From Hyphomicrobiaceae bacterium (lineage in GTDB: Bacteria; Pseudomonadota; Alphaproteobacteria; Rhizobiales; Hyphomicrobiaceae), in contig JAHDXT010000001.1 of assembly GCA_023384095.1 (NCBI GenBank), forward strand, positions 1-64,000: a stretch of 64,000 nt of DNA, read 5' to 3'. Positions 1 to 64,000 of the stretch are shown piece by piece. The notes beneath the pieces are model-generated. The model had not been told where the DNA came from, made no database searches, and was given only the letters and a program-made list of their open reading frames with translations. The first letter of the stretch is position 1. Each line of letters opens with the position of its first letter. The position numbers were made by a program, and so were the translations under genes.

Positions 1-177
1 AGAGCAAGTGGAAGGCGATCCGCCTCGTCAGGAGGCTATGAATTGAATTGCCCTGCATGCGGCCGGCGCAAGGGAGCGCGGGCCGATCTTAAATCGCTTG
101 CAGACGCCGGCGCACCCGATATCGTCGGAGCGCACTCGGACCGCTCGGTCGAGGTCAGCAAGAATGCAGGAGGAAAA

Positions 178-1161
178 ATGACGTTCGATTCGCTCTGGAC
201 CAGGCGCCGTCTCGTCAGCGCAGCCGCCGCCGCGGCAGTGCTTGCCGTGCCGGCCATTGCACTAGCGCAGGATTACCCCACGAAGCCGATCACCATGGTG
301 GTGCCCTTCGCGGCCGGCGGCCCGACGGATACCGTCGCGCGCCTGCTCGGCGAGCACATGGGGCGCACGCTCGGCCAGCAGATCGTCGTCGAGAACGTCG
401 CCGGCGCCGGCGGCACGACCGGCACGGAGCGCGTCTCCAAGGCCGAGCCGGACGGCTACACGGTGCTGCTGCACCACCAGGGCATCACGGCTGCCCCGGC
501 GCTCTACAACAACCTGCGCTACGACACCAAGACCGCCTTAGAGATGGTCGGCATGATCAATCACGGGCCGATGGTGGTCGTCGGCAAGAAGGGCCTCCAG
601 GCGGCGAGCGCCAAGGAGCTGTTCGATTGGATGAAGCAGAACGCCGACAAGATCACCATGGCCCACGCGGGCGTCGGCTCCAACTCCCACGTCTGCGGCC
701 TCATCATCCAGAAAGTGCTCGGGCAGAAGTTCACGTTCGTCGCCTATCGCGGCACCGGGCCGGCGATGAACGACCTCGTCGCGGGACAGATCGACGTGCT
801 GTGCGATCAGTCCACCAATGCCGTGCCGCAGATCCAGGGCGGAACAGTCAAGGCGTACGCGGTCGCGGACAAGGCGCGGATCGATTCCATCAAGGATGTT
901 CCGACGGCGCCCGAAGCCGGCTTCCCGGACATGACGATGCGGCTCTGGAACGCCATCTACGCGCCCAAGGGCACGCCCAAGGAAATCGTGGCCAAGGTCA
1001 ATGCAGCCTTGCGCAAGGCGCTGGCGGACCCCTCCATCAAGGAGAAGTTCGCCGCCGTCGGCACGAGCCTGTTCCCGGAGAGCGAATGGACGCCGGAAGC
1101 ACACCACAAGACCTTCCTTGCCGAGCTGGAGCGCCAGGCGGTGCTGCTGGCCGACAAATAG
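178..1161 (+). CDS. TTT-family (TctC/Bug) substrate-binding protein
   Basis: Periplasmic receptor of the tripartite tricarboxylate transporter type, which binds carboxylates for a TctAB membrane pair. The ATG at 178 is chosen because AGGAGG lies at 168-173 and the protein then opens with a textbook signal peptide (RRR, Ala-rich core, ALAQ cut). The upstream in-frame extension to 43 lacks this. The mature start has the family pattern YPTKPI followed by VPFAAGGPTD. At 327 aa it is of normal length. No tctA or tctB adjoins it, so it must use a distant pair. The downstream SDR, kinase and acyl-CoA ligase suggest a catabolic acid as ligand; that is inference. Confidence 0.93.
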   Translation: MTFDSLWTRRRLVSAAAAAAVLAVPAIALAQDYPTKPITMVVPFAAGGPTDTVARLLGEHMGRTLGQQIVVENVAGAGGTTGTERVSKAEPDGYTVLLHHQGITAAPALYNNLRYDTKTALEMVGMINHGPMVVVGKKGLQAASAKELFDWMKQNADKITMAHAGVGSNSHVCGLIIQKVLGQKFTFVAYRGTGPAMNDLVAGQIDVLCDQSTNAVPQIQGGTVKAYAVADKARIDSIKDVPTAPEAGFPDMTMRLWNAIYAPKGTPKEIVAKVNAALRKALADPSIKEKFAAVGTSLFPESEWTPEAHHKTFLAELERQAVLLADK

Positions 1162-1222
1162 CCCGCAGAGACGTACCCTACATGCACTGCGCAGTGCAGC
1201 GCGGCTCGCGATGCATCGCGGA

Positions 1223-1250
1223 CACGGGATCCCAGGCCGGGGATCCCGTG
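1223..1250. repeat. Perfect 11-bp inverted repeat between the TTT receptor and the SDR
   Basis: Arms at 1223-1233 and 1240-1250 (CACGGGATCCC and its complement) enclose a 6-nt loop. It lies about 60 bp after the receptor stop. There is no T-run on either side, so it is a weak intrinsic terminator at best. It may instead stabilise the receptor mRNA, or be a worn copy of a dispersed GGATCCCGG-type repeat. Confidence 0.5.
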
Positions 1251-1328
1251 GTGCGTCCCGGACCAGCGCCGCACCATGCTCTTGCTGCCGCGCCATCGAG
1301 GATGAGGGATGTGCGGGTGACCTGAGCG

Positions 1329-2099
1329 ATGAGTCCCGACCCGTTTTCACTGAAAGGCAGAACGGCGCTGGTGACCGGAGCGTCGTCCGGGCTGGGCCGG
1401 CACTTCGCCGGCGTGCTCGCCCGCGCGGGAGCGCGCGTCGCTGTTGCCGCGCGCCGGCTCGACCGGCTCGAGGCGCTGGCGGAAGAGATCCGCTCGATGG
1501 GCGGAGAAGCCGTCGCGGTCGCCCTCGACGTCACCGAGCCGGAGAGCGTCGGGCGGGCATTCGACCAGGCCGAAGCGCGCTATGGCCCTGTGACCGTGCT
1601 CGTCAACAATGCCGGCGTGCCGGCGAATACCTTCTTCATGAGCCTGACGGAGGCCGACTGGCGTCAGGTGCTCGACGTCAATCTCGACGGCGTCTTCCGC
1701 GTCGGGCAGGAGGCCGCGCGCCGGATGATCGCCGCCGGCACCGGCGGCTCGATCGTCAATATCGCCTCCGTGCTCGGCCTCGGGGTGCTGAAGGCGGTGG
1801 CCCCCTACGCGGCGTCGAAGGCCGCGGTGATCCAGCTCACGAAAGCAATGGCGCTCGAGCTCGCGCGCGAGCGCATCCGCGTCAATGCCCTCGCGCCGGG
1901 CTATGCCGTCACCGAGTTCAACGATGAATTCCTGGCCAGCGACTCCGGCCGCAAGCTGCTCGCCCGCGTCCCGTTCGGCCGCGCCGCCGACCCGGCCGAG
2001 CTCGATGGACCCCTGTTGCTGCTCGCCTCCGACGCCGGCTCCTACATGACGGGCAGCGTGCTGGTGGTGGACGGCGGCAGCCTGCTGTCGATGTCGTGA
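1329..2099 (+). CDS. SDR-family NAD(P)-dependent oxidoreductase
   Basis: Classical short-chain dehydrogenase/reductase of 256 aa. The cofactor motif TGASSGLG is at about residues 16-23, NNAG follows strand 4, a Ser (IASVLG) precedes the catalytic YAASK, and the C-terminus carries the VDGG motif common in the FabG-like group. Cytosolic oxidation of a secondary alcohol or reduction of a ketone is expected; the substrate cannot be read from the sequence. It lies 4 nt before the APH-like gene, so the two are surely cotranscribed. Confidence 0.93.
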   Translation: MSPDPFSLKGRTALVTGASSGLGRHFAGVLARAGARVAVAARRLDRLEALAEEIRSMGGEAVAVALDVTEPESVGRAFDQAEARYGPVTVLVNNAGVPANTFFMSLTEADWRQVLDVNLDGVFRVGQEAARRMIAAGTGGSIVNIASVLGLGVLKAVAPYAASKAAVIQLTKAMALELARERIRVNALAPGYAVTEFNDEFLASDSGRKLLARVPFGRAADPAELDGPLLLLASDAGSYMTGSVLVVDGGSLLSMS

Positions 2100-2103
2100 C
2101 GCC

Positions 2104-3171
2104 ATGCAGCCGGCGACCCGACCCCATACGCTCGACCCGGCCAACCTGGATGCGCTCGCGACCTGGCTCGCCGGGGTGCTCGAAGCGCGGAGCGTCAGGT
2201 TCGGCGGGGCCTCCCTGCTCTCCGGCGGCGCGATCCAGGAGAACTGGCGGCTTGTCGCCGACGTCGAAGGAGGACCGCGCCAGGGCCGCCACGACTGGGT
2301 GCTGCGCACCGATGCCGTCGCGCGACTGACGATGAGCCTCGACCGGACGGGCGAGTTCGGCGTGCTGAAGGCAGCGCACGCGGCCGGCGTGGCCATCGCC
2401 GAGCCGATCGCGAGTTGCGCCGACCCGGCGATCGTCGGTGCACCGTTCCTCCTGCAGACCTATGTGCCCGGCGATGCGCAAGCACGGCGGATCGTGCGAG
2501 ATCCGGCGCTCGAGGACTACGGGGACGCCTTAACCGAGCGGCTGGGCGCGGAGCTCGCCAGGATCCACGGCATCACGCCCCCGCGCGAGGAGCTGGCCTT
2601 CCTCCCCATTCCACTGCTGCCGCCGGGACGCAACGAGGTGGCCCGGCTGCGCGGTGCGCTCGATGCCGCCACGGAGCCGCGGCCGGCGCTGGAATACGTG
2701 CTCTCCTGGCTCGACGCCCATGCGCCGGAGCCGGAGCCCGTCTCGCTCGTTCACGGCGATTACCGCACGGGCAACTACCTCGTTCAAGACCGCCGGCTCG
2801 GCGCCATCCTCGATTGGGAGTTCGCCCACTGGGGAGACCGGCACGAGGACATCGGATGGTTCATGGCGCGCTGCTGGCGTTTCGGCGGCGACGCCAGGGA
2901 GGCGGGCGGTATCGGCAATCGGGAAGCCTTCTACAGGGGCTATCGAAGCGCGGCGGCGCTGCCCATGGACGAGGCGGTCGTCCCCTACTGGGAGATCATG
3001 GCGGCGGCGAAATGGGCAACCGTTGCCGCGCTTCAGGGCGACCGCTACCGGGCGGGCGGCGAGTGCTCGATCGAGCTGGCGCTGACCGGCCTGATGCCGC
3101 CCGAGATGGAGCTCGATGCGCTCGACGGGATCGCGGCGCTCGCCGCTTCGGGAGACGCGCGATGGCAGTGA
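2104..3171 (+). CDS. Phosphotransferase of the APH/choline-kinase fold
   Basis: A 355-aa member of the aminoglycoside phosphotransferase-like family, of the subgroup usually found beside acyl-CoA dehydrogenases and acyl-CoA ligases rather than with antibiotic resistance. The catalytic loop VHGDYRTGN has HGD at 217-219, and the metal-binding LDWE has Asp at 237. The natural substrate of this subgroup is not established; a hydroxyacyl or CoA-linked compound is often supposed. It overlaps the next small gene by 10 nt, a pairing (APH plus DUF6285) that recurs in Proteobacteria and suggests a two-protein unit. Confidence 0.88.
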   Translation: MQPATRPHTLDPANLDALATWLAGVLEARSVRFGGASLLSGGAIQENWRLVADVEGGPRQGRHDWVLRTDAVARLTMSLDRTGEFGVLKAAHAAGVAIAEPIASCADPAIVGAPFLLQTYVPGDAQARRIVRDPALEDYGDALTERLGAELARIHGITPPREELAFLPIPLLPPGRNEVARLRGALDAATEPRPALEYVLSWLDAHAPEPEPVSLVHGDYRTGNYLVQDRRLGAILDWEFAHWGDRHEDIGWFMARCWRFGGDAREAGGIGNREAFYRGYRSAAALPMDEAVVPYWEIMAAAKWATVAALQGDRYRAGGECSIELALTGLMPPEMELDALDGIAALAASGDARWQ

Positions 3172-3521
3172 GGCGGATCTCGGCCGAAACCCTGATCGAG
3201 CTCGCCGTGGCGACGCTGAGGCGCGAGCTTCAGCCCGTGCTGCCGCCCGAGCGCCGCTACACCGCCGCGATGATCGCCAACGCGCTCGAGATCGCCCGCC
3301 GCGAGATCCTGACCGACGGCGAAAGCGCGCGGTGGGAGCTCATCGACCATCTCTACCCCGAGGGGGACGGAGACCTGAGGTGGCTCGCCGCCGACATCCG
3401 GTCCGGCAAGGTGAGTGCGGCCCAGGTGCCGGGCCTGCACGAGCGGCTGCGGGCCATCGTCGTCGAGGAGCTGCGCATCCGCAATCCGCGCCTCCTCAAA
3501 TCCCGGCAGGGCAGCAGTTGA
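3162..3521 (+). CDS. DUF6285-like small protein, partner of the APH-like kinase
   Basis: A 119-aa soluble, helical, charged protein with no signal peptide and no catalytic motif that I recognise. The ATG at 3162 lies inside the end of the phosphotransferase gene (10-nt overlap), so translation is coupled. The N-terminal half (ISAETLIELAVATLRRE, then MIANALEIARRE) matches my memory of DUF6285 proteins that accompany APH-like kinases and acyl-CoA dehydrogenases. Function unknown; a subunit or regulator of the kinase is the natural guess. Confidence 0.8.
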   Translation: MAVRRISAETLIELAVATLRRELQPVLPPERRYTAAMIANALEIARREILTDGESARWELIDHLYPEGDGDLRWLAADIRSGKVSAAQVPGLHERLRAIVVEELRIRNPRLLKSRQGSS

Positions 3522-3818
3522 TCCTGTCGGCGGCGCACCGCGAGCATCGCGGCGCCGATCCGGGAGGGGACACAGAGGCAGCGTTGCCCGGCTTGCCCCG
3601 ACCGCCGTCGGCATGTCTAGTGTGACGATCGAGAAATTCGCCGGTTGCCACAGCTTGGTTGCGAGCGAATTTCTCGATCTGAATCACACTGGCAAGTTTA
3701 TGAATCGAGTGTCCCTTTTGGTTCCCGAAGTTCGCTCGGGAGGCCAGAATCGAGGATCGGCGAGCTTCGGAACCTGGACGCTGGATGCACCAGGCGAGAC
3801 TATGAGGAGGGAACGTCC
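3522..3818. other. Intergenic region before the acyl-CoA synthetase, with a palindrome
   Basis: About 300 bp without a gene. It is less GC-rich around 3660-3730 than its surroundings, as expected of a promoter for the downstream ligase. It holds the long palindrome at 3621-3688, described separately. No convincing sigma-70 hexamers were seen. Confidence 0.6.
3627..3679. promoter_or_regulatory. Perfect 15-bp inverted repeat, possible operator or hairpin
   Basis: Arm GATCGAGAAATTCGC at 3627-3641 is matched by its exact complement at 3665-3679, with a 23-nt spacer. The symmetry continues imperfectly outward as TGTGA at 3621-3625 and TCACA at 3684-3688. The AT-rich arms and the wide spacer fit a dimer or tetramer binding site better than an intrinsic terminator. 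It sits about 140 bp upstream of the acyl-CoA synthetase start. The binding protein is unknown. Confidence 0.5.
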
Positions 3819-5444
3819 ATGGACCGCGAGCGTCCCGAGCTCAGGAAGCGGCCGGCCAACTTCGTGCCGCTGACGCCGTTGAGCTTCCTTGCCCGCGCGG
3901 CGCGCTTCTTCGCGGGCCGCACTGCCGTCATTCACGGCTCGCGCCGCTATACCTATGCCGAGCACTACGCGCGCACGCGGCGGCTCGCGCATGCCCTGAC
4001 CAAAGCCGGCGTCCGCCGCGGCGACACCGTCGCCATCCTGGCGCCCAACGCGCCGGCACTGCTCGAGGCGCACTACGCCGTGCCGATGATCGGCGCCGTG
4101 CTCAACCCCATCAATATCCGGCTCGACCCGGGGACGATCGCCTTCTGCCTCGAGCATGGCGAAGCCAAGGTGCTGCTGGCCGACCGCGAGCTCGCAACGA
4201 GCGTCCCGCCTGCACTCGCAAGGCTGAAAGACAGGCCGCTCGTCATCGACATCGCCGATGCCGAGCTGCCCGATGCGGAGGCATTCGGCAGCACCGAGTA
4301 CGAGGACTTCCTGGCCACCGGCGATCCCGACTTCGACTATCCCGGACCGCAGGACGAGTGGGACTCGATCTGCCTGCTCTACACCTCCGGCACCACCGGC
4401 AATCCCAAGGGCGCCGTCTACAGCCATCGCGGCGCCCACCTCAACGCGCTCGCCAACGCGCTCACCTTCAAGCTCGACCACGACAGCCGCTATCTGTGGA
4501 CGCTGCCCATGTTCCACTGCTCGGGCTGGACCTACACGTGGGCGGTAACGGCCGCGGCCGGCACCCACATCTGCCTCAGGCGGATCGAGCCGAAGCGCAT
4601 CTTCGACCTCATCGCCGAGCACGCCGTCACGCACCTGTGCGGCGCGCCGATCGTGCTCAACACGCTGGTCCATGCCCCGGCCGTTGCCAGGCGCGCGCTG
4701 CAGACGCGGCCGAAGGTGATGACCGGCGGCGCCGCGCCGCCCTCGGCCGTCATCCGCAACATGGAGGCGATGGGCTTCGAGGTGCTGCACGCCTACGGCA
4801 CCACGGAGAGCTACGGTCCCTCCACCACCTGCGTGCACATGCGCGCCTGGGACAGCGGCCCCGCGGAGCAGCGCTTCGCGCACATGGCCCGCCAGGGCGT
4901 GCCGCATGTGCTCATCGAGGACATGGTGGTCGCCGCCCCGGGGACCCGCGCCCCCGTCGCCCGCGACGGCGAGGCAATGGGCGAGATCATGCTGCGCGGC
5001 AACACGCTGATGAAAGGCTATCTCAAGAACCCGGCGGCCACGGATGAAGCGTTCGCCGGCGGCCTCTACCATTCCGGCGATCTCGCGGTCTGGCACCCGG
5101 ACGGCTACATCGACGTCAAGGACCGCTCGAAGGACATCATCATCTCGGGCGGCGAGAACATCTCCTCGCTCGAGGTCGAGGAGCTGCTCTACCGGCACCC
5201 GCAGGTGATGGAGGCGGCCGTCGTCGCCCGCCCCGATCCCAGATGGGGCGAGACCCCGTGCGCCTTCGTGACCCTGAAGCCGGAGGCGGCGCCGACCAGC
5301 GCCGAGGACATCGTCGCCTTCTGCCGGGCCAACCTGGCGGGCTTCAAGGTGCCGAGGACGGTCGTGTTCGGACCGCTGCCCAAGACCTCCACGGGCAAGA
5401 TCCAGAAATTCGTTCTCCGCGAGCGGGCCGCGGAAATAGGATAA
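3819..5444 (+). CDS. Acyl-CoA synthetase (AMP-forming, ANL superfamily)
   Basis: Activates a carboxylic acid to its CoA thioester through an acyl-adenylate. The ATG at 3819 follows GAGGAGGG at 3804-3811 at good spacing and gives 541 aa; the open frame upstream has no support. The P-loop YTSGTTGNPKGA is at about 188-199, the hinge region reads GGENISSLEVE, and the C-terminal catalytic lysine lies in KTSTGKIQKF. Its look is that of medium-chain or aryl/alkyl acid ligases. With the SDR and TTT receptor just upstream it could start degradation of an imported acid. The exact substrate is not deducible. Confidence 0.93.
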   Translation: MDRERPELRKRPANFVPLTPLSFLARAARFFAGRTAVIHGSRRYTYAEHYARTRRLAHALTKAGVRRGDTVAILAPNAPALLEAHYAVPMIGAVLNPINIRLDPGTIAFCLEHGEAKVLLADRELATSVPPALARLKDRPLVIDIADAELPDAEAFGSTEYEDFLATGDPDFDYPGPQDEWDSICLLYTSGTTGNPKGAVYSHRGAHLNALANALTFKLDHDSRYLWTLPMFHCSGWTYTWAVTAAAGTHICLRRIEPKRIFDLIAEHAVTHLCGAPIVLNTLVHAPAVARRALQTRPKVMTGGAAPPSAVIRNMEAMGFEVLHAYGTTESYGPSTTCVHMRAWDSGPAEQRFAHMARQGVPHVLIEDMVVAAPGTRAPVARDGEAMGEIMLRGNTLMKGYLKNPAATDEAFAGGLYHSGDLAVWHPDGYIDVKDRSKDIIISGGENISSLEVEELLYRHPQVMEAAVVARPDPRWGETPCAFVTLKPEAAPTSAEDIVAFCRANLAGFKVPRTVVFGPLPKTSTGKIQKFVLRERAAEIG

Positions 5445-5531
5445 ATGCCGATTGCCGGTACCCGGACGACCGTTTAGCATTCATGTTTTCGAATATCCCG
5501 GCAGGAAGCAAGAAAACATCGGAGGAACGCC

Positions 5532-6890
5532 ATGGCTGGAAAGCAGGAGAGGTCCCTCGAGGAGCTTTATCGCGACGATCCCGAGCGGGCGGATGCGGTC
5601 GTCTTCGGCCGCCGCACCGATGTTTCGCGGCGCGGATTCCTCGGCGGCGCCGGCCTCGGCGCCATGACGGCCGCCGTCGGCGGCACCATCGTCTACGGCC
5701 CCAGCATGCCCGCCGGTCTCGTTCCGGCAGCATTCGCCCAGGAAGCCAAGCCGGCGACGCCACCAGCCGCGGCCGAGCCGAAGGGGCCGCAGCACCTGCG
5801 CTTTCCAGGCAAGGACGAGAGCCTCGTCGTGCTCGGCGAGAAGCCGCTGGTGGCCGAGACGCCGGAGCACCTGCTCGACGACGAGACGACGCCGACGGCC
5901 AAGTTCTTCATCCGCAACAACGGGCAGGTCCCGGAGGCCGCCAAGGACCCGGGGAGCTGGAAGCTCTCGGTCGACGGCGAGGTCGACAGCAAGCTCGAGC
6001 TGACGCTGGCGGAGTTGCAGAAGCGCTTCCAGCCGAAGACCTACCGCATGGTGCTGGAGTGCGGCGGCAACGGGCGGTCGTTCTTCACGCCCCAGGCGCG
6101 CGGCAACCAGTGGACCAATGGCGGGGCCGGCTGCGCGGAGTGGACCGGCGTGGCGCTCGCCGACGTGCTGAAGGCGGCCGGCCTCAAATCCTCCGCCGTC
6201 TACACCGCCCATTACGGCACGGATGTTCACCTCTCCGGCGACCCGGCGAAGGAGACGCTGTCGCGCGGCGTGCCGGTCGCCAAGGCCAACGAGCCGCACT
6301 CGCTGATCGCCTGGGCCTTGAATGGCGAGCCGCTGCCCAACATCCACGGCGGCCCGCTGCGGCTCGTCATCCCGGGCTGGCCCGGGTCGGCGTCGCACAA
6401 GTGGCTGTCGCGCATCTGGGTCCGCGACAAGGAGCACGACGGCCAGGGCATGAAGAGCTTCTCCTACCGTGTCGCCATCAATCCGATGGTGCCCGGCGGC
6501 AAGGGCGATCCGGCCAATTTCCGCATCCTCGAATCCATGCCGGTGCGCAGCATCATCTCCAGCCCGGCGAACGGCGCCAAGCTCGCCGCCGGAACCCGCG
6601 AGCTGAGGCTGCGCGGCGCCGCCTGGGCCGGCGATCTCGAGGTGCGCCGGGTCGACCTCTCGATCGACTATGGCGCCACATGGATGCCGACGGAGCTCGG
6701 CGCGCCGAAGAACCGGTACGACTGGCAGCGGTGGGCGGCGGTCGTGAAGCTCCCGAGCGACGGCTACTTCGAGGTCTGGTCGCGCGCCACGGATTCGGCG
6801 GGCAAGAGCCAGCCGCACGTTTCCGGCAGTTGGAACCCGCAGGGCTACGGCGGCAACCAGATGCATCGCATCGCAGTGCTGGTCGGCTGA
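5532..6890 (+). CDS. Tat-exported molybdopterin sulfite dehydrogenase (SorA/SoxC-like)
   Basis: Oxidises sulfite to sulfate in the periplasm with a molybdenum cofactor. A Tat signal (SRRGFLGG, twin Arg at 33-34) is followed by a hydrophobic stretch and a cut near residue 70. The oxidoreductase Mo-binding domain spans about 110-310, with the Mo-ligating Cys-177 in ECGGNGRS, and the Mo-co dimerisation domain fills about 330-450. At 452 aa it is normal for SoxC/SorA. GGAGG at 5521-5525 sets the start. The next gene, 11 nt downstream, encodes a c-type cytochrome, as in sorAB. No soxXYZAB is near, so a stand-alone sulfite dehydrogenase is likelier than thiosulfate oxidation. Confidence 0.9.
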   Translation: MAGKQERSLEELYRDDPERADAVVFGRRTDVSRRGFLGGAGLGAMTAAVGGTIVYGPSMPAGLVPAAFAQEAKPATPPAAAEPKGPQHLRFPGKDESLVVLGEKPLVAETPEHLLDDETTPTAKFFIRNNGQVPEAAKDPGSWKLSVDGEVDSKLELTLAELQKRFQPKTYRMVLECGGNGRSFFTPQARGNQWTNGGAGCAEWTGVALADVLKAAGLKSSAVYTAHYGTDVHLSGDPAKETLSRGVPVAKANEPHSLIAWALNGEPLPNIHGGPLRLVIPGWPGSASHKWLSRIWVRDKEHDGQGMKSFSYRVAINPMVPGGKGDPANFRILESMPVRSIISSPANGAKLAAGTRELRLRGAAWAGDLEVRRVDLSIDYGATWMPTELGAPKNRYDWQRWAAVVKLPSDGYFEVWSRATDSAGKSQPHVSGSWNPQGYGGNQMHRIAVLVG

Positions 6891-6901
6891 CGGGCGGCGG
6901 G

Positions 6902-7306
6902 ATGCGATCACCCGAGCACACTGGCCGGCGCCGCGCTTGGCGCCGGCTCGCAGCCCCTGCGGCAGCGGCATCGCTCCTGGCCGTCGCGCACGCCGCCGGC
7001 ACTCTGGCTCAGACGCCCGCCACGGATTTCACGCCGCAGGAGGAGACGCCCGAGCAGTACCCGGAAGGGCCGAACCGGGACGATGCCTTCTATAGCTGCA
7101 CGGCCTGCCACGGCTTCCGCATCGTGGCGGCGCAGGGCATGTCGCGGGCGCGCTGGGACGAGACGCTCACCTGGATGACCGAGCGTCACAACATGCCGGA
7201 GATCGCGGGCGAGGATCGCGACAAGGTGCTCGACTATCTCGAGCGCGCCTTCCCGGAGCAGCAGCGCGCGCGAGGCGGCTGGAAGAACCCTTTCGCTCCG
7301 CAATAG
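6902..7306 (+). CDS. Small c-type cytochrome, electron acceptor of the sulfite dehydrogenase
   Basis: A 134-aa exported protein with one haem c site, CTACH at 66-70. Met-98 (HNMPE) and Met-80 are candidate distal ligands. An Arg-rich start and Ala-rich core form a signal peptide up to about residue 37. It starts 11 nt after the molybdoenzyme stop, the arrangement of sorB after sorA, so it should take electrons from sulfite oxidation to the respiratory chain. The start at ATG 6902 is inferred from the signal peptide; the same frame is open far upstream by chance. Confidence 0.85.
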   Translation: MRSPEHTGRRRAWRRLAAPAAAASLLAVAHAAGTLAQTPATDFTPQEETPEQYPEGPNRDDAFYSCTACHGFRIVAAQGMSRARWDETLTWMTERHNMPEIAGEDRDKVLDYLERAFPEQQRARGGWKNPFAPQ

Positions 7307-7340
7307 CTCGAGTTTTCCGGTTCAGATGGAAACGTCCTGG

Positions 7341-7372
7341 TCCCCTCTCCATTGCAATGGGGAGAGTGGGAT
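7341..7372. terminator. Hairpin between convergent genes (CTCTCC/GGAGAG type)
   Basis: CTCTCCATTGC pairs with GCAATGGGGAGAG with one bulged G, in the short gap between the cytochrome gene (ending 7306) and the leftward hdeD-like gene (ending 7434). It could end transcription from both sides. It resembles the CCCTCTCC/GGAGAGGG hairpins near 47995, 52622 and 58341, so it may also be a copy of a dispersed repeat. Confidence 0.45.
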
Positions 7373-7433
7373 CTCGGGCAAATGGACCGTTTCGATTTCG
7401 ATCGGAAAGGCCACGGCCGCGCCGCGCGCCGAC

Positions 7434-8051
7434 TCACGCCGTCGACGTTCCGGTCCTGACCGGCTCGGCGCCGGCCCGGCCCGGAACGGACTGCTGCGAG
7501 AGCACGATGAAGGCGATCCCCGTGCTCAGGAAATTGATCCCGACGAGCAGGCCCATGATGAACAGCGAGGTCTCCGGCAGCCCGGCGGCGATCAGCAGCC
7601 CGGCGGCGATGCTCACCAGTCCCGACAGCAGCACCCAGAACCACCCCCCTCTCCGGCCCATATCGAATGCGAACCGCAACTGGACGGCGCCATCGACCAT
7701 GAAGACCGTCGCCAGCAGAAGCGTGATGGCGATCATGCCGACGCCGGGATGGGTGAGGAGATAGACCCCCAGGCCGAGCTTCAGCAGTCCCAGCAGCAGC
7801 TCTCCGAAAAAGGGGCCCGTCCCCTCGACGGAGAAGGCCCCGTAGGCGGTGACCAGTCCCGCCAGCACGAGGACCCACCCGATCATCAGCTCGACCGTGA
7901 ATGTCGTGAAGACCGGGAACAGCAACGCCAGAATGCCGACGATGACCATCGCGACGCCGATCCAGAAGATCTCGGTTCGCTTGCTCGCAATCCTCTCGGC
8001 GAGATCATGCGGCATCTGCCGGCCTGCAGCCGGGATCGTCGCTTCGGACAT
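7434..8051 (-). CDS. HdeD-family (DUF308) membrane protein
   Basis: A 205-aa integral membrane protein with about six hydrophobic segments (for example GVAMVIVGILALLFPVF and VYLLTHPGVGMIAITLLLATV), the length and repeat pattern of HdeD/DUF308 proteins. In Escherichia coli HdeD is linked to acid resistance at high cell density; the molecular role is not known. It is a single gene convergent with the sulfite dehydrogenase pair and lies just downstream of the nuclease-like gene on the same strand, 89 nt away. Confidence 0.88.
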   Translation of the reverse strand: MSEATIPAAGRQMPHDLAERIASKRTEIFWIGVAMVIVGILALLFPVFTTFTVELMIGWVLVLAGLVTAYGAFSVEGTGPFFGELLLGLLKLGLGVYLLTHPGVGMIAITLLLATVFMVDGAVQLRFAFDMGRRGGWFWVLLSGLVSIAAGLLIAAGLPETSLFIMGLLVGINFLSTGIAFIVLSQQSVPGRAGAEPVRTGTSTA

Positions 8052-8140
8052 GGCTCTGCTCCCATCGCTCTGCCGCCTGCAGTAACGCGCGAGCGGGGCG
8101 ATTGGTTTCCTCCCGAAGCATCAGCAGCTCGCAGTCAGGC

Positions 8141-9280
8141 TCACGAGCGCGGCGAGCGCATCCACCCTGCCGCCAGCGCCTCCTCCTCGCTGCAGAACCA
8201 GCGCTCGCCGCGCCGGCCGCGGACCCGGATGCGAGCGTAGTCGGCAGATCCCGGCGGAACGTAATATTTCCGTCCCGAGACGACCTGGCCCTTGACCGGG
8301 CAGCCGCCCGGCGCCGTTCGCGCTGCCTCCTCCCATTCGCGCGCCTGGCGCTCGGAGGCCTTGGCGCGGGCCTCGGAAGGCCGCTCCGCCTCGCCGCGCC
8401 ACAGCCCCGCCTTTTCGGCCCGCGCCTCCTCTTCCTGGCCCGCGTATTTCGAGAAGAGCCCCGCTTCCGCGAACACGTGCCCCTCGCGGACGAGACCTTC
8501 CGCGATGTCCTGATCCCTGGCGGTGCAACGGCCCAGAGCCCGGCCGGTCCCGTCCGAGCCCGACAGCGTGCAGCTCACGGAGGCCCCTCGCACCCGCTGG
8601 GCGAGGGCATCCCGGGCAGCGGCGCCGCATCGCCAGCGCCGATTGCCTGGGCGGCTGCAGCGCTGCCCCGGGTCCGGGGCCTCTATTCCGGCGAGCCGGA
8701 TCTCCGCTTCACCGATGCGCAGGGCGTCGCCGGAAATCGCGACCGCCCGCCCTTCGACTGTTTGAGCGAACAGCCCGGAAAGTCCCGTTGCGCCAGCCAG
8801 GAATGCCGCTCCGCGCCACACGAGCCAGGAGCCGCCGAGCGCTGCCGAGGCAACCAGCAGCAAGGCCAGGGCTGTGCTGGCCGCGCGGGCACCCCGGGCG
8901 CCGGCGATGCTCCTGAGCGCAGGAAGGTCGCGCAACCAGGAATGCAGCCGCGCCAGCCCGCCCTCGATCAGCCCCCATACGCGCCGCAGCGCATCGCGCG
9001 CCTTGGGCCGGAACCATGCCCAGGCCGGCGGAACGGATCGGGCCAGCCGGGCAACCTCGGCCCGCGCCGCCGTGGCGGCAGATCCCGCCCACTCGCCCGC
9101 GAGCGCCAGTCCGGAGCGGCCCGCAGCGACCCCGACGCGTCCGGCATCCTTCAAGCCGTCCGCCGCGGCCAGCCTCGCCCCCTCGATCCTGCGGCGGCGA
9201 TCGGCCCGCTTCAGCCTGATCGTCGTGCGCACGTGCTTGTGCCATTCGAAGCCGTCGCTTTTCCGTCGCCAGACTATCAT
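8141..9280 (-). CDS. Membrane-anchored thermonuclease-like (SNase fold) protein with altered active site
   Basis: 379 aa. The ATG at 9280 is preceded by CGGAGGTGG. Residues 1-130 are basic and soluble, a single membrane segment lies at about 134-160, a staphylococcal-nuclease-type domain at about 174-295, and the charged tail ends with Cys-327 and Cys-363. The SNase core is clear (Arg-195 in IRLAG, Arg-247 in TGRALG). But where the family has D-x-P-E this protein has E-A-P-D (200-203), so the catalytic Glu is replaced by Asp and the calcium-binding Asp by Glu. Nuclease activity is therefore in doubt; a binding role is possible. It lies downstream of, and on the same strand as, the WD40 kinase. 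Confidence 0.85.
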   Translation of the reverse strand: MIVWRRKSDGFEWHKHVRTTIRLKRADRRRRIEGARLAAADGLKDAGRVGVAAGRSGLALAGEWAGSAATAARAEVARLARSVPPAWAWFRPKARDALRRVWGLIEGGLARLHSWLRDLPALRSIAGARGARAASTALALLLVASAALGGSWLVWRGAAFLAGATGLSGLFAQTVEGRAVAISGDALRIGEAEIRLAGIEAPDPGQRCSRPGNRRWRCGAAARDALAQRVRGASVSCTLSGSDGTGRALGRCTARDQDIAEGLVREGHVFAEAGLFSKYAGQEEEARAEKAGLWRGEAERPSEARAKASERQAREWEEAARTAPGGCPVKGQVVSGRKYYVPPGSADYARIRVRGRRGERWFCSEEEALAAGWMRSPRS

Positions 9281-9416
9281 TCCACCTCCGTCGCGAGAGG
9301 TCGGGTCCGGGCCGAGCCAGCGGGGTCGCATCGGAACGGCCGAATCGCGCCAGCGAGTTTGACGGAAGCGGGCGGCAGCGCCCAGTCCCGGAATTGCCGG
9401 CTGTGAATGACGACGG

Positions 9417-11690
9417 CTATCGCGCTCCCAGCAGCCCGCCGGTCTCCCACAGGCGGACGGCCCCGCTGTCGCTGGCGGCCGCCAGCCAGCGGCCGTCCGG
9501 CGCGAACGCGATCGACCGGAATCCGGCTGAGCCGTCCCCGTAGCTGCGCATGAGCCGGCCCCGCCTGATATTCCACACGCGAACCTTCCCGTCGGCGCTG
9601 GCGGCCGCCAGCAGGTCGCCGGCGGGCGAGAACGCGAGCGCGCCGACCTGTCCGGCATTCCGGCTCAGCGTGCGGTGAACGCGATGCGATGCGGTCGACC
9701 ACAGTCTGACGTGCCCATCGCGGCTGCCAGAGGCGAGCAGCCTGCCGTCCGGCGAGAACGCCACCGCGCTCACGAAATCCCGGTGGCCGCGGTAGGTGCG
9801 GATCGCGTCGCCGGACGATGCGTCCCAGAGCTTCACCAGCCGGTCGGCGCCGCCCGAGGCCAGGTAGCCGCGGGACGTGTACGCCACCGACTGCACGGCG
9901 CTCTCGTGGGCCGCGATGTCCATGACGGGCGCGCTGCCGGCGCGCGTGTCCCAGACGGCAACGGCCCAGTCGTGGCTTGCGCTCAGAAACCGTGTCGGCT
10001 CGCCCATGAAGGCCACGGACCACACGCTGGCCTGATTGCGGCGGAACTGGCCCACTCTCTCGGCCCGCGCCAGGTCCCAGAGCTGGACGCTGCCGTCCTC
10101 GTGCCCCGTCAGCGCGCGGCGGTCGAGCACGGAGAGCGCGGTCACCTTGCTGCCGCCGAGATCGGCAGACCGCATGACGCTGCTGGTTGCGGCGTCCCAG
10201 ATCTTCAGCATGCCGTCGGCACCGGCGGTCACGATCCAGCGGCCGTCTGCGGCAAAAGCCACCGCCATCGATCCCCCGGCGTGGCCCTCGAGCTGGCGCG
10301 CGAGCTCGATCTCGGCTACGGCGCCGGTCTGCGTGACGGCTCCGCGCACCTCGAAGCCGGGCAGCTCGTCCTGCAGCCCGACGGCCGCCGCGGCCACGCC
10401 GGCCCCCACCATCAGCTTGAGCGTCAGCGGCCACCAGCCGCGCTCGCCGCCTGCCCGCACCCGGCGCGGCCGCGGCAGTCGCTTGCGAGAAGGCCGCTGA
10501 GCGGCAGCCGGAGGATCCTCTGCACGGGGCAAAGCCGCCGTCCGCGGCAGCGCCAGCGTCTCGGCGGGAGACTTCGGGTCGGCCTCGGGCTGCGATGGAG
10601 GCGGTTGCGGGTCGGGCTTCGGGTCATCCGGCGGCGCCGACTGCTTCTTCAGCCGCTCGATGTACTCGAGCAGCCCGCCTTGCGCGCCGGGCGCATCGGG
10701 CGGCGGCGGAACGGCCCCACCCAGCGGCGCGGCGAGCGGCTCCGATTTGCGCGGCGGCCCGTCGCCGCCCGCAGCCTTGCCGATGGTCCGCTGCAGCCAG
10801 CCGGGCCTGCGCGGCTCGGGCGCCAGCAGTGCGCCGCGCCATTCGGCGATCGACTGGGGGCGTTTCTCGATGTCGAGCGCCAGCGCCCGGTCGATGGCGG
10901 CGAGAAAGCCGGCGCGGTAGGAGCTGAGAGCCGCCTCGCGGGCCGGCACGATCCCGTCCCTGACGATGCGAGAGGGCGCGTCGGGCGGCCGCTTTCCGGT
11001 GACCGCATGATAGAGCGTCGCGGCAAGTGCGTAGATATCCGTCCACGGCCCCTGCTGGCTTCCGGTCTCGGCATACTGCTCGTAGGGACTGTAGCCTGGC
11101 TTGACCAGGGCGCTGACGGTGCGCGAGTGCCGCGCGACGTCGCCGCGCGCGGAGCCGAAATCGATCAGCACGGGCGCACCGTCGCGACGGATGATGATGT
11201 TGTCGGGAGCAATGTCGCGGTGCAGGTAGTCCGCGCGGTGGATCAGCTCCAGGGCGTCCAGCAGCGGCGTCAGGAAACGGTCGATCTCGTGCTGGCGCAG
11301 CGCCCGGCCGAGGCTGCCGAGCCACGCCTTCAGGCTCTGGCCCTCCTCGAACTGGAGGACCATGTAGCCGGTATTGTTGGCCCGGAAATAGCGGTAGACC
11401 CGGACGATGTTGCGGTGGTCGAACCGCGCCAGCGTCTGCGCCTCCGCGATGAAGCGGTCGAGGCCCCATTGATAGTCGCCGGCGCAGTCCTGTGAGCGGG
11501 GGACCGCGTCGTGGCTGGCGCCGCGGGCCGCGAAATCGCCCGGGAAGTATTCCTTGATCGTGACGTCGCGTGCGAGCGCCAGCTCCTGGGCGAGGTAGGT
11601 GATGCCGAACCCACCCGCGCCAAGCACCCGCTCGATCAGGTAGTCCCCGACGAGCTCCGTACCGGCGGGAAGCGCCAGAACGTGGGTCAT
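9417..11690 (-). CDS. Transmembrane Ser/Thr protein kinase with seven-bladed WD40 propeller
   Basis: 757 aa. The Hanks-type kinase domain spans about 16-290: Gly loop LGAGGFG at 23-29, Lys-46, HRDIAPDN with Asp-159, DFG with Asp-177. A Pro-rich linker runs to about 415, one membrane helix lies at about 419-439, then seven WD40 blades, ending in KIWD, QLWD, AVWD, KLWD, RLWS, RVWN and RLWE. The topology puts the kinase in the cytosol and the propeller in the periplasm, where it could sense a ligand or partner. A divergently transcribed FHA protein and PP2C phosphatase make a write-read-erase set. The GFGITY loop and long linker resemble cyanobacterial and alphaproteobacterial kinases. Confidence 0.93.
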   Translation of the reverse strand: MTHVLALPAGTELVGDYLIERVLGAGGFGITYLAQELALARDVTIKEYFPGDFAARGASHDAVPRSQDCAGDYQWGLDRFIAEAQTLARFDHRNIVRVYRYFRANNTGYMVLQFEEGQSLKAWLGSLGRALRQHEIDRFLTPLLDALELIHRADYLHRDIAPDNIIIRRDGAPVLIDFGSARGDVARHSRTVSALVKPGYSPYEQYAETGSQQGPWTDIYALAATLYHAVTGKRPPDAPSRIVRDGIVPAREAALSSYRAGFLAAIDRALALDIEKRPQSIAEWRGALLAPEPRRPGWLQRTIGKAAGGDGPPRKSEPLAAPLGGAVPPPPDAPGAQGGLLEYIERLKKQSAPPDDPKPDPQPPPSQPEADPKSPAETLALPRTAALPRAEDPPAAAQRPSRKRLPRPRRVRAGGERGWWPLTLKLMVGAGVAAAAVGLQDELPGFEVRGAVTQTGAVAEIELARQLEGHAGGSMAVAFAADGRWIVTAGADGMLKIWDAATSSVMRSADLGGSKVTALSVLDRRALTGHEDGSVQLWDLARAERVGQFRRNQASVWSVAFMGEPTRFLSASHDWAVAVWDTRAGSAPVMDIAAHESAVQSVAYTSRGYLASGGADRLVKLWDASSGDAIRTYRGHRDFVSAVAFSPDGRLLASGSRDGHVRLWSTASHRVHRTLSRNAGQVGALAFSPAGDLLAAASADGKVRVWNIRRGRLMRSYGDGSAGFRSIAFAPDGRWLAAASDSGAVRLWETGGLLGAR

Positions 11691-12010
11691 GCGTCTCGCT
11701 TGCGCCCGGGCGGCCGCTGAACGCTTCGCAACGATCCGCCTCGTCGTCCCCTACGATGCTTCCGAACCAGGGGTGCACGGACAAGGTGTCATGAATATGG
11801 CCCGTCCGGAGCGGGCGCCCGCGTCCGGCCATGGTTCTGCCCTCTTGCCCGACCACCTTGCGGCGATCACGGAGAGTCGCGATGCACGGAGCCAGCTCGC
11901 CAGCGTCCCCGCCCGCCGTTGGGAGGATCGGAGCGGGTGGGCATCGGCTGCCGTGCCGAAGGCGCAGCGCCCCTTCGGGATGAGGCGGAAAGGGGAAAGG
12001 GAGTGAAACG
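11691..12010. other. Divergent promoter region between kinase and FHA genes
   Basis: 320 bp with no gene. Both flanking genes start outward, so the promoters for the kinase and for the FHA-PP2C pair must lie here. The FHA start is preceded by AAAGGGAG. Several GC-rich inverted stretches are present, but I could pick out no clear sigma hexamers or operator. Confidence 0.6.
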
Positions 12011-12805
12011 ATGGCTGACGAGCACGACCGCGGTCAGGTCCACCGCGCACCAGGAAGGTTTCTGGGCTCACTGCGCGAAGCGCTGAGCGCCGCCGCCAAG
12101 GACGACACGGGGCGGCAGCCTGCATCCGATTCCGCGCCGGTCCGGCAGGCGCCTTCGGAGGCGGACGCGCCAGCAGGCGGAGCCGAGCCGGGGCCCGCTC
12201 CGCAGCAGCCGGCACATGCGACCATGCTCGTGCGCAATTCGCCGCTGCCGACTGCCGCCGAGGCGGCGCGCGCCGCACGCGGCGGCACGCCCAACATCCC
12301 GCCCGTGGACAAGCACGTGGAATTCGAAGCGCCGCCGACGACGCGGGTCCTCAGGCCCGAGCCCGCCGCGCAGCGCGAAGCGCCGGCCCGCACCCAGCTC
12401 GTGCGCGGCAGGCAGCCCGTGAAACGCGGCCAGTTCCATCAGGATCCGGTCGTCGGCTGGCTGGTCGTGGTCGGCGGCCCGGGGCTCGGCTCCTACCGGG
12501 CGATCCACGAGGGCAACAACACGATCGGTCGCTCGCCTGGCCAGCGACTTCCGATCGATTTCGGCGACGAGGCGATCTCGGCGGAGGAGCAGGCTTATAT
12601 CCGCTACGATTCGGCGGACCGCTCCTTCCTGTTCGTTCCCAATCTTGCTAAGACGAACGTCGTTTCGGTCAACGACAAGCGCCCGACTGCGGCCGTGCCG
12701 CTGGCGGCGATGGACGTGATCACGATGGGCCGCACCCAGCTCGTCTTCGTACCGTTCTGCGGGCCGGAGTTCGACTGGTCCGAGCTCCCGGACATCAAGG
12801 ATTGA
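12011..12805 (+). CDS. FHA-domain phosphopeptide-binding protein
   Basis: 264 aa. The first 140 residues are Pro/Ala-rich and disordered, and carry several Thr residues that could be kinase targets. The forkhead-associated domain is at about 150-250, with the NTIGRS motif and then DEAISAEEQAYIRYD; the usual Ser-x-x-His reads S-A-E-E, so phosphothreonine affinity may be altered. It is coupled to the PP2C gene at the stop codon and divergent from the WD40 kinase. It is the likely reader of that kinase's phosphorylation. No membrane segment is present. Confidence 0.88.
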   Translation: MADEHDRGQVHRAPGRFLGSLREALSAAAKDDTGRQPASDSAPVRQAPSEADAPAGGAEPGPAPQQPAHATMLVRNSPLPTAAEAARAARGGTPNIPPVDKHVEFEAPPTTRVLRPEPAAQREAPARTQLVRGRQPVKRGQFHQDPVVGWLVVVGGPGLGSYRAIHEGNNTIGRSPGQRLPIDFGDEAISAEEQAYIRYDSADRSFLFVPNLAKTNVVSVNDKRPTAAVPLAAMDVITMGRTQLVFVPFCGPEFDWSELPDIKD

Positions 12806-13587
12806 TGCTGCTCTACCAGTCAGCCCGTCATGCCAGCCGGGGCGCTCGGCGATACCAGGAGGATGCGGCGCAGGTCTGGCCGCTTGCCCCGACGCCCGAC
12901 GGCGCCGGCCAGCCGGAGCGCCTCCTCGCCGTGCTGGCCGACGGCATGGGCGGGCACGCCGGCGGGGCCATCGCCAGCCGCACCGTCTGCGAATCCTTCC
13001 TCGCGGCGGTCGCGCAGTCGGCCGCCGGCAGCCGCGAGCGCCTGATGGCCGGGCTCGACGCCGCCAACGCGGCCATCGCACACCAGGTCGCCGGCGACCC
13101 GAAGCTGTCAGGCATGGGTTCCACCCTGATCGGCGCGCTGTTCGGGCCGCAGGGCCTGGAGTGGGTAAGCGTCGGCGACAGTCCGCTCTATCTCTATCGC
13201 AATGGGGAGATCGCGCTTCTGAACGAGGACCATTCGCTGGCCCCTGCGCTCGACCAGATGGCGGCGGAAGGCCGGCTGACGCTGGATCAGGCGCGCAGCG
13301 ATCCCCGCCGCCATCTCCTGCGCTCGGCCGTCGTCGGCGAGGACCTGGACATGATAGATCTGTCGCGGCAGGCGCTCGAGCTGCGGCCGGGCGACTGTGT
13401 GGTGCTGGCGAGCGACGGGATCAACACGCTCGAGACGGAGGAGATCGCGCGGGTGGTCGGCGGCTACCTCGGTGACGGCTGCGGCGCCGTCGCCGAGGCT
13501 CTCGTGCGCGCCGTCGAGCAGATCCGCGATCCGCACCAGGACAACGTGACGGTGATCGTCGTGAAGCCGCTCGAGAGCGACGCCTGA
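12805..13587 (+). CDS. PP2C-family Ser/Thr protein phosphatase
   Basis: 260 aa, cytosolic, metal-dependent phosphatase: RYQEDA near the N-terminus, DGMGGHAGG (metal-binding Asp-Gly), SVGDSPLYLYR, SDGINT and a terminal DNVTVIVV. The ATG at 12805 overlaps the FHA stop (TGATG); a TTG at 12802 is a less likely start. It should reverse phosphorylation by the divergent kinase. Kinase-FHA-PP2C sets resemble the regulatory module of type VI secretion, but no secretion gene is present here. Confidence 0.92.
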   Translation: MLLYQSARHASRGARRYQEDAAQVWPLAPTPDGAGQPERLLAVLADGMGGHAGGAIASRTVCESFLAAVAQSAAGSRERLMAGLDAANAAIAHQVAGDPKLSGMGSTLIGALFGPQGLEWVSVGDSPLYLYRNGEIALLNEDHSLAPALDQMAAEGRLTLDQARSDPRRHLLRSAVVGEDLDMIDLSRQALELRPGDCVVLASDGINTLETEEIARVVGGYLGDGCGAVAEALVRAVEQIRDPHQDNVTVIVVKPLESDA

Positions 13588-13591
13588 GCCC

Positions 13592-14722
13592 TCACTCCTC
13601 CGGGGCGCAATGCTGGCCGGGCTCGTCTGCGAGCGCCTTGGCGTTCCTGTCGCGGATCTTGGCGGCGGCGTCGTCGAAGAGGAATGGCAGGAAGGCGTAG
13701 CGGCGGCCGCGCGTCACCATCGTGACCGTGTGCAGAAGCGAGCAGGAATAGACGACGGCGCCCCCCGGGGGCGCCCTGAAGCGTTTCGGCCCGTACTCCG
13801 GAAAGCAGAGCTCGCCGCCATCGAAATCGCCGTTGAGGTTGACGGACACGGCAAATCGCCGGTGGGCGGTCTCCTTGGTCGCGTCGTCGCGGTGCGGGCG
13901 GAAGTGGCCCCTGTCCTCGGCCGCGTAGCAGGCGACGAAGTAGTGCTCCATCCGCGTCGCGGCGAACTGGTGCGCTCTGCGGATCTCCGGAACGATCCGC
14001 CGGTTGAACCGTGACTGGATGCTCCGGATCACGTCCTCATCCTCGATCACGTAATCCTTGCCGGGCTTGTGATCGCGGACCCTGGCCGGGCCCGTCCTGC
14101 CGTGGACATCCCGGACGATGCCGGACCTCTCGCGGTCGTCCGCACCATGGAGCTCGATTAGCCTGCTGCAGAGATCGTCCTCGAGGACATCGGGCAGCAC
14201 CAGGACCGGAGCCTGCAGCTCGAAGCCGGCGAAGCTCGACGGCGTCGGCAGGGCCTCGACATAGTCGAGTGTAATGCTCGCGTCGCTGCCGTCCGGGGCA
14301 AACGGCACGACTTTCATGACCCGCAGGGTCGGTGAGATGACGAACCACTGCCGGTGCACCAGAGTCTTGCCCTTCCGTGGAGCGGCATCCTTGCGGATCG
14401 TGCCGTAGAGCTTGGCCACCCGGCCGTCGAAGTCCCAGAAGATGCGAAGACCGGGGATGCTGTTCGCGACACGGCCCTCGCTCTCGTCCTTCGGGTCCAT
14501 GCTGACGCCGAAGAAGGAAGCATTGACATCGTCGAACAGGTCCCGCCGGGCCCGCACGGCATCCACTGCCTCCCTTCCCTGAAAATCCGCTGCCGATGCA
14601 AAAAAGCAGAGCACGATGTAGCGCCCGGCGGCCGTGTCGAACGCGAAACCCGGATCGTTGCCGCAGCGCTGGTGAAACCAGGGCGCCGGGTCGCCTGGAA
14701 GAATGCTGTTCAGTATGGACAT
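13592..14722 (-). CDS. Fusion of a degenerate redoxin domain and a prolyl 4-hydroxylase-type 2OG oxygenase
   Basis: 376 aa. Residues 1-160 have the AhpC/TSA-like thioredoxin fold (GDPAPWF start, VLCFFASAADF, GVSMDP, WDFDGRVAKLYG). The peroxidatic Cys is missing: the T-x-x-C position reads SAAD, and only Cys-39 is near. Residues 170-350 are a 2-oxoglutarate/Fe(II) oxygenase of the P4Hc type, with ligands His-277, Asp-279 and His-331, and a basic RGRRYAF for 2OG. The target is unknown. It converges on the PP2C gene with 4 nt between. An AT-rich stretch at 14757-14800 is the probable promoter. Confidence 0.85.
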   Translation of the reverse strand: MSILNSILPGDPAPWFHQRCGNDPGFAFDTAAGRYIVLCFFASAADFQGREAVDAVRARRDLFDDVNASFFGVSMDPKDESEGRVANSIPGLRIFWDFDGRVAKLYGTIRKDAAPRKGKTLVHRQWFVISPTLRVMKVVPFAPDGSDASITLDYVEALPTPSSFAGFELQAPVLVLPDVLEDDLCSRLIELHGADDRERSGIVRDVHGRTGPARVRDHKPGKDYVIEDEDVIRSIQSRFNRRIVPEIRRAHQFAATRMEHYFVACYAAEDRGHFRPHRDDATKETAHRRFAVSVNLNGDFDGGELCFPEYGPKRFRAPPGGAVVYSCSLLHTVTMVTRGRRYAFLPFLFDDAAAKIRDRNAKALADEPGQHCAPEE

Positions 14723-14897
14723 CGCTTCATTCCGGACGCTGTCCCGTCTGCTCTTGGAAATCTAAGAGCCTGAATATTCGGAATTGTTTAAAGTCTCCCG
14801 AAATGACCGCCGCCCGGCTCTTCTCAGGGATCGGCATCGAATGAGCAACCCCTTGCGTTGATCGATCGTGAACGCCGGTGGCAGAAGGAGAAGCCGG

Positions 14898-15872
14898 CTA
14901 CTCCTGGAAAGCGAGCTCGCTGAGCGAGCCGCTCTCGTGCAGCCGCCGGACGGCGGCCGCAAACAACGGGGCGACGCTGACGGTTTCGACATGCCGGCCG
15001 ACGGCGGCCTCGGAGAGCCGGAATGGCGGCACCGTATCCGTGACGATGATCTTCTCGATGCCGGCGGGCACAAGCAGGCCCTCTGCCCCGCCGGAGAAAA
15101 GCCCGTGCGTTGCGAAGGCGTGAATGCGTCGCGCACCGTGCTCCCGGCAGGCATTCGATGCGCGGACCAGCGTGGCGCCGGTGCTGATCATGTCGTCGAT
15201 GACGAGGACGTGCGCCCCCTTCACGTCGCCTGCGAGCTGCGTGCCGGCGACGTCGCCGTCGAGCCGCTGCTTCTCCACGAAGGCAAGACCGACCGGGGCG
15301 CCGCGTGCCCTCCTCAGCATCGCCCCGAAAAGTTGCGCGCGCTTGGCCCCGCCGAGGTCGGGCGAGGCTACGACGACGGGGTCATCGAGCCCGATCTCCA
15401 TTGCCTTGCGGGTGAACTCGCGCCGCGCCACGAGATGCACCGTGCGGCAGCGGAAGGCATTCTGGAACGCCGCCAGATTGTGCACGTCGACGGTGACTAC
15501 GGCGGCGACGCCGACGGCCTCGAGCAGCAGCGCGACGCTGCGCAGGGCGAGCGGATCGCGCGGGTGCGTCTGGCGGTCCTGGCGGGCGAACGCGAGATAG
15601 GGAATGACCGCCGTCACCCGATGCGCCCCGCTGTCGCGCACCGCCGCCAGGAAGAAGAGGAGCCGCAGGAGCTTGTCGCCGATGCTCGCTCCCGGCCCGG
15701 CGTGCAGGCTCTGGACGACATAGACGTCGCGGCCGCGGACGCTGACGAGCGGCCGTGCTTTGTGCTCGCCGTCCGGGAACGCGGTTTCCTCGTGCTCGGA
15801 AAGTGCGATGCCAAGCTCGCTGGCCATGCGCTCCCCGAACGGGCGGCTCTCGTCGAGGGCAAAGACTAGCAT
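14898..15872 (-). CDS. Ribose-phosphate diphosphokinase (PRPP synthetase paralogue)
   Basis: Makes PRPP from ribose 5-phosphate and ATP. In 324 aa: the ARQDRQTHP ATP-binding loop, VDVHN, the flexible-loop VEKQR, and the PRPP-binding VLVIDDMISTGAT. The ATG at 15872 is preferred to a GTG at 15887 because it starts directly with the family's first strand. It is divergent from an hsp20/hydrolase/phosphoribosyltransferase block rather than with the usual housekeeping neighbours, so it is probably a second, stress-induced enzyme. The divergent region carries two FNR/FixK-like sites. Confidence 0.9.
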   Translation of the reverse strand: MLVFALDESRPFGERMASELGIALSEHEETAFPDGEHKARPLVSVRGRDVYVVQSLHAGPGASIGDKLLRLLFFLAAVRDSGAHRVTAVIPYLAFARQDRQTHPRDPLALRSVALLLEAVGVAAVVTVDVHNLAAFQNAFRCRTVHLVARREFTRKAMEIGLDDPVVVASPDLGGAKRAQLFGAMLRRARGAPVGLAFVEKQRLDGDVAGTQLAGDVKGAHVLVIDDMISTGATLVRASNACREHGARRIHAFATHGLFSGGAEGLLVPAGIEKIIVTDTVPPFRLSEAAVGRHVETVSVAPLFAAAVRRLHESGSLSELAFQE

Positions 15873-15905
15873 GGCCCCAGATACCACTCGTGCGGCGGGC
15901 CGGAT

Positions 15906-15919
15906 CTGATCGGCGTCAA
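15906..15919. promoter_or_regulatory. Degenerate FNR/FixK-like box upstream of PRPP synthetase
   Basis: CTGAT-CGGC-GTCAA matches the TTGAT-N4-ATCAA consensus at 8 of 10 defined positions. Its centre is about 41 bp upstream of the PRPP synthetase ATG at 15872. It is weak alone; its support is the better box in the same gap and the perfect one at 45670. Confidence 0.35.
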
Positions 15920-16041
15920 TTCAACGCCTCGGGACGACTCCGGGATCGGCGACTGCAACCGATCTCCGCTTCGTGCGTCTTCATCTCGCAGGCGAGCATA
16001 CGCACACGCGCCCCGGCCCGAAGCCAGGACTGGCGTCGAGA

Positions 16042-16055
16042 TTGATGCGCGTCAA
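16042..16055. promoter_or_regulatory. FNR/FixK-like box upstream of hsp20
   Basis: TTGAT-GCGC-GTCAA matches TTGAT-N4-ATCAA at 9 of 10 positions, and alphaproteobacterial FixK sites often have G at the variant place. It lies about 130 bp upstream of the hsp20 start. Low-oxygen induction of hsp20-type stress blocks through FixK is known in rhizobia. Confidence 0.55.
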
Positions 16056-16182
16056 AGCGGAAGCCCGGCCGCCGTGGCATCAGGCAACGGACTGTCCGCC
16101 CCGGCAGGCGCCGGCCGAGTGCAGCGTCCGGCAACCTGCTTCCACGGTTCACGTCTCTGGCATCGATGAAAGGAGAAGTCAC

Positions 16183-16674
16183 ATGGCAACCGAAGTCACG
16201 AAGCCCTCCCAGACCGCCGTGAGCCGCCCGGGAGACGTCTTCAGCGCCATGCGCGACGAAATGGACCGCATGTTCGAGCGGTTCGAGCGCGGCTGGCCGC
16301 GTCTGCCGAGCCTCATCTCACGCGGCCTCGGCCGCGAGACGATGCTCCCCGACGTCGACGTTCACGAGAACGGAAAGCAGATCACCGTCGAGGTCGATCT
16401 GCCCGGGGTCGAAGAGAAGGACGTCTCGGTGACCATGGCCAACGGCATGCTGACGATCAAGGGCGAGAAGAAGAGCGGGCACGAGGAGAAGCAAGAGAGC
16501 TACTACATGGCCGAGCGCTCCTATGGCTCGTTCGAGCGCTCGCTGCGTCTGCCCGACACCATCGACGAGAACAAGGTCGAGGCGCGCTTCGAGAAGGGCG
16601 TCCTCAAAATCACGGCGCAGAAGAAGCCCGAGGCCGTGAAGGCCGAGAAGAGGATCGAGATCAGGAAAGCCTGA
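16183..16674 (+). CDS. Hsp20/alpha-crystallin small heat-shock protein
   Basis: Holdase chaperone of 163 aa. The ATG at 16183 has AGGAGAA upstream; the longer open frame upstream is Pro/Arg-rich and unsupported. The alpha-crystallin domain fills about 50-150 (LPDVDVHENG, VEVDLPGVEEKDV, GMLTIKGEKK) and the usual GVLKITAQKK strand follows. The C-terminal IEIRK is a possible I-x-I anchoring motif. It starts a block with a hydrolase and a phosphoribosyltransferase, divergent from PRPP synthetase. The upstream FNR/FixK-like box suggests oxygen-controlled expression. Confidence 0.94.
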   Translation: MATEVTKPSQTAVSRPGDVFSAMRDEMDRMFERFERGWPRLPSLISRGLGRETMLPDVDVHENGKQITVEVDLPGVEEKDVSVTMANGMLTIKGEKKSGHEEKQESYYMAERSYGSFERSLRLPDTIDENKVEARFEKGVLKITAQKKPEAVKAEKRIEIRKA

Positions 16675-16684
16675 TCCGCTCCGG

Positions 16685-16714
16685 CCGGCGAGGGGGCGCG
16701 CGTCCCCTCGCCGG
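16685..16714 (+). terminator. Strong 11-bp hairpin after hsp20
   Basis: Arms CCGGCGAGGGG at 16685-16695 and its complement at 16704-16714, with an 8-nt GC loop, start 11 nt after the hsp20 stop. There is no T-run after it. It likely terminates or attenuates transcription, so that hsp20 is made in excess over the downstream genes, and shields the hsp20 mRNA. Confidence 0.6.
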
Positions 16715-16812
16715 GTGTGATACACCGGTCCGCTGCGCGAAACTGCAGCACGCCAGCCGGTCGAACGGGTCGCCGTCGTCTGCGTTGCAAGAGCATCGTT
16801 GCGGCTCGCCAA

Positions 16813-17481
16813 ATGAGCGTCGACATGCCGAAGCTTATTCAAGCGCGCGAACACGCCGTCGAGATCGGACGCCACGGCCTCGAAGGCATTCTCGCCCTCC
16901 CCGAGCACGCCAAAGGCCTCGTCATCTTCGCCCATGGCAGCGGCTCGAGCCGCCTCAGCCCGCGCAATACGAGCGTCGCGCGGGGCCTCGGCGCGCGCGG
17001 CCTGGGCACCCTGCTGCTCGATCTGCTGACCGAGAGCGAGGCCGCCTTTCGCGCCAATGTCTTCGACATCCCACTGCTCGGCGCCCGTGTCGCCGAGGCC
17101 GTCCGCTGGGGGCGGATGAACCCGGAAACGGCCGGGCTCCCGATCGGCCTCTTCGGCGCCAGCACGGGAGCCGCCGCGGCTCTCGTCGCCGCTGCCGAGG
17201 CGCCGGACGAGGTCGCCGCGGTCGTGTCCCGCGGCGGGCGCCCGGACCTCGCCAGCGTCCATCTGCCGAGCGTCCGCGCGCCCACGCTGCTCATCGTCGG
17301 CGGCGCCGACTACCGCGTCATAGAGCTCAACGAGCAGGCGCTCGCCATACTGGAATGCGAGAAGCGGCTCGAGATCGTCCCGGGCGCCAGCCATCTCTTC
17401 GAGGAGCCCGGCGCACTGGAGCAGGTGGTCGGGCTGGCGAGCCGCTGGTTCGAGTCACACCTGGCAAGGGCAGCGCGATGA
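16813..17481 (+). CDS. Alpha/beta hydrolase, dienelactone hydrolase family
   Basis: 222 aa, cytosolic. FAHGSGSS is the oxyanion region. The nucleophile elbow reads GLFGASTGAAAAL, with Ser in G-A-S-T-G. The acid is probably the Asp in GGADYRV, and the His is in GASHLF. The start at ATG 16813 is chosen by fit to the family; an in-frame ATG at 16717 would add an unconserved basic tail. Its stop overlaps the next start (ATGA). Proteins of this type often lie beside phosphoribosyltransferases in stress blocks of Alphaproteobacteria. No natural substrate is known to me. Confidence 0.85.
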   Translation: MSVDMPKLIQAREHAVEIGRHGLEGILALPEHAKGLVIFAHGSGSSRLSPRNTSVARGLGARGLGTLLLDLLTESEAAFRANVFDIPLLGARVAEAVRWGRMNPETAGLPIGLFGASTGAAAALVAAAEAPDEVAAVVSRGGRPDLASVHLPSVRAPTLLIVGGADYRVIELNEQALAILECEKRLEIVPGASHLFEEPGALEQVVGLASRWFESHLARAAR

Positions 17482-18176
17482 AGGCCTCGGACGCGTTCAG
17501 AGACCGCAGGAGCGCCGGCAAGGCCCTCGCCCAGCGTCTGGTCGACCTGGAGCTCGCCGATCCGGTCGTGCTGGCCATGCCGCGCGGCGGCGTGCCTGTC
17601 GCGGTCGAGATTGCACGCGCCCTCGATGCGCCGCTCGACCTCGTCCTCGTGCGCAAGATCGGCGTGCCCTACCAGCCCGAGCTGGCTGTGGCCGCCATCG
17701 TCGACGGCAGCGCGCCGGAGATCGTCGTGAACGACGATGTCGCAAGGCTCGCGGGCGTCGACAGATCCTACATCGACGAGCAGGCCAGGGAGGAGCTGGC
17801 CGAGATCGAGCGCCGGCGGCACGCCTATCTCGCAGGGCGCCCCCGCGTGGCGCTCGAGGGCCGGACGCTCGTGCTCGTCGACGACGGGATCGCCACCGGC
17901 GCCAGCATCCGCGCGGCGCTCGCAGCGCTCAAGCGCAAAGCTCCCCGGAAACTGATCCTTGCCGTCCCGGTGGCGCCGGCCGAGACGGTCGCATCGTTCA
18001 GCGAGCAGGTGGACGAGGTCGTCTGCCTCTCGACACCCGAGCCCTTCCTCGCCATCGGCATCCATTATCGCGATTTCCACCAGGTCCCCGACGACGAGGT
18101 CGTCCGGCTCATGAGCGAGGCCGACGCGGAACGCACTGGCGGCGGGCGCAAGGCGGGAGCGGAAGAAGCCCGCTGA
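17478..18176 (+). CDS. Phosphoribosyltransferase-fold protein
   Basis: 232 aa. The PRPP-binding loop is LVLVDDGIATGAS, preceded by the PRGGVPVA loop and LVRKIGVPYQPELAVAAI. These are typical of the stress-block PRTases found fused or next to dienelactone-type hydrolases. It overlaps the hydrolase by 4 nt (ATGA), so the two are translationally coupled. PRPP from the divergent synthetase is the expected substrate; the acceptor base is unknown and need not be a nucleobase. Confidence 0.88.
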   Translation: MKASDAFRDRRSAGKALAQRLVDLELADPVVLAMPRGGVPVAVEIARALDAPLDLVLVRKIGVPYQPELAVAAIVDGSAPEIVVNDDVARLAGVDRSYIDEQAREELAEIERRRHAYLAGRPRVALEGRTLVLVDDGIATGASIRAALAALKRKAPRKLILAVPVAPAETVASFSEQVDEVVCLSTPEPFLAIGIHYRDFHQVPDDEVVRLMSEADAERTGGGRKAGAEEAR

Positions 18177-18214
18177 CACCACGACGGCATTCACACCTGT
18201 GACCGGGAGACGGC

Positions 18215-19237
18215 ATGCCGGGAGCACCAGCCAGACCGCGAGCCATCCTCGTCACCGGCGCCCTCGGGCAGATCGGCTCCGAGCTCGTGCCTGCCCTGCG
18301 CAGCCGCTTCGGCGACGATCGCGTCGTCGCCTCCGACCTGCGCACGGCGCCGCCCGGCGCGCCGCAAGCCGCCGGTCCGCACGAGCACCTCGACTGCACG
18401 GACATCGCGCAGATTCAGGACGTGATCGCCCGTCACGACGTCGGCACGGTCTACCACCTCGCGGCCCTGCTCTCGGCGAGCGCAGAGGCCAAGCCCCAGG
18501 TGGCCTGGAGCGTCAACATGGGCAGCCTCTACAATGTGCTCGAGGCCGCGCGCCGGTTCCGCTGCAACGTCTTCTTTCCCAGCTCGATCGGGGCCTTCGG
18601 CCCGACCACGCCGCGCGAGCGCACTCCGCAGGTCACGATCCAGCGCCCGACCACGATCTACGGCGTGACCAAGGTCGCCGGCGAGCTGCTGTGCGACTAC
18701 TACGTGCAGCGTTTCGGGGTCGATGCCCGCGGGCTCAGGCTGCCCGGCCTCATCTCCTACGTCGCCCCGCCGGGCGGCGGCACCACCGACTACGCGGTGG
18801 ACATGTTCTACCAGGCGCTACGCTATGCGCATTACACGTGCTTTCTCGCGCCCGGCACGCGGCTCGACATGATGTACATGCCGGACGCGATCCGGGCGAT
18901 GATCGAGCTGATGGCGGCGGACGCCAGCCGCCTCAGCCACCGCAACGCCTACAACGTCACCGCCATGAGCGTGGCGCCGGCCCAGATCGCGGACGAGATC
19001 CGCCGGCACATCCCGAACTTCGCCATCGATTACCGGGTGGACCCCGTCCGGCAGGCCATCGCGGAGAGCTGGCCGCGCTCGCTCGATGACAGCGCCGCAC
19101 GCAAGGACTGGGGCTGGCGGCCCGCATTCACCCTCGAGGCGATGGTCGAGGACATGCTGGCGCGCTTGGCCGAAAGGCTGCAATCTGCTGACGCATCGTC
19201 CGGCAGGGCTGCGGGAGGTCGGCATGGGCCCGGATAG
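18215..19237 (+). CDS. SDR-type L-threonine 3-dehydrogenase
   Basis: Oxidises L-threonine to 2-amino-3-ketobutyrate with NAD+. 340 aa of the extended SDR (epimerase-like) type, not the zinc-dependent MDR type. The Rossmann motif TGALGQIG is at about 16-23, YGVTK is the catalytic Tyr-Lys, and the C-terminal pattern (YNVTAMSVAP, then RQAIAESWP) matches the bacterial and animal TDH subfamily. The next gene, overlapping by 14 nt, is the CoA ligase for the product, so the pathway threonine to glycine plus acetyl-CoA is complete. Confidence 0.88.
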   Translation: MPGAPARPRAILVTGALGQIGSELVPALRSRFGDDRVVASDLRTAPPGAPQAAGPHEHLDCTDIAQIQDVIARHDVGTVYHLAALLSASAEAKPQVAWSVNMGSLYNVLEAARRFRCNVFFPSSIGAFGPTTPRERTPQVTIQRPTTIYGVTKVAGELLCDYYVQRFGVDARGLRLPGLISYVAPPGGGTTDYAVDMFYQALRYAHYTCFLAPGTRLDMMYMPDAIRAMIELMAADASRLSHRNAYNVTAMSVAPAQIADEIRRHIPNFAIDYRVDPVRQAIAESWPRSLDDSAARKDWGWRPAFTLEAMVEDMLARLAERLQSADASSGRAAGGRHGPG

Positions 19238-20450
19238 GCTCGAAGCGAAGCTGGACGAACGGCTGGCGGAGCTCGGCCGCGAAGGCCGCCTGAAGGGCGA
19301 CGAGACCGTCGTCGTGGGGATCGTGCCTCCGGCCGACGGCAGGGGGCCGCGCTATCTGCTCGAAGGTCATGGCGCGCAGCCGTTCCTGCGCATGAACTCC
19401 AACAGCTATCTCGGCCTGGCGCTCGACGCCGAGGTCAGGGCGGCAGAGGACGCGGCGGTGCACCGCTATGGCACCGGGCCCGGCGCCGTGCGGTTCATCA
19501 GCGGCACCTGGGCCCCCCACGTGGCGCTCGAGCGCCGGCTCGCGGCGTTCCATGGGCGCGAGGCGGCGATGCTGTTCAGCTCGGCCTATGCCACCGTCAT
19601 GGGCCTGCTGCCGCAGCTCGCCACCGAGCGGACAGCCATTATCAGCGACGAGCTCAATCACAACTGCATCATCAACGCCATCGCGCTCGGGCGTCCGGCA
19701 GAGAAGCGGATCTGGCGTCATCTCGATCTGCCCGATCTCGAACGCCATCTTGCCGAGGCCGCAAAGACGTGCGATCGGGCAATCGTGGTGACGGACGGCG
19801 TGTTCAGCATGCGCGGCGATCATGCGCCGCTCGACGCCGTCCGAAAGATCATCGACGCGCACGACACTGCCTTTGCCGAGAACGCGATCCTCGTCGTCGA
19901 CGACTCCCACGGCGTCGGCGCCTTCGGCCCTGCGGGCCGGGGCACCGAGGAGGTGACGCAGGCCCAGGCGGACCTGCTCGTCGGCACGCTCGGCAAGGCG
20001 TTCGGCGTCAACGGCGGCTATGTCGCCGGCAGCCCGACGGTGATCCGCTACCTGCGCGAGACGTCGCCGTTCTACATCTACTCGAACCCGATCACGCCGG
20101 CCGAGGCCGCGGCCGCGCTCCAGTCCGTCGAGATCGTCGACAGCCCCCGCGGGCTGCAGCTCCTCGATCACCTGCGCGCCATGACTTCGCGCTTCCGGCA
20201 TGGCCTGGCGGCGCTCGGGCTCGAGACGCTGCCGGGCGAGCACCCGGTGGTGCCGATGATGGTCCGGGACACGCTGCGCACCAGGGAGATCGTCGCGCAG
20301 CTTCGCAACGCCGGCATCCTGGCGACCGGCCTCGGCTACCCTGTGGTGCCCAGGGGCGACGAGGAGATCCGTTTCCAGATCAGCGCCGATCACACGCCCG
20401 CCGACATCGACGAGGCGCTGGCCGCGCTCGGCGCCCTGGCGGCAGGCTGA
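19224..20450 (+). CDS. kbl: 2-amino-3-ketobutyrate CoA ligase (alpha-oxoamine synthase family)
   Basis: PLP enzyme of 408 aa that splits 2-amino-3-ketobutyrate with CoA into glycine and acetyl-CoA. Visible are NSNSYLGLA, DELNHNCIINA, the PLP-phosphate and Asp region VVDDSHGVGAFG, and the Schiff-base Lys in TLGKAFG. The ATG at 19224 has GGGAGG 11-16 nt upstream and overlaps the dehydrogenase end. Related enzymes (KAS III-like ALA synthase, BioF) share the fold; the direct coupling to threonine dehydrogenase decides the call. Confidence 0.9.
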   Translation: MGPDRLEAKLDERLAELGREGRLKGDETVVVGIVPPADGRGPRYLLEGHGAQPFLRMNSNSYLGLALDAEVRAAEDAAVHRYGTGPGAVRFISGTWAPHVALERRLAAFHGREAAMLFSSAYATVMGLLPQLATERTAIISDELNHNCIINAIALGRPAEKRIWRHLDLPDLERHLAEAAKTCDRAIVVTDGVFSMRGDHAPLDAVRKIIDAHDTAFAENAILVVDDSHGVGAFGPAGRGTEEVTQAQADLLVGTLGKAFGVNGGYVAGSPTVIRYLRETSPFYIYSNPITPAEAAAALQSVEIVDSPRGLQLLDHLRAMTSRFRHGLAALGLETLPGEHPVVPMMVRDTLRTREIVAQLRNAGILATGLGYPVVPRGDEEIRFQISADHTPADIDEALAALGALAAG

Positions 20451-20606
20451 CCCGCGGCGCTGATTGTCCGACCGGGTTGAGTCCTGACATTTTGGACCGG
20501 GCTGAAACGAAACTTGGATATTCAGGAGGCCGGGGTCCCATTGGCTCGCGAGCATCAAGGCGTCAAAACCCCGCCGCCGCCGAAGCGAAGTGGTGGCAGA
20601 TCGCAG

Positions 20607-20626
20607 ATACCCGCCTGCGCGGGTAT
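20607..20626. repeat. REP-like palindrome, copy 1
   Basis: ATACCCGC-CTGC-GCGGGTAT, perfect 8-bp arms with a 4-nt loop, followed by GACGG. This belongs to the family of CCGTCAT(T)CCCGC-n4-GCGGGAAT palindromes scattered in many Hyphomicrobiales genomes. Two other copies lie at 20721 and 61459. Confidence 0.65.
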
Positions 20627-20720
20627 GACGGTGAGTGTGGGCGGGCGGATGGGAATGAAACGGTGCCGCCAAGCAGGTGTGCGGCCGCATGGCACCACCG
20701 TAACGCCCACCCAATCCGTC

Positions 20721-20740
20721 ATTTCCGCGGAGGCGGAAAT
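20721..20740. repeat. REP-like palindrome, copy 2
   Basis: ATTTCCGC-GGAG-GCGGAAAT, perfect 8-bp arms with a 4-nt loop, preceded by CCGTC. It lies in the opposite orientation to copy 1, about 95 bp away, a paired arrangement typical of REP doublets. Confidence 0.65.
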
Positions 20741-20971
20741 CTGTGATGCGTTTCAACGGGCAAGACGAGGCCGGACACTGCGCGGCCTGCCGCGACACTT
20801 GGCTGAACACGAGCTCCCAAGCCTCAAGAATCCGAGGCGACCTCTGCTGCACCCGTTTCGTCATCGAGGGTCGGCAAGTCCGGTGAGCGGCTGACCCCGG
20901 CTGGTCGCTGCGGGCCGCGGCGGGTATTGCTGGTGCGATGCGTGAGCTGGAACGGGGGCGGGAGGCATCCG

Positions 20972-21412
20972 ATGCACGACGGGAAAATGGAGGCAGATCG
21001 GATCATCGGGCTCTTGGGGCTGGAGCCGCATCCGGAGGGCGGCTACTTCCGGGAGACATTCCGGGATGCAGCGACCGTCCAGGGGCGCGCCTGCTCGACC
21101 GCGATCTATTTTCTGCTGAAGGAAGGGCAGGCCTCGCACTGGCATCGCGTCGACGCCGCCGAGGTCTGGCACTGGTATGCGGGCGCTCCGCTCGAGCTCG
21201 GCATGGCGCGCCAGGGTGAGCCGGAAGCGGTCGTGCGGCTGGGGACGTCCTTCTTTTGCGGCCATCGGCCGCAGGTCGTCGTTCCTGCCGGATGCTGGCA
21301 GCGCGCCAGGAGCCTGGGGCCGTGGACACTCGTCGGATGCACGGTAGCGCCAGGTTTCACCTTCTCGGGCTTCGAGCTCGCCGCGCCCGGATTCTGCCCG
21401 GTCCGGACGTGA
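20972..21412 (+). CDS. Cupin protein of the DUF985 family
   Basis: 146 aa, single cupin barrel. Family marks are HPEGGYFRET near the start, TAIYFLL, SHWHRVD and EVWHWYAG (His and Glu typical of the cupin metal or ligand site), and the C-terminal TLVGCTVAPGFTFSGFELA. The ATG at 20972 is preceded by GGGCGGGAGG. The function of DUF985 proteins is unsettled; sugar-epimerase-like folds have been described. Its stop codon directly abuts the stop of the convergent histidine kinase (TGATCA). Confidence 0.9.
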   Translation: MHDGKMEADRIIGLLGLEPHPEGGYFRETFRDAATVQGRACSTAIYFLLKEGQASHWHRVDAAEVWHWYAGAPLELGMARQGEPEAVVRLGTSFFCGHRPQVVVPAGCWQRARSLGPWTLVGCTVAPGFTFSGFELAAPGFCPVRT

Positions 21413-23353
21413 TCATCCGTGTACGGGCCGCCGGTCGCCGTGACGGGCCTCGACGCTGCTCGCGGGCACGTCGAGCACCCAGACCACGCCGCCCGGGTCC
21501 CAATCGAGACGTGCCCTGCCGCTCAGGCTCGCCGCCACGACCTGCTCCACGATGGTGCTGCCGAAGCCCCGCCGCGCCGGGCGGACCACGGGCGGACCGT
21601 TCTCCTCCTGCCAGCTCATCCTGAGCCGCGCCTCGCCGTCGGAGCCGGCGTATCTGTCCCAGGCCACGACGATGCGCCCTGCCGGAACGGAGAGCGCTCC
21701 GTGCTTGGAAGCGTTGGTCGCAAGCTCCTGCAGGGCCATGCCGATGCTCTGCGCCGCCTCCGGAGTGAGCCTCAGCGGCGGGCCGCTGGCCGAGACCCTC
21801 CGCTCTGCCGGTTCCGAGAACGGCGCGAGCTGGGCGGCGACGAGGTCGGCCACGCAGAGCCCCCGCCAGCTTCTCTCGACGAGAAGGTCATGGGAGCGTG
21901 CGAGGCTCGCGATCCGCTCGACCAATCGTGCCTCGAACTCGCTGACGTCGCCGGCCGTGCGGCCGGTCTGCCGGGCCATGGCCTGGACGACGGCCAACAG
22001 GTTCTTGGAGCGGTGAGCGAGCTCCAGCATCGCGAAGCGGATTTTGTGCGACGCCTCCTCGAGCGCACGGCCGACGACATTGGCCTCGTGCATCAGCGAA
22101 GGCTCGAACCGCACCGGCTTGCCTTCGCCGAGGTTGCGCGCCGCTGCCAGCACCCTGCGTGCCGGCGCCCTGATGATTTGCCCGGCGAGGACGCCGATGA
22201 CGAGAGACATCGCCAAGGTCGCGCCCCCGAGCAACAGCACGAAGCTCATGAAGCTGTTCGCGGGTGCCTGCAGCAGCGCCTTCGGCACCCAGACGAAAGC
22301 GTGCCAGTCGCTCAGATCGGAGGCGTGATAGGCGATGACGGAATCGCGGCCCTGGTTGTCGATGCCCTCGATGAGGCCGCTGCGACCGATGACCCGGTCC
22401 ATGATGCGGGAAGGCGCAATGCGGCCGAAGTACTCCTCGTGGCGGTCGGAGCGGGCGATCAGCCGGGCGTTGCCGTCGACGACGCCGGCGAACCAGCCGC
22501 GGGCAAGGTATGCCTGGCGCAGGACCACCTCGTAGATGACGCCGCTCCGCGGCACATAGCACAAGACATACCGGACCTCTCCATCCACGACGACCGGAAT
22601 GCGCACCGCGAACTGCAGCTCCCCCTCGTGCATGGCGAGATCGCCCACCAGCCTGCGCTGCGTCTGGAACACGATCTCGAGCTCCTCCGGACTGGCGGCT
22701 CCGGGCAGCGGTGTATCCGGCAGCAGCCGCGTACTGACGAGCTGTCGGCCGGAGCGGTCGAACAGGCTGTAATGCCCGCGGGCGTTGATCGCGGCATCGC
22801 GCGCCAGCTCGTCGAAGGCGGTCAGGTCGCCTTCCCGCAAGGTGCGGGAGCCGGCGAGGATCCGAGCCGAGTCGATGAGGCCCCAAAGCTCTCGGTCCAC
22901 CGCCTGCGCGAGATCTTCCGCATGCGAGGCCACATGGTCCAGCTCCTCGGACCGCGCGTTCTGGGCGTATTGGGAAAGAGCATAGGCCCCTAGCAGCAGG
23001 AACGGCGTCAGCGAGGCCAGCGAGATCATGCCGAGGAGCACGGAAAGCGCGTACTCCCGCCGCGCGAACCGCTCGAAACCCGACTTCAGCCAGCGCTTGC
23101 CAGTCTCCAACGTGAGGTCCCCGCGGCCACTTGCGAGGCTCGCAATGGCGACTCGGGATAGAACCGCCCGCCTGAGCCTCACGCCCAGGTGAGACCATTT
23201 AGGGGCCTTCTCGAGGGAAGGGAACCGCTGCTCGGCGCCTCGATCTGCGACACCGCGCAGCAGTCGAAGCTGCGGCATTACGAGCGGAGAGACCACATCG
23301 GCCGAAGAAATTGTCCGAGGTGGCCTGTCCTGCCGGGGGCTGCGGACGCACAC
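21413..23353 (-). CDS. HWE-family sensor histidine kinase with extracytoplasmic sensor
   Basis: Up to 646 aa; the true start may lie downstream, since the first 80 residues are not family-like. Membrane helices at about 101-127 and 365-392 enclose a periplasmic sensor of the dCache type, then a HAMP-like linker, the HWE phosphoacceptor AHRSKNLLAVVQ with His-447, and an ATPase domain with ELATNASKHGAL and RRGFGSTIVE. HWE kinases act in general stress and light signalling in Alphaproteobacteria. No response regulator is nearby, so it is an orphan. Confidence 0.88.
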   Translation of the reverse strand: MCVRSPRQDRPPRTISSADVVSPLVMPQLRLLRGVADRGAEQRFPSLEKAPKWSHLGVRLRRAVLSRVAIASLASGRGDLTLETGKRWLKSGFERFARREYALSVLLGMISLASLTPFLLLGAYALSQYAQNARSEELDHVASHAEDLAQAVDRELWGLIDSARILAGSRTLREGDLTAFDELARDAAINARGHYSLFDRSGRQLVSTRLLPDTPLPGAASPEELEIVFQTQRRLVGDLAMHEGELQFAVRIPVVVDGEVRYVLCYVPRSGVIYEVVLRQAYLARGWFAGVVDGNARLIARSDRHEEYFGRIAPSRIMDRVIGRSGLIEGIDNQGRDSVIAYHASDLSDWHAFVWVPKALLQAPANSFMSFVLLLGGATLAMSLVIGVLAGQIIRAPARRVLAAARNLGEGKPVRFEPSLMHEANVVGRALEEASHKIRFAMLELAHRSKNLLAVVQAMARQTGRTAGDVSEFEARLVERIASLARSHDLLVERSWRGLCVADLVAAQLAPFSEPAERRVSASGPPLRLTPEAAQSIGMALQELATNASKHGALSVPAGRIVVAWDRYAGSDGEARLRMSWQEENGPPVVRPARRGFGSTIVEQVVAASLSGRARLDWDPGGVVWVLDVPASSVEARHGDRRPVHG

Positions 23354-23364
23354 GCCTCGATCGG

Positions 23365-23781
23365 CTACCCGCGGTTGAGGATAGTCACGCGGCCTTCGGC
23401 CGGATCGATCTCGATCTCGTCGCCGGTGCGGATGAGCCTGGTCGGATCGCCGGCCTCGAAGCGGTCCACCAGCGTCAGATCGGCGAACGCGGCCCCCTGC
23501 GCCAGGATCGTGTTCGTCCGGTCGAAGACGATCGCCTTCGGCGCCAGCCCGCGCGAGGCCATCTCGTGCAGCATCCAGGCCGACGCGACCCCGCCCTTGG
23601 CGGTGACCAGCACCAGCACCTTGCCGACGTAGCTCTGGCCGTGGAGCTTGTGAGCCGGCCGCGAGAAGATGCCCTTCAGCCGGTCGAGATCGTAGCGGGC
23701 GGAGAAATTGTCATCCGCCACGAGCGCCGTGCCGGTGACCGCCGGTCCGATACCGCGATGGCATTTGAGCACGATCGGCAT
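23365..23781 (-). CDS. Aconitase X small (swivel) subunit, DUF126
   Basis: 138 aa. The swivelling domain of aconitase X, a separate chain in this two-subunit type. GTALVADDNFSARYDLD and GKVLVLVTAKGGVASAWMLHEM are the family signatures; the Ser of GGVAS closes on the substrate. The ATG at 23781 overlaps the large-subunit stop by one base (TGATG). It works only in complex with the large subunit. Last gene of the TRAP-AcnX operon. Confidence 0.9.
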   Translation of the reverse strand: MPIVLKCHRGIGPAVTGTALVADDNFSARYDLDRLKGIFSRPAHKLHGQSYVGKVLVLVTAKGGVASAWMLHEMASRGLAPKAIVFDRTNTILAQGAAFADLTLVDRFEAGDPTRLIRTGDEIEIDPAEGRVTILNRG

Positions 23782-25028
23782 CACAGGATCCTCCCCGCGA
23801 CAGCGCTGTCGACGCATCTCTCCATGCTGGCCAGCGTCGGCTTGTAGCCGTATCCGCCGATGATGTTGACGAGCTTGGCCGAGTTGGTCAGCAGCCGCGT
23901 CCAGCCGTTGGCCTCCGCCATCTCGCGCGCGTAGCTCTGGTAGAAGCACACGCCCGCGGCAACGATGCCGCCGGCGCCCTCGATGCGCTGCGTCAGGCCC
24001 ATGCGGTCGGCGGCGGACTTGATCTCGGGCGATGTGGCCACGATCAGCGACGTGCCCTCGCGGACGCGGCGGCCGTCGAGGAGATCGGCCACCTTCTGCA
24101 TTTCGAGCAGCGAGAGCTGCGGGGCGGCGAACACGACGACGTCGACCTTGTCGCCCTTGGCGTCATAGCCTGCATAGAACGCCGCGATGTCCTCGCCTGC
24201 GATCGCCGTCGGCTCCGGGACCGGGCGGCCCCCGAAAGCGGCCTCGGGAGTCGGCGCCTCGGGCGTGATGCCCGGCATGTGGAACAGTGCGACAGAGCCG
24301 AAGCTCGCCAGCGCCGCACCGAAGTGTTTCAGCTCGTCGGATGACGGTTGCTGCGCCAGCCCGGTGACGACCGGCACCTCCCAGTAGCTGTTGGTCGCCC
24401 GCCCGACGATGCCGCCGAGCGCGCCCCAGTCGGCGAGGCCCCGCGGCCGGCACCGGAGCGCGAAGTGGCGCGTGCCCGCGCGATGGACGTCGAGATGGAA
24501 GCCGTAGCGCGGGGTGCGCCCCGTCAGCCCCGCCGCCAGCGCGGACGGCCCGCCCTCGAAGTTGCTGCGCGCGCCGAGCACGCTGTTGGAGTAGATCACG
24601 ACCCCGGTGTCGCCGAAGGCCAGATGCTCGCCACGCACCGGCGGCAGGATGGTCTGGTAGTTGATGCAGGTGTTGGTCATCAGCACGCCGAGCGCCTCGA
24701 AGGCGCGGATGGCGCGCGCCTCGATCTCGGCCATCGCCTCGGTCTGCCGCAGGCGCTTGTAGGAGTTGAAGTCGAGCCCGCGCGGGTCGGTGATCGTCGG
24801 GATGCGCACGCGGCGCTGCTCGACGGGCTGTGCGGCGAGGCCTTCGAGCCAGCGGACTCCCGCTTCGCCCAGGCTCTCCGTGTCGGCCATGATGTGTGCC
24901 TGGCCGACCGGAACGAAGTCCGGCGCGTCGAAGAACTCGCCGACGGCGATCTGATGCCGGATCGCCCATTGCCGCACCGGCCCGGCCTCGCCCGCCAGCA
25001 TCGCTTGAGCTTCGTCGTCGAGTCTCAT
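23781..25028 (-). CDS. Aconitase X catalytic (large) subunit
   Basis: 415 aa dehydratase subunit. Three cysteines, Cys-121 (TNTCINYQ), Cys-361 (AGVCFYQ) and Cys-405 (MERCVDS), are placed to bind the iron-sulfur cluster of the family, and APQLSLLEM and NSAKLV are conserved. Known AcnX enzymes dehydrate cis-3-hydroxy-L-proline (bacteria) or mevalonate 5-phosphate (archaea). The first is the better guess here, but no pyrroline-2-carboxylate reductase is nearby, so an acid supplied by the adjoining TRAP importer is equally possible. The ATG at 25028 fixes the start; the frame stays open through dctM by chance. Confidence 0.9.
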   Translation of the reverse strand: MRLDDEAQAMLAGEAGPVRQWAIRHQIAVGEFFDAPDFVPVGQAHIMADTESLGEAGVRWLEGLAAQPVEQRRVRIPTITDPRGLDFNSYKRLRQTEAMAEIEARAIRAFEALGVLMTNTCINYQTILPPVRGEHLAFGDTGVVIYSNSVLGARSNFEGGPSALAAGLTGRTPRYGFHLDVHRAGTRHFALRCRPRGLADWGALGGIVGRATNSYWEVPVVTGLAQQPSSDELKHFGAALASFGSVALFHMPGITPEAPTPEAAFGGRPVPEPTAIAGEDIAAFYAGYDAKGDKVDVVVFAAPQLSLLEMQKVADLLDGRRVREGTSLIVATSPEIKSAADRMGLTQRIEGAGGIVAAGVCFYQSYAREMAEANGWTRLLTNSAKLVNIIGGYGYKPTLASMERCVDSAVAGRIL

Positions 25029-25063
25029 GGCTCGGCAATAATCCTTCCAGCAAAGCGCCGCGC

Positions 25064-26359
25064 TCACCGCATGGCGAGCTGATATCCCACGGTGGTCAGC
25101 CACGGCACCAGGATGAGGAGCATGGTGAAGGCCAGCAGCAGCCCGACCCATAGCAGTGCGGCCCTGCTGACCTTCTCGATCGGAACGTTGGACAGCGCCG
25201 AGGCGACGAACAGGTTCACCCCCAAGGGCGGGGTCAGGAAGCCCACTTCGCTCAGGACCACGAACAGGATGCCGAAGTGCACCGGATCGACGCCCAGCTT
25301 CATGACGGCGGGCAGGAAGATGGGCGTGAGCAGCACGATCGTGCTCAGCGTCTCCATGAACATTCCGACAATGACCAGGAGCAGCGAGATCATCACCAGG
25401 ACGAGGACCGGGTCCTGGGAGAGGCCGATGAAGGCGGTCGCGATCTGGTCCGGGATCTGGTAGAGCGTCAGCAGCTTCCCGAAGGCCATCGCCGGCCCCA
25501 TGATGATGAGCACTGCGCCGGTGAGCTTGCCGGTCGCGATCATCGAATCCATGATGTCGGGGAAAGAGAGCCGGCGCAGCAGGGCGCCGGCCGCCATGGC
25601 GTAGACGACGGCGAGCATGGAGGATTCCGTCGGGGTCGCCGCGCCGGTGTAGATCGAGCCGAGCACCACGAGAGGCATCAGCAGCGCCAGCTTCGCGTCC
25701 CACGCCGCCGCGGCGACCTTGCGGAGCGACAGCCCCTCGCCGGTCGCTCGATAGCCGCGCCGCATGCCGATCGCGAGGCAGGTCAGCGCGAGGATCAGCG
25801 TCAGCAGAAGCCCCGGCAGGACGCCGGCCGCGAACAGGCCGCGCACGGACACGTCCTTGGTCATCACGGCATAGACGATCATCGGGTTCGACGGCGGGAT
25901 CAGGATGCCGAGGGTGCCCCCCGTGGCCGCCACTGCGGCTGCGAACGGAGCCGGATAGCCGGCGCGCACCATGGTCGGGATCATCACCGCGCCGATGGCG
26001 GCGGTCGTGGCCGGGCCGGAGCCGGACAGCGAGGCGAAGAACGCGCACGACAGGATGGTGACTACGGCGAGGCCGCCCGGAACGTTGCCGACCAGGAGGT
26101 AGACGACGCGCACGATGCGGTCGGTCAGGCCGGTCCGCATCATGATCTCGCCGGCGAGGATGAAGCCCGGGATGGCGATGAGCGGGAACAGGCCGGCGCC
26201 GGTATAGAGCGTCTGCGCCATGTAGACGAGCGGGATCGGCGTGAGCAGCAGCCCGGCAAGGGCGGCGATGCCGAGGGAATAGCCCACCGGGATGCCGAGC
26301 AGGAGGGCCAGCCCCAGCGCGCCGAACACGATCAGCGTCATGTTGCTTTCGTCGAACAT
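25064..26359 (-). CDS. dctM: TRAP transporter large permease (DctM)
   Basis: 431 aa, about 12-13 hydrophobic segments. Ion-coupled uptake of a carboxylate with the DctP receptor and DctQ. Family marks include LLLGIPVGYSLG near the start, LSGSGPATTAAIG, GGTLGILIPPSNPMIVYA and PPLGVNLFV near the end. It follows dctQ by 16 nt and precedes aconitase X by 35 nt, tying the transported acid to the dehydratase. Confidence 0.95.
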   Translation of the reverse strand: MFDESNMTLIVFGALGLALLLGIPVGYSLGIAALAGLLLTPIPLVYMAQTLYTGAGLFPLIAIPGFILAGEIMMRTGLTDRIVRVVYLLVGNVPGGLAVVTILSCAFFASLSGSGPATTAAIGAVMIPTMVRAGYPAPFAAAVAATGGTLGILIPPSNPMIVYAVMTKDVSVRGLFAAGVLPGLLLTLILALTCLAIGMRRGYRATGEGLSLRKVAAAAWDAKLALLMPLVVLGSIYTGAATPTESSMLAVVYAMAAGALLRRLSFPDIMDSMIATGKLTGAVLIIMGPAMAFGKLLTLYQIPDQIATAFIGLSQDPVLVLVMISLLLVIVGMFMETLSTIVLLTPIFLPAVMKLGVDPVHFGILFVVLSEVGFLTPPLGVNLFVASALSNVPIEKVSRAALLWVGLLLAFTMLLILVPWLTTVGYQLAMR

Positions 26360-26375
26360 GCACGCGATCCGCCGG

Positions 26376-26885
26376 TTAGAGCTGGCGCCGCGCCGGATCC
26401 TCGTCCTCCGGCGGCGGGTTGACGTAGCTCTGCACGAGCCGCAGGCAGGTGAGCGCGAACGTCAGGGGTATGACGAGATAGATCCACTGCATCGGCACGC
26501 CGAGGGCGAGACTGGGCTCGGGTCGCTCGAGCGCCGAGCGCACCAGGAGCATGCCCTGCCACACGATGAACAGGTTGAATGCGAGCCAGACGAGGTCGCC
26601 GATGAGGAAACGCCAGCGGCGCAGCGGCGGGCGGATCCAGTCGAGATGCGCTGAGACGCGGAAGTGCGCTCCGTCACGGGTCGCGAGGACGGCGCCGAAG
26701 TAGAGCAGGAACACGAACGCGAAGATCGCCAGTTCCTCCGCCGTATGCGACAGCATCGTGAAAAAGGGATGGGTCACGAAATAGCGCACGACTGCCGAGT
26801 AGGTGAGCGCGGCGACGAGAGTCGTGCAGAGGACGACGACGATGACCTTCTCGAACCAGGCGTCGAGCCACTTCAGGATGCGCAC
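26376..26885 (-). CDS. dctQ: TRAP transporter small permease (DctQ)
   Basis: 169 aa with four predicted helices (VIVVVLCTTLVAAL, ELAIFAFVFLLYFG, LIGDLVWLAFNLFIVW, WIYLVIPLTFALTCLR), the usual DctQ layout. It carries no catalytic motif and forms the membrane complex with DctM. It is separated from dctP by 84 nt that contain a strong hairpin. Confidence 0.92.
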   Translation of the reverse strand: MRILKWLDAWFEKVIVVVLCTTLVAALTYSAVVRYFVTHPFFTMLSHTAEELAIFAFVFLLYFGAVLATRDGAHFRVSAHLDWIRPPLRRWRFLIGDLVWLAFNLFIVWQGMLLVRSALERPEPSLALGVPMQWIYLVIPLTFALTCLRLVQSYVNPPPEDEDPARRQL

Positions 26886-26921
26886 GCGTCAGCTCCGGGG
26901 CGGGGAGTGCGGTGGGAAGAA

Positions 26922-26942
26922 GCTCGCCCCGCGGGGGCGAGC
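26922..26942 (-). terminator. Intercistronic hairpin between dctP and dctQM
   Basis: Arms GCTCGCCCC at 26922-26930 and its complement at 26934-26942 with a 3-nt loop, right after the dctP stop. There is no T-tract. Such hairpins behind receptor genes usually cause partial termination or mRNA protection, so that more receptor than permease is made. Confidence 0.6.
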
Positions 26943-26969
26943 CCGCTTCCAATGCGAAACGACGGGGCG

Positions 26970-28001
26970 CTACTTGGCGTCCCTCACCTTCTTGATCCAA
27001 TCCTCGCCGATCTCCTTGCTGTACTTCTCGTAGACCGGCTTGACAGCTTCGACGAACGCGTTGCGATCGGCAACCATGTTCACCTTCACGCCGGTCTCCT
27101 GCAGGCGCTTCAAGCCGTCGAGGTGCGAAACCGCCGAGATCCAGCGCTGGTACTCGCCTGCTTCGTAGCCCGCCTGCAGAATCGCCTGCTGATGCTCCTT
27201 GGGCATGGCATCGAACGCCTTGTCGTTGATCAGCACGACGGCGAGCCCGTAGAAAATGTTGACGTAGGAATAGTTCTTCAGGAAATCGGTGAACTTCATG
27301 TCCAGCATGCCCTGCGGCGGTCCTTCGAGGCCGTCCGCGACGCCCTGCTGCAGGGCGCTGTAGAGCTCGCCCCAGTCGATGGCCGCGGGCGTGGCGCCGA
27401 GCGCACTGTAGGTGTCGAGCATGACCGCGTTCTTGGGCAGGCGGATCTTGACGCCCTTGAGGTCCTCCGGCTTGTTGATCGGCCGCACTTTGTTGATGAT
27501 CGAGCGGTCGCCCCATTCGAACACCGAGACGATGCGCACGCCCGACGCCTTGCGGTAGTTCTCGAACAGCTCCTTGCCGACCGCGCCGTTGACCACCGCA
27601 TTGGCGTGATGGCGGTCCCGGAAGATGAACGGCATGATCATGACATCGAGGGGCTTGTACCACATCGAAGCGTTGTTGATGGCGATGAGGGTGAGATCGA
27701 GCGTGCCGAGCTGGACGTCCTTGGCCGTGTTCTGCTCGAGCCCGAGCTGCGAGCTCGGGAACACTTTCACCCGGATGGCGCCGCGCGTGTACTGCTCGAC
27801 CAGCTCCGCGAAGCGGTGGGCGCCCGTGTCGTAGGGCATGCCCGGCGCCACGCCGTGGGCAAGGCGCATCGTCTTCTGGGGCTTCTCGATATAGGGGATC
27901 TCCTGCGCACGCGTATCGTGCGGCGCCAGGGCCAGCCCCGTGCCGAGCGCCAGACCGAGCAGCCCAGCCTTCATCAGGGCCCGTTTGGAGACGTAACTCA
28001 T
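26970..28001 (-). CDS. dctP: TRAP transporter substrate-binding protein (DctP)
   Basis: 343 aa, exported: positive start (KRALMKAG), Leu/Gly-rich core and a cut near DTRAQE at about 33. The mature protein has the DctP hallmarks LAHGVAPGMPYDTGAHRFAELV, VKVFPSSQLG, and an Arg in GVKIRLPKN that grips the ligand carboxylate. First gene of the leftward operon dctP-dctQ-dctM-acnX large-acnX small. Its promoter region overlaps the putative IclR operator at 28107-28126. Confidence 0.94.
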   Translation of the reverse strand: MSYVSKRALMKAGLLGLALGTGLALAPHDTRAQEIPYIEKPQKTMRLAHGVAPGMPYDTGAHRFAELVEQYTRGAIRVKVFPSSQLGLEQNTAKDVQLGTLDLTLIAINNASMWYKPLDVMIMPFIFRDRHHANAVVNGAVGKELFENYRKASGVRIVSVFEWGDRSIINKVRPINKPEDLKGVKIRLPKNAVMLDTYSALGATPAAIDWGELYSALQQGVADGLEGPPQGMLDMKFTDFLKNYSYVNIFYGLAVVLINDKAFDAMPKEHQQAILQAGYEAGEYQRWISAVSHLDGLKRLQETGVKVNMVADRNAFVEAVKPVYEKYSKEIGEDWIKKVRDAK

Positions 28002-28065
28002 CCCAGCTCTCCTTCTTCCTCCGGTCCGATCGGGCAGTGCGGAGCCGACGTGCTCCGCCTGCGCC

Positions 28066-28071
28066 TTGACA
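28066..28071 (+). promoter_or_regulatory. Possible -35 element (TTGACA) for the iclR operon
   Basis: A perfect TTGACA lies 59-64 bp before the iclR ATG. At 17 bp spacing the -10 place reads TTAGTT, a poor match, so the promoter would need help or be weak. Transcription starting near 28100 would put the 28107-28126 palindrome just inside the transcript. Confidence 0.3.
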
Positions 28072-28106
28072 GCGCCCGAAGCCGATCATTAGTTTGGCCA
28101 CGTGTC

Positions 28107-28126
28107 AATGGTTGAGACGCACCATT
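28107..28126. promoter_or_regulatory. Putative IclR operator in the divergent dctP/iclR region
   Basis: AATGGT-TGAGACGC-ACCATT, a perfect 6-bp inverted repeat with 8-bp spacer, ends 3 nt before the iclR ATG at 28130. Its left arm overlaps a TTGACA on the minus strand (28103-28108) that could be the -35 of dctP. One dimer here could control both operons and autoregulate iclR. IclR-family sites are often palindromes of about this size. Confidence 0.55.
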
Positions 28127-28129
28127 CCG

Positions 28130-28993
28130 ATGGATGAAACGCCTGAAACTGGCTCGTCGACGGAGCGCTCGTCGGTCGTGAAGGCGCTGAGGCTGCTTGC
28201 CGATGTCGCCGGCAGCCGCGAGCCGGTAGCGCTCGCCGAGCTCAGCCGCCGGCTGAAACTGCCCAAGCCCACGGCCTATCGCCTCGCCCGCGCGCTCGAG
28301 GGTTTCGGCTTCATCCAGAAGGATCCACTGACCCGGCGCTACGTGGTCGGCTCGGGGCTCGAAGAGGTCGCCCTCAATGCGCTGAAGCACGGCGCCGGAC
28401 ATCGTGCCCGCCGGCTGCTCATGAACGAGCTTGCCGAGCGGCTCGGGGCCCGGGTCAACCTGGTCATCCTGAAATCGGGCAATCTGTCGTTCGTGGAATG
28501 GGTCGAGTCGACGGCGCCCCTGCGCGTCGACATCCGAGGCGACCTGCCGATGCCGATCCACTGCAGCGCCAGCGGCAAGCTGCTGCTGGCCTTCGGCTCG
28601 CCGGCGCTGCGCGATGGCGTCATGCGCTCGGCTCCGTTCCGCGCCCACACGAAACACACGATCACGACGGCGAAAGAGCTGGAGCGGGAGCTGGCCAGGA
28701 TCTGCCGGCGCGGCCATTCCGAGGACAACCAGGAGCTGCTGCCGGGGGTCAACTGTCTTGCTGTGCCGATCCACAACCGCGCCGGGGATGTGGTCGCGGG
28801 CCTGGCCATCATGGCGCCGTCCGCGAGTCTGCCGCTGGAGGAGATGCGCCGGCGGCTGCCGGAGATCCGCGCCTGCGCGGAGCGGATCTCGGCCGACCTC
28901 AGGGCGCCGGCCGCCGCGGCGGGCAACGGTGCCGAGCCTCCCGCGCGGCAGGTCGCGAGGCGTACGGTTGGATCGCGAGCGACGGGCAGGTGA
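28130..28993 (+). CDS. IclR-family transcriptional regulator
   Basis: 287 aa. N-terminal winged helix at about 12-75 (SSVVKALRLLADVA, then LPKPTAYRLARALEGFGFI as recognition helix), C-terminal IclR ligand-binding domain with MPIHCSASGKLLLA and GVNCLAVPIHN. The ATG at 28130 is preferred; a TTG at 28094 would put the operator inside the gene. The stop lies 2 nt before the biotin-carrier ATG, so the regulator is first gene of the operon it probably controls. The effector is likely the imported acid or a CoA derivative. Confidence 0.93.
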   Translation: MDETPETGSSTERSSVVKALRLLADVAGSREPVALAELSRRLKLPKPTAYRLARALEGFGFIQKDPLTRRYVVGSGLEEVALNALKHGAGHRARRLLMNELAERLGARVNLVILKSGNLSFVEWVESTAPLRVDIRGDLPMPIHCSASGKLLLAFGSPALRDGVMRSAPFRAHTKHTITTAKELERELARICRRGHSEDNQELLPGVNCLAVPIHNRAGDVVAGLAIMAPSASLPLEEMRRRLPEIRACAERISADLRAPAAAAGNGAEPPARQVARRTVGSRATGR

Positions 28994-28995
28994 CC

Positions 28996-29472
28996 ATGGA
29001 GCTGACGTACAGCGACGTCGAGAACATCCTCAAGCTCGTGGACGGGGCGGAGCACCTCGACGAGATGGAGATCGTCTACAACGGCTTCCGCCTGCGGGTG
29101 GTGCGCGGGGCCGGGCCCGGCCTTTCCGTGCAGGGTCCCGTGCCGGCGCCGCCTGCCCCGGTCCCGCCGCCGGCGGCGCCCGCGGCTGCTGCGGGCACGA
29201 CGGCGGCGGCGATCGCTGACGGCATGACCGCGGTGCGCGCGCCGATGCTCGGCACGTTCTATCGCGCCCCGGCGCCGGGCGAGAAACCGTTCGTCGAGGT
29301 CGGCCAGCGAGTGCGCGCGGACGACACCGTCTGCCTGATCGAGGTGATGAAGCTGTTCAACTCCATCCGCGCCGGGGTCGACGGCACAGTGGTGGAGATC
29401 CTTACCGGCAACGGCGCGCTGGTGGAGCACGATCAGGTGCTGATCGTGATCGCGCCGGCCAAAGAGGACTAG
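28996..29472 (+). CDS. Biotin carboxyl carrier protein (AccB-like)
   Basis: 158 aa: N-terminal region like that of AccB (about 1-38), an Ala/Pro-rich swinging linker at about 45-75, and a biotinyl domain at about 78-155. The biotinylated lysine is Lys-119 in EVMKLFN. It carries CO2 from the biotin carboxylase encoded next to the carboxyltransferase, here most likely the one at 35230 in the same run of genes. An ordinary acetyl-CoA carboxylase accBC pair is the alternative, but the IclR start and catabolic neighbours argue against it. Confidence 0.93.
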   Translation: MELTYSDVENILKLVDGAEHLDEMEIVYNGFRLRVVRGAGPGLSVQGPVPAPPAPVPPPAAPAAAAGTTAAAIADGMTAVRAPMLGTFYRAPAPGEKPFVEVGQRVRADDTVCLIEVMKLFNSIRAGVDGTVVEILTGNGALVEHDQVLIVIAPAKED

Positions 29473-29479
29473 AGCGGTC

Positions 29480-30874
29480 GTGCGGAGCCCGCCCTTTCAT
29501 CGTCTGCTCATCGCCAATCGTGGCGAGATCGCCGTGCGGGTGATCCGCGCCTGCGAGCAGCTCGGGATCGAGAGCGTCGTCGCCGTGTCGGAAGCCGATC
29601 GCGACAGCCTCGCCGCGCGGCTGGCCACGCGGGCAGTGTGCATCGGCCCGGCGGCTGCGCGAGAAAGCTATCTGAGGCCGGAGCTCCTCGTCGTCGCAGC
29701 CAAGGGCACCGGCTGCAGCGCGGTGCATCCGGGGTACGGCTTCCTGTCTGAGCGGGCGGAGTTCTCTCGCCTGTGCGCCGAGCACGGACTGACGTTCGTC
29801 GGACCATCTCCGGATGCGATCGCGGCGATGGGCGACAAGCTCGCCGCCGTCGGGCTCGCGACGGAGGCCGGCGTGCCGCGGGTCCCCGGGTCGGGCCGGA
29901 TCGGCAGCGCGGCCGAGGCTCGCGAGTTCGCGGCGCGGCACGGGTTTCCGCTGCTCATCAAGGCGAGCGCCGGCGGCGGCGGGCGCGGCATGCGCGTCGT
30001 GACGGCCGATGCGGAGCTCGGACGCGCCCTCGAGGCAGCGGCGGCGGAGGCACAGTCCGCGTTCGGCGATGCCTCCGTCTACGTCGAGAAGTTCATCGAG
30101 CGGGCGCGACACATCGAGGTCCAGGTGCTCGGCGACGCGCACGGCAACATCGTGCACCTCGGGGAGCGCGACTGCTCGACCCAGCGGCGCCACCAGAAGC
30201 TGATCGAGGAGGCGCCCTCGCCGGTGATCGACGATGGACTCCGCTCCGAGCTGGCGGCCGCGGCGGTACGGCTTGCAGAGCGCGTCGGTTACCAGGGCGC
30301 CGGCACCGTCGAGTATGTCCTCGACGAGGATACGCGCCGCTGGTTCTTCCTCGAGATGAACACCCGCATTCAGGTGGAGCATCCGGTTACCGAGATGATC
30401 ACGGGGCGCGACCTGGTGTGCGAGCAGATCCGCATCGCCGCCGGCGAGCCGGTCTCGTTCGCGCAGGAGGACGTGGCGTTCCAGGGGCACGCCATCGAGT
30501 GCCGCGTCAATGCCGAGGATGCATCGCGCAACTTCCTGCCGGGCCCGGGACGGCTCGACGAGTGGCGCCCGCCCGAGGGGCCGGGAATGCGCATCGATAC
30601 GCATTGCTATCCGGGCTACACCGTCCCGCCGTTCTACGATTCCCTGCTCGCCAAGGTCATCGCGCACGGGTCGACTCGCGCGCAGGCTGCCGCACGTATG
30701 CACGAGGCGCTCTTCCGTTTCAGGGTCGCCGGGATCGCGACGACGATCCCGTTTCACCTGGGTGTGCTTCAGCACCCGGATTTCCAGGACGGCCGCGTGA
30801 CCACCCGCTGGGTCGAGCAGACGTTTCTGCCGGAGATCAACAGCAGCCGGGCAGCAGTGGAGGCGGCGCAATGA
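29480..30874 (+). CDS. Biotin carboxylase subunit
   Basis: 464 aa. ATP-dependent carboxylation of biotin on the carrier. Opens with LIANRGEIAVRVIRA, then VHPGYGFLSE, the ATP-grasp Gly loop KASAGGGGRGM, ERDCSTQRRHQKLIEEAP, and the catalytic EMNTRIQVEHPVTE. It has no fused carrier domain. It begins with GTG 7 nt after the carrier gene and ends by overlapping the SDR start (ATGA). About 15 residues longer than E. coli AccC, only in the tail. Confidence 0.95.
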   Translation: MRSPPFHRLLIANRGEIAVRVIRACEQLGIESVVAVSEADRDSLAARLATRAVCIGPAAARESYLRPELLVVAAKGTGCSAVHPGYGFLSERAEFSRLCAEHGLTFVGPSPDAIAAMGDKLAAVGLATEAGVPRVPGSGRIGSAAEAREFAARHGFPLLIKASAGGGGRGMRVVTADAELGRALEAAAAEAQSAFGDASVYVEKFIERARHIEVQVLGDAHGNIVHLGERDCSTQRRHQKLIEEAPSPVIDDGLRSELAAAAVRLAERVGYQGAGTVEYVLDEDTRRWFFLEMNTRIQVEHPVTEMITGRDLVCEQIRIAAGEPVSFAQEDVAFQGHAIECRVNAEDASRNFLPGPGRLDEWRPPEGPGMRIDTHCYPGYTVPPFYDSLLAKVIAHGSTRAQAAARMHEALFRFRVAGIATTIPFHLGVLQHPDFQDGRVTTRWVEQTFLPEINSSRAAVEAAQ

Positions 30875-31635
30875 CATCCGGCTCGGGAACGCTGGCAGGG
30901 CGGATCGCCATCGTGACAGGCGGCGCGGCAGGACTGGGCAAGGCCATCGTCGAGGATCTGGCCCGCCGGAAGGCAGCGGTCCTCATCGCCGACCGGGATG
31001 CGGCGGCCGCGCGGCGCCTCGAGCAGCAGGTCGCGGCGGCCGGGCAGATCGCGACGGCGGTGGAAACGGACGTGACCGACCCCGCCTCTCTCGAGGCGAT
31101 GCTCGGCGCAGCCGTCGACCGCTTCGGGCGTGTCGACATGCTCGTCAACAATGCCGGGGTGCTCGGGCCGCTGCTGCCGCTGTGGGAGACCACCGACGCC
31201 GACGTCGCCCGCGTCTACGAGATCAACGTGCGCAGCGTATTCACCTGCACCCGCCTCGTCGCCCGCCACATGATGGAGCGCCGCTCCGGCGCCATCGTCA
31301 CCATCGCCTCGGTCGCCGGCAAGGATGGCCCCAGGAACGCGTCTATCTACGGCTCGTCCAAGGCGGCGGTGATCGGGTTAACGAAATCGTGGGGCAAGGA
31401 GCTGGCCCCCTATGGCGTGCGCGTGAACTGCGTGTCGCCGGCGCTGATCGAGGCGACCGGAATGCGCAGCGAGATGCCCGACGAGTACAGCAGCGATTCG
31501 GCGAGCCGGATCCCGCTCGGCCGCCTGGCGCGGGCGGAGGAGGTGGCCAGCATAGTCGCATTCCTGCTGTCGGACGAGGCGAGCTTCGTCACCGGCGCCT
31601 GCTATGATGCGAGCGGCGGGCGGGCCAGCTATTGA
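30871..31635 (+). CDS. SDR-family oxidoreductase (first of two)
   Basis: 254 aa. TGGAAGLG cofactor motif at about 17-24, NNAG, IASVAG with catalytic Ser, and YGSSK. Asp after strand 2 (IADRD) favours NAD(H). It overlaps biotin carboxylase by 4 nt (ATGA) and so belongs to the IclR-linked operon. It could oxidise a hydroxy acid or hydroxyacyl intermediate. The C-terminal end (YDASGGRASY) departs from the common VDGG. Confidence 0.92.
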   Translation: MTSGSGTLAGRIAIVTGGAAGLGKAIVEDLARRKAAVLIADRDAAAARRLEQQVAAAGQIATAVETDVTDPASLEAMLGAAVDRFGRVDMLVNNAGVLGPLLPLWETTDADVARVYEINVRSVFTCTRLVARHMMERRSGAIVTIASVAGKDGPRNASIYGSSKAAVIGLTKSWGKELAPYGVRVNCVSPALIEATGMRSEMPDEYSSDSASRIPLGRLARAEEVASIVAFLLSDEASFVTGACYDASGGRASY

Positions 31636-31651
31636 CCGGAGGCGAGCGGCA

Positions 31652-32449
31652 ATGAGCGAAGCGACGACCGCCCTGCCCACAGCCGAAAGCGTAAGGAAGC
31701 TGCACGACCTCTCAGGCCGGATCGCGCTGGTGACCGGCGCGGGGTCCGGCCTCGGACGCACCATGGCCTGGGGACTGGCCTGCCACGGCGCAGACCTGGC
31801 CGTCGTCGACCGCGACATCGGGCTGGCCCGCAGGTGCGCGGAAGAGATCGCGGGCGGCAGCGGGCGCCGGGCGCTCGCGATCGAAGCCGACGTCAGCGAG
31901 GAGGGCGACGTCTCGCGCGCCGTGGCTGGCGCGCTGGCCGAGCTCGGCCGCATCGACGTGCTCGTCAACAATGCCGGCCACAACATCCGCAAGCCGCTGA
32001 TCGAGTACACGTGCGCGGAGTTCGATTCGCTCTATGCCGTGCACGTGCGCGGCACGTTCCTGTTCAGCAGGGCCGCCGTCACTCACATGCGCGCGCGCAG
32101 GTCGGGTTCGATCATCAACATCGCCTCCATCCTCGGACACGTCGCCGCTCGCAACGTGGCGCCCTATGCCGCAGCCAAGGGGGCGATCATCCAGATGACG
32201 CGGGTGCTGGCCCTCGAGCTCGCTGCCGACGGCATCCGGGTCAACGCGCTGGCGCCGGGATATATCGACACGCCGCTCACCCGCCAGCATGCCCCGGAAG
32301 TGCGCCGGCAGATCACCTCGACCGCGCCGCTCGGCCGCTTCGGTGAGCCGGGCGAGCTGATCGGCCCGGCCGTGTTCCTCGCTTCGGATGCGGCGAGCTT
32401 CGTCACCGGGGCCTCGCTGATCGTCGACGGAGGCTGGACAGCGCAATGA
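31652..32449 (+). CDS. SDR-family oxidoreductase (second of two)
   Basis: 265 aa. TGAGSGLG, VVDRD (NAD-type), NNAGHNIRKP, IASILG and YAAAK, then the FabG-like end FVTGASLIVDGGW. The ATG at 31652 has GGAGGCGAG upstream. The NAG-HNIRK segment recalls gluconate 5-dehydrogenase-type and KduD-type enzymes acting on hydroxy or sugar acids; that is only a hint. It shares its last 4 bases with the ABC permease start. Confidence 0.92.
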   Translation: MSEATTALPTAESVRKLHDLSGRIALVTGAGSGLGRTMAWGLACHGADLAVVDRDIGLARRCAEEIAGGSGRRALAIEADVSEEGDVSRAVAGALAELGRIDVLVNNAGHNIRKPLIEYTCAEFDSLYAVHVRGTFLFSRAAVTHMRARRSGSIINIASILGHVAARNVAPYAAAKGAIIQMTRVLALELAADGIRVNALAPGYIDTPLTRQHAPEVRRQITSTAPLGRFGEPGELIGPAVFLASDAASFVTGASLIVDGGWTAQ

Positions 32450-33306
32450 GCCGGAGCACGAAAGAACCGCACTCGGAGCTGGCGGCGCAACTCGGGTCCC
32501 GGCAAGGGCCGGAACCTGCTGCGAGCGCACTGAGGGCCGGCATGCTGACCATGGTCTGGAACCTCGCCTCCCTCGCGCTCGCACTCGCGCTGTGGCAGCT
32601 CGCGTCGGTGCTCGCCGCGTCACCGTTCTTCCCAGGGCCGATGAAAATCGTCGAGGCGTTCGTGCAGCTCGCCTCGCGCGGCGACACGTTCGGGCATTCG
32701 CTGTGGACGCATTCCTGGGCGAGCATCGAGCGCGTGCTGGTCGGCTTCGGGCTCGGCGTCCTCCTCGGCGTTCCCCTCGGTCTGCTGATGGGGCTCTATC
32801 CGAAGGTCTACGCCGGCACGCGGTCGGTCCTGGAGCCGTTCCGCTTCATCCCGCCGATCGCGTGGATCCCGCTCGCCATCATCTTCTTCTCCGGGCTGAC
32901 CCGGTTCGCGTTCCTGATCTTCCTCGGCGCCTTCTTCCCCGTCTTCACCTCGACGCTCGTCGGGGTGGCCCGGGTCGAGCCGATCCACCGCAAGGTCGGA
33001 GTCGTGCACGGCGCCGGCAAGCTGTGGACGCTCGTCCATGTCGTCGTGCCGACTGTGATGCCGGATATCATGGCAGGCATGCGCGTCGGCCTCGGGACGG
33101 CCTGGCTGACGATCGTCGCGGCCGAGCTCGCCGGCGGCATTTCCACCGGGCTCGGCCGCATGATGACCAACTACGCGGAGCTGTTGCAGGTGCCGCACGT
33201 GATCGTCGGCATGCTGCTCATCGGCTTCATCGGGTTCGTCATGAACGAGATGCTGCTGATCGTCGAGAAGCGGCTGTTCCGCTGGCGCTGGCAGGTCAGC
33301 CTCTAA
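32446..33306 (+). CDS. ABC transporter permease (SsuC/TauC type)
   Basis: 286 aa with about six membrane helices. The inner-membrane half of a nitrate/sulfonate/taurine-type importer. The EAA-like coupling loop is around KVGVVHGAGKLWTLVHVVVP (EAA-Gly pattern with the conserved Gly), and the C-terminal motif is AGGISTGLGRMM. Starts within the SDR stop (ATGA) and precedes the ATPase and receptor. Confidence 0.93.
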   Translation: MSRSTKEPHSELAAQLGSRQGPEPAASALRAGMLTMVWNLASLALALALWQLASVLAASPFFPGPMKIVEAFVQLASRGDTFGHSLWTHSWASIERVLVGFGLGVLLGVPLGLLMGLYPKVYAGTRSVLEPFRFIPPIAWIPLAIIFFSGLTRFAFLIFLGAFFPVFTSTLVGVARVEPIHRKVGVVHGAGKLWTLVHVVVPTVMPDIMAGMRVGLGTAWLTIVAAELAGGISTGLGRMMTNYAELLQVPHVIVGMLLIGFIGFVMNEMLLIVEKRLFRWRWQVSL

Positions 33307-33319
33307 GGAGGGCGGCGGA

Positions 33320-34087
33320 TTGCAACGGCAGATGCAGACGGGCGGCAGCGCCAAGGTCGACGTCGATGCCACCCACCGTTACGGCGATCTCGTCGTGCAC
33401 GATCAGCTCCGCTTCTCGGTGGCGGAGAACGAGTTCCTGTGCATCTGCGGCCCCTCGGGCTGCGGCAAGACCACCCTGCTCGACATGCTCGCCGGCATTC
33501 TCGAGCCGTCCGAGGGCAGGGTCCTCATCGACGGCGCGCCCGCCGACCCCAAGCGGCAGAGCATCTCGTTCGTCTTCCAGGAGCCGTCGACGTTCCCGTG
33601 GCTCAACGTGTGGGACAACGTCGCGACCGGTCTGCGCATCCGGGGCACGCCGCGCGAAGCGATCGCCGCCAAGGTGGAGGAGATCGTCCGCATCGTCGGC
33701 CTCACCGGATTCGAGAAGTTCTATCCGCACCAGATCTCGGGCGGCATGAAGCAGCGCGTGGCCATCGCGCGCGCATTCGTGACGGATGCCGACCTCATCC
33801 TCATGGACGAGCCGTTCGTCAGCCTCGACCAGCCCACGCGCGAGCGCATGCAGGCCGAGGTGCTCGACATCTGGCGCCACAGGCGGCGCACCGTGGTCTT
33901 CGTGACGCACAATCTCGAGGAGGCGGTCTACCTCGGCGACCGCATCCTCATCCTCTCCGCCAAGCCGGCGCGCATCGTCGCCGAGCTCGACGTGTCGCTC
34001 GCGCGGCCGCGCGACCCGCTCTCGAAGGAGTTCATGGAGCTGCGCGCCAGCTGCGTGCGCTGGCTGCACGCGCCTGGAACCGTTTGA
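33320..34087 (+). CDS. ABC transporter ATP-binding protein (SsuB/TauB type)
   Basis: 255 aa. Walker [11 protein letters not shown]-loop [12 protein letters not shown], signature [14 protein letters not shown], Walker B LILMDEPF and the switch His in THNLEEAV. The TTG at 33320 fits best because AAGGAGGGCGG at 33305-33315 is at proper spacing; the ATG at 33332 would be about 20 nt away. It energises uptake through the preceding permease. Confidence 0.94.
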
Positions 34088-34162
34088 GCCACGGAGTGTG
34101 TGGAAAGACGGCGACAAGCCGAGCCGTGCCGCATTACGCGGCACTTGACCAGGGAGAAAGCA

Positions 34163-35164
34163 ATGAGGACGAAACGCAGACTGCTCAAGCAATTGGTGGC
34201 GTCGGCGCTGCTGCCGGCCCTGCTGGCGGCGGTGCCCATAGCCGGCGCCGAGGCCCAAAGTCTGACGACCGTGCGCCTTGCCGACCAGAACGGGTCGGAG
34301 GTCGACTATGCCGCCGTCTGGGTCGCGGAGCTCAACGGCTATTTCGCGGAGGAAGGCATCAAGATCGAGCGCAAGACTTATGCGAACGGCCCTGCCTCGC
34401 TGCTCGACTTCAATAACCTCGATGCGGTCATGGCCGCCATCGTGCCCTTCATGCAGTACGCAGCGCGCGGCGGCGACATGCGCATCGTCCTCTCGCTGAC
34501 CAAGGGCAACGCTCCGATCATCGGCAAGAAGGAATACAAGTCGGTCAAGGACCTCGACGGCAAGAAGGTCGGGACCCCCGGCATCGGCACGATCCACGAC
34601 GCGGTGCTCGGCTACATCCAAAGCTCGCAGGGGCTGAAGTTCCAGCACATCCCCGCGAAGATCACCGACGTCGCCGTGATGATACAGAAAGGCGAGGTCG
34701 AAGCCTTCATCGGCTGGGAGCCGGCCTCAGCCGCTGCCGTCGCGCTGGCGCCCGATCTGCTCCACTACATCCAGCGCATGCCGCCGATCCCGAACTCGGA
34801 AAGCCTCGAGCTCGCGTTCAAGACGAGCTACGTCAAGGAGAATCCCGAGACGGTCGAGAAATTCGTGCGCGCGACGCTGCGCGCCATCGAGTGGATGAAG
34901 GCGAACGGCAACGAGAAGACGGCCGAGCTGATCGCCAGGAAAATGAACGACCCCAAAGCCAAACCGATCAACCTCGACGCGCTGCAGTCCGTGGATCTCA
35001 CGCAGCCGCGCATCGACATGCCCTCGACGCGCATCTGGCTCACCACGATCGCCCAGCAGGGCAAGATCCCGGCGGAGCTCGTCAAGGACGTCGACGGCTG
35101 GGTCGGCAAGTACATCGACTATTCCTTCCTCGACAAGGCCGAGGCCTCGCTGAAGAAGAAGTGA
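34163..35164 (+). CDS. ABC substrate-binding protein (NMT1/SsuA-like)
   Basis: 333 aa, exported (KRRLLKQ, then a Leu/Ala core and a cut after GAEAQ at about 32). The NMT1/SsuA-like fold is visible in VWVAELNGYFAEEGI, LDGKKVGTPGIGTIHDAVL and GEVEAFIGWEP. Ligands in this family are sulfonates, nitriles, pyrimidine precursors or aromatic acids. With the biotin carboxylase and SDRs around it, it gives the operon its own uptake route besides the divergent TRAP system. Confidence 0.93.
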   Translation: MRTKRRLLKQLVASALLPALLAAVPIAGAEAQSLTTVRLADQNGSEVDYAAVWVAELNGYFAEEGIKIERKTYANGPASLLDFNNLDAVMAAIVPFMQYAARGGDMRIVLSLTKGNAPIIGKKEYKSVKDLDGKKVGTPGIGTIHDAVLGYIQSSQGLKFQHIPAKITDVAVMIQKGEVEAFIGWEPASAAAVALAPDLLHYIQRMPPIPNSESLELAFKTSYVKENPETVEKFVRATLRAIEWMKANGNEKTAELIARKMNDPKAKPINLDALQSVDLTQPRIDMPSTRIWLTTIAQQGKIPAELVKDVDGWVGKYIDYSFLDKAEASLKKK

Positions 35165-35229
35165 CCCGTGCCGGACCGGGCATGGCCGGCGCAATCCGGC
35201 CATGCCCCTCCCCGACCAGCGGAGACCCC

Positions 35230-36669
35230 ATGCGCGAAATTCCTGTCGTCGATACCACCTTGCGAGACGCTCACCAGTGCCTGTGGGCGACGCGCATGAC
35301 CACGGCGCACATGCTGCCCATCGCCGAACGCATGGACAGGATCGGCTTTCAGCGCATCGATCTCGCCGGCACCATCCAGTTCGACGTCTGCATCCGCTAT
35401 CTCAAGGAGAACCCCTGGGAGCGGATAAGGCTCATGCGCGAGCGGATCAAGGACACCCCTCTCAGCTCCTTCACGCGCTCGAAGAACCTCGTCAGCTTCG
35501 ACGTCCTGCCCGACGACATCGTCGGCCTGTGGGTGGAACGGCTGGTCGCCAACGGCTTCCGGGAGGTGGGCACGTTCGACGGCCTCAACGACATCGACAA
35601 CATGATGGTCACGCTCGACGTGGCCCGCGGACTGGGCGTCAAGATGTTCGGCGCCCTCTCCTACAGCCTGTCGCCGGTCCACACCGACGAGCTCTACGTC
35701 GACACCGCGCGCGAGCTGGTGCGGCGCGGCAAGGTCGACGCCATCTGGCTCAAGGACGCCGGCGGCCTGTTGACCATCGATCGCATCCGCACGCTGGTGC
35801 CGGCGATCAAGAAGGTGATCGGTGCGATTCCGCTCGAGCTGCACAGCCACTGCATGACTGGCTTGGCCCCGCTCGTGTACCTGGAGGGGATCAAGGCGGG
35901 CGCGGACCGCATCCACTCCTCGATCGCGCCGCTGGCCAATGGCAATGCGCAGCCCGCCACGCAGTCGATGGCGCGCAACCTGCGGGGGCTCGGCTATGCG
36001 GTGAGCGTCGACGACGGCCTGATCGAGGAGGTCGGTGAGCACTTCCGCAAGATCGCGGAAGAGGAAGGCAAGCCGCTCGGCACGCCGCAGGAGTACGACG
36101 CGTTCCACTACGAGCACCAGGTGCCCGGCGGGATGATGTCGAACTTCCGCTCGCAGCTCGCCCAGGCGGGCCTGTCGCACCTCATGCAGCGGCTGCTCGA
36201 GGAGTGCGCCCGCGTGCGCACCGAGCTCGGCTATCCGATCATGATCACGCCGTTCGCCCAGCTCGTCGGCACCCAGGCCGTGCTCAACGTCGTCCAGGGC
36301 GAGCGCTACAAGACGGTGCCCGACGAGGTGAAGAAGTACGCGCTCGGCTACTACGGCAGGCTGCTGGCGCCGGTGGAGCCGTCGGTGCTCGACCGCATCG
36401 TAGAGAACGGATCGCCGTCGATCGCATTGCGCCCGCAGCCGCTCGCGCCGGCCGTCGAGAAGCTGCGGCGGCAGTACTCCGGCGCCAGTGACGACGAGCG
36501 CATTCTGCGCTTCATGTTCGCCGGCCAGCAGGTCGACGAGATGATGGCCGCGGGTCCGACCAGGACCGAGCATACGTTCGAGAAGCCGCTCGTGCGGCTT
36601 GTGCGCGAGCTGTCGCAGCGCAAGATCACCCGGGTCCACTTCTCGACACTGCCGCAGCACGCTGCGTAA
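35230..36669 (+). CDS. Divergent biotin-dependent carboxyltransferase (pyruvate carboxylase B / 5S-like)
   Basis: 479 aa: TIM-barrel carboxyltransferase (about 1-290) and the PYC_OADA tail (about 300-460), no carrier domain. Kept are DTTLRDAHQ with metal Asp-13 and substrate-type Arg-12 and Gln-16, metal ligands His-205 and His-207, and the carboxylated Lys-175 (WLKDAGG). Changed are the RG(Q/A)N loop, which reads RSKN at 83-86, and the catalytic Thr of GTSQP, which reads NAQP (Asn-239). So the substrate is probably not pyruvate. With the carrier and carboxylase at 28996-30874 it completes a three-subunit enzyme. Confidence 0.88.
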   Translation: MREIPVVDTTLRDAHQCLWATRMTTAHMLPIAERMDRIGFQRIDLAGTIQFDVCIRYLKENPWERIRLMRERIKDTPLSSFTRSKNLVSFDVLPDDIVGLWVERLVANGFREVGTFDGLNDIDNMMVTLDVARGLGVKMFGALSYSLSPVHTDELYVDTARELVRRGKVDAIWLKDAGGLLTIDRIRTLVPAIKKVIGAIPLELHSHCMTGLAPLVYLEGIKAGADRIHSSIAPLANGNAQPATQSMARNLRGLGYAVSVDDGLIEEVGEHFRKIAEEEGKPLGTPQEYDAFHYEHQVPGGMMSNFRSQLAQAGLSHLMQRLLEECARVRTELGYPIMITPFAQLVGTQAVLNVVQGERYKTVPDEVKKYALGYYGRLLAPVEPSVLDRIVENGSPSIALRPQPLAPAVEKLRRQYSGASDDERILRFMFAGQQVDEMMAAGPTRTEHTFEKPLVRLVRELSQRKITRVHFSTLPQHAA

Positions 36670-36685
36670 AGGAGTCCATGGCGGC

Positions 36686-38317
36686 ATGGAAGGGGACTGG
36701 GACTACATCGTGATTGGCGCCGGATCGGCCGGCTGCGTCCTTGCCAACCGGCTGTCGGCGGACGAGCGCACGCGCGTGCTGCTTCTGGAAGCCGGCGGCA
36801 ACGACCGCTACATCTGGATCCACGTCCCGGTCGGCTACTTCAAGACGATGCACAACCCGCGGACCGACTGGATGTTCAGGACGGAGCCCTGTCCCGGGCT
36901 CGGCGGCCGGCGGCTCGACTGGCCGCGCGGCAAGGTGCTCGGCGGGTCGAGCGCGATCAACGGCCTGCTCTATATCCGCGGGCATCGCTCTGATTTCGAT
37001 CACTGGCGCCAGCTCGGCTGCGCCGGCTGGAGCTTCGAGGACGTGCTGCCCTACTTCCGGCGCGCCGAGGACCAGGAGCGCGGAGCCGACGATCTGCACG
37101 GAAGCGGCGGCCCGCTCGGCGTCAGCGACATGCGCATCGAGCGGGAGATCTGCCGGCGCTTCATCGATGCGGCGGCGGAAGCCGGCGTTCCGCGCAACGA
37201 CGACTTCAACGGTCACGTGCAGGACGGAGCGGGCTACTTCCAGCTCACGACCCGCAACGGCCTGCGCTGCTCGACTGGGGTCGGGTACTTGAAGCCAGCG
37301 CGGCGGCGACAGAACCTTCACGTCGCCACGAAAGCCCACAGCAAGCGCATCACGCTCGAGAACGGCCGCGCCACCGGCGTCGTCTACGCGCAGGGCGGGC
37401 GCGACCGGCTCGCCCGCGCCAGGGGCGAGGTGATCCTCGCCGCCGGCGCGATCGGCTCGCCGCAAATCCTGATGCTGTCGGGCGTCGGGCCGGCCGGGCT
37501 CCTGCAGTCCCTCGGGATCGGCGTCATCCATGCTCTGGACGGCGTCGGCCGCAACCTGCAGGATCACCTGCAGGTGCGGACGGTGTTCAAGCTCAATCGG
37601 AGGCTCAGCGTCAACGACGAGGTGCGCAATGTCTTCGGACGGGCGCTCGCCGGCATCGAATTCCTGCTGACGAGACGCGGCGCGCTGTCGATGGGCGCCA
37701 GCCAGGCCTGCGCCTTCGTGCGCACGCGCCCCGGCCTGGAAGCGCCCGACGTTCAGTTCCATGTGCAGCCGCTCAGCACCGACAAGCTCGGAGCGGGCCT
37801 GCACGATTTCTCGGGCCTGACCATGTCGACCTGCCAGCTCCGGCCGGAAAGCCGCGGCGAGATCCTGCTCGCGAGCCCGGATCCGTTCGATCACCCGGCC
37901 ATCCACCCGAATTATCTCGCGACGGAGACGGACCGGCAGACGCAGATTGCCGGCATGCGCTTCGCGCGCCGGATCGGCCGCGCCGCACCGCTGGCCGAGG
38001 TGATCGCCTCGGAGCACCTGCCCGGGACCCATGTGCAGACCGACGAGGAGCTGCTCGATGCCGCCCGGAACATCTCGCAGACGATCTACCATCCGGTCGG
38101 CACCTGCAAGATGGGCCAGGATGCGAACGCCGTCGTCGACGACCGTCTTCGCGTGCATGGCATCGGCGGCCTGCGCGTCGTCGATGCCTCCATCATGCCG
38201 ACACTGACTTCGGGCAACACCAACGCGCCGACGATCATGATCGCGGAGAAGGCGTCCGACATGATCCGCGACGACGCCCGCGCCGTGCGGCCGCCGGCGG
38301 CGGCACGCGTCGCCTGA
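36686..38317 (+). CDS. GMC-family FAD-dependent oxidoreductase (choline dehydrogenase-like)
   Basis: 543 aa. Oxidises an alcohol to aldehyde or ketone. FAD fold [16 protein letters not shown] at the start, [14 protein letters not shown], the second GMC signature [15 protein letters not shown], and the catalytic His in [10 protein letters not shown] with the final [23 protein letters not shown] region. The ATG at 36686 has AAAGGAG 11 nt upstream. Sixteen nucleotides after the carboxyltransferase, so in the same operon. A hydroxyl-bearing substrate is implied. Confidence 0.93.
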
Positions 38318-38414
38318 GCAGGTCGGGCGGCTGGCGAATGGACGATTTTCTGGCAGGCGCTGGCGGCAGCGCCGGACGGCATCGAGCGAGAGACGCAACT
38401 GGGAGCGAGAAGAG

Positions 38415-39302
38415 ATGAAGCCGACCATCCTGACGTGCGCGGTGACGGGCAACTTCCCGACGCGGGAGCAGAACCCGAATCTGCCGGTCACGCCCGCGGA
38501 GATCGCGGACCAGTGCCTCGGAGCCGTGAAGGCCGGGGCCGCCGTCTGCCACATCCACGTCCGCGAGCCCGCGACCGGGCGCCCGAGCATGAAGCTCGAG
38601 TACTACCGCGAGGTCGTCGAGCGGCTGCGCACGAGCGGCGTCGATCTCGTCATAAACCTGACGACCGGGCCGGGCGGGCGCTTCATGCCGAGCGACGACG
38701 AGCCGGCCAAGGCGGCGCCCGGCACGATGCTGACGACGCCCGAGATCCGCACCGAGCATGTCGTCGAGCTGAAGCCCGAGCTGTGCAGTCTCGACCTCAA
38801 CACGATGTGGTTCGGCGGCGGCGCCGTGATCAACTCGCCGCGCAACATCCGCATCATGGCGGAGCGCATGTATGCGGCCGGCGTCAAGCCGGAGCTCGAG
38901 GTGTTCGACACGGGCGACATCATGCTCGCCCACGACCTGTTCGCGGACGGCACCCTGCGCGCTCCCGCCCTGTTCCAGGTCGTCACCGGCGTCAAGTACG
39001 GCATGGCCGCCACGTCCGAGACGATGTGCTACGCCAAGTCGCTGCTGCCGAAGGGCTGCGAGTGGGCGGCGTTCGGGGCCGGCCGCATGGCCTTCCCGAT
39101 GCTGGCGCAGGCGTTCGTGCTCGGCGGGCACTGCCGGATCGGCATGGAGGATACCGTGCACCTGGCGCGGGGCGTGCCGGCTCCGGACAACGCTGCCCTG
39201 GTCGAGAAGGCGGTGCGCATCATCGACAATCTCGGCGGCAAGGTGGCGAGCGTGGCCGAAGCGCGCCAGATCCTCGGTCTCGCCGAGCGCCGCGCCGGCT
39301 GA
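38415..39302 (+). CDS. Beta-keto acid cleavage enzyme (BKACE, DUF849)
   Basis: 295 aa zinc enzyme. The BKACE family condenses a beta-keto acid with acetyl-CoA and splits it to acetoacetate and a CoA ester. Visible are the zinc pair in [36 protein letters not shown] and the C-terminal [11 protein letters not shown]. The best-known member acts on 3-keto-5-aminohexanoate in lysine fermentation; most others have other keto acids. Here the keto acid may be made by the SDR or GMC enzymes and the carboxylase just upstream. Last gene of the rightward run. Confidence 0.93.
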
Positions 39303-39308
39303 ATGGGC

Positions 39309-39572
39309 TCAGCGGATCTGCCGCTGGTCGCCCCTGACCCAGCCGACGATGAGCAGCAGGACGATGGCGCCGACGGTCGCGACGAGGATCGAGGCGAGGT
39401 TGAACCCTTGCCTGTACTCGAACCCGAGCAGCGAGCTGAACAGGAAGCCGCCGACGAACGCGCCGATGATGCCGACGATGAGGTTCATCAGCAGCCCATG
39501 GTTCCGGCCGGCTATCTGCTCCGCGAGCCAGCCGGCGATCAGACCGACGATGATCCAGGCCAGGATGCTCAC
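39309..39572 (-). CDS. GlsB/YeaQ/YmgE-family membrane stress protein
   Basis: 87 aa, three hydrophobic segments (IIVGLIAGWLAEQIAG, LIVGIIGAFVGGFLF, ILVATVGAIVLLLIVGW), the usual size and Gly-rich pattern of this family, formerly called transglycosylase-associated. The GTG at 39572 with GGGAGA before it gives the correct N-terminus; the longer frame adds an unrelated basic tail. Convergent with the BKACE gene, 6 nt apart. Confidence 0.9.
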   Translation of the reverse strand: MSILAWIIVGLIAGWLAEQIAGRNHGLLMNLIVGIIGAFVGGFLFSSLLGFEYRQGFNLASILVATVGAIVLLLIVGWVRGDQRQIR

Positions 39573-39654
39573 AGCGGTATCTCCCGTTCGGGCTGCATGA
39601 CGCCGATAGAACGCGCCGGCCACGGCGCGGGTTCGCCCGGGAGACGGCCGGCGG

Positions 39655-40884
39655 TCAAGAAGCCGTCGCGAGCAGGTCGGCCACGGCGCTGACGAACACC
39701 TGCGCGCCGGTCAGGATGTCCGCCTCGCTGGTGTCCTCGCTCCAGTGGTGGGAGATGCCGCCGATCGAGGGGACGAACAGCATGCCTGCCGGCATGTGCT
39801 TGGCGAAGACCTGCGCGTCGTGCCCCGCCCCGCTCGGCATCCGGGTATGCCGGCCAGGCGCATGCCGCTCGGCCGCGCCCTCGAGCGCGGCCTGAACACG
39901 CGCGTCCATGACCGCGGGCGTGCTCTTGCGCAGCGCCTGGACCGAGACGCGGCACGGCCCCGCCTCGTCCGCCGCCGCGGCCAGCTCGAACAGGCTGCGC
40001 TCGAGGCGCAGCAGCGTCTCGGGATCGGCATCGCGGATCTGGAACAGCATCTCGGCGCGTCCCGGGATGATGCTCGGCGCCCCGGGGAAGAGCGTGATGC
40101 GGCCGGTGGTCCACACGCTGCGCTCGCCGGCGACCTCCGGGAAGCGCCGCTCGATGTCGCAGCAGAGCCGCGCCAGAGCCACGCCCGCATCCTTTCGGAC
40201 CGCCATCCGCGTCGTGCCGGCGTGGTTCTGCACGCCCTCGAAGGTCGCCTGGAACTGCCAGATGCCGACGATGCTGGTGACGATCCCGACCCCGAGGCCG
40301 CTCGCCTCCAGCCAGTCGCCCTGCTCGATGTGCGCCTCGACATACGCAAGGTATCGCTGCGGGTCGAGCGGCGCCCGCGGCCGGCCGGCAAGTCCCGCTT
40401 CGGCGAGCGCATCGCGCATCCGGGTGCCGCGCGTGCGGTCCTCGGCGGCATCGATCTCCGCCTCGGCGAGCTCGCCGCAGAACGAGCGGCTGCCCATGAA
40501 GTGCCCGAAGTGGCCCTCCTCGTCGGCCCAGGCGCCGACGTCCACGACCATGCCTGCGAAGGCCGGGTCGGCGCCGATCGCACGGGCGGCCTCCAGGCCG
40601 TAGATCACGCCCAGCGGCCCGTCGAGCCAGCCGGCATGGTTCTGGCTCTCGGTATGCGATCCGGTGAGCACCCGCGGCCCCCTGCCCTGGCCGCGGCCGA
40701 TCACGTTGCCGATGCCGTCGATCTCCGGCTCGAGGCCGGCGTCGGCCATGCGGCCGGCGAGCCAGTGCCGCGCCGCCATGTCGTCGTTGGAGTAGGTCGG
40801 CCGGTGGACGCCCGTCTTGTACCTGCCGAACTCCGCCATCCGCCTGAGATCGCCCATCACGCGGTCGGGGTCGATGGTGGGCAT
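39655..40884 (-). CDS. M20-family Zn-dependent amidohydrolase (carbamoylase / allantoate amidohydrolase type)
   Basis: 409 aa. Hydrolyses N-carbamoyl or similar amide bonds with a two-metal centre. GSHTESQNHAGWLDGPLGV, WADEEGHFG, AHIEQG, QNHAGTTRM (dimerisation domain) and PSGAGHDAQ are all in place. The motif GSHTES, where many relatives have GSHLDT, marks the subgroup that includes ureidoglycolate and beta-ureidopropionase-like members; I cannot choose among them. The ATG at 40884 starts with the family-like MPTIDPDRV. Confidence 0.9.
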   Translation of the reverse strand: MPTIDPDRVMGDLRRMAEFGRYKTGVHRPTYSNDDMAARHWLAGRMADAGLEPEIDGIGNVIGRGQGRGPRVLTGSHTESQNHAGWLDGPLGVIYGLEAARAIGADPAFAGMVVDVGAWADEEGHFGHFMGSRSFCGELAEAEIDAAEDRTRGTRMRDALAEAGLAGRPRAPLDPQRYLAYVEAHIEQGDWLEASGLGVGIVTSIVGIWQFQATFEGVQNHAGTTRMAVRKDAGVALARLCCDIERRFPEVAGERSVWTTGRITLFPGAPSIIPGRAEMLFQIRDADPETLLRLERSLFELAAAADEAGPCRVSVQALRKSTPAVMDARVQAALEGAAERHAPGRHTRMPSGAGHDAQVFAKHMPAGMLFVPSIGGISHHWSEDTSEADILTGAQVFVSAVADLLATAS

Positions 40885-40968
40885 GGCGACGTTCCCCTGG
40901 GGTGCGCGCGCATCGGCAGGCGGCTGCACCTATCCTATGACAGCGTGCCGAGAACTCAATGGGGTGCG

Positions 40969-43677
40969 CTACTGCGCTGACCCAAGGCCATCGCCCTGCC
41001 GCGCCAGATCGAGGACGACGTGGCGGACGGCGGTGTCGTCAGGCTCCGGTCCGATCGAGAAGCCGAGGTCGGCGCACATCTGGAGCATGGTGGTATTCTC
41101 CGCCAGCACGGAGCCGAAGAGCTGCTCCAGGCCTTCGGCGCGCGCGTAGTCGATGAGGTGCCGCATGAGCTGCCAGCCGAGGCCGCGCCCCTTGAGATCC
41201 GACCTGACCAGGATCGCATACTCGCCGCGCGTGTAGTCGGGATCGGCGACGAAGCGCGCCACGCCGAGCAGGCGGCCCGTATCCCTGGCCAGCGCGACGA
41301 ACGCCATCTCGCGCGCGTAGTCGATCTGGGTGAGCCGCGCCAGCAGCTTTCGAGAGAGGTCGGAACCGGCGCTGAAGAAGCGCAGCCGCTGGTCGTCCCG
41401 CGTCAGGTGACGGAAGAAGTCCGCATAGAGCGGCTCGTCCTCCGGCCGGATGGGCCTGAGCCGCACCTGCCCGATGCTCTCGATCGCGATCTCCTTGGCC
41501 CATTGCGAAGGGTACGGCCGCATGGCCATCGGCACGCGCGGGCTCAGCGTCTGGTCCTCGACCCGCACGCGCGCATCGAGCGCGATCACGCCGCTGTCGT
41601 CGGCGATGAGCGGGTTGATGTCGAGCTCCCGGATCTCGGGATGCCGCGCCACCAGGTACCCGAGACGCACCAGCACCTCTGCGACGCGGTCGATGTCGGC
41701 CGCCGGCCGGTCGCGGTAGCCCTGGAGCAGGCGCCAGATCCGCGTGCGCCGCATGAGCTCGTGGGCGAGGTTCATGTCGAGCGGCGGCAGCGCCTGGGCG
41801 GTGTCGCCCACCACCTCCACGGAGGTGCCGCCGGCCCCGAACAGCAGCACCGGCCCGAACGTGCGGTCGACGGCCATGCCGGCGATGAGCTCGTGCGCGC
41901 GGGGACGGCGGATCATCGGCTGCACCGTGAAGCCGGCGACGCGGGCGTCGGGGAGCAGCCGCGCGACGCGCGCCAGGATGTCCTCGGCCGCCATGCGCGC
42001 CTCCTCGGCGCGCTCGAGGCCGAGGCGCACGCCGCCGACGTCGGACTTGTGCGAGATGTCGTCGGACAGGACCTTCACGACGCATGCGTCGTGGTCCAGC
42101 AGCAGGCGGGCGGCGATCGCCTCCGCCTCGGCCGGCGTGGCCGCCACCTCCGTCGGCACGGTCGGAATGCCGTACGCGGCCAGCAGCGATTTGCCTTCGA
42201 CCTCCGACAGCACCGAGCGGCCCGCCTTCAGGGCGGCAGCGATGGTCTTGCCCGCGTCGGCCGTGTCGAGCCCCAGCTCCTCCGGCAGCGACGGCGGCGT
42301 GCGCATGAGCTGCTCCTGCGCGCGCGTGTAGCGCACGAGCTGCATGAAGCCTTCGATCGCGTTCGCGGGAAACTTGAAACTGGCGATGCCACGGCTCGCG
42401 AAGACCTGTCGCGCCTCCCGGCTCACCTCCTCGCCAAGCCAGTTGGTGAGCAGGGCCTTTACGGGCTTGCTCGCCCGCCGGCGCTGCTCGAGGACACTCG
42501 CCACAACCTTGGCGACTTCCGTGGTCGAGGCAGCCGCCGTGGGACAGTTCATGACGAGGATCGCGTCCGTATCGGGTTCCTCGAGCAGCACCTCGAGCGC
42601 GGCCGAATAGCGTTCGGGGCCGGCATCGCCGATGACGTCGACCGGATTGGCGTGAGACCATGTCGGCGGCAGGACGGCGTCGAGCGCCACCTTGCCGGCA
42701 TCCGACAGGTTGGCCAGGCTCCCTTGCAGATCCATGAGGCGATCGACGGCGAGCACGGCGGCGCCGCCGCCGTTGGTCAGAATGGCAAGCCGCTCGCCAG
42801 TGGAAGCCGGCATTCGCGCCAGGATCTCCGCCGCGTCGAACAAATCCTGCAGCGTGAGCACGCGCAGCAGTCCGGCGCGCCGGAATGCAGCATCGTAGGC
42901 GCTGTCTGCGCCTGTCAGCGCGCCGGTGTGGGAAAGGGCGGCCTTGGAGCCGGCCTCATGTCGGCCTGCCTTGACGACGATCACGGGCTTCGATCGTGCC
43001 GCGCGGCGCGCGGCGGACAGGAACTTCGGCGCGTGCGTCACCGATTCCATGTAGAGCAAAATCGCCCTGCTCTTCGGGTCCCCGGCCATGAAATCGAGCA
43101 GGTCGCCGAAGTCCACGTCCGCCATGTCGCCGAGCGAGACGACATGGGAAAAGCCGATCTGGCGGTCGGCCGCCCAGTCGACCACACCCGTGATGAGGGC
43201 GCCCGACTGAGACAGGAAGGCGAGGTCGCCTGCCAGAGGCGCGCGATGGGAGAAACTGCCGTCGAGCCCGATCCCGGGCACCATCAGCCCCAGCGAGTTG
43301 GGCCCCTGGATGCGCAGCAGATACGGCTTCGATGCGTCGAGCATGGCCTGCCGCAGGTCATCCCTGATGCCGGCAGTGATGACGACGGCAGCGCGGGTTC
43401 CCTTGCGGCCGAGCGCGTCGATGAGCTGCGGGACCGTGCGCGGCGGCGTCGCTATCACGGCGAGGTCGGGAGCATCCGGCAGGTCGTCGACCGAAGGATG
43501 GCAGGGCATGCCCTCGATTTCGCGGTGGCGCGGATTGACGAGCCATAGCGGCCCGGCGAACCCGCCGGCACGCAGGTTGCGCATGACGATGAGGCCAACA
43601 CTTCCCGGCTCTGGACTGGCTCCTATCAGCGCCACCGACTTGGGTGCGAGGAGGTGTTGCAAGTTGCGGATGGTCAT
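40969..43677 (-). CDS. NDP-forming acyl-CoA ligase / GNAT acetyltransferase fusion (Pat-like)
   Basis: 902 aa: CoA-binding domain (about 1-130), succinyl-CoA-ligase-type domain (about 145-460) with the phospho-His-250 in LSHTGALTG, ATP-grasp (about 480-700), and a GNAT domain (about 735-890, with VRSDLKGRGLGWQLM as the acetyl-CoA loop). This is the layout of the protein lysine acetyltransferase Pat, in which the ligase part is often inactive, but here the active-site His is present, so acyl-CoA ligase activity (ADP-forming) remains possible. It stands alone on the minus strand. Confidence 0.92.
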   Translation of the reverse strand: MTIRNLQHLLAPKSVALIGASPEPGSVGLIVMRNLRAGGFAGPLWLVNPRHREIEGMPCHPSVDDLPDAPDLAVIATPPRTVPQLIDALGRKGTRAAVVITAGIRDDLRQAMLDASKPYLLRIQGPNSLGLMVPGIGLDGSFSHRAPLAGDLAFLSQSGALITGVVDWAADRQIGFSHVVSLGDMADVDFGDLLDFMAGDPKSRAILLYMESVTHAPKFLSAARRAARSKPVIVVKAGRHEAGSKAALSHTGALTGADSAYDAAFRRAGLLRVLTLQDLFDAAEILARMPASTGERLAILTNGGGAAVLAVDRLMDLQGSLANLSDAGKVALDAVLPPTWSHANPVDVIGDAGPERYSAALEVLLEEPDTDAILVMNCPTAAASTTEVAKVVASVLEQRRRASKPVKALLTNWLGEEVSREARQVFASRGIASFKFPANAIEGFMQLVRYTRAQEQLMRTPPSLPEELGLDTADAGKTIAAALKAGRSVLSEVEGKSLLAAYGIPTVPTEVAATPAEAEAIAARLLLDHDACVVKVLSDDISHKSDVGGVRLGLERAEEARMAAEDILARVARLLPDARVAGFTVQPMIRRPRAHELIAGMAVDRTFGPVLLFGAGGTSVEVVGDTAQALPPLDMNLAHELMRRTRIWRLLQGYRDRPAADIDRVAEVLVRLGYLVARHPEIRELDINPLIADDSGVIALDARVRVEDQTLSPRVPMAMRPYPSQWAKEIAIESIGQVRLRPIRPEDEPLYADFFRHLTRDDQRLRFFSAGSDLSRKLLARLTQIDYAREMAFVALARDTGRLLGVARFVADPDYTRGEYAILVRSDLKGRGLGWQLMRHLIDYARAEGLEQLFGSVLAENTTMLQMCADLGFSIGPEPDDTAVRHVVLDLARQGDGLGSAQ

Positions 43678-43716
43678 TGCCGCGCCCTTTCGGATCGGCC
43701 GCTTCCGGCCAGGATC

Positions 43717-45291
43717 TCAGTCCGACAGTATCGCCTTGGCCGCGCTTACGGTCGTGTGCGTCGGCCCGCCGGCATCGACGATCCGCCAGGCCGGAGACAA
43801 CGGGCCGGTATCATAGCCGAGCTGCATCCTGACGACGTCAACGGTGGCATCGGAGGCGTCGTTCCGGCGCCCGGCGACACGTTCCACCATCGTCGCAGGC
43901 GAGGCCGTCAGCCACAATGCTCGCAGCCGAGCACCCGCGCCGGCGCTGAGCGCCTCGAGCCGCTCGCGCTCGCCCGGCCTGGCGAATACGGCGTCGACGA
44001 TCGCCCCGTGCCCCGCGGCCAGCGTGCGCCGCGCCTTGTCGTTCAGCGTCTCGTAAACGCGCGCGGTGGCCGCCTCGGCGTAGCCGTCGGCGCCCAGCCG
44101 CTCCGTCTCGCCGCATCCGAACAGGCTCTTGCGCTCGAGATCGCTGCGCAGGTGCACAGCCCCGGGACTGGGGCCGACATCCGGCGCCAGCGCCGCAGCC
44201 AGCGTCGACTTGCCGGTGCCTGACAGCCCGCCGACGGCGACCAGCTCCGGCGGCGGCGGGTCTAGATAGGCGAGCGCGGCGCGCATGTAGCTGCGGGCCT
44301 CGGCGGTGCGGCGGGCCGCGGCATCCTTGCCGCCCGCAACGGCCTGCTCCTGCTCCGCCCGTTCGGCCGCCACCAGGGCGCGCACGCCGGCGCGCAGGCC
44401 GAGGAACAGCGGCAGCGCCGCCAGCCCGTCGAGGTCGAGCTCCTGCTGCGAGCGCCACAGGTAGCGGTTGAGGACAGCGTTGGCCGCGCCCCTGAGACGC
44501 CGCTGGTCGAGGTCCATGAGGAGGAAGGCGAGGTCGTAGAGCGTATCGATGCTGGCGATCTCCTCGTCGAACTCGATCGCATCGAACAGCACCGGCCGGC
44601 CTTGCCACAGCACGATGTTGCCGAGGTGCAGGTCGCCATGGCAGCGGCGCACGAAACCCTTCCCGGCCCGCGCGTCGAGCACCGCCGCGGCGCGGCCGAG
44701 CTGCTCGTGCGCCCGCTCGCCGAAGATGTCGGCATCGCCAGCGGTGGCCGGCAGGCCGGCGAGATTGCGGGAGACCGAGTTGACGAGCCGAGCGACGCGC
44801 TCGGCGCCGCGCGCGTCGCCGATGCGCGGCGCACTGGCGTGGCTGTCGAAGGCCGCGTCCGCCAGGGCGCGGGCGAGATCGCCGCCGACGCCCTGGCCCG
44901 CGGCGACGTTGCCGGCGAGATCGGACTGGGCGAACCGGCGCATCCGTACGGCCCATTCGACCGGCCGGCCGCGGCCGCCGAATGCAAGCCGGCCGTCGCC
45001 TTCCCGCGTGATCGGAACGCAGCCGAGATAGAGCTGCGGGGCCCAGATCCTGTTGACCTCGATCTCGCGCTCGCAGACGGCCCGCCGCTTCTCGAGCGTG
45101 GAGAAGTCCATGTAAGGGAAGCGGACGGCGCGCTTGATCTTCCAGGCTTCGCCCCCGGCCAGGAACACCATCGCGCCGTGCGTCTCGATCCTGCCGACGG
45201 AGCCCGGGGGCACGGCATAGGACGCGGGATCGGCCAGGAAGGCTATGACCCCGGCCTGATCGTCCGCGGCGGTCGCGGCCGTGTCCGTCAT
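43717..45291 (-). CDS. Bifunctional APH-like kinase / P-loop AAA ATPase
   Basis: 524 aa. The N-terminal two-thirds resemble an aminoglycoside phosphotransferase (RRCHGDLHLGNIVL and the following FDAIEFDEEIASIDTLYDLAF as the metal-binding part). The C-terminal third is a P-loop kinase with Walker A GGLSGTGKST at about 355 and VDAVFARP. Proteins of this layout are common in Alphaproteobacteria and lie near universal stress genes; their substrates are unknown to me. Immediately upstream is a small exported protein on the same strand. Confidence 0.88.
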   Translation of the reverse strand: MTDTAATAADDQAGVIAFLADPASYAVPPGSVGRIETHGAMVFLAGGEAWKIKRAVRFPYMDFSTLEKRRAVCEREIEVNRIWAPQLYLGCVPITREGDGRLAFGGRGRPVEWAVRMRRFAQSDLAGNVAAGQGVGGDLARALADAAFDSHASAPRIGDARGAERVARLVNSVSRNLAGLPATAGDADIFGERAHEQLGRAAAVLDARAGKGFVRRCHGDLHLGNIVLWQGRPVLFDAIEFDEEIASIDTLYDLAFLLMDLDQRRLRGAANAVLNRYLWRSQQELDLDGLAALPLFLGLRAGVRALVAAERAEQEQAVAGGKDAAARRTAEARSYMRAALAYLDPPPPELVAVGGLSGTGKSTLAAALAPDVGPSPGAVHLRSDLERKSLFGCGETERLGADGYAEAATARVYETLNDKARRTLAAGHGAIVDAVFARPGERERLEALSAGAGARLRALWLTASPATMVERVAGRRNDASDATVDVVRMQLGYDTGPLSPAWRIVDAGGPTHTTVSAAKAILSD

Positions 45292-45317
45292 CGGCTATCC
45301 CGACTGGCTGGCGCCTG

Positions 45318-45611
45318 CTAGCAGACGGAGGGCTGGCAAAGCCGCACGTCGAACTTCATATGGGGGCGTAGGCGGGTGAAGTCGAACTCGCGACCGTCGA
45401 GGCAGCGGATGCGGCCTTCGAGCGTGACGGAGCTGCCGACAGGCACCTCGCGCGACCACAGGATATCGCCCATGTCGCATTTCTTCTCTGATGCGAGCAC
45501 ATGGCGCAGTGCAGGCATCCAGCTCTCCTCGCCGTCCGCGCCCTGCCCCGGACCCGGCAGCAGGAGCATCAATGCCGCGGCGCATGCCGCGCGAGCCCGT
45601 CTCGCTGCCAT
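45318..45611 (-). CDS. Small exported Cys-rich protein, function unknown
   Basis: 97 aa from ATG 45611; a 30-residue longer frame is open but starts without a signal peptide, whereas MAARRARAACAAALMLLLPG does form one. The mature part has four cysteines (KKCD, IRCLDG, RLCQ, SVC) likely in two disulfides and a stretch VGSSVTLEGRIRCLDGREFDF. I do not recognise the family. It lies 26 nt upstream of the kinase/ATPase fusion and is divergent from uspA, so it might share the FNR/FixK box. Confidence 0.7.
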   Translation of the reverse strand: MAARRARAACAAALMLLLPGPGQGADGEESWMPALRHVLASEKKCDMGDILWSREVPVGSSVTLEGRIRCLDGREFDFTRLRPHMKFDVRLCQPSVC

Positions 45612-45669
45612 TCTCGTTCTCCCGCCTGTCGTCGATGCCGGATTTGACTTCGGAACCCTGCGGAATACC

Positions 45670-45683
45670 TTGATCTCCATCAA
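45670..45683. promoter_or_regulatory. Perfect FNR/FixK box (anaerobox)
   Basis: TTGAT-CTCC-ATCAA matches the consensus at all ten defined positions. It lies about 85 bp upstream of the universal stress gene and about 60 bp upstream of the divergent small exported gene, where it can act on either. It is the best site of this type in the window and points to low-oxygen control. Confidence 0.75.
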
Positions 45684-45761
45684 GGCTATCGCGACGTTCA
45701 AGCCGAATAGTGGACGTCATGGCGGGACATTGCGCCGCCTGCGGAAAGGACACCTCGCCCC

Positions 45762-46598
45762 ATGTCGTACAAAACCATCCTGATGCATCTCAATCACGAC
45801 CGGCGCACCCCGCAATTGCTGGCGGCGGGGGTCGAGATGGCGCGTGCGTTCGGGGCCCACCTGATCGGATTGCACGTGTTCCCGGCCTACCGCCTGCGCC
45901 CCCCCGTGCCGCTCCCCTTCGGACGCGACATTCTCGGCTCCATCACCGCTCAGATCCAGCAGGAGACGGACCAGATCAAGTCGCTGTTCGACGCGGCGAC
46001 CGGGCAGCAGACCTTCGTCTCGGAATGGCGGTCCATCACCTCGGAGCGCACCGATCCCGCCGCCATCGTCATGGAGCACGGGCGCGCCGCCGACCTCATC
46101 GTCGCCAGCCAGGCTGACCCGGACTGGGACCTGTCTCCGATCCTCGACTTTCCCGAGCGGCTGGCGATCGAGAGCGGCCGGCCGGTCCTCGTGATCCCCA
46201 ACAGCGTCGGGTTCCAGGGCATGCCGAACGCCGTCACTGTGGCCTGGAAACCCCAGCGCGAGGCCGCGCGCGCGGTATTCGACGCGCTGCCGCTGCTCAA
46301 GCGCGCGAGCAAGGTGCAGGTGCTCATCGTCGAGGAGGGCGACGGACGGCGGGAAGGCGGCTTGGCGGACACAGAGATCGCCGCCGCCCTCGACCGGCAC
46401 GGCGTCAAGGTATCGCTGACGAGCATCCCCACCGTCCAGACCTCGGTCGGCGAGGAGATCCGGCGCCGCGCGACAGAGCACTCGGAATTGCTGGTGATGG
46501 GCGCCTACGGTCACACGCGCCTGCGCGAGTTTGCCTTTGGCGGGGTGACGCGCCACATGCTCCAGGACATGACCGTGCCGGTGTTGTTCTCCCACTGA
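45762..46598 (+). CDS. Universal stress protein (UspA family)
   Basis: 278 aa, with two Usp-like halves. The N-terminal half (YKTILMHLNHDRRTPQLL) is degenerate, and the C-terminal half has the ATP-binding pattern G-x2-G-x9-G in GAYGHTRLREFAFGG. Proteins of this size are common in Hyphomicrobiales and are often under FixK or NifA-type low-oxygen control, in line with the upstream box. It is followed by a small gene 28 nt away. Role in stress survival; mechanism not known. Confidence 0.9.
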   Translation: MSYKTILMHLNHDRRTPQLLAAGVEMARAFGAHLIGLHVFPAYRLRPPVPLPFGRDILGSITAQIQQETDQIKSLFDAATGQQTFVSEWRSITSERTDPAAIVMEHGRAADLIVASQADPDWDLSPILDFPERLAIESGRPVLVIPNSVGFQGMPNAVTVAWKPQREAARAVFDALPLLKRASKVQVLIVEEGDGRREGGLADTEIAAALDRHGVKVSLTSIPTVQTSVGEEIRRRATEHSELLVMGAYGHTRLREFAFGGVTRHMLQDMTVPVLFSH

Positions 46599-46626
46599 GC
46601 CTGGCACCAGCGAAGGGCTGAGCATC

Positions 46627-47016
46627 ATGAACGAGGCAGAGAAGCTGTTGCGCCGCGTGCGCCTGGAGCTCGCCAGGGATCCCGACTTTCCCGCCGGCAG
46701 CCGCGAGCGCGGCTACGATTTCATCGCGCCGCTCGACGAAGCGGGTCACATCGACCTCGACGCGTGGAAGCAGCTCAAGGACCGCTGCCGCGTGCGCCGC
46801 TTCTGGGCCACCGAGGCCGACGAGGTCGGACATATCGTGCACAAGCCGGGCGGCGCGTGGGCGTTCCACTACGACATCCACGGCGACCCGAGCCACGACG
46901 AGACCGGCTATCGGTTCGGCCAGCACGCCTTCCGGCCGGGCGAGTATGTCTCGATCCGCGAGCAGGACGGCGTCATGCGCACGTTCTTCGTCGCCTCGGT
47001 GCGCGAGGTCGACTGA
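46627..47016 (+). CDS. Conserved hypothetical small protein
   Basis: 129 aa, soluble, acidic, without signal peptide or membrane segment. The sequence has an alternating strand pattern with many aromatic residues (RGYDFIAPLD, FHYDIHGD, ETGYRFGQHAF, PGEYVSIRE), suggesting a small beta-barrel. I know no function. It begins 28 nt after uspA on the same strand, and so is likely coexpressed under the same anaerobox. Confidence 0.8.
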   Translation: MNEAEKLLRRVRLELARDPDFPAGSRERGYDFIAPLDEAGHIDLDAWKQLKDRCRVRRFWATEADEVGHIVHKPGGAWAFHYDIHGDPSHDETGYRFGQHAFRPGEYVSIREQDGVMRTFFVASVREVD

Positions 47017-47141
47017 GGCCGAGCACAGCCGCCGAGGCTGGAAAGGCGGCTCGGATTTCCGTAGGCTGGCGCGGAACGACCGCCGGCGAGGGCTCGTACG
47101 GCAAGATCAACGGCGGACTTCCGGCCGGGCGAGGGGTAGTG

Positions 47142-47951
47142 ATGGCAAAGCAGCCGATCGACGCCGGCACCGTCGACAGCGCGCCAGTCGCGGCACAGAT
47201 CCAGGTCCGCAGGGTCCCGTTCGACGCCCCCTGGGACTGGCTCGCCGCAGGCTGGCGCGACCTGTGGAGCGTGCCCCACGTCAGCCTCGCCTACGGCACC
47301 GCATTCGCGGCGATGGCGCTCGCTCTCACCGCGGGCCTCCTGCAGTTCGGGCTGCAGTCGCTGATCCTGGCGCTGGCGGGCGGCTTCCTGCTGATCGGGC
47401 CGCTCGTCGCGGTCGGGCTCTACGAGGCGAGCTGGCGGATCGAGACCGGCAAGCCGGTGGTGCTGGGCGAGGTCATGGCGGCCGGTTTGCGGGCGCCCGG
47501 CCAGCTCGGCTTCTTCGGCGCGGTTCTGGCCTTCGCCTACGCCGTCTGGCTGCAACTCGCGTTCCTCGTGTTCATGCTCTTCATGGGCAGCCGCGGCCTG
47601 CCGCCCGCCAGCGAGTTCGTGCCGACGCTGCTGTTCACACCGCAGGGCCTGGGGCTGCTGGTCGTCGGAACCGTGGTCGGCGGCGTCCTGGCGGCGATCG
47701 TGTTCGCCATCTCGGCCATCGCCGTGCCGCTGCTGCTGACGCGGCGGGTGGACGCGGTCACCGCCATGGCCGCCAGCGTCGAGGCGGTGGTGAAGAACCC
47801 GAAGCCGATGGCGCTGTGGGCAGCCCTCATCGCCGGCTTCATGGCGCTCGGGACCGCGACGCTGTTCGCCGGGCTGGCCGTCGCCTTCCCCCTGATCGGG
47901 CACGCGACGTGGCATGCCTTCCGCAGCCTCGTGGTCCAGAACGGGCCCTGA
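47142..47951 (+). CDS. DUF2189-family integral membrane protein
   Basis: 269 aa with about six membrane helices (AYGTAFAAMALALTAG, LILALAGGFLLIGPLVAVGLY, FFGAVLAFAYAVWLQLAFLVFML, LGLLVVGTVVGGVLAAIVFA and further ones). The pattern APWDWLAAGWRDL and ASWRIETGKP is typical of DUF2189. The ATG at 47142 is chosen as the first Met with fitting context. Often a neighbour of cytochrome oxidase or respiratory genes; here it is followed by the convergent fixGHI-ccoS cluster. Confidence 0.88.
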   Translation: MAKQPIDAGTVDSAPVAAQIQVRRVPFDAPWDWLAAGWRDLWSVPHVSLAYGTAFAAMALALTAGLLQFGLQSLILALAGGFLLIGPLVAVGLYEASWRIETGKPVVLGEVMAAGLRAPGQLGFFGAVLAFAYAVWLQLAFLVFMLFMGSRGLPPASEFVPTLLFTPQGLGLLVVGTVVGGVLAAIVFAISAIAVPLLLTRRVDAVTAMAASVEAVVKNPKPMALWAALIAGFMALGTATLFAGLAVAFPLIGHATWHAFRSLVVQNGP

Positions 47952-47992
47952 CGAGGCCGCGCGCGGGGCGTTGGAATCTTCCGGTTTTGAGT

Positions 47993-48105
47993 CTCCCCTC
48001 CCCCTTGCGGGGAGGGGTCGGGGGTGGGGGTGCCCAAAAACCGTCGCCTCAACTGTGGCCCCACCCCACCCGCGCGGCTTTCGCCGCGCCGCCCTCCCCG
48101 TCAAG
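47993..48105. repeat. Dispersed GC-rich hairpin element, copy 1
   Basis: CCCCTCCCC at 47995-48003 pairs with its complement at 48009-48017, followed by a run of GGGGGTGGGGG, the word AACTGTGG, and CCCCACCCC with a second hairpin (GCGCGGC-tttc-GCCGCGC). It lies between convergent genes. The 52622 element shares the stem, the GGGGTGGGG tail and AACTGTGG, so these are copies of one family. Confidence 0.6.
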
Positions 48106-48131
48106 AGGAGGGCCGATGGTTCGAGCACACT

Positions 48132-48302
48132 CTACCGCCGGCCCGGCTGCTCCGGCGCGCGGGTCTCCTCGTCCTGCAGAGCCCGCCAGGCGGCGCCGTC
48201 GAGGTCCTCGAACTGGTTGGTCTTCAGCGCCCACAGGAACGCGGCGAGCCCGAGGCCGCCGAGCGCCAGTGCCGCAGGAATGAGCCAGGCCAGCGCTGTC
48301 AC
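48132..48302 (-). CDS. ccoS: cbb3-type cytochrome oxidase assembly protein CcoS
   Basis: A 56-aa gene starting at GTG 48302, three nucleotides after the ccoI stop. One membrane helix at about 3-26 (WLIPAALALGGLGLAAFLW) is followed by the CcoS signature KTNQFEDLDG and a short charged tail. CcoS is needed for haem b and copper insertion into cbb3 oxidase. Its position as the last gene of the cluster is the usual one. Confidence 0.92.
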   Translation of the reverse strand: MTALAWLIPAALALGGLGLAAFLWALKTNQFEDLDGAAWRALQDEETRAPEQPGRR

Positions 48303-48305
48303 CGA

Positions 48306-50546
48306 TCACAACTCCAGACGTTTCGATCGCAGGCGCACGGCGTTGGCCGTCACCGCTATGGAGGAGCTCGACATGGCGATCGCGGCGATCAGCGGCGTCG
48401 CATAGCCGGCGACCGCGAGCGGCACGAACAGCACGTTATAGCCGAGCGAGAGGGCGAAGTTCTGCAGCGCCATGCGGCGCGCCGCCTTGGCCACCGCCAG
48501 AGCCTCGACGACGGCAACCAGCCGCTCGCCCTGAAACACGACGTCGGCGGTAGTCTGACTGACGTCGGCCGCCGTCGAGGGCGAGATGGAGGCGTGCGCC
48601 GCGGCCAGCGCCGGGGCATCGTTGAGCCCGTCGCCGACCATGAGCACCTTGCAACCCGCCGCCTTCAACGCATCGAGCCGCGCGATCTTCTGCGCCGGGT
48701 TCTGCCGGGCGTGCCATTGCGCGATGCCTGCCTCTCCCGCCGCCGTCTCGACGGCCGCCGGCCGGTCGCCCGATACGAGCTCGACTCGATAGCCCGCGCG
48801 CGCCAACGTGGCGATCACCTCGCCCGCATCTGGCCGCAACCGGTCCTCGAACCGGAACGCCGCCGCTTCACCACCGGCCGGCCGGTACCAGAGGGTTGCA
48901 ACATCGCCGGCCTCACCTTCGACGCCGCACCAGACGGCTGATCCCAGACGCTCCTCGCCCGCTGCCGTATCCCGTACAAGACCGGCGCCCGCGACCTCTC
49001 GCACGTCCGTCGCCGCGACCGGATCGAGACCGCGGTCACGCGCCTCCCGGACGACGGCCCGTGCATATGGATGGTGGCTCGATGCGGCCAGCGCTGCAGC
49101 GCGGGCCAGAAGACCGTCGCTGCACGCCCCGCCACCGACGAGCCTCGGCTCACCCAGCGTCAGCGTGCCGGTCTTGTCGAAAACGATCGTGTCCGCCTCG
49201 GCCAGCCGCTCGAGACCGTCGGCCGCCTTGACGATCACGCCCCGTCCGAACAGCCGGCTGGCGGCGGCGACCTGCACCGCCGGCACGGCCAGCGCAAGGG
49301 CGCACGGGCAGGTGATGATCAGCACGGCGATGGCGGCTGTCAAAGCCGGCTCCCAGCCATGGCCGGTCAGCAGCCAGCCGACGAAGGTCGCGAGGCCGAG
49401 CAGGTGCACGGCGGGCGCGTAGTGGCGAGCTGCCCGGTCCGCAAGACGGACGTAACGGCCCCGCCCCTGCTCGGCGGCGGTCATCAGCCGGCCGATCTCG
49501 GCGAGGAGCGTGCTCTCGTCCGTGGCCGTCGCCTCGACGACGAGCGGCGGGCCCATGTTGAGTGTGCCGGCGAAGACCTGGCGGCCCGGCGCCACCGGAG
49601 CCGGATCGGCCTCGCCCGTTATCAGGCTCTCGTCGACGCCGCCGCGGCCTTCGAGGATGCGGCCATCGACGCCGATCCGCTCGCCCGTCGCGACGAGGAC
49701 GCGCATGCCGGGGGCGAGCGACCGGGCCGGCAGCCGCTCGGTGCCGCCGTCGGCATGGATCACGGTCGCCATGCTGCCCCTTAGGCCGAGCAGGTTGGCC
49801 GCCGCGCCCGCTGCGCGCGAGCGCATGAGCTGATCGAGATAGCGGCCGATCAGCAGGAAGAACAGCAGCGACACGGCGGCGTCGAAGTAGACCTGCTGGC
49901 TGCCACGCATGGTCTGGTAGACGCTCATGCCCGTCGCCAGCAGCACGCCGAGGGAGATCGGCACGTCCATGTTGAGGCGCCGTGCCCGCAGCGCCTGCAC
50001 GGCCGAGCGGAAGAACGGCTGGCCGGCATAGGCGACCGTCGGCAGCGCGATGAGCGCCGAGAGCCAGTGGAACAGCGTCTGGACGGACGTGTCCATGTCG
50101 CCCGACTGTCCGGACCACACCGACACCGACAGCAGCATGATGTTGGCCGCGGCGAACCCCGCCACGCCGACACGGCGCAGCAGATCCCGGTCGGCCGAGC
50201 GGGCCGCCGCGGCGGGCTCGTCGAGCAGCGGGGCGGCCTTGAAGCCGGCGCCAGCGAGCGCCTCGATGAGATCGTCCGTCGAGACCCGTCCCGTGCTGCA
50301 CGTCACCGTGACCCGCCGGGCCGACAGGTTGGCTCGCGCCGAGGCTACTCCGGGCTGCTGCAAGAGCGCCTGCTCCACTTTCCGCATGCAGCCGCCGCAA
50401 TACATGTTCTCGACGACAAGCGTCGCGTTACAGGCTGCCAGAGCGCCGGCGCTGGCGCGTGCAGGGTCAGACCCCGCGGATCTGACCCCTTCGGCCCCTT
50501 CGGCTGGGCTCCCCGGCGCGGCGGTCGGTGTCAGGACTTGAGCCAC
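48306..50546 (-). CDS. ccoI: Copper-exporting P1B-type ATPase for cbb3 oxidase assembly
   Basis: 746 aa FixI/CcoI. A heavy-metal-binding domain with Cys-50 and Cys-53 (MYCGGC) is followed by eight helices. The CPC ion site is at 413-415, the phosphorylated Asp-457 lies in DKTGTL, then comes the HP-type SSHHPYARAV and the hinge GDGLNDAPAL. It delivers copper for cytochrome cbb3. The start GTG 50546 overlaps the end of ccoH by 16 nt. A Pro/Ala-rich 38-residue extension precedes the metal domain. Confidence 0.94.
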   Translation of the reverse strand: MAQVLTPTAAPGSPAEGAEGVRSAGSDPARASAGALAACNATLVVENMYCGGCMRKVEQALLQQPGVASARANLSARRVTVTCSTGRVSTDDLIEALAGAGFKAAPLLDEPAAAARSADRDLLRRVGVAGFAAANIMLLSVSVWSGQSGDMDTSVQTLFHWLSALIALPTVAYAGQPFFRSAVQALRARRLNMDVPISLGVLLATGMSVYQTMRGSQQVYFDAAVSLLFFLLIGRYLDQLMRSRAAGAAANLLGLRGSMATVIHADGGTERLPARSLAPGMRVLVATGERIGVDGRILEGRGGVDESLITGEADPAPVAPGRQVFAGTLNMGPPLVVEATATDESTLLAEIGRLMTAAEQGRGRYVRLADRAARHYAPAVHLLGLATFVGWLLTGHGWEPALTAAIAVLIITCPCALALAVPAVQVAAASRLFGRGVIVKAADGLERLAEADTIVFDKTGTLTLGEPRLVGGGACSDGLLARAAALAASSHHPYARAVVREARDRGLDPVAATDVREVAGAGLVRDTAAGEERLGSAVWCGVEGEAGDVATLWYRPAGGEAAAFRFEDRLRPDAGEVIATLARAGYRVELVSGDRPAAVETAAGEAGIAQWHARQNPAQKIARLDALKAAGCKVLMVGDGLNDAPALAAAHASISPSTAADVSQTTADVVFQGERLVAVVEALAVAKAARRMALQNFALSLGYNVLFVPLAVAGYATPLIAAIAMSSSSIAVTANAVRLRSKRLEL

Positions 50547-51031
50547 AGCCGCTTCCTCATGCGATAGACGGGCTCCGCGTCCCCGCTCCCCGGCCAGACC
50601 GCCTCGATGCTGGCGAGCCAGGCCCCAGGCTCGAGGCCGCCGATGGGCACGGCGTAGCGGCCCGGCGCGACCTCGGAAAGGACGAGTCTCAGGTCGTGCT
50701 CGTCGGTCGAGGGCCGGCCCAGCGCGCCGGCGACGAAGAGGCCGGAGACCGGGGCGCCGGCCGCATCCCGCACGACGACTGTCAACCCGGTCTCACCTGT
50801 CAGCATCGCGTCCGCCGTCCAGCCGAGCTGGTCCTGGCGCGCGGCGGCGGCGATGCGCTGGTTGTAGTGCAGGCCCTTCCTGTAGGGCTCCTGGGCGACG
50901 ACCCCCGTGTGGGTGGACAGCGCGGCGTAGAGAAAGATGCCGTTGACGAGGAAGATCGTGCCGAAGAAGCCGAGCACGGCGGCAAGGACATGGCGGCCCT
51001 GGAGTGGAGTCCCGCGCGGGATGGCTGTCAT
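50531..51031 (-). CDS. ccoH: FixH/CcoH family protein
   Basis: 166 aa. N-terminal membrane anchor at about 16-38 (HVLAAVLGFFGTIFLVNGIFLYAAL), then a periplasmic immunoglobulin-like domain with YRKGLHYNQRI, the pattern typical of CcoH, which stabilises the cbb3 complex during assembly. The ATG at 51031 with AGGAGAGG upstream is preferred to a GTG at 51049. It lies between ccoG and ccoI on the same strand. Confidence 0.92.
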   Translation of the reverse strand: MTAIPRGTPLQGRHVLAAVLGFFGTIFLVNGIFLYAALSTHTGVVAQEPYRKGLHYNQRIAAAARQDQLGWTADAMLTGETGLTVVVRDAAGAPVSGLFVAGALGRPSTDEHDLRLVLSEVAPGRYAVPIGGLEPGAWLASIEAVWPGSGDAEPVYRMRKRLWLKS

Positions 51032-51045
51032 CGCTTCACCTCTCC

Positions 51046-52584
51046 TCACTCCGTGCCGACGCGCCGGCCGGATGCGCTCTGGAAGACGGCGTCGCGGCGC
51101 ATCTCGGTGCCCGATGCGGCATCCTCGACGACGAACTCGAACCTCGTGGAGGGCGGCGTCAGCGCACCCAGGCGGTCGGGCGGGACGGTGACGAGCACGC
51201 GCATCTCGCGCAGGTTGTCGGCGGGGATGCGCAGGCTGGAGGCGGCGCCGGCATCCTGGCCGACGATCGCCATCCGCGCGCCCGGCAGGCCGTCGATGGC
51301 GAGCACCACGTCGACCGGCTCATGCAGCTTGTTCAACACCTTGACCGTGTAGCCGTTGCGCACGCCCCCGTCGGACAGCGGCACGAACAGCACGCCGCGG
51401 TCGTGCAGCACGTTGACCTCGAGCGTCGTGCGAAATGCCAGGCCGAGCGCCATGACGGCGGTCACGAGCACGATCAGGCCGGCATAGAGCACCGTGCGCG
51501 CCCGGACGAGCCGCAGCGGCTCGTGCGTGATGCCGGACGCCTTCGCCTCCTGCCGGGCGATGGTGTCGTAGGCGATGAGCCCGCGCGGGCGGCCGATCCT
51601 GTCCATGATCGCGTTGCAGGCGTCGATGCACAGCGCGCACTGGATGCACTCGAGCTGGGCGCCGTCGCGGATGTCGATGCCGGTCGGGCAGACCACCACG
51701 CACGCCTTGCAGTCGATGCAGTCGCCGCGCCCGTCCCAGCCCTGCCCCTTGCGCAACGGCACGCGCGGCTCGCCGCGCTCCTGACGGTAGCTGACGAGCA
51801 GCGTCTGCCGGTCGACCATCGCCCCCTGGATGCGCGGCCAGGGGCACATGTAGATGCAGACCTGCTCGCGGGCGATGCCGCCCAGCAGATACGTCGTGAA
51901 CGCGAAGATGCCGAGGAACAGGTAGGCGATGCCCGGCGCCGTGCCGGCCACCAGCTCGGCCGCGAGCGTCGGCGCGTCGCGGAAGTAGAAGACGAGCGCG
52001 CCGCCCGTCGCCAGCCCGATGGCGAGCCAGGACAGGTGCGTCATGGTCTTCTTGGCGATCTTGAGCGGTCCCCACGACTCCTTGTCGAGCCGGATGCGGG
52101 CGTTGCGGTCGCCCTGCCAGAAGCGCTCGACGGCCAGCATGAGGTCCGTCCACACCGTCTGCGGGCAGGCGTAGCCGCACCAGACGCGGCCCGCCGCCGA
52201 GGTCACGAGGAACAGGCCGAGCGCGGAGATCACCAGCAGGCCGGTGACGTAGTAGAGCTCCTGCGGCCAGACCTCGAGGAAGAAGAAGAACATCCGGCCG
52301 TTGGCGAAATCGAACAGCACGGCCTGGTCGGGAAGGTTCGGTCCGCGATGCCAGCGCAGCCATGGCAGCACGTAGTAGATGCCGAGCGTGGCGGCCATCA
52401 CCAGCCACTTCACCAGGCGGAAGCGGCCGTGGGCGAGACGCGGGTAGACCTTCTGCCGGCCGGCGTAGAGCTGCCGGTCCGCCTTGCGGTTGACCGCGGC
52501 GACATCGACCTTCTCGACGCCGGGCGCTGCCTCGTGGATGAAGTCGGCGGGCTTCAGCTTCTTCCGCATGTCGATCGAGGTCAT
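51046..52584 (-). CDS. ccoG: Cytochrome c oxidase accessory protein CcoG (FixG/RdxA)
   Basis: 512 aa. About five membrane helices, then two ferredoxin-type 4Fe-4S motifs (CIDCKACVVVCP and CIQCALCIDAC) and an Ig-like C-terminal domain. CcoG reduces Cu(II) for cbb3 assembly. It is the first gene of the ccoGHIS cluster. The genes for the oxidase itself (ccoNOQP) should lie upstream, but the window has a repeat and a DUF488 gene there instead. Confidence 0.95.
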   Translation of the reverse strand: MTSIDMRKKLKPADFIHEAAPGVEKVDVAAVNRKADRQLYAGRQKVYPRLAHGRFRLVKWLVMAATLGIYYVLPWLRWHRGPNLPDQAVLFDFANGRMFFFFLEVWPQELYYVTGLLVISALGLFLVTSAAGRVWCGYACPQTVWTDLMLAVERFWQGDRNARIRLDKESWGPLKIAKKTMTHLSWLAIGLATGGALVFYFRDAPTLAAELVAGTAPGIAYLFLGIFAFTTYLLGGIAREQVCIYMCPWPRIQGAMVDRQTLLVSYRQERGEPRVPLRKGQGWDGRGDCIDCKACVVVCPTGIDIRDGAQLECIQCALCIDACNAIMDRIGRPRGLIAYDTIARQEAKASGITHEPLRLVRARTVLYAGLIVLVTAVMALGLAFRTTLEVNVLHDRGVLFVPLSDGGVRNGYTVKVLNKLHEPVDVVLAIDGLPGARMAIVGQDAGAASSLRIPADNLREMRVLVTVPPDRLGALTPPSTRFEFVVEDAASGTEMRRDAVFQSASGRRVGTE

Positions 52585-52621
52585 CGCTCTCCTTCCCTCC
52601 TCATAGGGAGAGAGTCGGTCT

Positions 52622-52647
52622 CCCTCTCCCCGCCCGCGGGGAGAGGG
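52622..52647. repeat. Dispersed GC-rich hairpin element, copy 2
   Basis: Arms CCCTCTCCCCGC at 52622-52633 and its complement at 52636-52647 with a 2-nt loop, followed by TCGGGGTGGGGGG and AACTGTGG. It lies about 40 bp upstream of ccoG and downstream of the DUF488 gene, and may terminate the latter. Same family as 47993-48105. Confidence 0.6.
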
Positions 52648-52690
52648 TCGGGGTGGGGGGCAGCAGCAAACTGTGGGCGCCAGGCTCTGC

Positions 52691-53041
52691 TCACCCCTCC
52701 TCCAGCACCTCCTTCAGTGCCGTCGCGTTGTTGCGTTCCTCGTCGCGTTTCGCGAAGAGAAGGGTCAACCTTCCCTTTTTGGCGATCTTGCGCAGGTGAT
52801 CGATCTGCGCCTGCAGGTCCGGCGAGGCGAGCTCGGCACGGTAGCGGCGCTCGAACTCCGGCCACTTGGCCGCGTCGGAGCCGAACCATCGGCGCAGCTC
52901 GTTGCTGGGCGCGATGTCCTTCAACCATTCGTCGATGTGGGCATCCTCGCGCTTGACGCCACGCGGCCAGAGGCGATCGACCAGCACGCGGTGGCCGTCG
53001 CGCGAGCTGAGGGGATCGTAGATGCGCTTGCAGACGATCAT
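52691..53041 (-). CDS. DUF488-family protein
   Basis: 116 aa, soluble. KRIYDPLSSRDGHRVLVDRLWPRGV is the start pattern of this family (RVLVDRLWPRG), then DIAPSNELRRWFG and RRYRAEL. The function is not known; related proteins are called YeaO-like. The ATG at 53041 gives the normal length. It stands between the ccoG cluster and the orphan formamidase gene on the same strand. Confidence 0.9.
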   Translation of the reverse strand: MIVCKRIYDPLSSRDGHRVLVDRLWPRGVKREDAHIDEWLKDIAPSNELRRWFGSDAAKWPEFERRYRAELASPDLQAQIDHLRKIAKKGRLTLLFAKRDEERNNATALKEVLEEG

Positions 53042-53270
53042 GGCGCACACCTTTCGTTTGCGGGGCGAGTCTAGCCTATCCCGCCGATTTGCCGGTAGGG
53101 CGTTTCCGCCCAGCTCATGCGGTGCCGTCCGGCCCTGGGTCCCGGCTCTTCGCGCACTCGCGCTCCGGCCGGAATGACAGGGGCCCACAAAATAACGGTG
53201 TGTAATCGCTTGCGGTCGGAAACGGCACCAAAGCGCCGCCGACGCTTCATCCCGCTCAGAGCCGGACTGC
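53042..53270. other. 229-bp gap with a worn palindromic repeat
   Basis: No gene. A stretch at about 53128-53170 (GGTCCCGGCTC...CCGGCCGGAATGACA) is a worn copy of the GGATCCCGGCTC/CGGCCGGGATGACA intergenic repeat common in Hyphomicrobiales. No promoter is evident for the DUF488 gene. Confidence 0.5.
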
Positions 53271-55520
53271 CTAGCGCGCCGGCACCTCAAACCTAACCTC
53301 CGGATCAAGAAACCGATCCACCACGTTCTGCAGCAACCGTGAGATGTTGTTCTCGAACCCGTTCACCGGCAGGCAGCCGCAGAACGTGATCGAGCCCGTC
53401 GAGAACACCGCGCCGTTGTTGGGCGTCTCGAAGAAGGTCATGTCGGCGTGGATCAGCTCGCGCGGCGGCTCGCCGGGGATGGTCGTGAGGTGGGTGAGCT
53501 GTTCCTCAGGCACGAGGACCCAGGGCGCCTCGGGCGGGTGGTCCTCGGAGCGGGCGATGACGATGGCGTGGCGCGGCGTGCCGAGGCGCTTGTCGGTGCG
53601 GTCGAGCTCGAAGCCTGCGGCGCCGTGGCCTGAAAGGCCGAAATCGCCGATCCTCTCGTCCGTGACGCCTTCGAGAACCCAGGAGACGCGGGGGTCGGAG
53701 GCCTCGGGGAGCACGCGGTAGTAGGAGCCGACGAAGTTTCCCTGCGCGGTGAAGCCGACGCCGCAAAGCTCCTGCGGCGGGCGGCCGTTGCGGCGCCAGA
53801 GCCCGCCGTACTCGCCGTCGAGCTGGTTGTAGTACTCGCCGGCCTCGGCCGCCCAGGCGCGGATGCCGCCCTCGGCGCGGCGGATCTCGATCAGGCCCGG
53901 CTTCTCCTTCGACAGCGCGATCTTCCAGTAGAAGCCGTTGCCGCCGAGATAGCAGAAGCGCCCGCCATTATCGCGGTAGGTCTCGAGCGCATCCAGCATT
54001 TCGCGCGTGTGATACTCCGGGTGCGAGCCGGTCATCACCACGCGGTAAGGCTTCAGCAGCTCATAGCCCTCATGATGCAGCTCCCAGTCGGTGATGAGGT
54101 CGTAGCTCAAACCCTTGGCCTCGAGCCAGGCGATGAGGTGCGAGTCGGCCGGGTAATGCCGGAGCCCGGAGCCGCGGATCTCCGGGTCCGGATAGGTGAT
54201 GTAGCCGCTCCGCACGTTGAGCATCGGCCGGTGCCAGGAGGCGAAGCAGATGCCGCTGCCGTCGGTGTGAAAGTTGTAGGTGGACAGACCATACTCGCGG
54301 TGCTGGCCCGGGTTGTGCGGATAGCCGCCCCATGCCTTCGTCTGCTCCTCCCACGCGGTGCGCCAGGCCGGGTCGGTCAGCCACTCGGGCCGCGCGTGGT
54401 TGCCGTAGACGACGTAGGTGAAGGTCGAGACCAGCACGCAGATGTCGGCCGTCTTGCGCCCCTTCGGCACCACGACGAAGAACGGGATGTTCTCCTGCTC
54501 GCCGCCCGCCTCGAGCCTGAGCGCGTAGGTCCCGGAGCGCAGGCCTTCCGGCACGGTCCACTCGTACGATGTCGGCCAGCGGCAGTCCTCGATGTCGTCG
54601 TCGTGGAAATGGATCGCAGCGTATTCCGCGGGCGCATGCCGCCAGCACATTTCGCGCCCGGTCCATGTCGAGCCGGTGACGGCGCGGGTCGGCATGTCGA
54701 CGAGCCGGCCATGTAGCCCGTGCGGGCCGATGTCGACGATGCGGGTGGAAGAAATTTCTCGAGAGAAGTCCCAGCCGGCGACCAGTCCGGAAACGGACTT
54801 CCCCTCGGCGGCGGACGCGACGTCATCGGCAGACAGGACGCGGTCGAAGATCATCGGCCGCTCGATGCGGCCGTTGAAGGTGAGGCCGCCATTCTCGTCA
54901 CCAGCCGCGCTGACGAGGATCTGCCCCGCTCCGATGGGCTGCGGCAGCGCAACCTGAGAGGCGGCGGTCCGGGCTGGCCCGTCCGGCCGGCCCGTCTTCA
55001 GCGCCTGCTGGCCGATCGTGGCCTGCCGGCTTCGCGCGTCGTAGGTCAGCCAGACCCGGTACCAGGCATGATCGCGCACCGGCTCCGGGCACTCGAGCCG
55101 CTCAATCGCCTCGACGAGCCCGAAGGTGGCGACGAAGCGCCCCCGCTCGTCCATGCCGAGGCCGACTCCGCGTCGGCCCTCGCCGTCGCGAAGGCAAAGG
55201 ATGGCGCATTCGCGGCCGAGTTGCGTCGGCTGGACCGTGGCGATCAGGGTAAGGCTGCTCAGCCCCATCACCACCACCCCGCCGTCGATGTGCGCAAAGG
55301 AGCCGCGCTGCACGCCGTGGTGGCCAGGCTCCTTCACCATGCGCACCGAGGACGCGACCGCTTCCTCGCGCAAGCCCAGTCCCGCCGGATTGGGATCGGC
55401 CGAGATGACGCGGACCAGCCGCGTTGTCACCGGTGCGCCGGTCGCATTTGATACCTTGAAAGCGATGGTTTCGCCCGGCCGGACGGACAGGCGGTCGGCA
55501 TATCCCGCGATCGGCAGCAT
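53271..55520 (-). CDS. N,N-dimethylformamidase large-subunit family protein
   Basis: 749 aa. Residues about 80-250 form a LamG/concanavalin-like jelly roll (FNGRIERPMIFDRVLS), then an Ig-like part (SYEWTVPEGLRSGTYALRL) and a glutamine-amidotransferase-like catalytic core at about 355-640. The known DMFase has a mononuclear iron bound by two Tyr and one Glu. Tyr-369, Tyr-410 and Glu-502 (SHPEYH) are candidates here, by inference only. The small subunit gene that goes with true DMFase is absent nearby, so the substrate is likely some other amide. No signal peptide. Confidence 0.85.
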   Translation of the reverse strand: MLPIAGYADRLSVRPGETIAFKVSNATGAPVTTRLVRVISADPNPAGLGLREEAVASSVRMVKEPGHHGVQRGSFAHIDGGVVVMGLSSLTLIATVQPTQLGRECAILCLRDGEGRRGVGLGMDERGRFVATFGLVEAIERLECPEPVRDHAWYRVWLTYDARSRQATIGQQALKTGRPDGPARTAASQVALPQPIGAGQILVSAAGDENGGLTFNGRIERPMIFDRVLSADDVASAAEGKSVSGLVAGWDFSREISSTRIVDIGPHGLHGRLVDMPTRAVTGSTWTGREMCWRHAPAEYAAIHFHDDDIEDCRWPTSYEWTVPEGLRSGTYALRLEAGGEQENIPFFVVVPKGRKTADICVLVSTFTYVVYGNHARPEWLTDPAWRTAWEEQTKAWGGYPHNPGQHREYGLSTYNFHTDGSGICFASWHRPMLNVRSGYITYPDPEIRGSGLRHYPADSHLIAWLEAKGLSYDLITDWELHHEGYELLKPYRVVMTGSHPEYHTREMLDALETYRDNGGRFCYLGGNGFYWKIALSKEKPGLIEIRRAEGGIRAWAAEAGEYYNQLDGEYGGLWRRNGRPPQELCGVGFTAQGNFVGSYYRVLPEASDPRVSWVLEGVTDERIGDFGLSGHGAAGFELDRTDKRLGTPRHAIVIARSEDHPPEAPWVLVPEEQLTHLTTIPGEPPRELIHADMTFFETPNNGAVFSTGSITFCGCLPVNGFENNISRLLQNVVDRFLDPEVRFEVPAR

Positions 55521-55631
55521 GGCTGGTCACCCTCCCCTCGAGCCGGCCTTGTCGGAACGGCCAGCCCGGGCAGGTTTTCGCGGAACCGGCCGATGGTCAA
55601 GGCAGGAGCGGTCGGTCGCCCGGCGCCGCCG

Positions 55632-57023
55632 TCAGGGCGCCAGCGTGTACGGCGGCGGCGCTGCTTCGGGATCGCGCTCGCCCACGAGCTCGCGGGAGCC
55701 GTCGCGGCCGTAGATGTCGGGGCGGAACTCGGCCCGGCCATCGGCCTCCGCCCAGGCGGTGATGTAGGTGAAGTAGACCGGCACCGGCCGCGTCAGCGTC
55801 ACGTCGAGCGGCTGGCCGGCGGCGATGACATCGCGCACCCGCCCCGGCTGCTCCCAGCCCGCCTCGTAGCGCGCGATCCACTCGACCAGCTCGAATACGT
55901 CCTGCACGCGCACGCAGCCGGCGCTGAACGCCCGCCCGCGCTGGTTGAACAGCGGCTTCATCGGGGTGTCGTGCATGTAGACGATGTGCTCGTTCGGCAT
56001 GTCGATGCGGACGAGCCCGAGGGCGTTCTGGGGGCCGGGGTCCTGGCGGAACTTGACCTTGGCCGGATCGACCTGGCGCCAGTCGATGGCCGTGGTGTCG
56101 ATCTCGGGCCCGCCGTAGCCGTTGAAGGCCCGGATCTGCTCCTTCATCAGGTAGTCCGGCTCCTTGACGAGCCTCGGGATGAGGTCGAGCGTCGCCACGC
56201 TGTCGGGCACACGCCAGTACGGGAAGAAGTTCAGGCCGCGCACGGAGGCCTTGATGCTGGGGGTTTGCCGGTCGGGCTTGCCGACGATCACCCGGTGCCT
56301 GAGCCGCACCTGGTGGCCCTCGACCGCCTCCAGTTGGAAGGCGGCGACGTTGACGAGAATATAGCGGTCCTCGACGCGGCCCTGCAGGAGCTCGCGGATG
56401 CGCCGCTGATTGAGGCGGAGCTGCTCGAGCCGCGCATGCGCCGGCACGTTCAACTGCGCGATCGTCGGCTGGTCGACGCGGCCCGTCGTCCTCAGTCCGA
56501 AGCTCTCCTGGAACCGCTTGACCGCATCCTCGAGCCGGCCGTCGAACCCGTAGCTGAGGTCGTAGGAGCTGCCGCCGGAGCCGAGGTCGCCGGAGATGAT
56601 GAGCCGCCGGCGCACGTAGGGCACGCGCTCGTCGTCGTCCCCCGGCCGCAGCAGCCGCCCCCCCGGCACCGGCAGCCATCCGCCCTGGGAGACGATCTTC
56701 TGATAGCGTGCGATGACGGCGTCCATCTGGCTCAGCATGACGTCGCTGCGCCAGGGCGTCGCGTCCGGCCGCAGGTCGTTCAGCGCCTCGGGCCGAGGCT
56801 CCGAGGGGCCGCGCCTGCGGGCGCCGGCGGTAGAATCGAAGATGCTTTCCCACCAGCGGGCTTCCGTAGTCTGCGCGTTCACCGCCGACGCGCTCAGGCC
56901 GAGAGCGCCGGCCCCCGCGCCCAGCACGAGGCTGCGGCGTGTGATGCACTTGCCCAGCTTCGACGTGCTTTGAAGTTCGGATCCCTGCTTCCGCATCGGC
57001 AGAACTCGACTTGATTGGCTCAT
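55632..57023 (-). CDS. L,D-transpeptidase (YcbB/LdtD type) with Tat-like signal
   Basis: 463 aa from ATG 57023. Forms 3-3 cross-links in peptidoglycan or attaches proteins. A signal with TRRSLVLGAGAGALG is followed by a cut near VNAQ. Residues to about 230 include a peptidoglycan-binding domain (FDGRLEDAVKRFQESFGL), and about 270-430 the YkuD domain, with catalytic Cys in SAGCVRV and the His of YMHDTP. The length is somewhat shorter than E. coli YcbB. The gene diverges from the TctC operon. Confidence 0.92.
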   Translation of the reverse strand: MSQSSRVLPMRKQGSELQSTSKLGKCITRRSLVLGAGAGALGLSASAVNAQTTEARWWESIFDSTAGARRRGPSEPRPEALNDLRPDATPWRSDVMLSQMDAVIARYQKIVSQGGWLPVPGGRLLRPGDDDERVPYVRRRLIISGDLGSGGSSYDLSYGFDGRLEDAVKRFQESFGLRTTGRVDQPTIAQLNVPAHARLEQLRLNQRRIRELLQGRVEDRYILVNVAAFQLEAVEGHQVRLRHRVIVGKPDRQTPSIKASVRGLNFFPYWRVPDSVATLDLIPRLVKEPDYLMKEQIRAFNGYGGPEIDTTAIDWRQVDPAKVKFRQDPGPQNALGLVRIDMPNEHIVYMHDTPMKPLFNQRGRAFSAGCVRVQDVFELVEWIARYEAGWEQPGRVRDVIAAGQPLDVTLTRPVPVYFTYITAWAEADGRAEFRPDIYGRDGSRELVGERDPEAAPPPYTLAP

Positions 57024-57294
57024 GATCGGTCGTTTCCCGGGAGCGCAGCAGCCCGGGTGCGGCGGCTTACATAGCTTGTCGGAACAGATTTGGCCAAACA
57101 AAGGCTGTTGATCCATTCGTCCTGCAGCCACACGATCACGGGGCGCTCCGGATCGTGCCTGTTTCGGTACGCAGCACCCTTTGCTCAGATGCCGGCGGGT
57201 CGGCTTGTCAACGGCATCGTGGTCACGGTACCGTCACGCCTGCAGGACGAATTCGCTGAGCCATGTCGGCTTCGCTTGCCAGGGAGAACGCACA

Positions 57295-58293
57295 ATGAGC
57301 CAATTCAACCGCCGTCAGATTCTGGTCGCGGGCGCTGCCACGGGCGCGGCGGCAGCGATCGGCGTGGGACCGGCGATGGCGCAGGCCGCATACCCGACCC
57401 GGCCCGTCACCGTCGTGTGCCCGTGGGGCGCGGGCGGCGGCACGGATGCCACGGCGCGCATCGTCTCGGCGATCCTCGAGAAGGATCTCGCCCAACCCTT
57501 CAACGTCGTCAACCGCACCGGCGGCTCGGGTGTCGTCGGCCACTCCGCGATCGCGACCGCGCCGCCGGACGGCTACACGATCGGCATGATCACGGTCGAG
57601 ATCACGATGATGCATCATCAGGGCCTGACCGAGCTCAACCCGACGAGCTACACGCCGCTGGCGCTGATGAACGAGGACCCGCCGGGGATCCAGGTCAAGG
57701 CGGACAGCCCCTACAAGACCGTCAAGGAGCTGTCGGACGCGATCAAGTCGAAGCCGGCGGGTACCTTCAAGGCCTCCGGCACGGGCCAGGGCGGCATCTG
57801 GCACCTGGCGCTCGTCGGCTGGCTGACCGCGATGGGCCTCAAGCCAGACCATGTGCCGTGGGTGCCCTCCAACGGCGCGGCCCCGGCCATGCAGGATCTC
57901 GCCGCCGGCGGCATCGACATCGTCACCTGCTCGGTGCCGGAAGCCAAGGCGATGATCGATGCGGGCAAGGCACGCTCGCTCGCGGTCATGGCTCCTCGGC
58001 GGAACTCGGCGTTCTCCGATGTGCCGACATTGAAGGAGGCGGCCGGGATCGACTACTCGGTCGGCGCCTGGCGCGGTATCGCGGGTCCCAAGGGCATGCC
58101 GGCCGATGTCGCCGCGAAACTGACGGCGGCGCTGAAGAAGTCCTACGATTCCAAGGAGTTCAAGGACTTCATGACGGCCCGCGGGTTCGGCATGACCTGG
58201 GGCGATCCCAACGAGTTCGCCAAGTTCATGGCCGAAGGCGACGCCAAGATGAAGGCCGCCATGACGGCCGCGGGGCTGGCGAAGAAGGCCTGA
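57295..58293 (+). CDS. tctC: TTT substrate-binding protein (TctC)
   Basis: 332 aa receptor of the adjoining TctAB pair. Tat-like signal NRRQILVAGAATG, cut after AMAQA at about 31, then YPTRPVTVVCPWGAGGGTDATAR, the TctC motif. AGGGAGAA upstream of ATG 57295 supports the start; the longer frame to 57181 does not have a signal at its end. First gene of tctC-tctB-tctA. A CTCTCC/GGAGAG hairpin follows it. Confidence 0.93.
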   Translation: MSQFNRRQILVAGAATGAAAAIGVGPAMAQAAYPTRPVTVVCPWGAGGGTDATARIVSAILEKDLAQPFNVVNRTGGSGVVGHSAIATAPPDGYTIGMITVEITMMHHQGLTELNPTSYTPLALMNEDPPGIQVKADSPYKTVKELSDAIKSKPAGTFKASGTGQGGIWHLALVGWLTAMGLKPDHVPWVPSNGAAPAMQDLAAGGIDIVTCSVPEAKAMIDAGKARSLAVMAPRRNSAFSDVPTLKEAAGIDYSVGAWRGIAGPKGMPADVAAKLTAALKKSYDSKEFKDFMTARGFGMTWGDPNEFAKFMAEGDAKMKAAMTAAGLAKKA

Positions 58294-58340
58294 CGCCGCC
58301 CTACGCCCGTCATCAAAGGCGGCAAAGGCGGCTCTCGCGG

Positions 58341-58369
58341 ATCTCTCCACGCTCTCGGCGGGGAGAGAT
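58341..58369 (+). terminator. Hairpin between tctC and tctB
   Basis: ATCTCTCC at 58341-58348 pairs exactly with GGAGAGAT at 58362-58369 (13-nt loop), about 50 bp after the tctC stop in a 215-bp gap. There is no T-run. It is likely to reduce read-through, so that the receptor is made in excess. Confidence 0.45.
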
Positions 58370-58508
58370 TCACGGTCCATGAACGGGCTTGCGGGACCCT
58401 GTCTGACGCTCGCGACCGTCCTCACCCTGGCGTTGGCCAGAGGGGCGGGAACGGGGTTTTCTTGGATTCGCGCAACCCCTCCCTTTCACACGAGCCCGGC
58501 GCAACGAC

Positions 58509-58982
58509 ATGCGAACCAACGACACCGTAACGGGCCTGATGCTGATCGCGCTCAGCGGGCTCATGATCTATCTGACGCTCGACTTCCCGGACTTCCCCGG
58601 ACAGAAGTACGGGCCGTCGCTGTTCCCCCGCATCCTGGCCTCCGGCCTCATACTTTGCGGCGCGATCCTCATCGCGCGCGGGGTCTCGGCGCGACGCGCC
58701 GGTCTCCCCTGGATCGCGTTCGCGGACTGGACCCGGGACCCTTGGCGGCTGGCCTCTTTCCTGATGCTCCCGGCGCTCGTCGTCCTCTACATCCTGGTCT
58801 CGGAGCAGGTCGGCTTCATCCCGGTCGCTTTCGCGATGCTGCTGTTCATGTTTCTTTGGTTCCGTGCGCGCCTCGTCGTGGCGCTTCCCGTCGCGGCCGC
58901 GGCGACCTGGATCGTGCACTGGTTCTTCGCGACGATGATGCGGGTGCCGCTGCCCCGCGGTCTGCTGACCGATATCCTGTAG
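58509..58982 (+). CDS. tctB: TTT small membrane subunit (TctB)
   Basis: 157 aa with four hydrophobic segments (GLMLIALSGLMIYLTL, RILASGLILCGAILIA, LASFLMLPALVVLYILV, VALPVAAAATWIVHWFF). The short length and position just before tctA identify this poorly conserved subunit. It ends 13 nt before tctA. Confidence 0.88.
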   Translation: MRTNDTVTGLMLIALSGLMIYLTLDFPDFPGQKYGPSLFPRILASGLILCGAILIARGVSARRAGLPWIAFADWTRDPWRLASFLMLPALVVLYILVSEQVGFIPVAFAMLLFMFLWFRARLVVALPVAAAATWIVHWFFATMMRVPLPRGLLTDIL

Positions 58983-58995
58983 GGGCCGCCAGCAC

Positions 58996-60486
58996 ATGTG
59001 GGATGCAATCGGTCTCGCCTTCGGTCTCGTCCTCGACCCCTATGTCCTGTGGGTCTGCCTCGCCTCGGCGGTCTTCGGCATCTTCGTCGGCGCCATGCCG
59101 GGCCTCACGGCCACGATGGCCACCGCCCTGCTCGTGCCGATCACGTTCTTCATGCCGCCTGTGCCTGCGATCGGCGCCATCGTCACGGCGACCGCGATGG
59201 CGATCTTCGCAGGCGACATCCCGGCCGCGATGCTGCGCATCCCCGGCACACCCGCCTCCGCAGCCTATACGGACGAAAGCTACCTGATGTCCCGCAAGGG
59301 GCTGCTCGACCTCAATCTCGGGGCGAACCTGGTGTTCTCCGCCGTCGGCGGGCTCTTCGGAGTGGCGATCCTCATCCTCGCGGCGCCGCTGCTGGCCGAG
59401 GTCGCCCTCAACTTCTCGTCGTTCGAGTATTTCTGGCTCGCGGCGCTGGGACTGACCTGCGCCACCTTCATCGCCCAGGCGGACCCGCTCAAGGGTTTCG
59501 TCGCGCTTCTCATGGGACTGGCGATCGCGACCATCGGCATCGATCCCGCGGCCGGCCATCCGCGCTTCACGTTCGGCTCGGTCGAGATGCTGCAGGGCGT
59601 CAGCTTCATCCCGGCGATGATCGGCCTCTTCGCGATCTCCGAGCTCCTGCGCGGCGTCGTGACGATCGACCAGTCCGCCGAGATGCTCAAGCAGCAGGTC
59701 GGCAACGTCTTCCGCGGACTCGGCCAGGTCTGGCGGCGCTACTGGCGCAACTTCTTCCGCGGATCGCTGATCGGCACCGGCATCGGCGCGCTGCCCGGCG
59801 CGGGCGCCGATATCGCGGCCTGGATCTCCTATGCCGTATCCAAACGCTTCTCCAAGGAGCCGGAGAAGTTCGGCACCGGGCACATCGAGGGCATCGTGGA
59901 AGCCACCTCGGCCAACAACTCGGCAGTGGCCGCGGCCTGGATCCCGGCGCTCGTGTTCGGCATCCCGGGCGATTCGATCACGGCCATCGTGATCGGCGTG
60001 CTCTACATGAAGAACATGAACCCGGGACCGGCCGTGTTCCTGCAGAACCCGCAGCTCATCTATGCGGTATTCATCATCTTCGTGCTGGCCAACCTGTTGA
60101 TGCTGCCCATCGGCTGGGCCGCGATCAAGCTCGCCAAGCAGATCCTGCGCACGCCGCGCAACATGCTGCTGCCCATGATCCTGCTGTTCTGCATCGTCGG
60201 CTCCTACGCGATGACCAATTCCATCTACGGCATCATCATCATGCTGGTGATGGGCCTGTTCGGCTGGATCATGGAGGAGAACGGGTTTCCGGTCGGCCCG
60301 GTGATCCTGGGGCTGGTCCTGGGCGAGCTGTTCGAGCAGAGCTTCATGACCTCTATGATCAAGTCGGACGGCTCGCTGTTGGGCTTCTTCTCGCGCCCCA
60401 TCGCCGCGACGCTGGGGGTGACGACGATCCTGCTGTGGGTCTACATGCTGACGCGGAACGCCCGGAGCAGGCGGGAGCCCGCCTGA
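58996..60486 (+). CDS. tctA: TTT large membrane subunit (TctA)
   Basis: 496 aa, about 12 helices. Twice-repeated family motifs are visible: GIFVGAMPGLTATMATALLVP near the start and RGSLIGTGIGALPGAGADIAAWISYA in the middle, and ALVFGIPGDSITAI. Moves the carboxylate with protons or sodium. Completes a full TctCBA importer, so this system does not need the orphan receptor at 178. Confidence 0.95.
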   Translation: MWDAIGLAFGLVLDPYVLWVCLASAVFGIFVGAMPGLTATMATALLVPITFFMPPVPAIGAIVTATAMAIFAGDIPAAMLRIPGTPASAAYTDESYLMSRKGLLDLNLGANLVFSAVGGLFGVAILILAAPLLAEVALNFSSFEYFWLAALGLTCATFIAQADPLKGFVALLMGLAIATIGIDPAAGHPRFTFGSVEMLQGVSFIPAMIGLFAISELLRGVVTIDQSAEMLKQQVGNVFRGLGQVWRRYWRNFFRGSLIGTGIGALPGAGADIAAWISYAVSKRFSKEPEKFGTGHIEGIVEATSANNSAVAAAWIPALVFGIPGDSITAIVIGVLYMKNMNPGPAVFLQNPQLIYAVFIIFVLANLLMLPIGWAAIKLAKQILRTPRNMLLPMILLFCIVGSYAMTNSIYGIIIMLVMGLFGWIMEENGFPVGPVILGLVLGELFEQSFMTSMIKSDGSLLGFFSRPIAATLGVTTILLWVYMLTRNARSRREPA

Positions 60487-60551
60487 GGCCATGATGGGGT
60501 CAGCCGCCGCAATCCGGGTCCCCGGCTGACTGTCGAGACGGAAGTGGAACG

Positions 60552-61331
60552 ATGACCGGTCCCGTGCTCTGGAGCCTCGACGCGCGCGGCGTCGCCCGCG
60601 TGACGCTCAACCGTCCAGAAGTCAACAACGCCTACGACGGCGCCATGATCGAGGCGCTGCACGCGGCCATGAATGCACTCGCCGGCGATGCCCGGCTGCG
60701 CGTCGTCGTCGTCGCCGGCAGCGGCCGCCACTTCCAGGCCGGCGCCGACCTCGACTGGCTCTCCGCCGTGCGCGCCGGCTCGCCCGAGGAGAACGAGCAC
60801 GCCTCGCGCCGCACCGCCGAGGCCGTCGACCGGCTCAACCGCCTGGCCGTGCCCAGCGTCGCCCTGGTCCAGGGCTTCTGCGTCGGCGGCGGCACCGGGC
60901 TGGTGGCGGCCTGCGACATCGCCATCGCGGCCGAGGACGCGAAATTCGCCATCTCCGAAGCGCGGTGGGGGCTGACGGCGGCGATCATCGTCCCGCAGCT
61001 CGCCGACGCCATCGGTGCGCGCCAGATCCGCCGGTATGCACTCACCTGCGAGCGGTTCGGCGCCGAGGAGGCGCGGCGGATCGGTCTCGTGCACGAGGTC
61101 GTCCCGGCGGCGGAGCTCGAGGCCGCGGGCGAGCGGATCGTCGGTGCGCTGCTCGCCAACGGTCCGAAGGCCATGGCCGAGACCAAGGCCCTCGCGCTCG
61201 AGCATGCGCTGGGCAAGATCGACGGTGGCGTCATGGCCGGCCTCGTCGTGAGCCACGCGCGCAAGCGCCAGTCGGAGGAGGCGGCCGAGGGCCTGGCCTC
61301 GTTCGCGGAGAAGCGGCCGGCGCGGTGGTGA
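60552..61331 (+). CDS. Enoyl-CoA hydratase/isomerase family protein (methylglutaconyl-CoA hydratase-like)
   Basis: 259 aa crotonase fold. The oxyanion-hole patterns are present (GSGRHFQAGADLDWL and FCVGGGTGLVAACD). Of the two catalytic Glu of crotonase, the first is replaced (Gly-116 in GGGTGL) and the second kept (Glu-136 in SEARWG). This resembles methylglutaconyl-CoA hydratases (LiuC/AUH), which also have Gly there. The ATG at 60552 gives the normal start. It follows tctA by 65 nt in the same direction, so it may handle the imported acid as CoA ester. Confidence 0.88.
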   Translation: MTGPVLWSLDARGVARVTLNRPEVNNAYDGAMIEALHAAMNALAGDARLRVVVVAGSGRHFQAGADLDWLSAVRAGSPEENEHASRRTAEAVDRLNRLAVPSVALVQGFCVGGGTGLVAACDIAIAAEDAKFAISEARWGLTAAIIVPQLADAIGARQIRRYALTCERFGAEEARRIGLVHEVVPAAELEAAGERIVGALLANGPKAMAETKALALEHALGKIDGGVMAGLVVSHARKRQSEEAAEGLASFAEKRPARW

Positions 61332-61687
61332 CCCGTACCCGCGCAGCCGGGCCGGGGCACCGTGGCACGACTCAGCAATGGCCTCGCAGCTTCACCGGGG
61401 ATGCCGTCTGCCGGGGAGCGCGCTTCTTCGCAGTCATTCTTGCGGCGCCGCATCACGGATGCCCACCTTCGCGGGCATGACGGAAGTGGGTGGTCGTGGA
61501 CAAGACGACTGCCCGGCCCGCGCGTTCTGCCAGCAACCGTCCTTTCCCTCCACATCGCCATTCGCGCGAGGCGGCAATCCGGGATGCGTCTCGGCAAGTG
61601 GGCTTCGGACGCAAGTTCCTCATTACGGGGCGAGAGGCCGTTCGTGGTAAGCTACGAGGCCCCTGCCCCCGCGACCTCATCGCCGGC
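61332..61687. other. 356-bp gap between convergent genes, repeat-bearing
   Basis: No gene with support. It contains the third REP-like palindrome (61459-61478) and a worn fourth copy at about 61560-61579 (TTCGCGCGAGGCGGCAATC). The remaining part is spacer at the end of the housekeeping block. Confidence 0.55.
61459..61478. repeat. REP-like palindrome, copy 3
   Basis: ATGCCCAC-CTTC-GCGGGCAT, 8-bp arms with one mismatch and a 4-nt loop, followed by GACGG as in copy 1 at 20607. This shared tail shows common origin rather than chance symmetry. Confidence 0.6.
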
Positions 61688-62170
61688 TCAGCTACGATGG
61701 TAGGGGTGCCCCGAAAGGATCGTCGCGGCGCGGTAGAGCTGCTCGGCCAGCACGACGCGGACCAGCATGTGCGGCAGGGTCATCCGGCCGAGCGACAGCG
61801 TCAGGTCCACGCCGGCCAGCGCCTCGGGCCCGTGCCCGTCGGGGCCGCCGATCAGGAAAGCGAGGGAGCGCACGCCCGCCTCCCGCTGCCCGCGCAGGAA
61901 CGCGGCGAACGCATCGCTGGTCAGATCGCGGCCGTTCTCGTCGAGAACGATCCTCGCCCCCGCATCGCGGAGCTTCGCAACCAGCCGCGCCGACTCGTCG
62001 GCCTTGCGCGCGGCCGGGTCCGGCGCGCGGCTTTCCGGGATCTCGACGAGGACGAGCGGCCCCCAGCCGAGCGCGCGCCCGCTCGCCGTCACGCGGTCAC
62101 GATAACGCTCGAAGAGTTGGCGCTCCGGCCCCTCCTTGAGGCGCCCGACGGCGGCGATGACGAGGCGCAT
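61688..62170 (-). CDS. rlmH: 23S rRNA (pseudouridine-1915 N3)-methyltransferase
   Basis: 160 aa SPOUT methyltransferase; modifies position 1915 in helix 69 of 23S rRNA. The SAM-binding knot region is FLIGGPDGHG, followed by LSLGRMTLPHMLVRVVLAEQLYRA, the dimer and RNA-contact part, and the C-terminal GHPYHRS is invariant. ATG 62170 is the family start. Follows rsfS by 65 nt, the order usual in Alphaproteobacteria. Confidence 0.96.
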   Translation of the reverse strand: MRLVIAAVGRLKEGPERQLFERYRDRVTASGRALGWGPLVLVEIPESRAPDPAARKADESARLVAKLRDAGARIVLDENGRDLTSDAFAAFLRGQREAGVRSLAFLIGGPDGHGPEALAGVDLTLSLGRMTLPHMLVRVVLAEQLYRAATILSGHPYHRS

Positions 62171-62235
62171 GGCCGGACCCTGCGCGGGCCCGGCCCGCGG
62201 CAATCACGAGACGACTTCCAAACTCGCTCGGGTCG

Positions 62236-62646
62236 TCAGTGCGCCGCGCTCTCCGACGGGCGCTCTGCCGACCACATCTTCTCCAGGTTGTAGAACTCGC
62301 GCACTTCCGGCCGGAAGACGTGGACGATCACGTCGACGGCATCGATCAGCACCCAGTCGCGGGCTTCCATGCCCTCGACGCGGACACGGCCATGACCATG
62401 CTCTTTGAGCTTGCGCTGGATCTGATCGGCGATGGCCCCGACGTGGCGGTCGGAACGGCCCGTTGCGATCAGCATGTAGTCGCCGATCGAGGATTTCCCT
62501 CTGAGATCGATCACGACCACGTTCTCGGCCTTGGCTTCGTCGAGCCAGTGCGAGATCTCGGCGAGGAGAGCTTCCGAGCCCATTCCTTCGGAGACGAGCT
62601 CGGCTGGAGGCGCGCCCCTGCGGGCGCCCTCAAGAGCGGTTTGCAT
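62236..62646 (-). CDS. rsfS: Ribosome silencing factor RsfS
   Basis: 136 aa. Binds uL14 and keeps the ribosomal subunits apart when nutrients are low. VVIDLRGKSSIGDYMLIATGRSDRHVGAIAD and GMEARDWVLIDAVDVIVHVF are the family core; the C-terminal YNLEKMW follows. A basic Ala-rich N-terminal tail of about 20 residues precedes the domain, and the Met at residue 22 is an alternative start. Lies between nadD and rlmH. Confidence 0.95.
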   Translation of the reverse strand: MQTALEGARRGAPPAELVSEGMGSEALLAEISHWLDEAKAENVVVIDLRGKSSIGDYMLIATGRSDRHVGAIADQIQRKLKEHGHGRVRVEGMEARDWVLIDAVDVIVHVFRPEVREFYNLEKMWSAERPSESAAH

Positions 62647-62807
62647 CGTGCGGTGGGTTTCCTTTCGCCATCAAGTCCCGTTCAGGGTGCTGCCCGGACC
62701 GCCTGCCAAGCAGGGTCCCGGAGGCAGCCATCGTGGTCGGTCCCAGGGGGCGACCATGCCTAGAATAAGTGATTTCCCCGCCTCATTTCAATCCGCCCCG
62801 CCCGATT

Positions 62808-63464
62808 TCATGAGCGGGGTTGCCTTGGCGCGTCCGTCCGGCGCGCGGCCCGCAGCGCCGTGGAGGACAGCGGCGACAGCGGGCCGGTGAGGAGCGTCCA
62901 GGCCGGTGGGCTGAGCTCCGGCAGATCGGCCGCCCGCCGCTCGGGCACGTAGGCCCGGCGGTAGGCCAGCGCAGCCTTGGACGCCATCGCGCGATGCCGC
63001 CAGCCCGGCCGGTCCACCACGGCGACCGGCATGGTGCGCATGATCTCCCGCCAATGCTGCCAGCGGTGAAAGCCCGCCAGGTTGTCGGCGCCCATGATCC
63101 ACACGAAACGGACCCCCCGATGGCGCCGCACGAGGAAAGCCAGCGTGGCCGCCGTGTAGGGCGTGCCGAGGTCGGCCTCGAAGCCGGTCACCTTGATTCG
63201 AGCGTCGGTCGTCATGGCGCGGCAGGCCGCGATCCGGTCCTCCTGCGGCGGCAGGTCGCCCGTCTCCTTGAGGGGATTGCCCGGCGTCACCACCCACCAG
63301 AGCTGGTCGAGGTCGAGCCGCCTGAGGGCCGTGTGGCTGATCAGCACATGGCCGGAGTGGGGCGGGTTGAAGCTGCCCCCCATGACGCCGACGCGCAGAC
63401 CCGGCACGACGAGCGGCGTCCTGACTCTGACCGAGCCGAAGCGGACCGGTGCGCTCCGGCGCAT
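62808..63464 (-). CDS. nadD: Nicotinate-nucleotide adenylyltransferase
   Basis: 218 aa; makes deamido-NAD from nicotinate mononucleotide and ATP. The nucleotidyltransferase motif GGSFNPPHSGH is at about 29-39, WIMGADN marks the NMN site, and the second ATP motif reads SSTALR. A 20-residue basic extension precedes the domain. About 160 bp separate it from rsfS, and 26 nt from proA upstream. Confidence 0.95.
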   Translation of the reverse strand: MRRSAPVRFGSVRVRTPLVVPGLRVGVMGGSFNPPHSGHVLISHTALRRLDLDQLWWVVTPGNPLKETGDLPPQEDRIAACRAMTTDARIKVTGFEADLGTPYTAATLAFLVRRHRGVRFVWIMGADNLAGFHRWQHWREIMRTMPVAVVDRPGWRHRAMASKAALAYRRAYVPERRAADLPELSPPAWTLLTGPLSPLSSTALRAARRTDAPRQPRS

Positions 63465-63490
63465 CGCTCAGCGCCTCGCGCGGGCGTGAC

Positions 63491-64000
63491 TCATGCCGGC
63501 CTCACCTGGCCGGCGCCGCGCACGGCGTACTTGAAGCTCGTGAGCTGCTCCACTCCCACAGGGCCGCGCGCGTGCAGCTTGCCCGTCGCGATGCCGATCT
63601 CGGCGCCGAACCCGAACTCGCCGCCGTCGGCGAACTGCGTCGAGGCGTTGTGCAGGACGATGGCCGAATCGACCCGCTCGAGGAAGCGCTCCGCCGCAGC
63701 CGCGGAAGCCGTGACGATGGCGTCGGTGTGCTGGGAGCCGTAGCGGGCGATATGATCGATGGCGCCGTCGACCCCCTCGACCACCTTCACCGAGATGATC
63801 GCGTCCAGATACTCGGTCGACCAGTCCTCCTCCGTGGCGGGGGTCACGCGCGGATCGGCCTGTTGCGCGGCCTCGTCGCCCCGCACCGCGCAGCCGGCAT
63901 CGATGAGCGCCCGGATCAGATCGGGCAGGACGCGGCCTGGCGCGGCCCGATCGACGAGCAGGGTCTCGGTGGCGCCGCAGACGCCCGTCCGGCGCAGCTT
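63491..64000 (-). CDS. proA: Glutamate-5-semialdehyde dehydrogenase, C-terminal part
   Basis: Partial: the frame is open to the right edge, and about 170 C-terminal residues are visible. The segment [15 protein letters not shown] at the edge carries the active-site Cys region of ProA. Further on are the [29 protein letters not shown] block and the final Tyr-Ala-Val-Arg-Gly-Ala-Gly end, all typical. It makes glutamate semialdehyde in proline synthesis. An obg-proB-proA-nadD order is expected beyond the window. Confidence 0.95.

Follow-up and report, generated by a model that had tools for sequence, protein, structure and literature searches.

A locus in a Hyphomicrobiaceae genome raises the question of which acceptor is carboxylated by a biotin-dependent carboxyltransferase (CT) whose pyruvate-site residues are altered. 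The window, meaning the whole 64,000-nucleotide stretch of DNA that was analyzed, carries the CT gene as an open reading frame that opens with ATG (Table 1). The encoded protein scores 110 bits for Pfam PYC_OADA and 44 bits for HMGL-like, both above the cut-offs, and its AlphaFold model (pLDDT 89.4, pTM 0.87) finds its best PDB matches in 5ks8, 2nx9, and 1rqb, with TM values of 0.83–0.86. This model supports the fold only. Judged by domain content and predicted structure, the protein qualifies as a member of the PYC/OadA-type carboxyltransferase superfamily that combines an HMGL-like barrel with PYC_OADA. The OadA/5S equivalog cut-offs are all missed (oadA, 412 bits against 756; PRK12331, 387 against 718; PRK12330, 289 against 827).

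The CT was aligned with the CT domain of Rhizobium etli pyruvate carboxylase (RePC; the 2qf7 sequence, in which the chain number minus 11 gives the native number), with 2nx9, 5ks8, and 1rqb, and with ∼120 homologues. Asp13, Lys175, His205, and His207 align with RePC Asp549, Lys718, His747, and His749, as the original prediction had stated. The metal site is thus present in the aligned sequence, with Lys175 probably carbamylated. Arg12, Gln16, Arg83, and Asn86 align with Arg548, Gln552, Arg621, and Asn624, respectively. The predicted RSKN loop and Asn-239 can both be read in the sequence. The loop said to hold pyruvate is altered only in part, since G622 and A/Q623 are replaced by S84 and K85, whereas the Arg itself is kept, as is the Asn. 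Among 20 homologues with 47–86% identity to the window CT, Arg83, Ser84, Asp13, His205, His207, and Thr340 are invariant and Lys175 is conserved in at least 90%. Because of this conservation, the Arg and Ser of RSKN and the metal residues are neither error nor noise.

Asn-239 had been taken to replace the catalytic Thr of GTSQP and thereby to change proton transfer. The first claim is wrong, and the second is not supported. RePC has Thr781 in GNTSQP, whereas Thr882, which has been termed catalytically essential (PMC5895798), is the T of VTPSSK, and pyruvate carboxylase numbering is a trap in this respect. In the window CT, Thr-340 (in MITPFAQLVGT) aligns with Thr882 and is conserved, so that loss of the catalytic Thr is ruled out. 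At the Asn-239 column, RePC has Thr781, and the solved PycB (5ks8), OadA (2nx9), and 5S (1rqb) have Ala, Tyr, and Pro, respectively. Since this column varies among solved relatives, Asn-239 is silent on proton transfer.

Other positions, which the original prediction did not list, also depart from RePC. WGGATFD is replaced by AGTIQFD (residues 46–52), Y628 by F90, M720 by A177, D750 by C208, S884 by F342, and S885 by A343. Relatives of the window CT commonly have Phe for Tyr628 (Trp in the Xcc/Hpe group), Phe (occasionally Leu or Tyr) for Ser/Thr884, and an AGTIQFD-like motif for WGGATFD, and most have Ala, Pro, or Ser for Met720. WGGAT(F/Y)D, Tyr628, and Met720 are present in every one of the nine pyruvate-side references, two of which have Leu at 884. 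Where these references read WGGAT(F/Y)D, RG(Q/A)N with Tyr628, and KDM, the window CT reads AGTIQFD, RSKN with Phe90, and KDA. No proven pyruvate or oxaloacetate enzyme with RSKN was found among the nine; the NAQP half of the signature originally proposed is void because its column is variable.

A scan of 84,980 species for CT homologues yielded 78 loci; L numbers below denote loci from this and other searches. The nearest CTs (82%–86% identity) come from Hyphomicrobiaceae and other, mostly alphaproteobacterial, MAGs and from Hyphomicrobium sp. CS1BSMeth3. Relatives with 47%–80% identity are found in Betaproteobacteria, Pseudomonas, Variovorax, Paenibacillus, actinobacteria, and others. Two trees were built, a careful one of 56 rows and a quick one of 86 rows, and their topologies agree; nine references represent the pyruvate side, and CfiA (2-oxoglutarate carboxylase) and the actual HpeCBA/AcvCDE sequences are not among the rows. 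A long branch with 100/100 support divides pyruvate carboxylase, PycB, OadA, and 5S from the window CT and the Xcc/Hpe group. The window CT therefore lies outside the clade of the pyruvate/oxaloacetate enzymes sampled by these references. Its side of the branch comprises four groups: its own, an RGQS group, a Rhodococcus/Novosphingobium RSN group, and Xcc/Hpe. The window CT is also outside the Xcc/Hpe clade, as the two form separate supported groups and RSKN stands in place of TGxRF. Divergent bacterial members of the CT family with no function assigned have already been noted by Lombard and Moreira (PMC3199775).

The same genome encodes a second CT (G000 contig C85:1382-2794, L133) that belongs to the RGQS group and is 48% identical to the window CT; a BCCP gene adjoins it at the contig end. 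A search of 98 further Microbacterium-order genomes found no Xcc/Hpe-type CT at E ≤ 1e-100, and no plasmid with a near copy of the window operon was found.

The CT gene lies within a run of genes on one strand (Table 1). Gaps between these genes are short or negative, and co-transcription is therefore likely. BCCP, biotin carboxylase (BC), and CT are encoded by three separate ORFs, as in Xcc/Hpe.

Table 1. Genes of the window operon and the CT residues discussed in the text
Feature	Coordinates	Strand	Evidence
IclR-family regulator, first operon gene, ORF start uncertain	28094..28993	+	Pfam HTH_IclR, IclR_C
BCCP, biotin site EVMKL	28996..29472	+	Pfam Biotin_lipoyl; NCBIfam TIGR00531 over cut-off
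Biotin carboxylase (BC), AccC type	29480..30874	+	Pfam Biotin_carb_N/CPSase_L_D2/Biotin_carb_C; TIGR00514 635 bits, over cut-off
Short-chain dehydrogenase 1	30871..31635	+	Pfam adh_short_C2
Short-chain dehydrogenase 2, start uncertain (ORF opens 31604)	31652..32449	+	Pfam adh_short_C2
ABC importer permease, taurine/sulfonate type	32446..33306	+	Pfam BPD_transp_1; NCBIfam TauC/SsuC-like, below equivalog cut-offs
ABC importer ATPase	33320..34087	+	Pfam ABC_tran; NCBIfam taurine/SaoA-like, below equivalog cut-offs
ABC importer binding protein, NMT1/SsuA family	34163..35164	+	Pfam NMT1; SsuA_fam 88 bits, below cut-off
CT subunit, 479 aa	35230..36669	+	Pfam PYC_OADA, HMGL-like; AlphaFold; tree
RSKN loop, residues 83-86; Arg83 = RePC Arg621 (kept)	35476..35487	+	Alignment
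Asn-239 = RePC Thr781 position (variable; not catalytic Thr)	35944..35946	+	Alignment
Thr-340 = RePC Thr882, essential Thr (kept)	36247..36249	+	Alignment; invariant in 20 homologues
GMC oxidoreductase, choline-dehydrogenase-like, probable alcohol dehydrogenase	36686..38317	+	Pfam GMC_oxred_N/C; PRK02106 subfamily over, betA equivalog below cut-off
DUF849/BKACE enzyme, BsfD-like branch	38415..39302	+	Pfam BKACE 314.7 bits; alignment and tree with 9zsc

Parts of this arrangement recur at homologous loci. An IclR-type gene of ∼300 aa also precedes the BCCP gene in L011, L013, L014, L015, L019, L046, L051, and L055, and an ABC permease stands beside the CT in L011–L015, L019, L046, L051, L055, and L057. 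Relatives of the GMC oxidoreductase occur in L016, L053, L057, and L111, and BioY or bioA genes are found near homologous carboxylases. Upstream of the operon, on the opposite strand (window positions 23365–28001), is a divergent set comprising a TRAP transporter (DctP, DctQ, DctM) and aconitase X (AcnX; catalytic part ∼23784–25028, swivel domain 23365–23949). AcnX may feed the CT pathway, since it recurs near the CT in L024, L052, and L054.

Among known systems, the phosphophenylethanone carboxylases HpeCBA, XccBCA, and AcvCDE resemble the window system in having separate BCCP, BC, and CT subunits, and the 100/100 branch leaves their CTs together with the window CT. HpeCBA carboxylates 4-phospho-acetophenone and 4-phospho-acetovanillone to β-keto acids (PMC9618137). 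In Xcc/Hpe systems, the product is used by a ligase, thiolase, or hydrolase for β-keto acids, and one member cluster, that of S. bisphenolicum, includes a BKACE. Their CTs are ∼39%–42% identical to the window CT and carry TGxRF, in which Arg621 is lost, whereas the window CT carries RSKN. Xcc/Hpe clusters also contain a HAD phosphatase gene together with a gene for a kinase or Tm-1-like protein. The 7 kb around the window CT hold neither, and the window operon has an ABC importer and a GMC dehydrogenase. L148 serves as the anchor of the Xcc/Hpe group; its gene order is acsA-like, Tm-1-like, BC, CT, HAD phosphatase, pchF-like, SDRs, and thiolase. This order fits the xcc cluster of Aromatoleum aromaticum EbN1, a homologue of HpeCBA, and L148 is probably that cluster. 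When PMC9618137 Table 1 is set against L096 and L148, gene order and subunit mass (49.3 and 57.4 kDa) suggest that the carboxyltransferase may be HpeA and not HpeB; the paper may have swapped the CT and biotin carboxylase labels.

PycB (5ks8) and OadA (2nx9) resemble the window CT in fold, metal site, and the Thr882 equivalent (35%–40% identity). In contrast, they fall on the other side of the tree, and their WGGATFD, Tyr628, Met720, and Ser/Thr884 are all changed in the window CT. The barrel and catalytic residues are likewise shared with 5S (1rqb) and the pyruvate carboxylase CT domain (2qf7), which differ in tree position and gene context and whose equivalog scores the window CT is far from reaching.

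Modules for β-keto acids recur beside homologous CTs, judging from the automatic gene calls in the fetched loci. Within 7 kb of the CT, an AMP-forming ligase, often with a thiolase, is present in Pseudomonas, Variovorax, and Rhodococcus; acsA with or without a thiolase is found in Xcc/Hpe; and CoA-transferase A/B plus a thiolase occur in Paenibacillus, Pseudogracilibacillus, and Cnuibacter. A recognized module is absent at many betaproteobacterial MAG loci. BKACE is encoded in the CT operon in the window, L011, and L017 of the window's group. In the RGQS group, it adjoins the CT in L062, L064, and L136 and lies within ∼7 kb of it in L135. Three BKACE-seeded loci (L110, L111, L113) also have a CT adjoining. 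In genome G303 the genes are split over two contigs, with BCCP-BC-BKACE-ABC at an end of one (L117) and AcnX with a CT of 67% identity at the end of the other (L024).

Most homologous CT loci are without BKACE, or the genome carries it elsewhere. Of seven genomes with a CT of at least 82% identity, five have a BKACE orthologue with at least 78% identity, even where it is unlinked to that CT, and none of 198 other genomes of the order has one (best 74%); these counts come from related genomes and do not represent independent events. The original prediction proposed a phylogeny to see whether the CT forms its own clade, always linked to BKACE. A separate, supported group does exist, but strict linkage is ruled out, and the CT–BKACE link is recurrent, not universal. 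We found no paper that links BKACE with a biotin ketone carboxylase in a search that was thin on subscription journals.

One locus of the Xcc/Hpe group, L093, lies on plasmid pBAR1 of Sphingomonas bisphenolicum (5067–11357). Its genes run BKACE, Tm-1-like (UPF0261), BCCP, BC, CT, and HAD phosphatase, and BKACE stands where Xcc/Hpe clusters have acsA. This exchange in a clade with chemistry proven for homologues is the strongest indirect argument that the window CT is part of a ketone carboxylase. The strain is known for bisphenol A degradation, and its genes likely specify a 4-hydroxyacetophenone route that uses BKACE instead of acsA.

The window BKACE has the Zn ligands His46, His48, and Glu245 and does not reach the curated BKACE equivalogs (3-oxoadipate, 179 bits against 350; KCE, 239 against 382). 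It groups with BsfD (9zsc; support 100/98), with which it shares 55% identity, the Zn ligands, and a long loop in which Arg89 aligns with BsfD Arg91. The substrate of BsfD is 3-oxo-4-phosphonobutyrate, with Arg91 near the phosphonate, and the enzyme transfers the acetyl group instead of cleaving (PMC12871164). Unlike the window BKACE, BsfD belongs to the flavophos (phosphonate) biosynthesis cluster, where no carboxylase is among the genes that the paper describes. Phe164 of the window BKACE occupies the position of the catalytic Tyr145 of CcaKce, as in BsfD, and Phe is also found in L062, L093, L135, L136, and 3c6c. Phe164 is ruled out as proof of BsfD-like chemistry, since L136, which is over the 3-oxoadipate cut-off, has it as well. 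The four RGQS-group BKACEs found via their CTs (L062, L064, L135, L136) all pass the 3-oxoadipate:acetyl-CoA acetyltransferase equivalog (455–470 bits against 350). Levulinate is the first candidate acceptor for this group because its carboxylation would give 3-oxoadipate, and our guess from these sequences is that the RGQS-group enzyme is a biotin-dependent levulinate carboxylase.

We consider it fairly probable that the window CT works in a ketone carboxylase of three subunits (BCCP, BC, CT) that depends on biotin and ATP and supplies its β-keto acid product to the downstream BKACE. The locus and its relatives display the gene content, the conserved catalytic residues, the tree position, and the recurrent β-keto-acid modules described above. 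A ketone as the acceptor in general, the order of steps, and product use by BKACE are what we infer for the route. The ABC importer would bring the substrate in, and the SDR and GMC dehydrogenases would turn it into a ketone. BC would then carboxylate biotin on BCCP, and the CT barrel, with its metal site and Thr-340 as proton shuttle, would move the carboxyl group to the ketone α-carbon. The resulting β-keto acid would be used with acetyl-CoA by the DUF849/BKACE enzyme. The earlier expectation that the enzyme still carboxylates, with a different acceptor, is supported by the 100/100 tree split, by the changes at Tyr628, Met720, and Ser/Thr884, and by the β-keto-acid genes in operons of this family. 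Several findings speak against this explanation. Arg621, which is lost in Xcc/Hpe, is kept in the window CT and would also suit a 2-oxo acid, and BsfD, the closest solved BKACE relative, transfers acetyl instead of cleaving. Most homologous loci have no BKACE, many betaproteobacterial MAG loci have no recognized β-keto-acid module, and the genome has no canonical PC, PEPC, or ICL.

The retained Arg83, together with Gln16, would suit an enzyme that carboxylates another 2-oxo acid (e.g., 2-oxobutyrate or 2-oxoglutarate) to a 2-oxo-3-carboxy acid. A related enzyme type, 2-oxoglutarate carboxylase, exists. However, the Tyr628, Met720, and WGG motif common to all nine pyruvate-side references are changed, and the BKACE, ligase-plus-thiolase, and CoA-transferase modules fit the kind of product that ketones would give, a β-keto acid whose carboxyl is free, which leaves this alternative doubtful. 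The CT could instead be a drifted PycA/PycB-like anaplerotic pyruvate carboxylase of the organism, with a separate BCCP. The CT does pass PRK09282, a generic domain model named "pyruvate carboxylase subunit B" (450.8 bits against a cut-off of 402), Arg621 and Thr882 are kept, and family searches of the genome found no canonical PC, PEPC, or ICL. Yet PEPCK is present, and the CT is separated from the pyruvate enzymes by the 100/100 branch, with Y628, M720, and WGGATFD changed throughout its group. Moreover, the operon has a catabolic make-up (importer, dehydrogenases, BKACE), and among the order's 199 genomes, its own included, just four have any CT of the window side at E ≤ 1e-120, unlike a housekeeping gene. 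The anaplerotic role is therefore unlikely, though still a live rival. Homology to OadA and 5S would also allow a decarboxylase or transcarboxylase that removes the carboxyl group from a β-keto acid. This is highly improbable, given the missed OadA/5S cut-offs, the ATP-spending biotin carboxylase in the same operon, and the lack of an OadB/OadG-like membrane subunit among the operon genes; the last two points led us to reject an OadA-like decarboxylase.

If a ketone is the acceptor, its identity can be proposed only as speculation. An anionic methyl ketone bearing a sulfonate or phosphonate is suggested by the sulfonate-type importer, the kept Arg83, and the grouping of the BKACE with BsfD, whose Arg it retains. 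More broadly, and just as tentatively, a large unrecognized superclade of biotin-dependent ketone carboxylases may exist under the annotation "pyruvate carboxylase subunit B." Its window branch would carboxylate an imported anionic methyl ketone, such as a sulfonate- or phosphonate-bearing acetone, to a 4-substituted acetoacetate for a BsfD-like DUF849 enzyme, with no CoA ligase needed. If true, a biotin ketone carboxylase acting with BKACE would provide a ligase-free path from ketone to acyl-CoA. NCBIfam and plasmid records label such CTs pyruvate carboxylase subunit B or similar, so that for many bacteria of soil and groundwater a metabolic reconstruction would show anaplerosis in place of a possible ketone catabolic route. 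For this CT family and for BKACEs without a known substrate, a panel of ketones, and not only 2-oxo acids, becomes a direct test.

Sulfonate catabolism is weak as an established theme, since the sulfatase, histidinol-dehydrogenase-like, and TPP-enzyme clues are all absent from the window operon. In L012, L057, and L063, which represent three distant lineages, the CT has sulfatase and histidinol-dehydrogenase-like genes as neighbors, a hint of sulfated or sulfonated substrates. Near L053 is a gene for a TPP enzyme that resembles sulfoacetaldehyde acetyltransferase but scores below the cut-off for it.

Several relatives show altered metal sites. One CT branch (L058, L059, L061, L063, L066, L070, L018, and L045 [second CT]) has Glu in place of the Lys carbamylated in pyruvate carboxylase, in IEDASG, LEDASG, or IEDPSG, and this Glu may stand in for the carbamate. 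In the RSN group (L004, L005, L006, L131), Lys718 is replaced by Tyr and the second metal His by Asn, which may indicate a changed metal site or another chemistry; a thiolase gene adjoins L005, L006, and L131. Tandem CT paralogues follow BCCP and BC in L067–L069, L071–L075, L077–L082, L084, L086, and L087 (Pseudomonas, Variovorax, Burkholderia, Paraburkholderia). Their losses are complementary: One paralogue has Gly or Ala for Lys718 and is without the first His, and the other has Arg for the Lys and is without the second His. Together, the two may build one mixed active site. Near these paralogues are a gene for a CoA ligase and, often, genes for a thiolase and a ChsH2-like OB protein.
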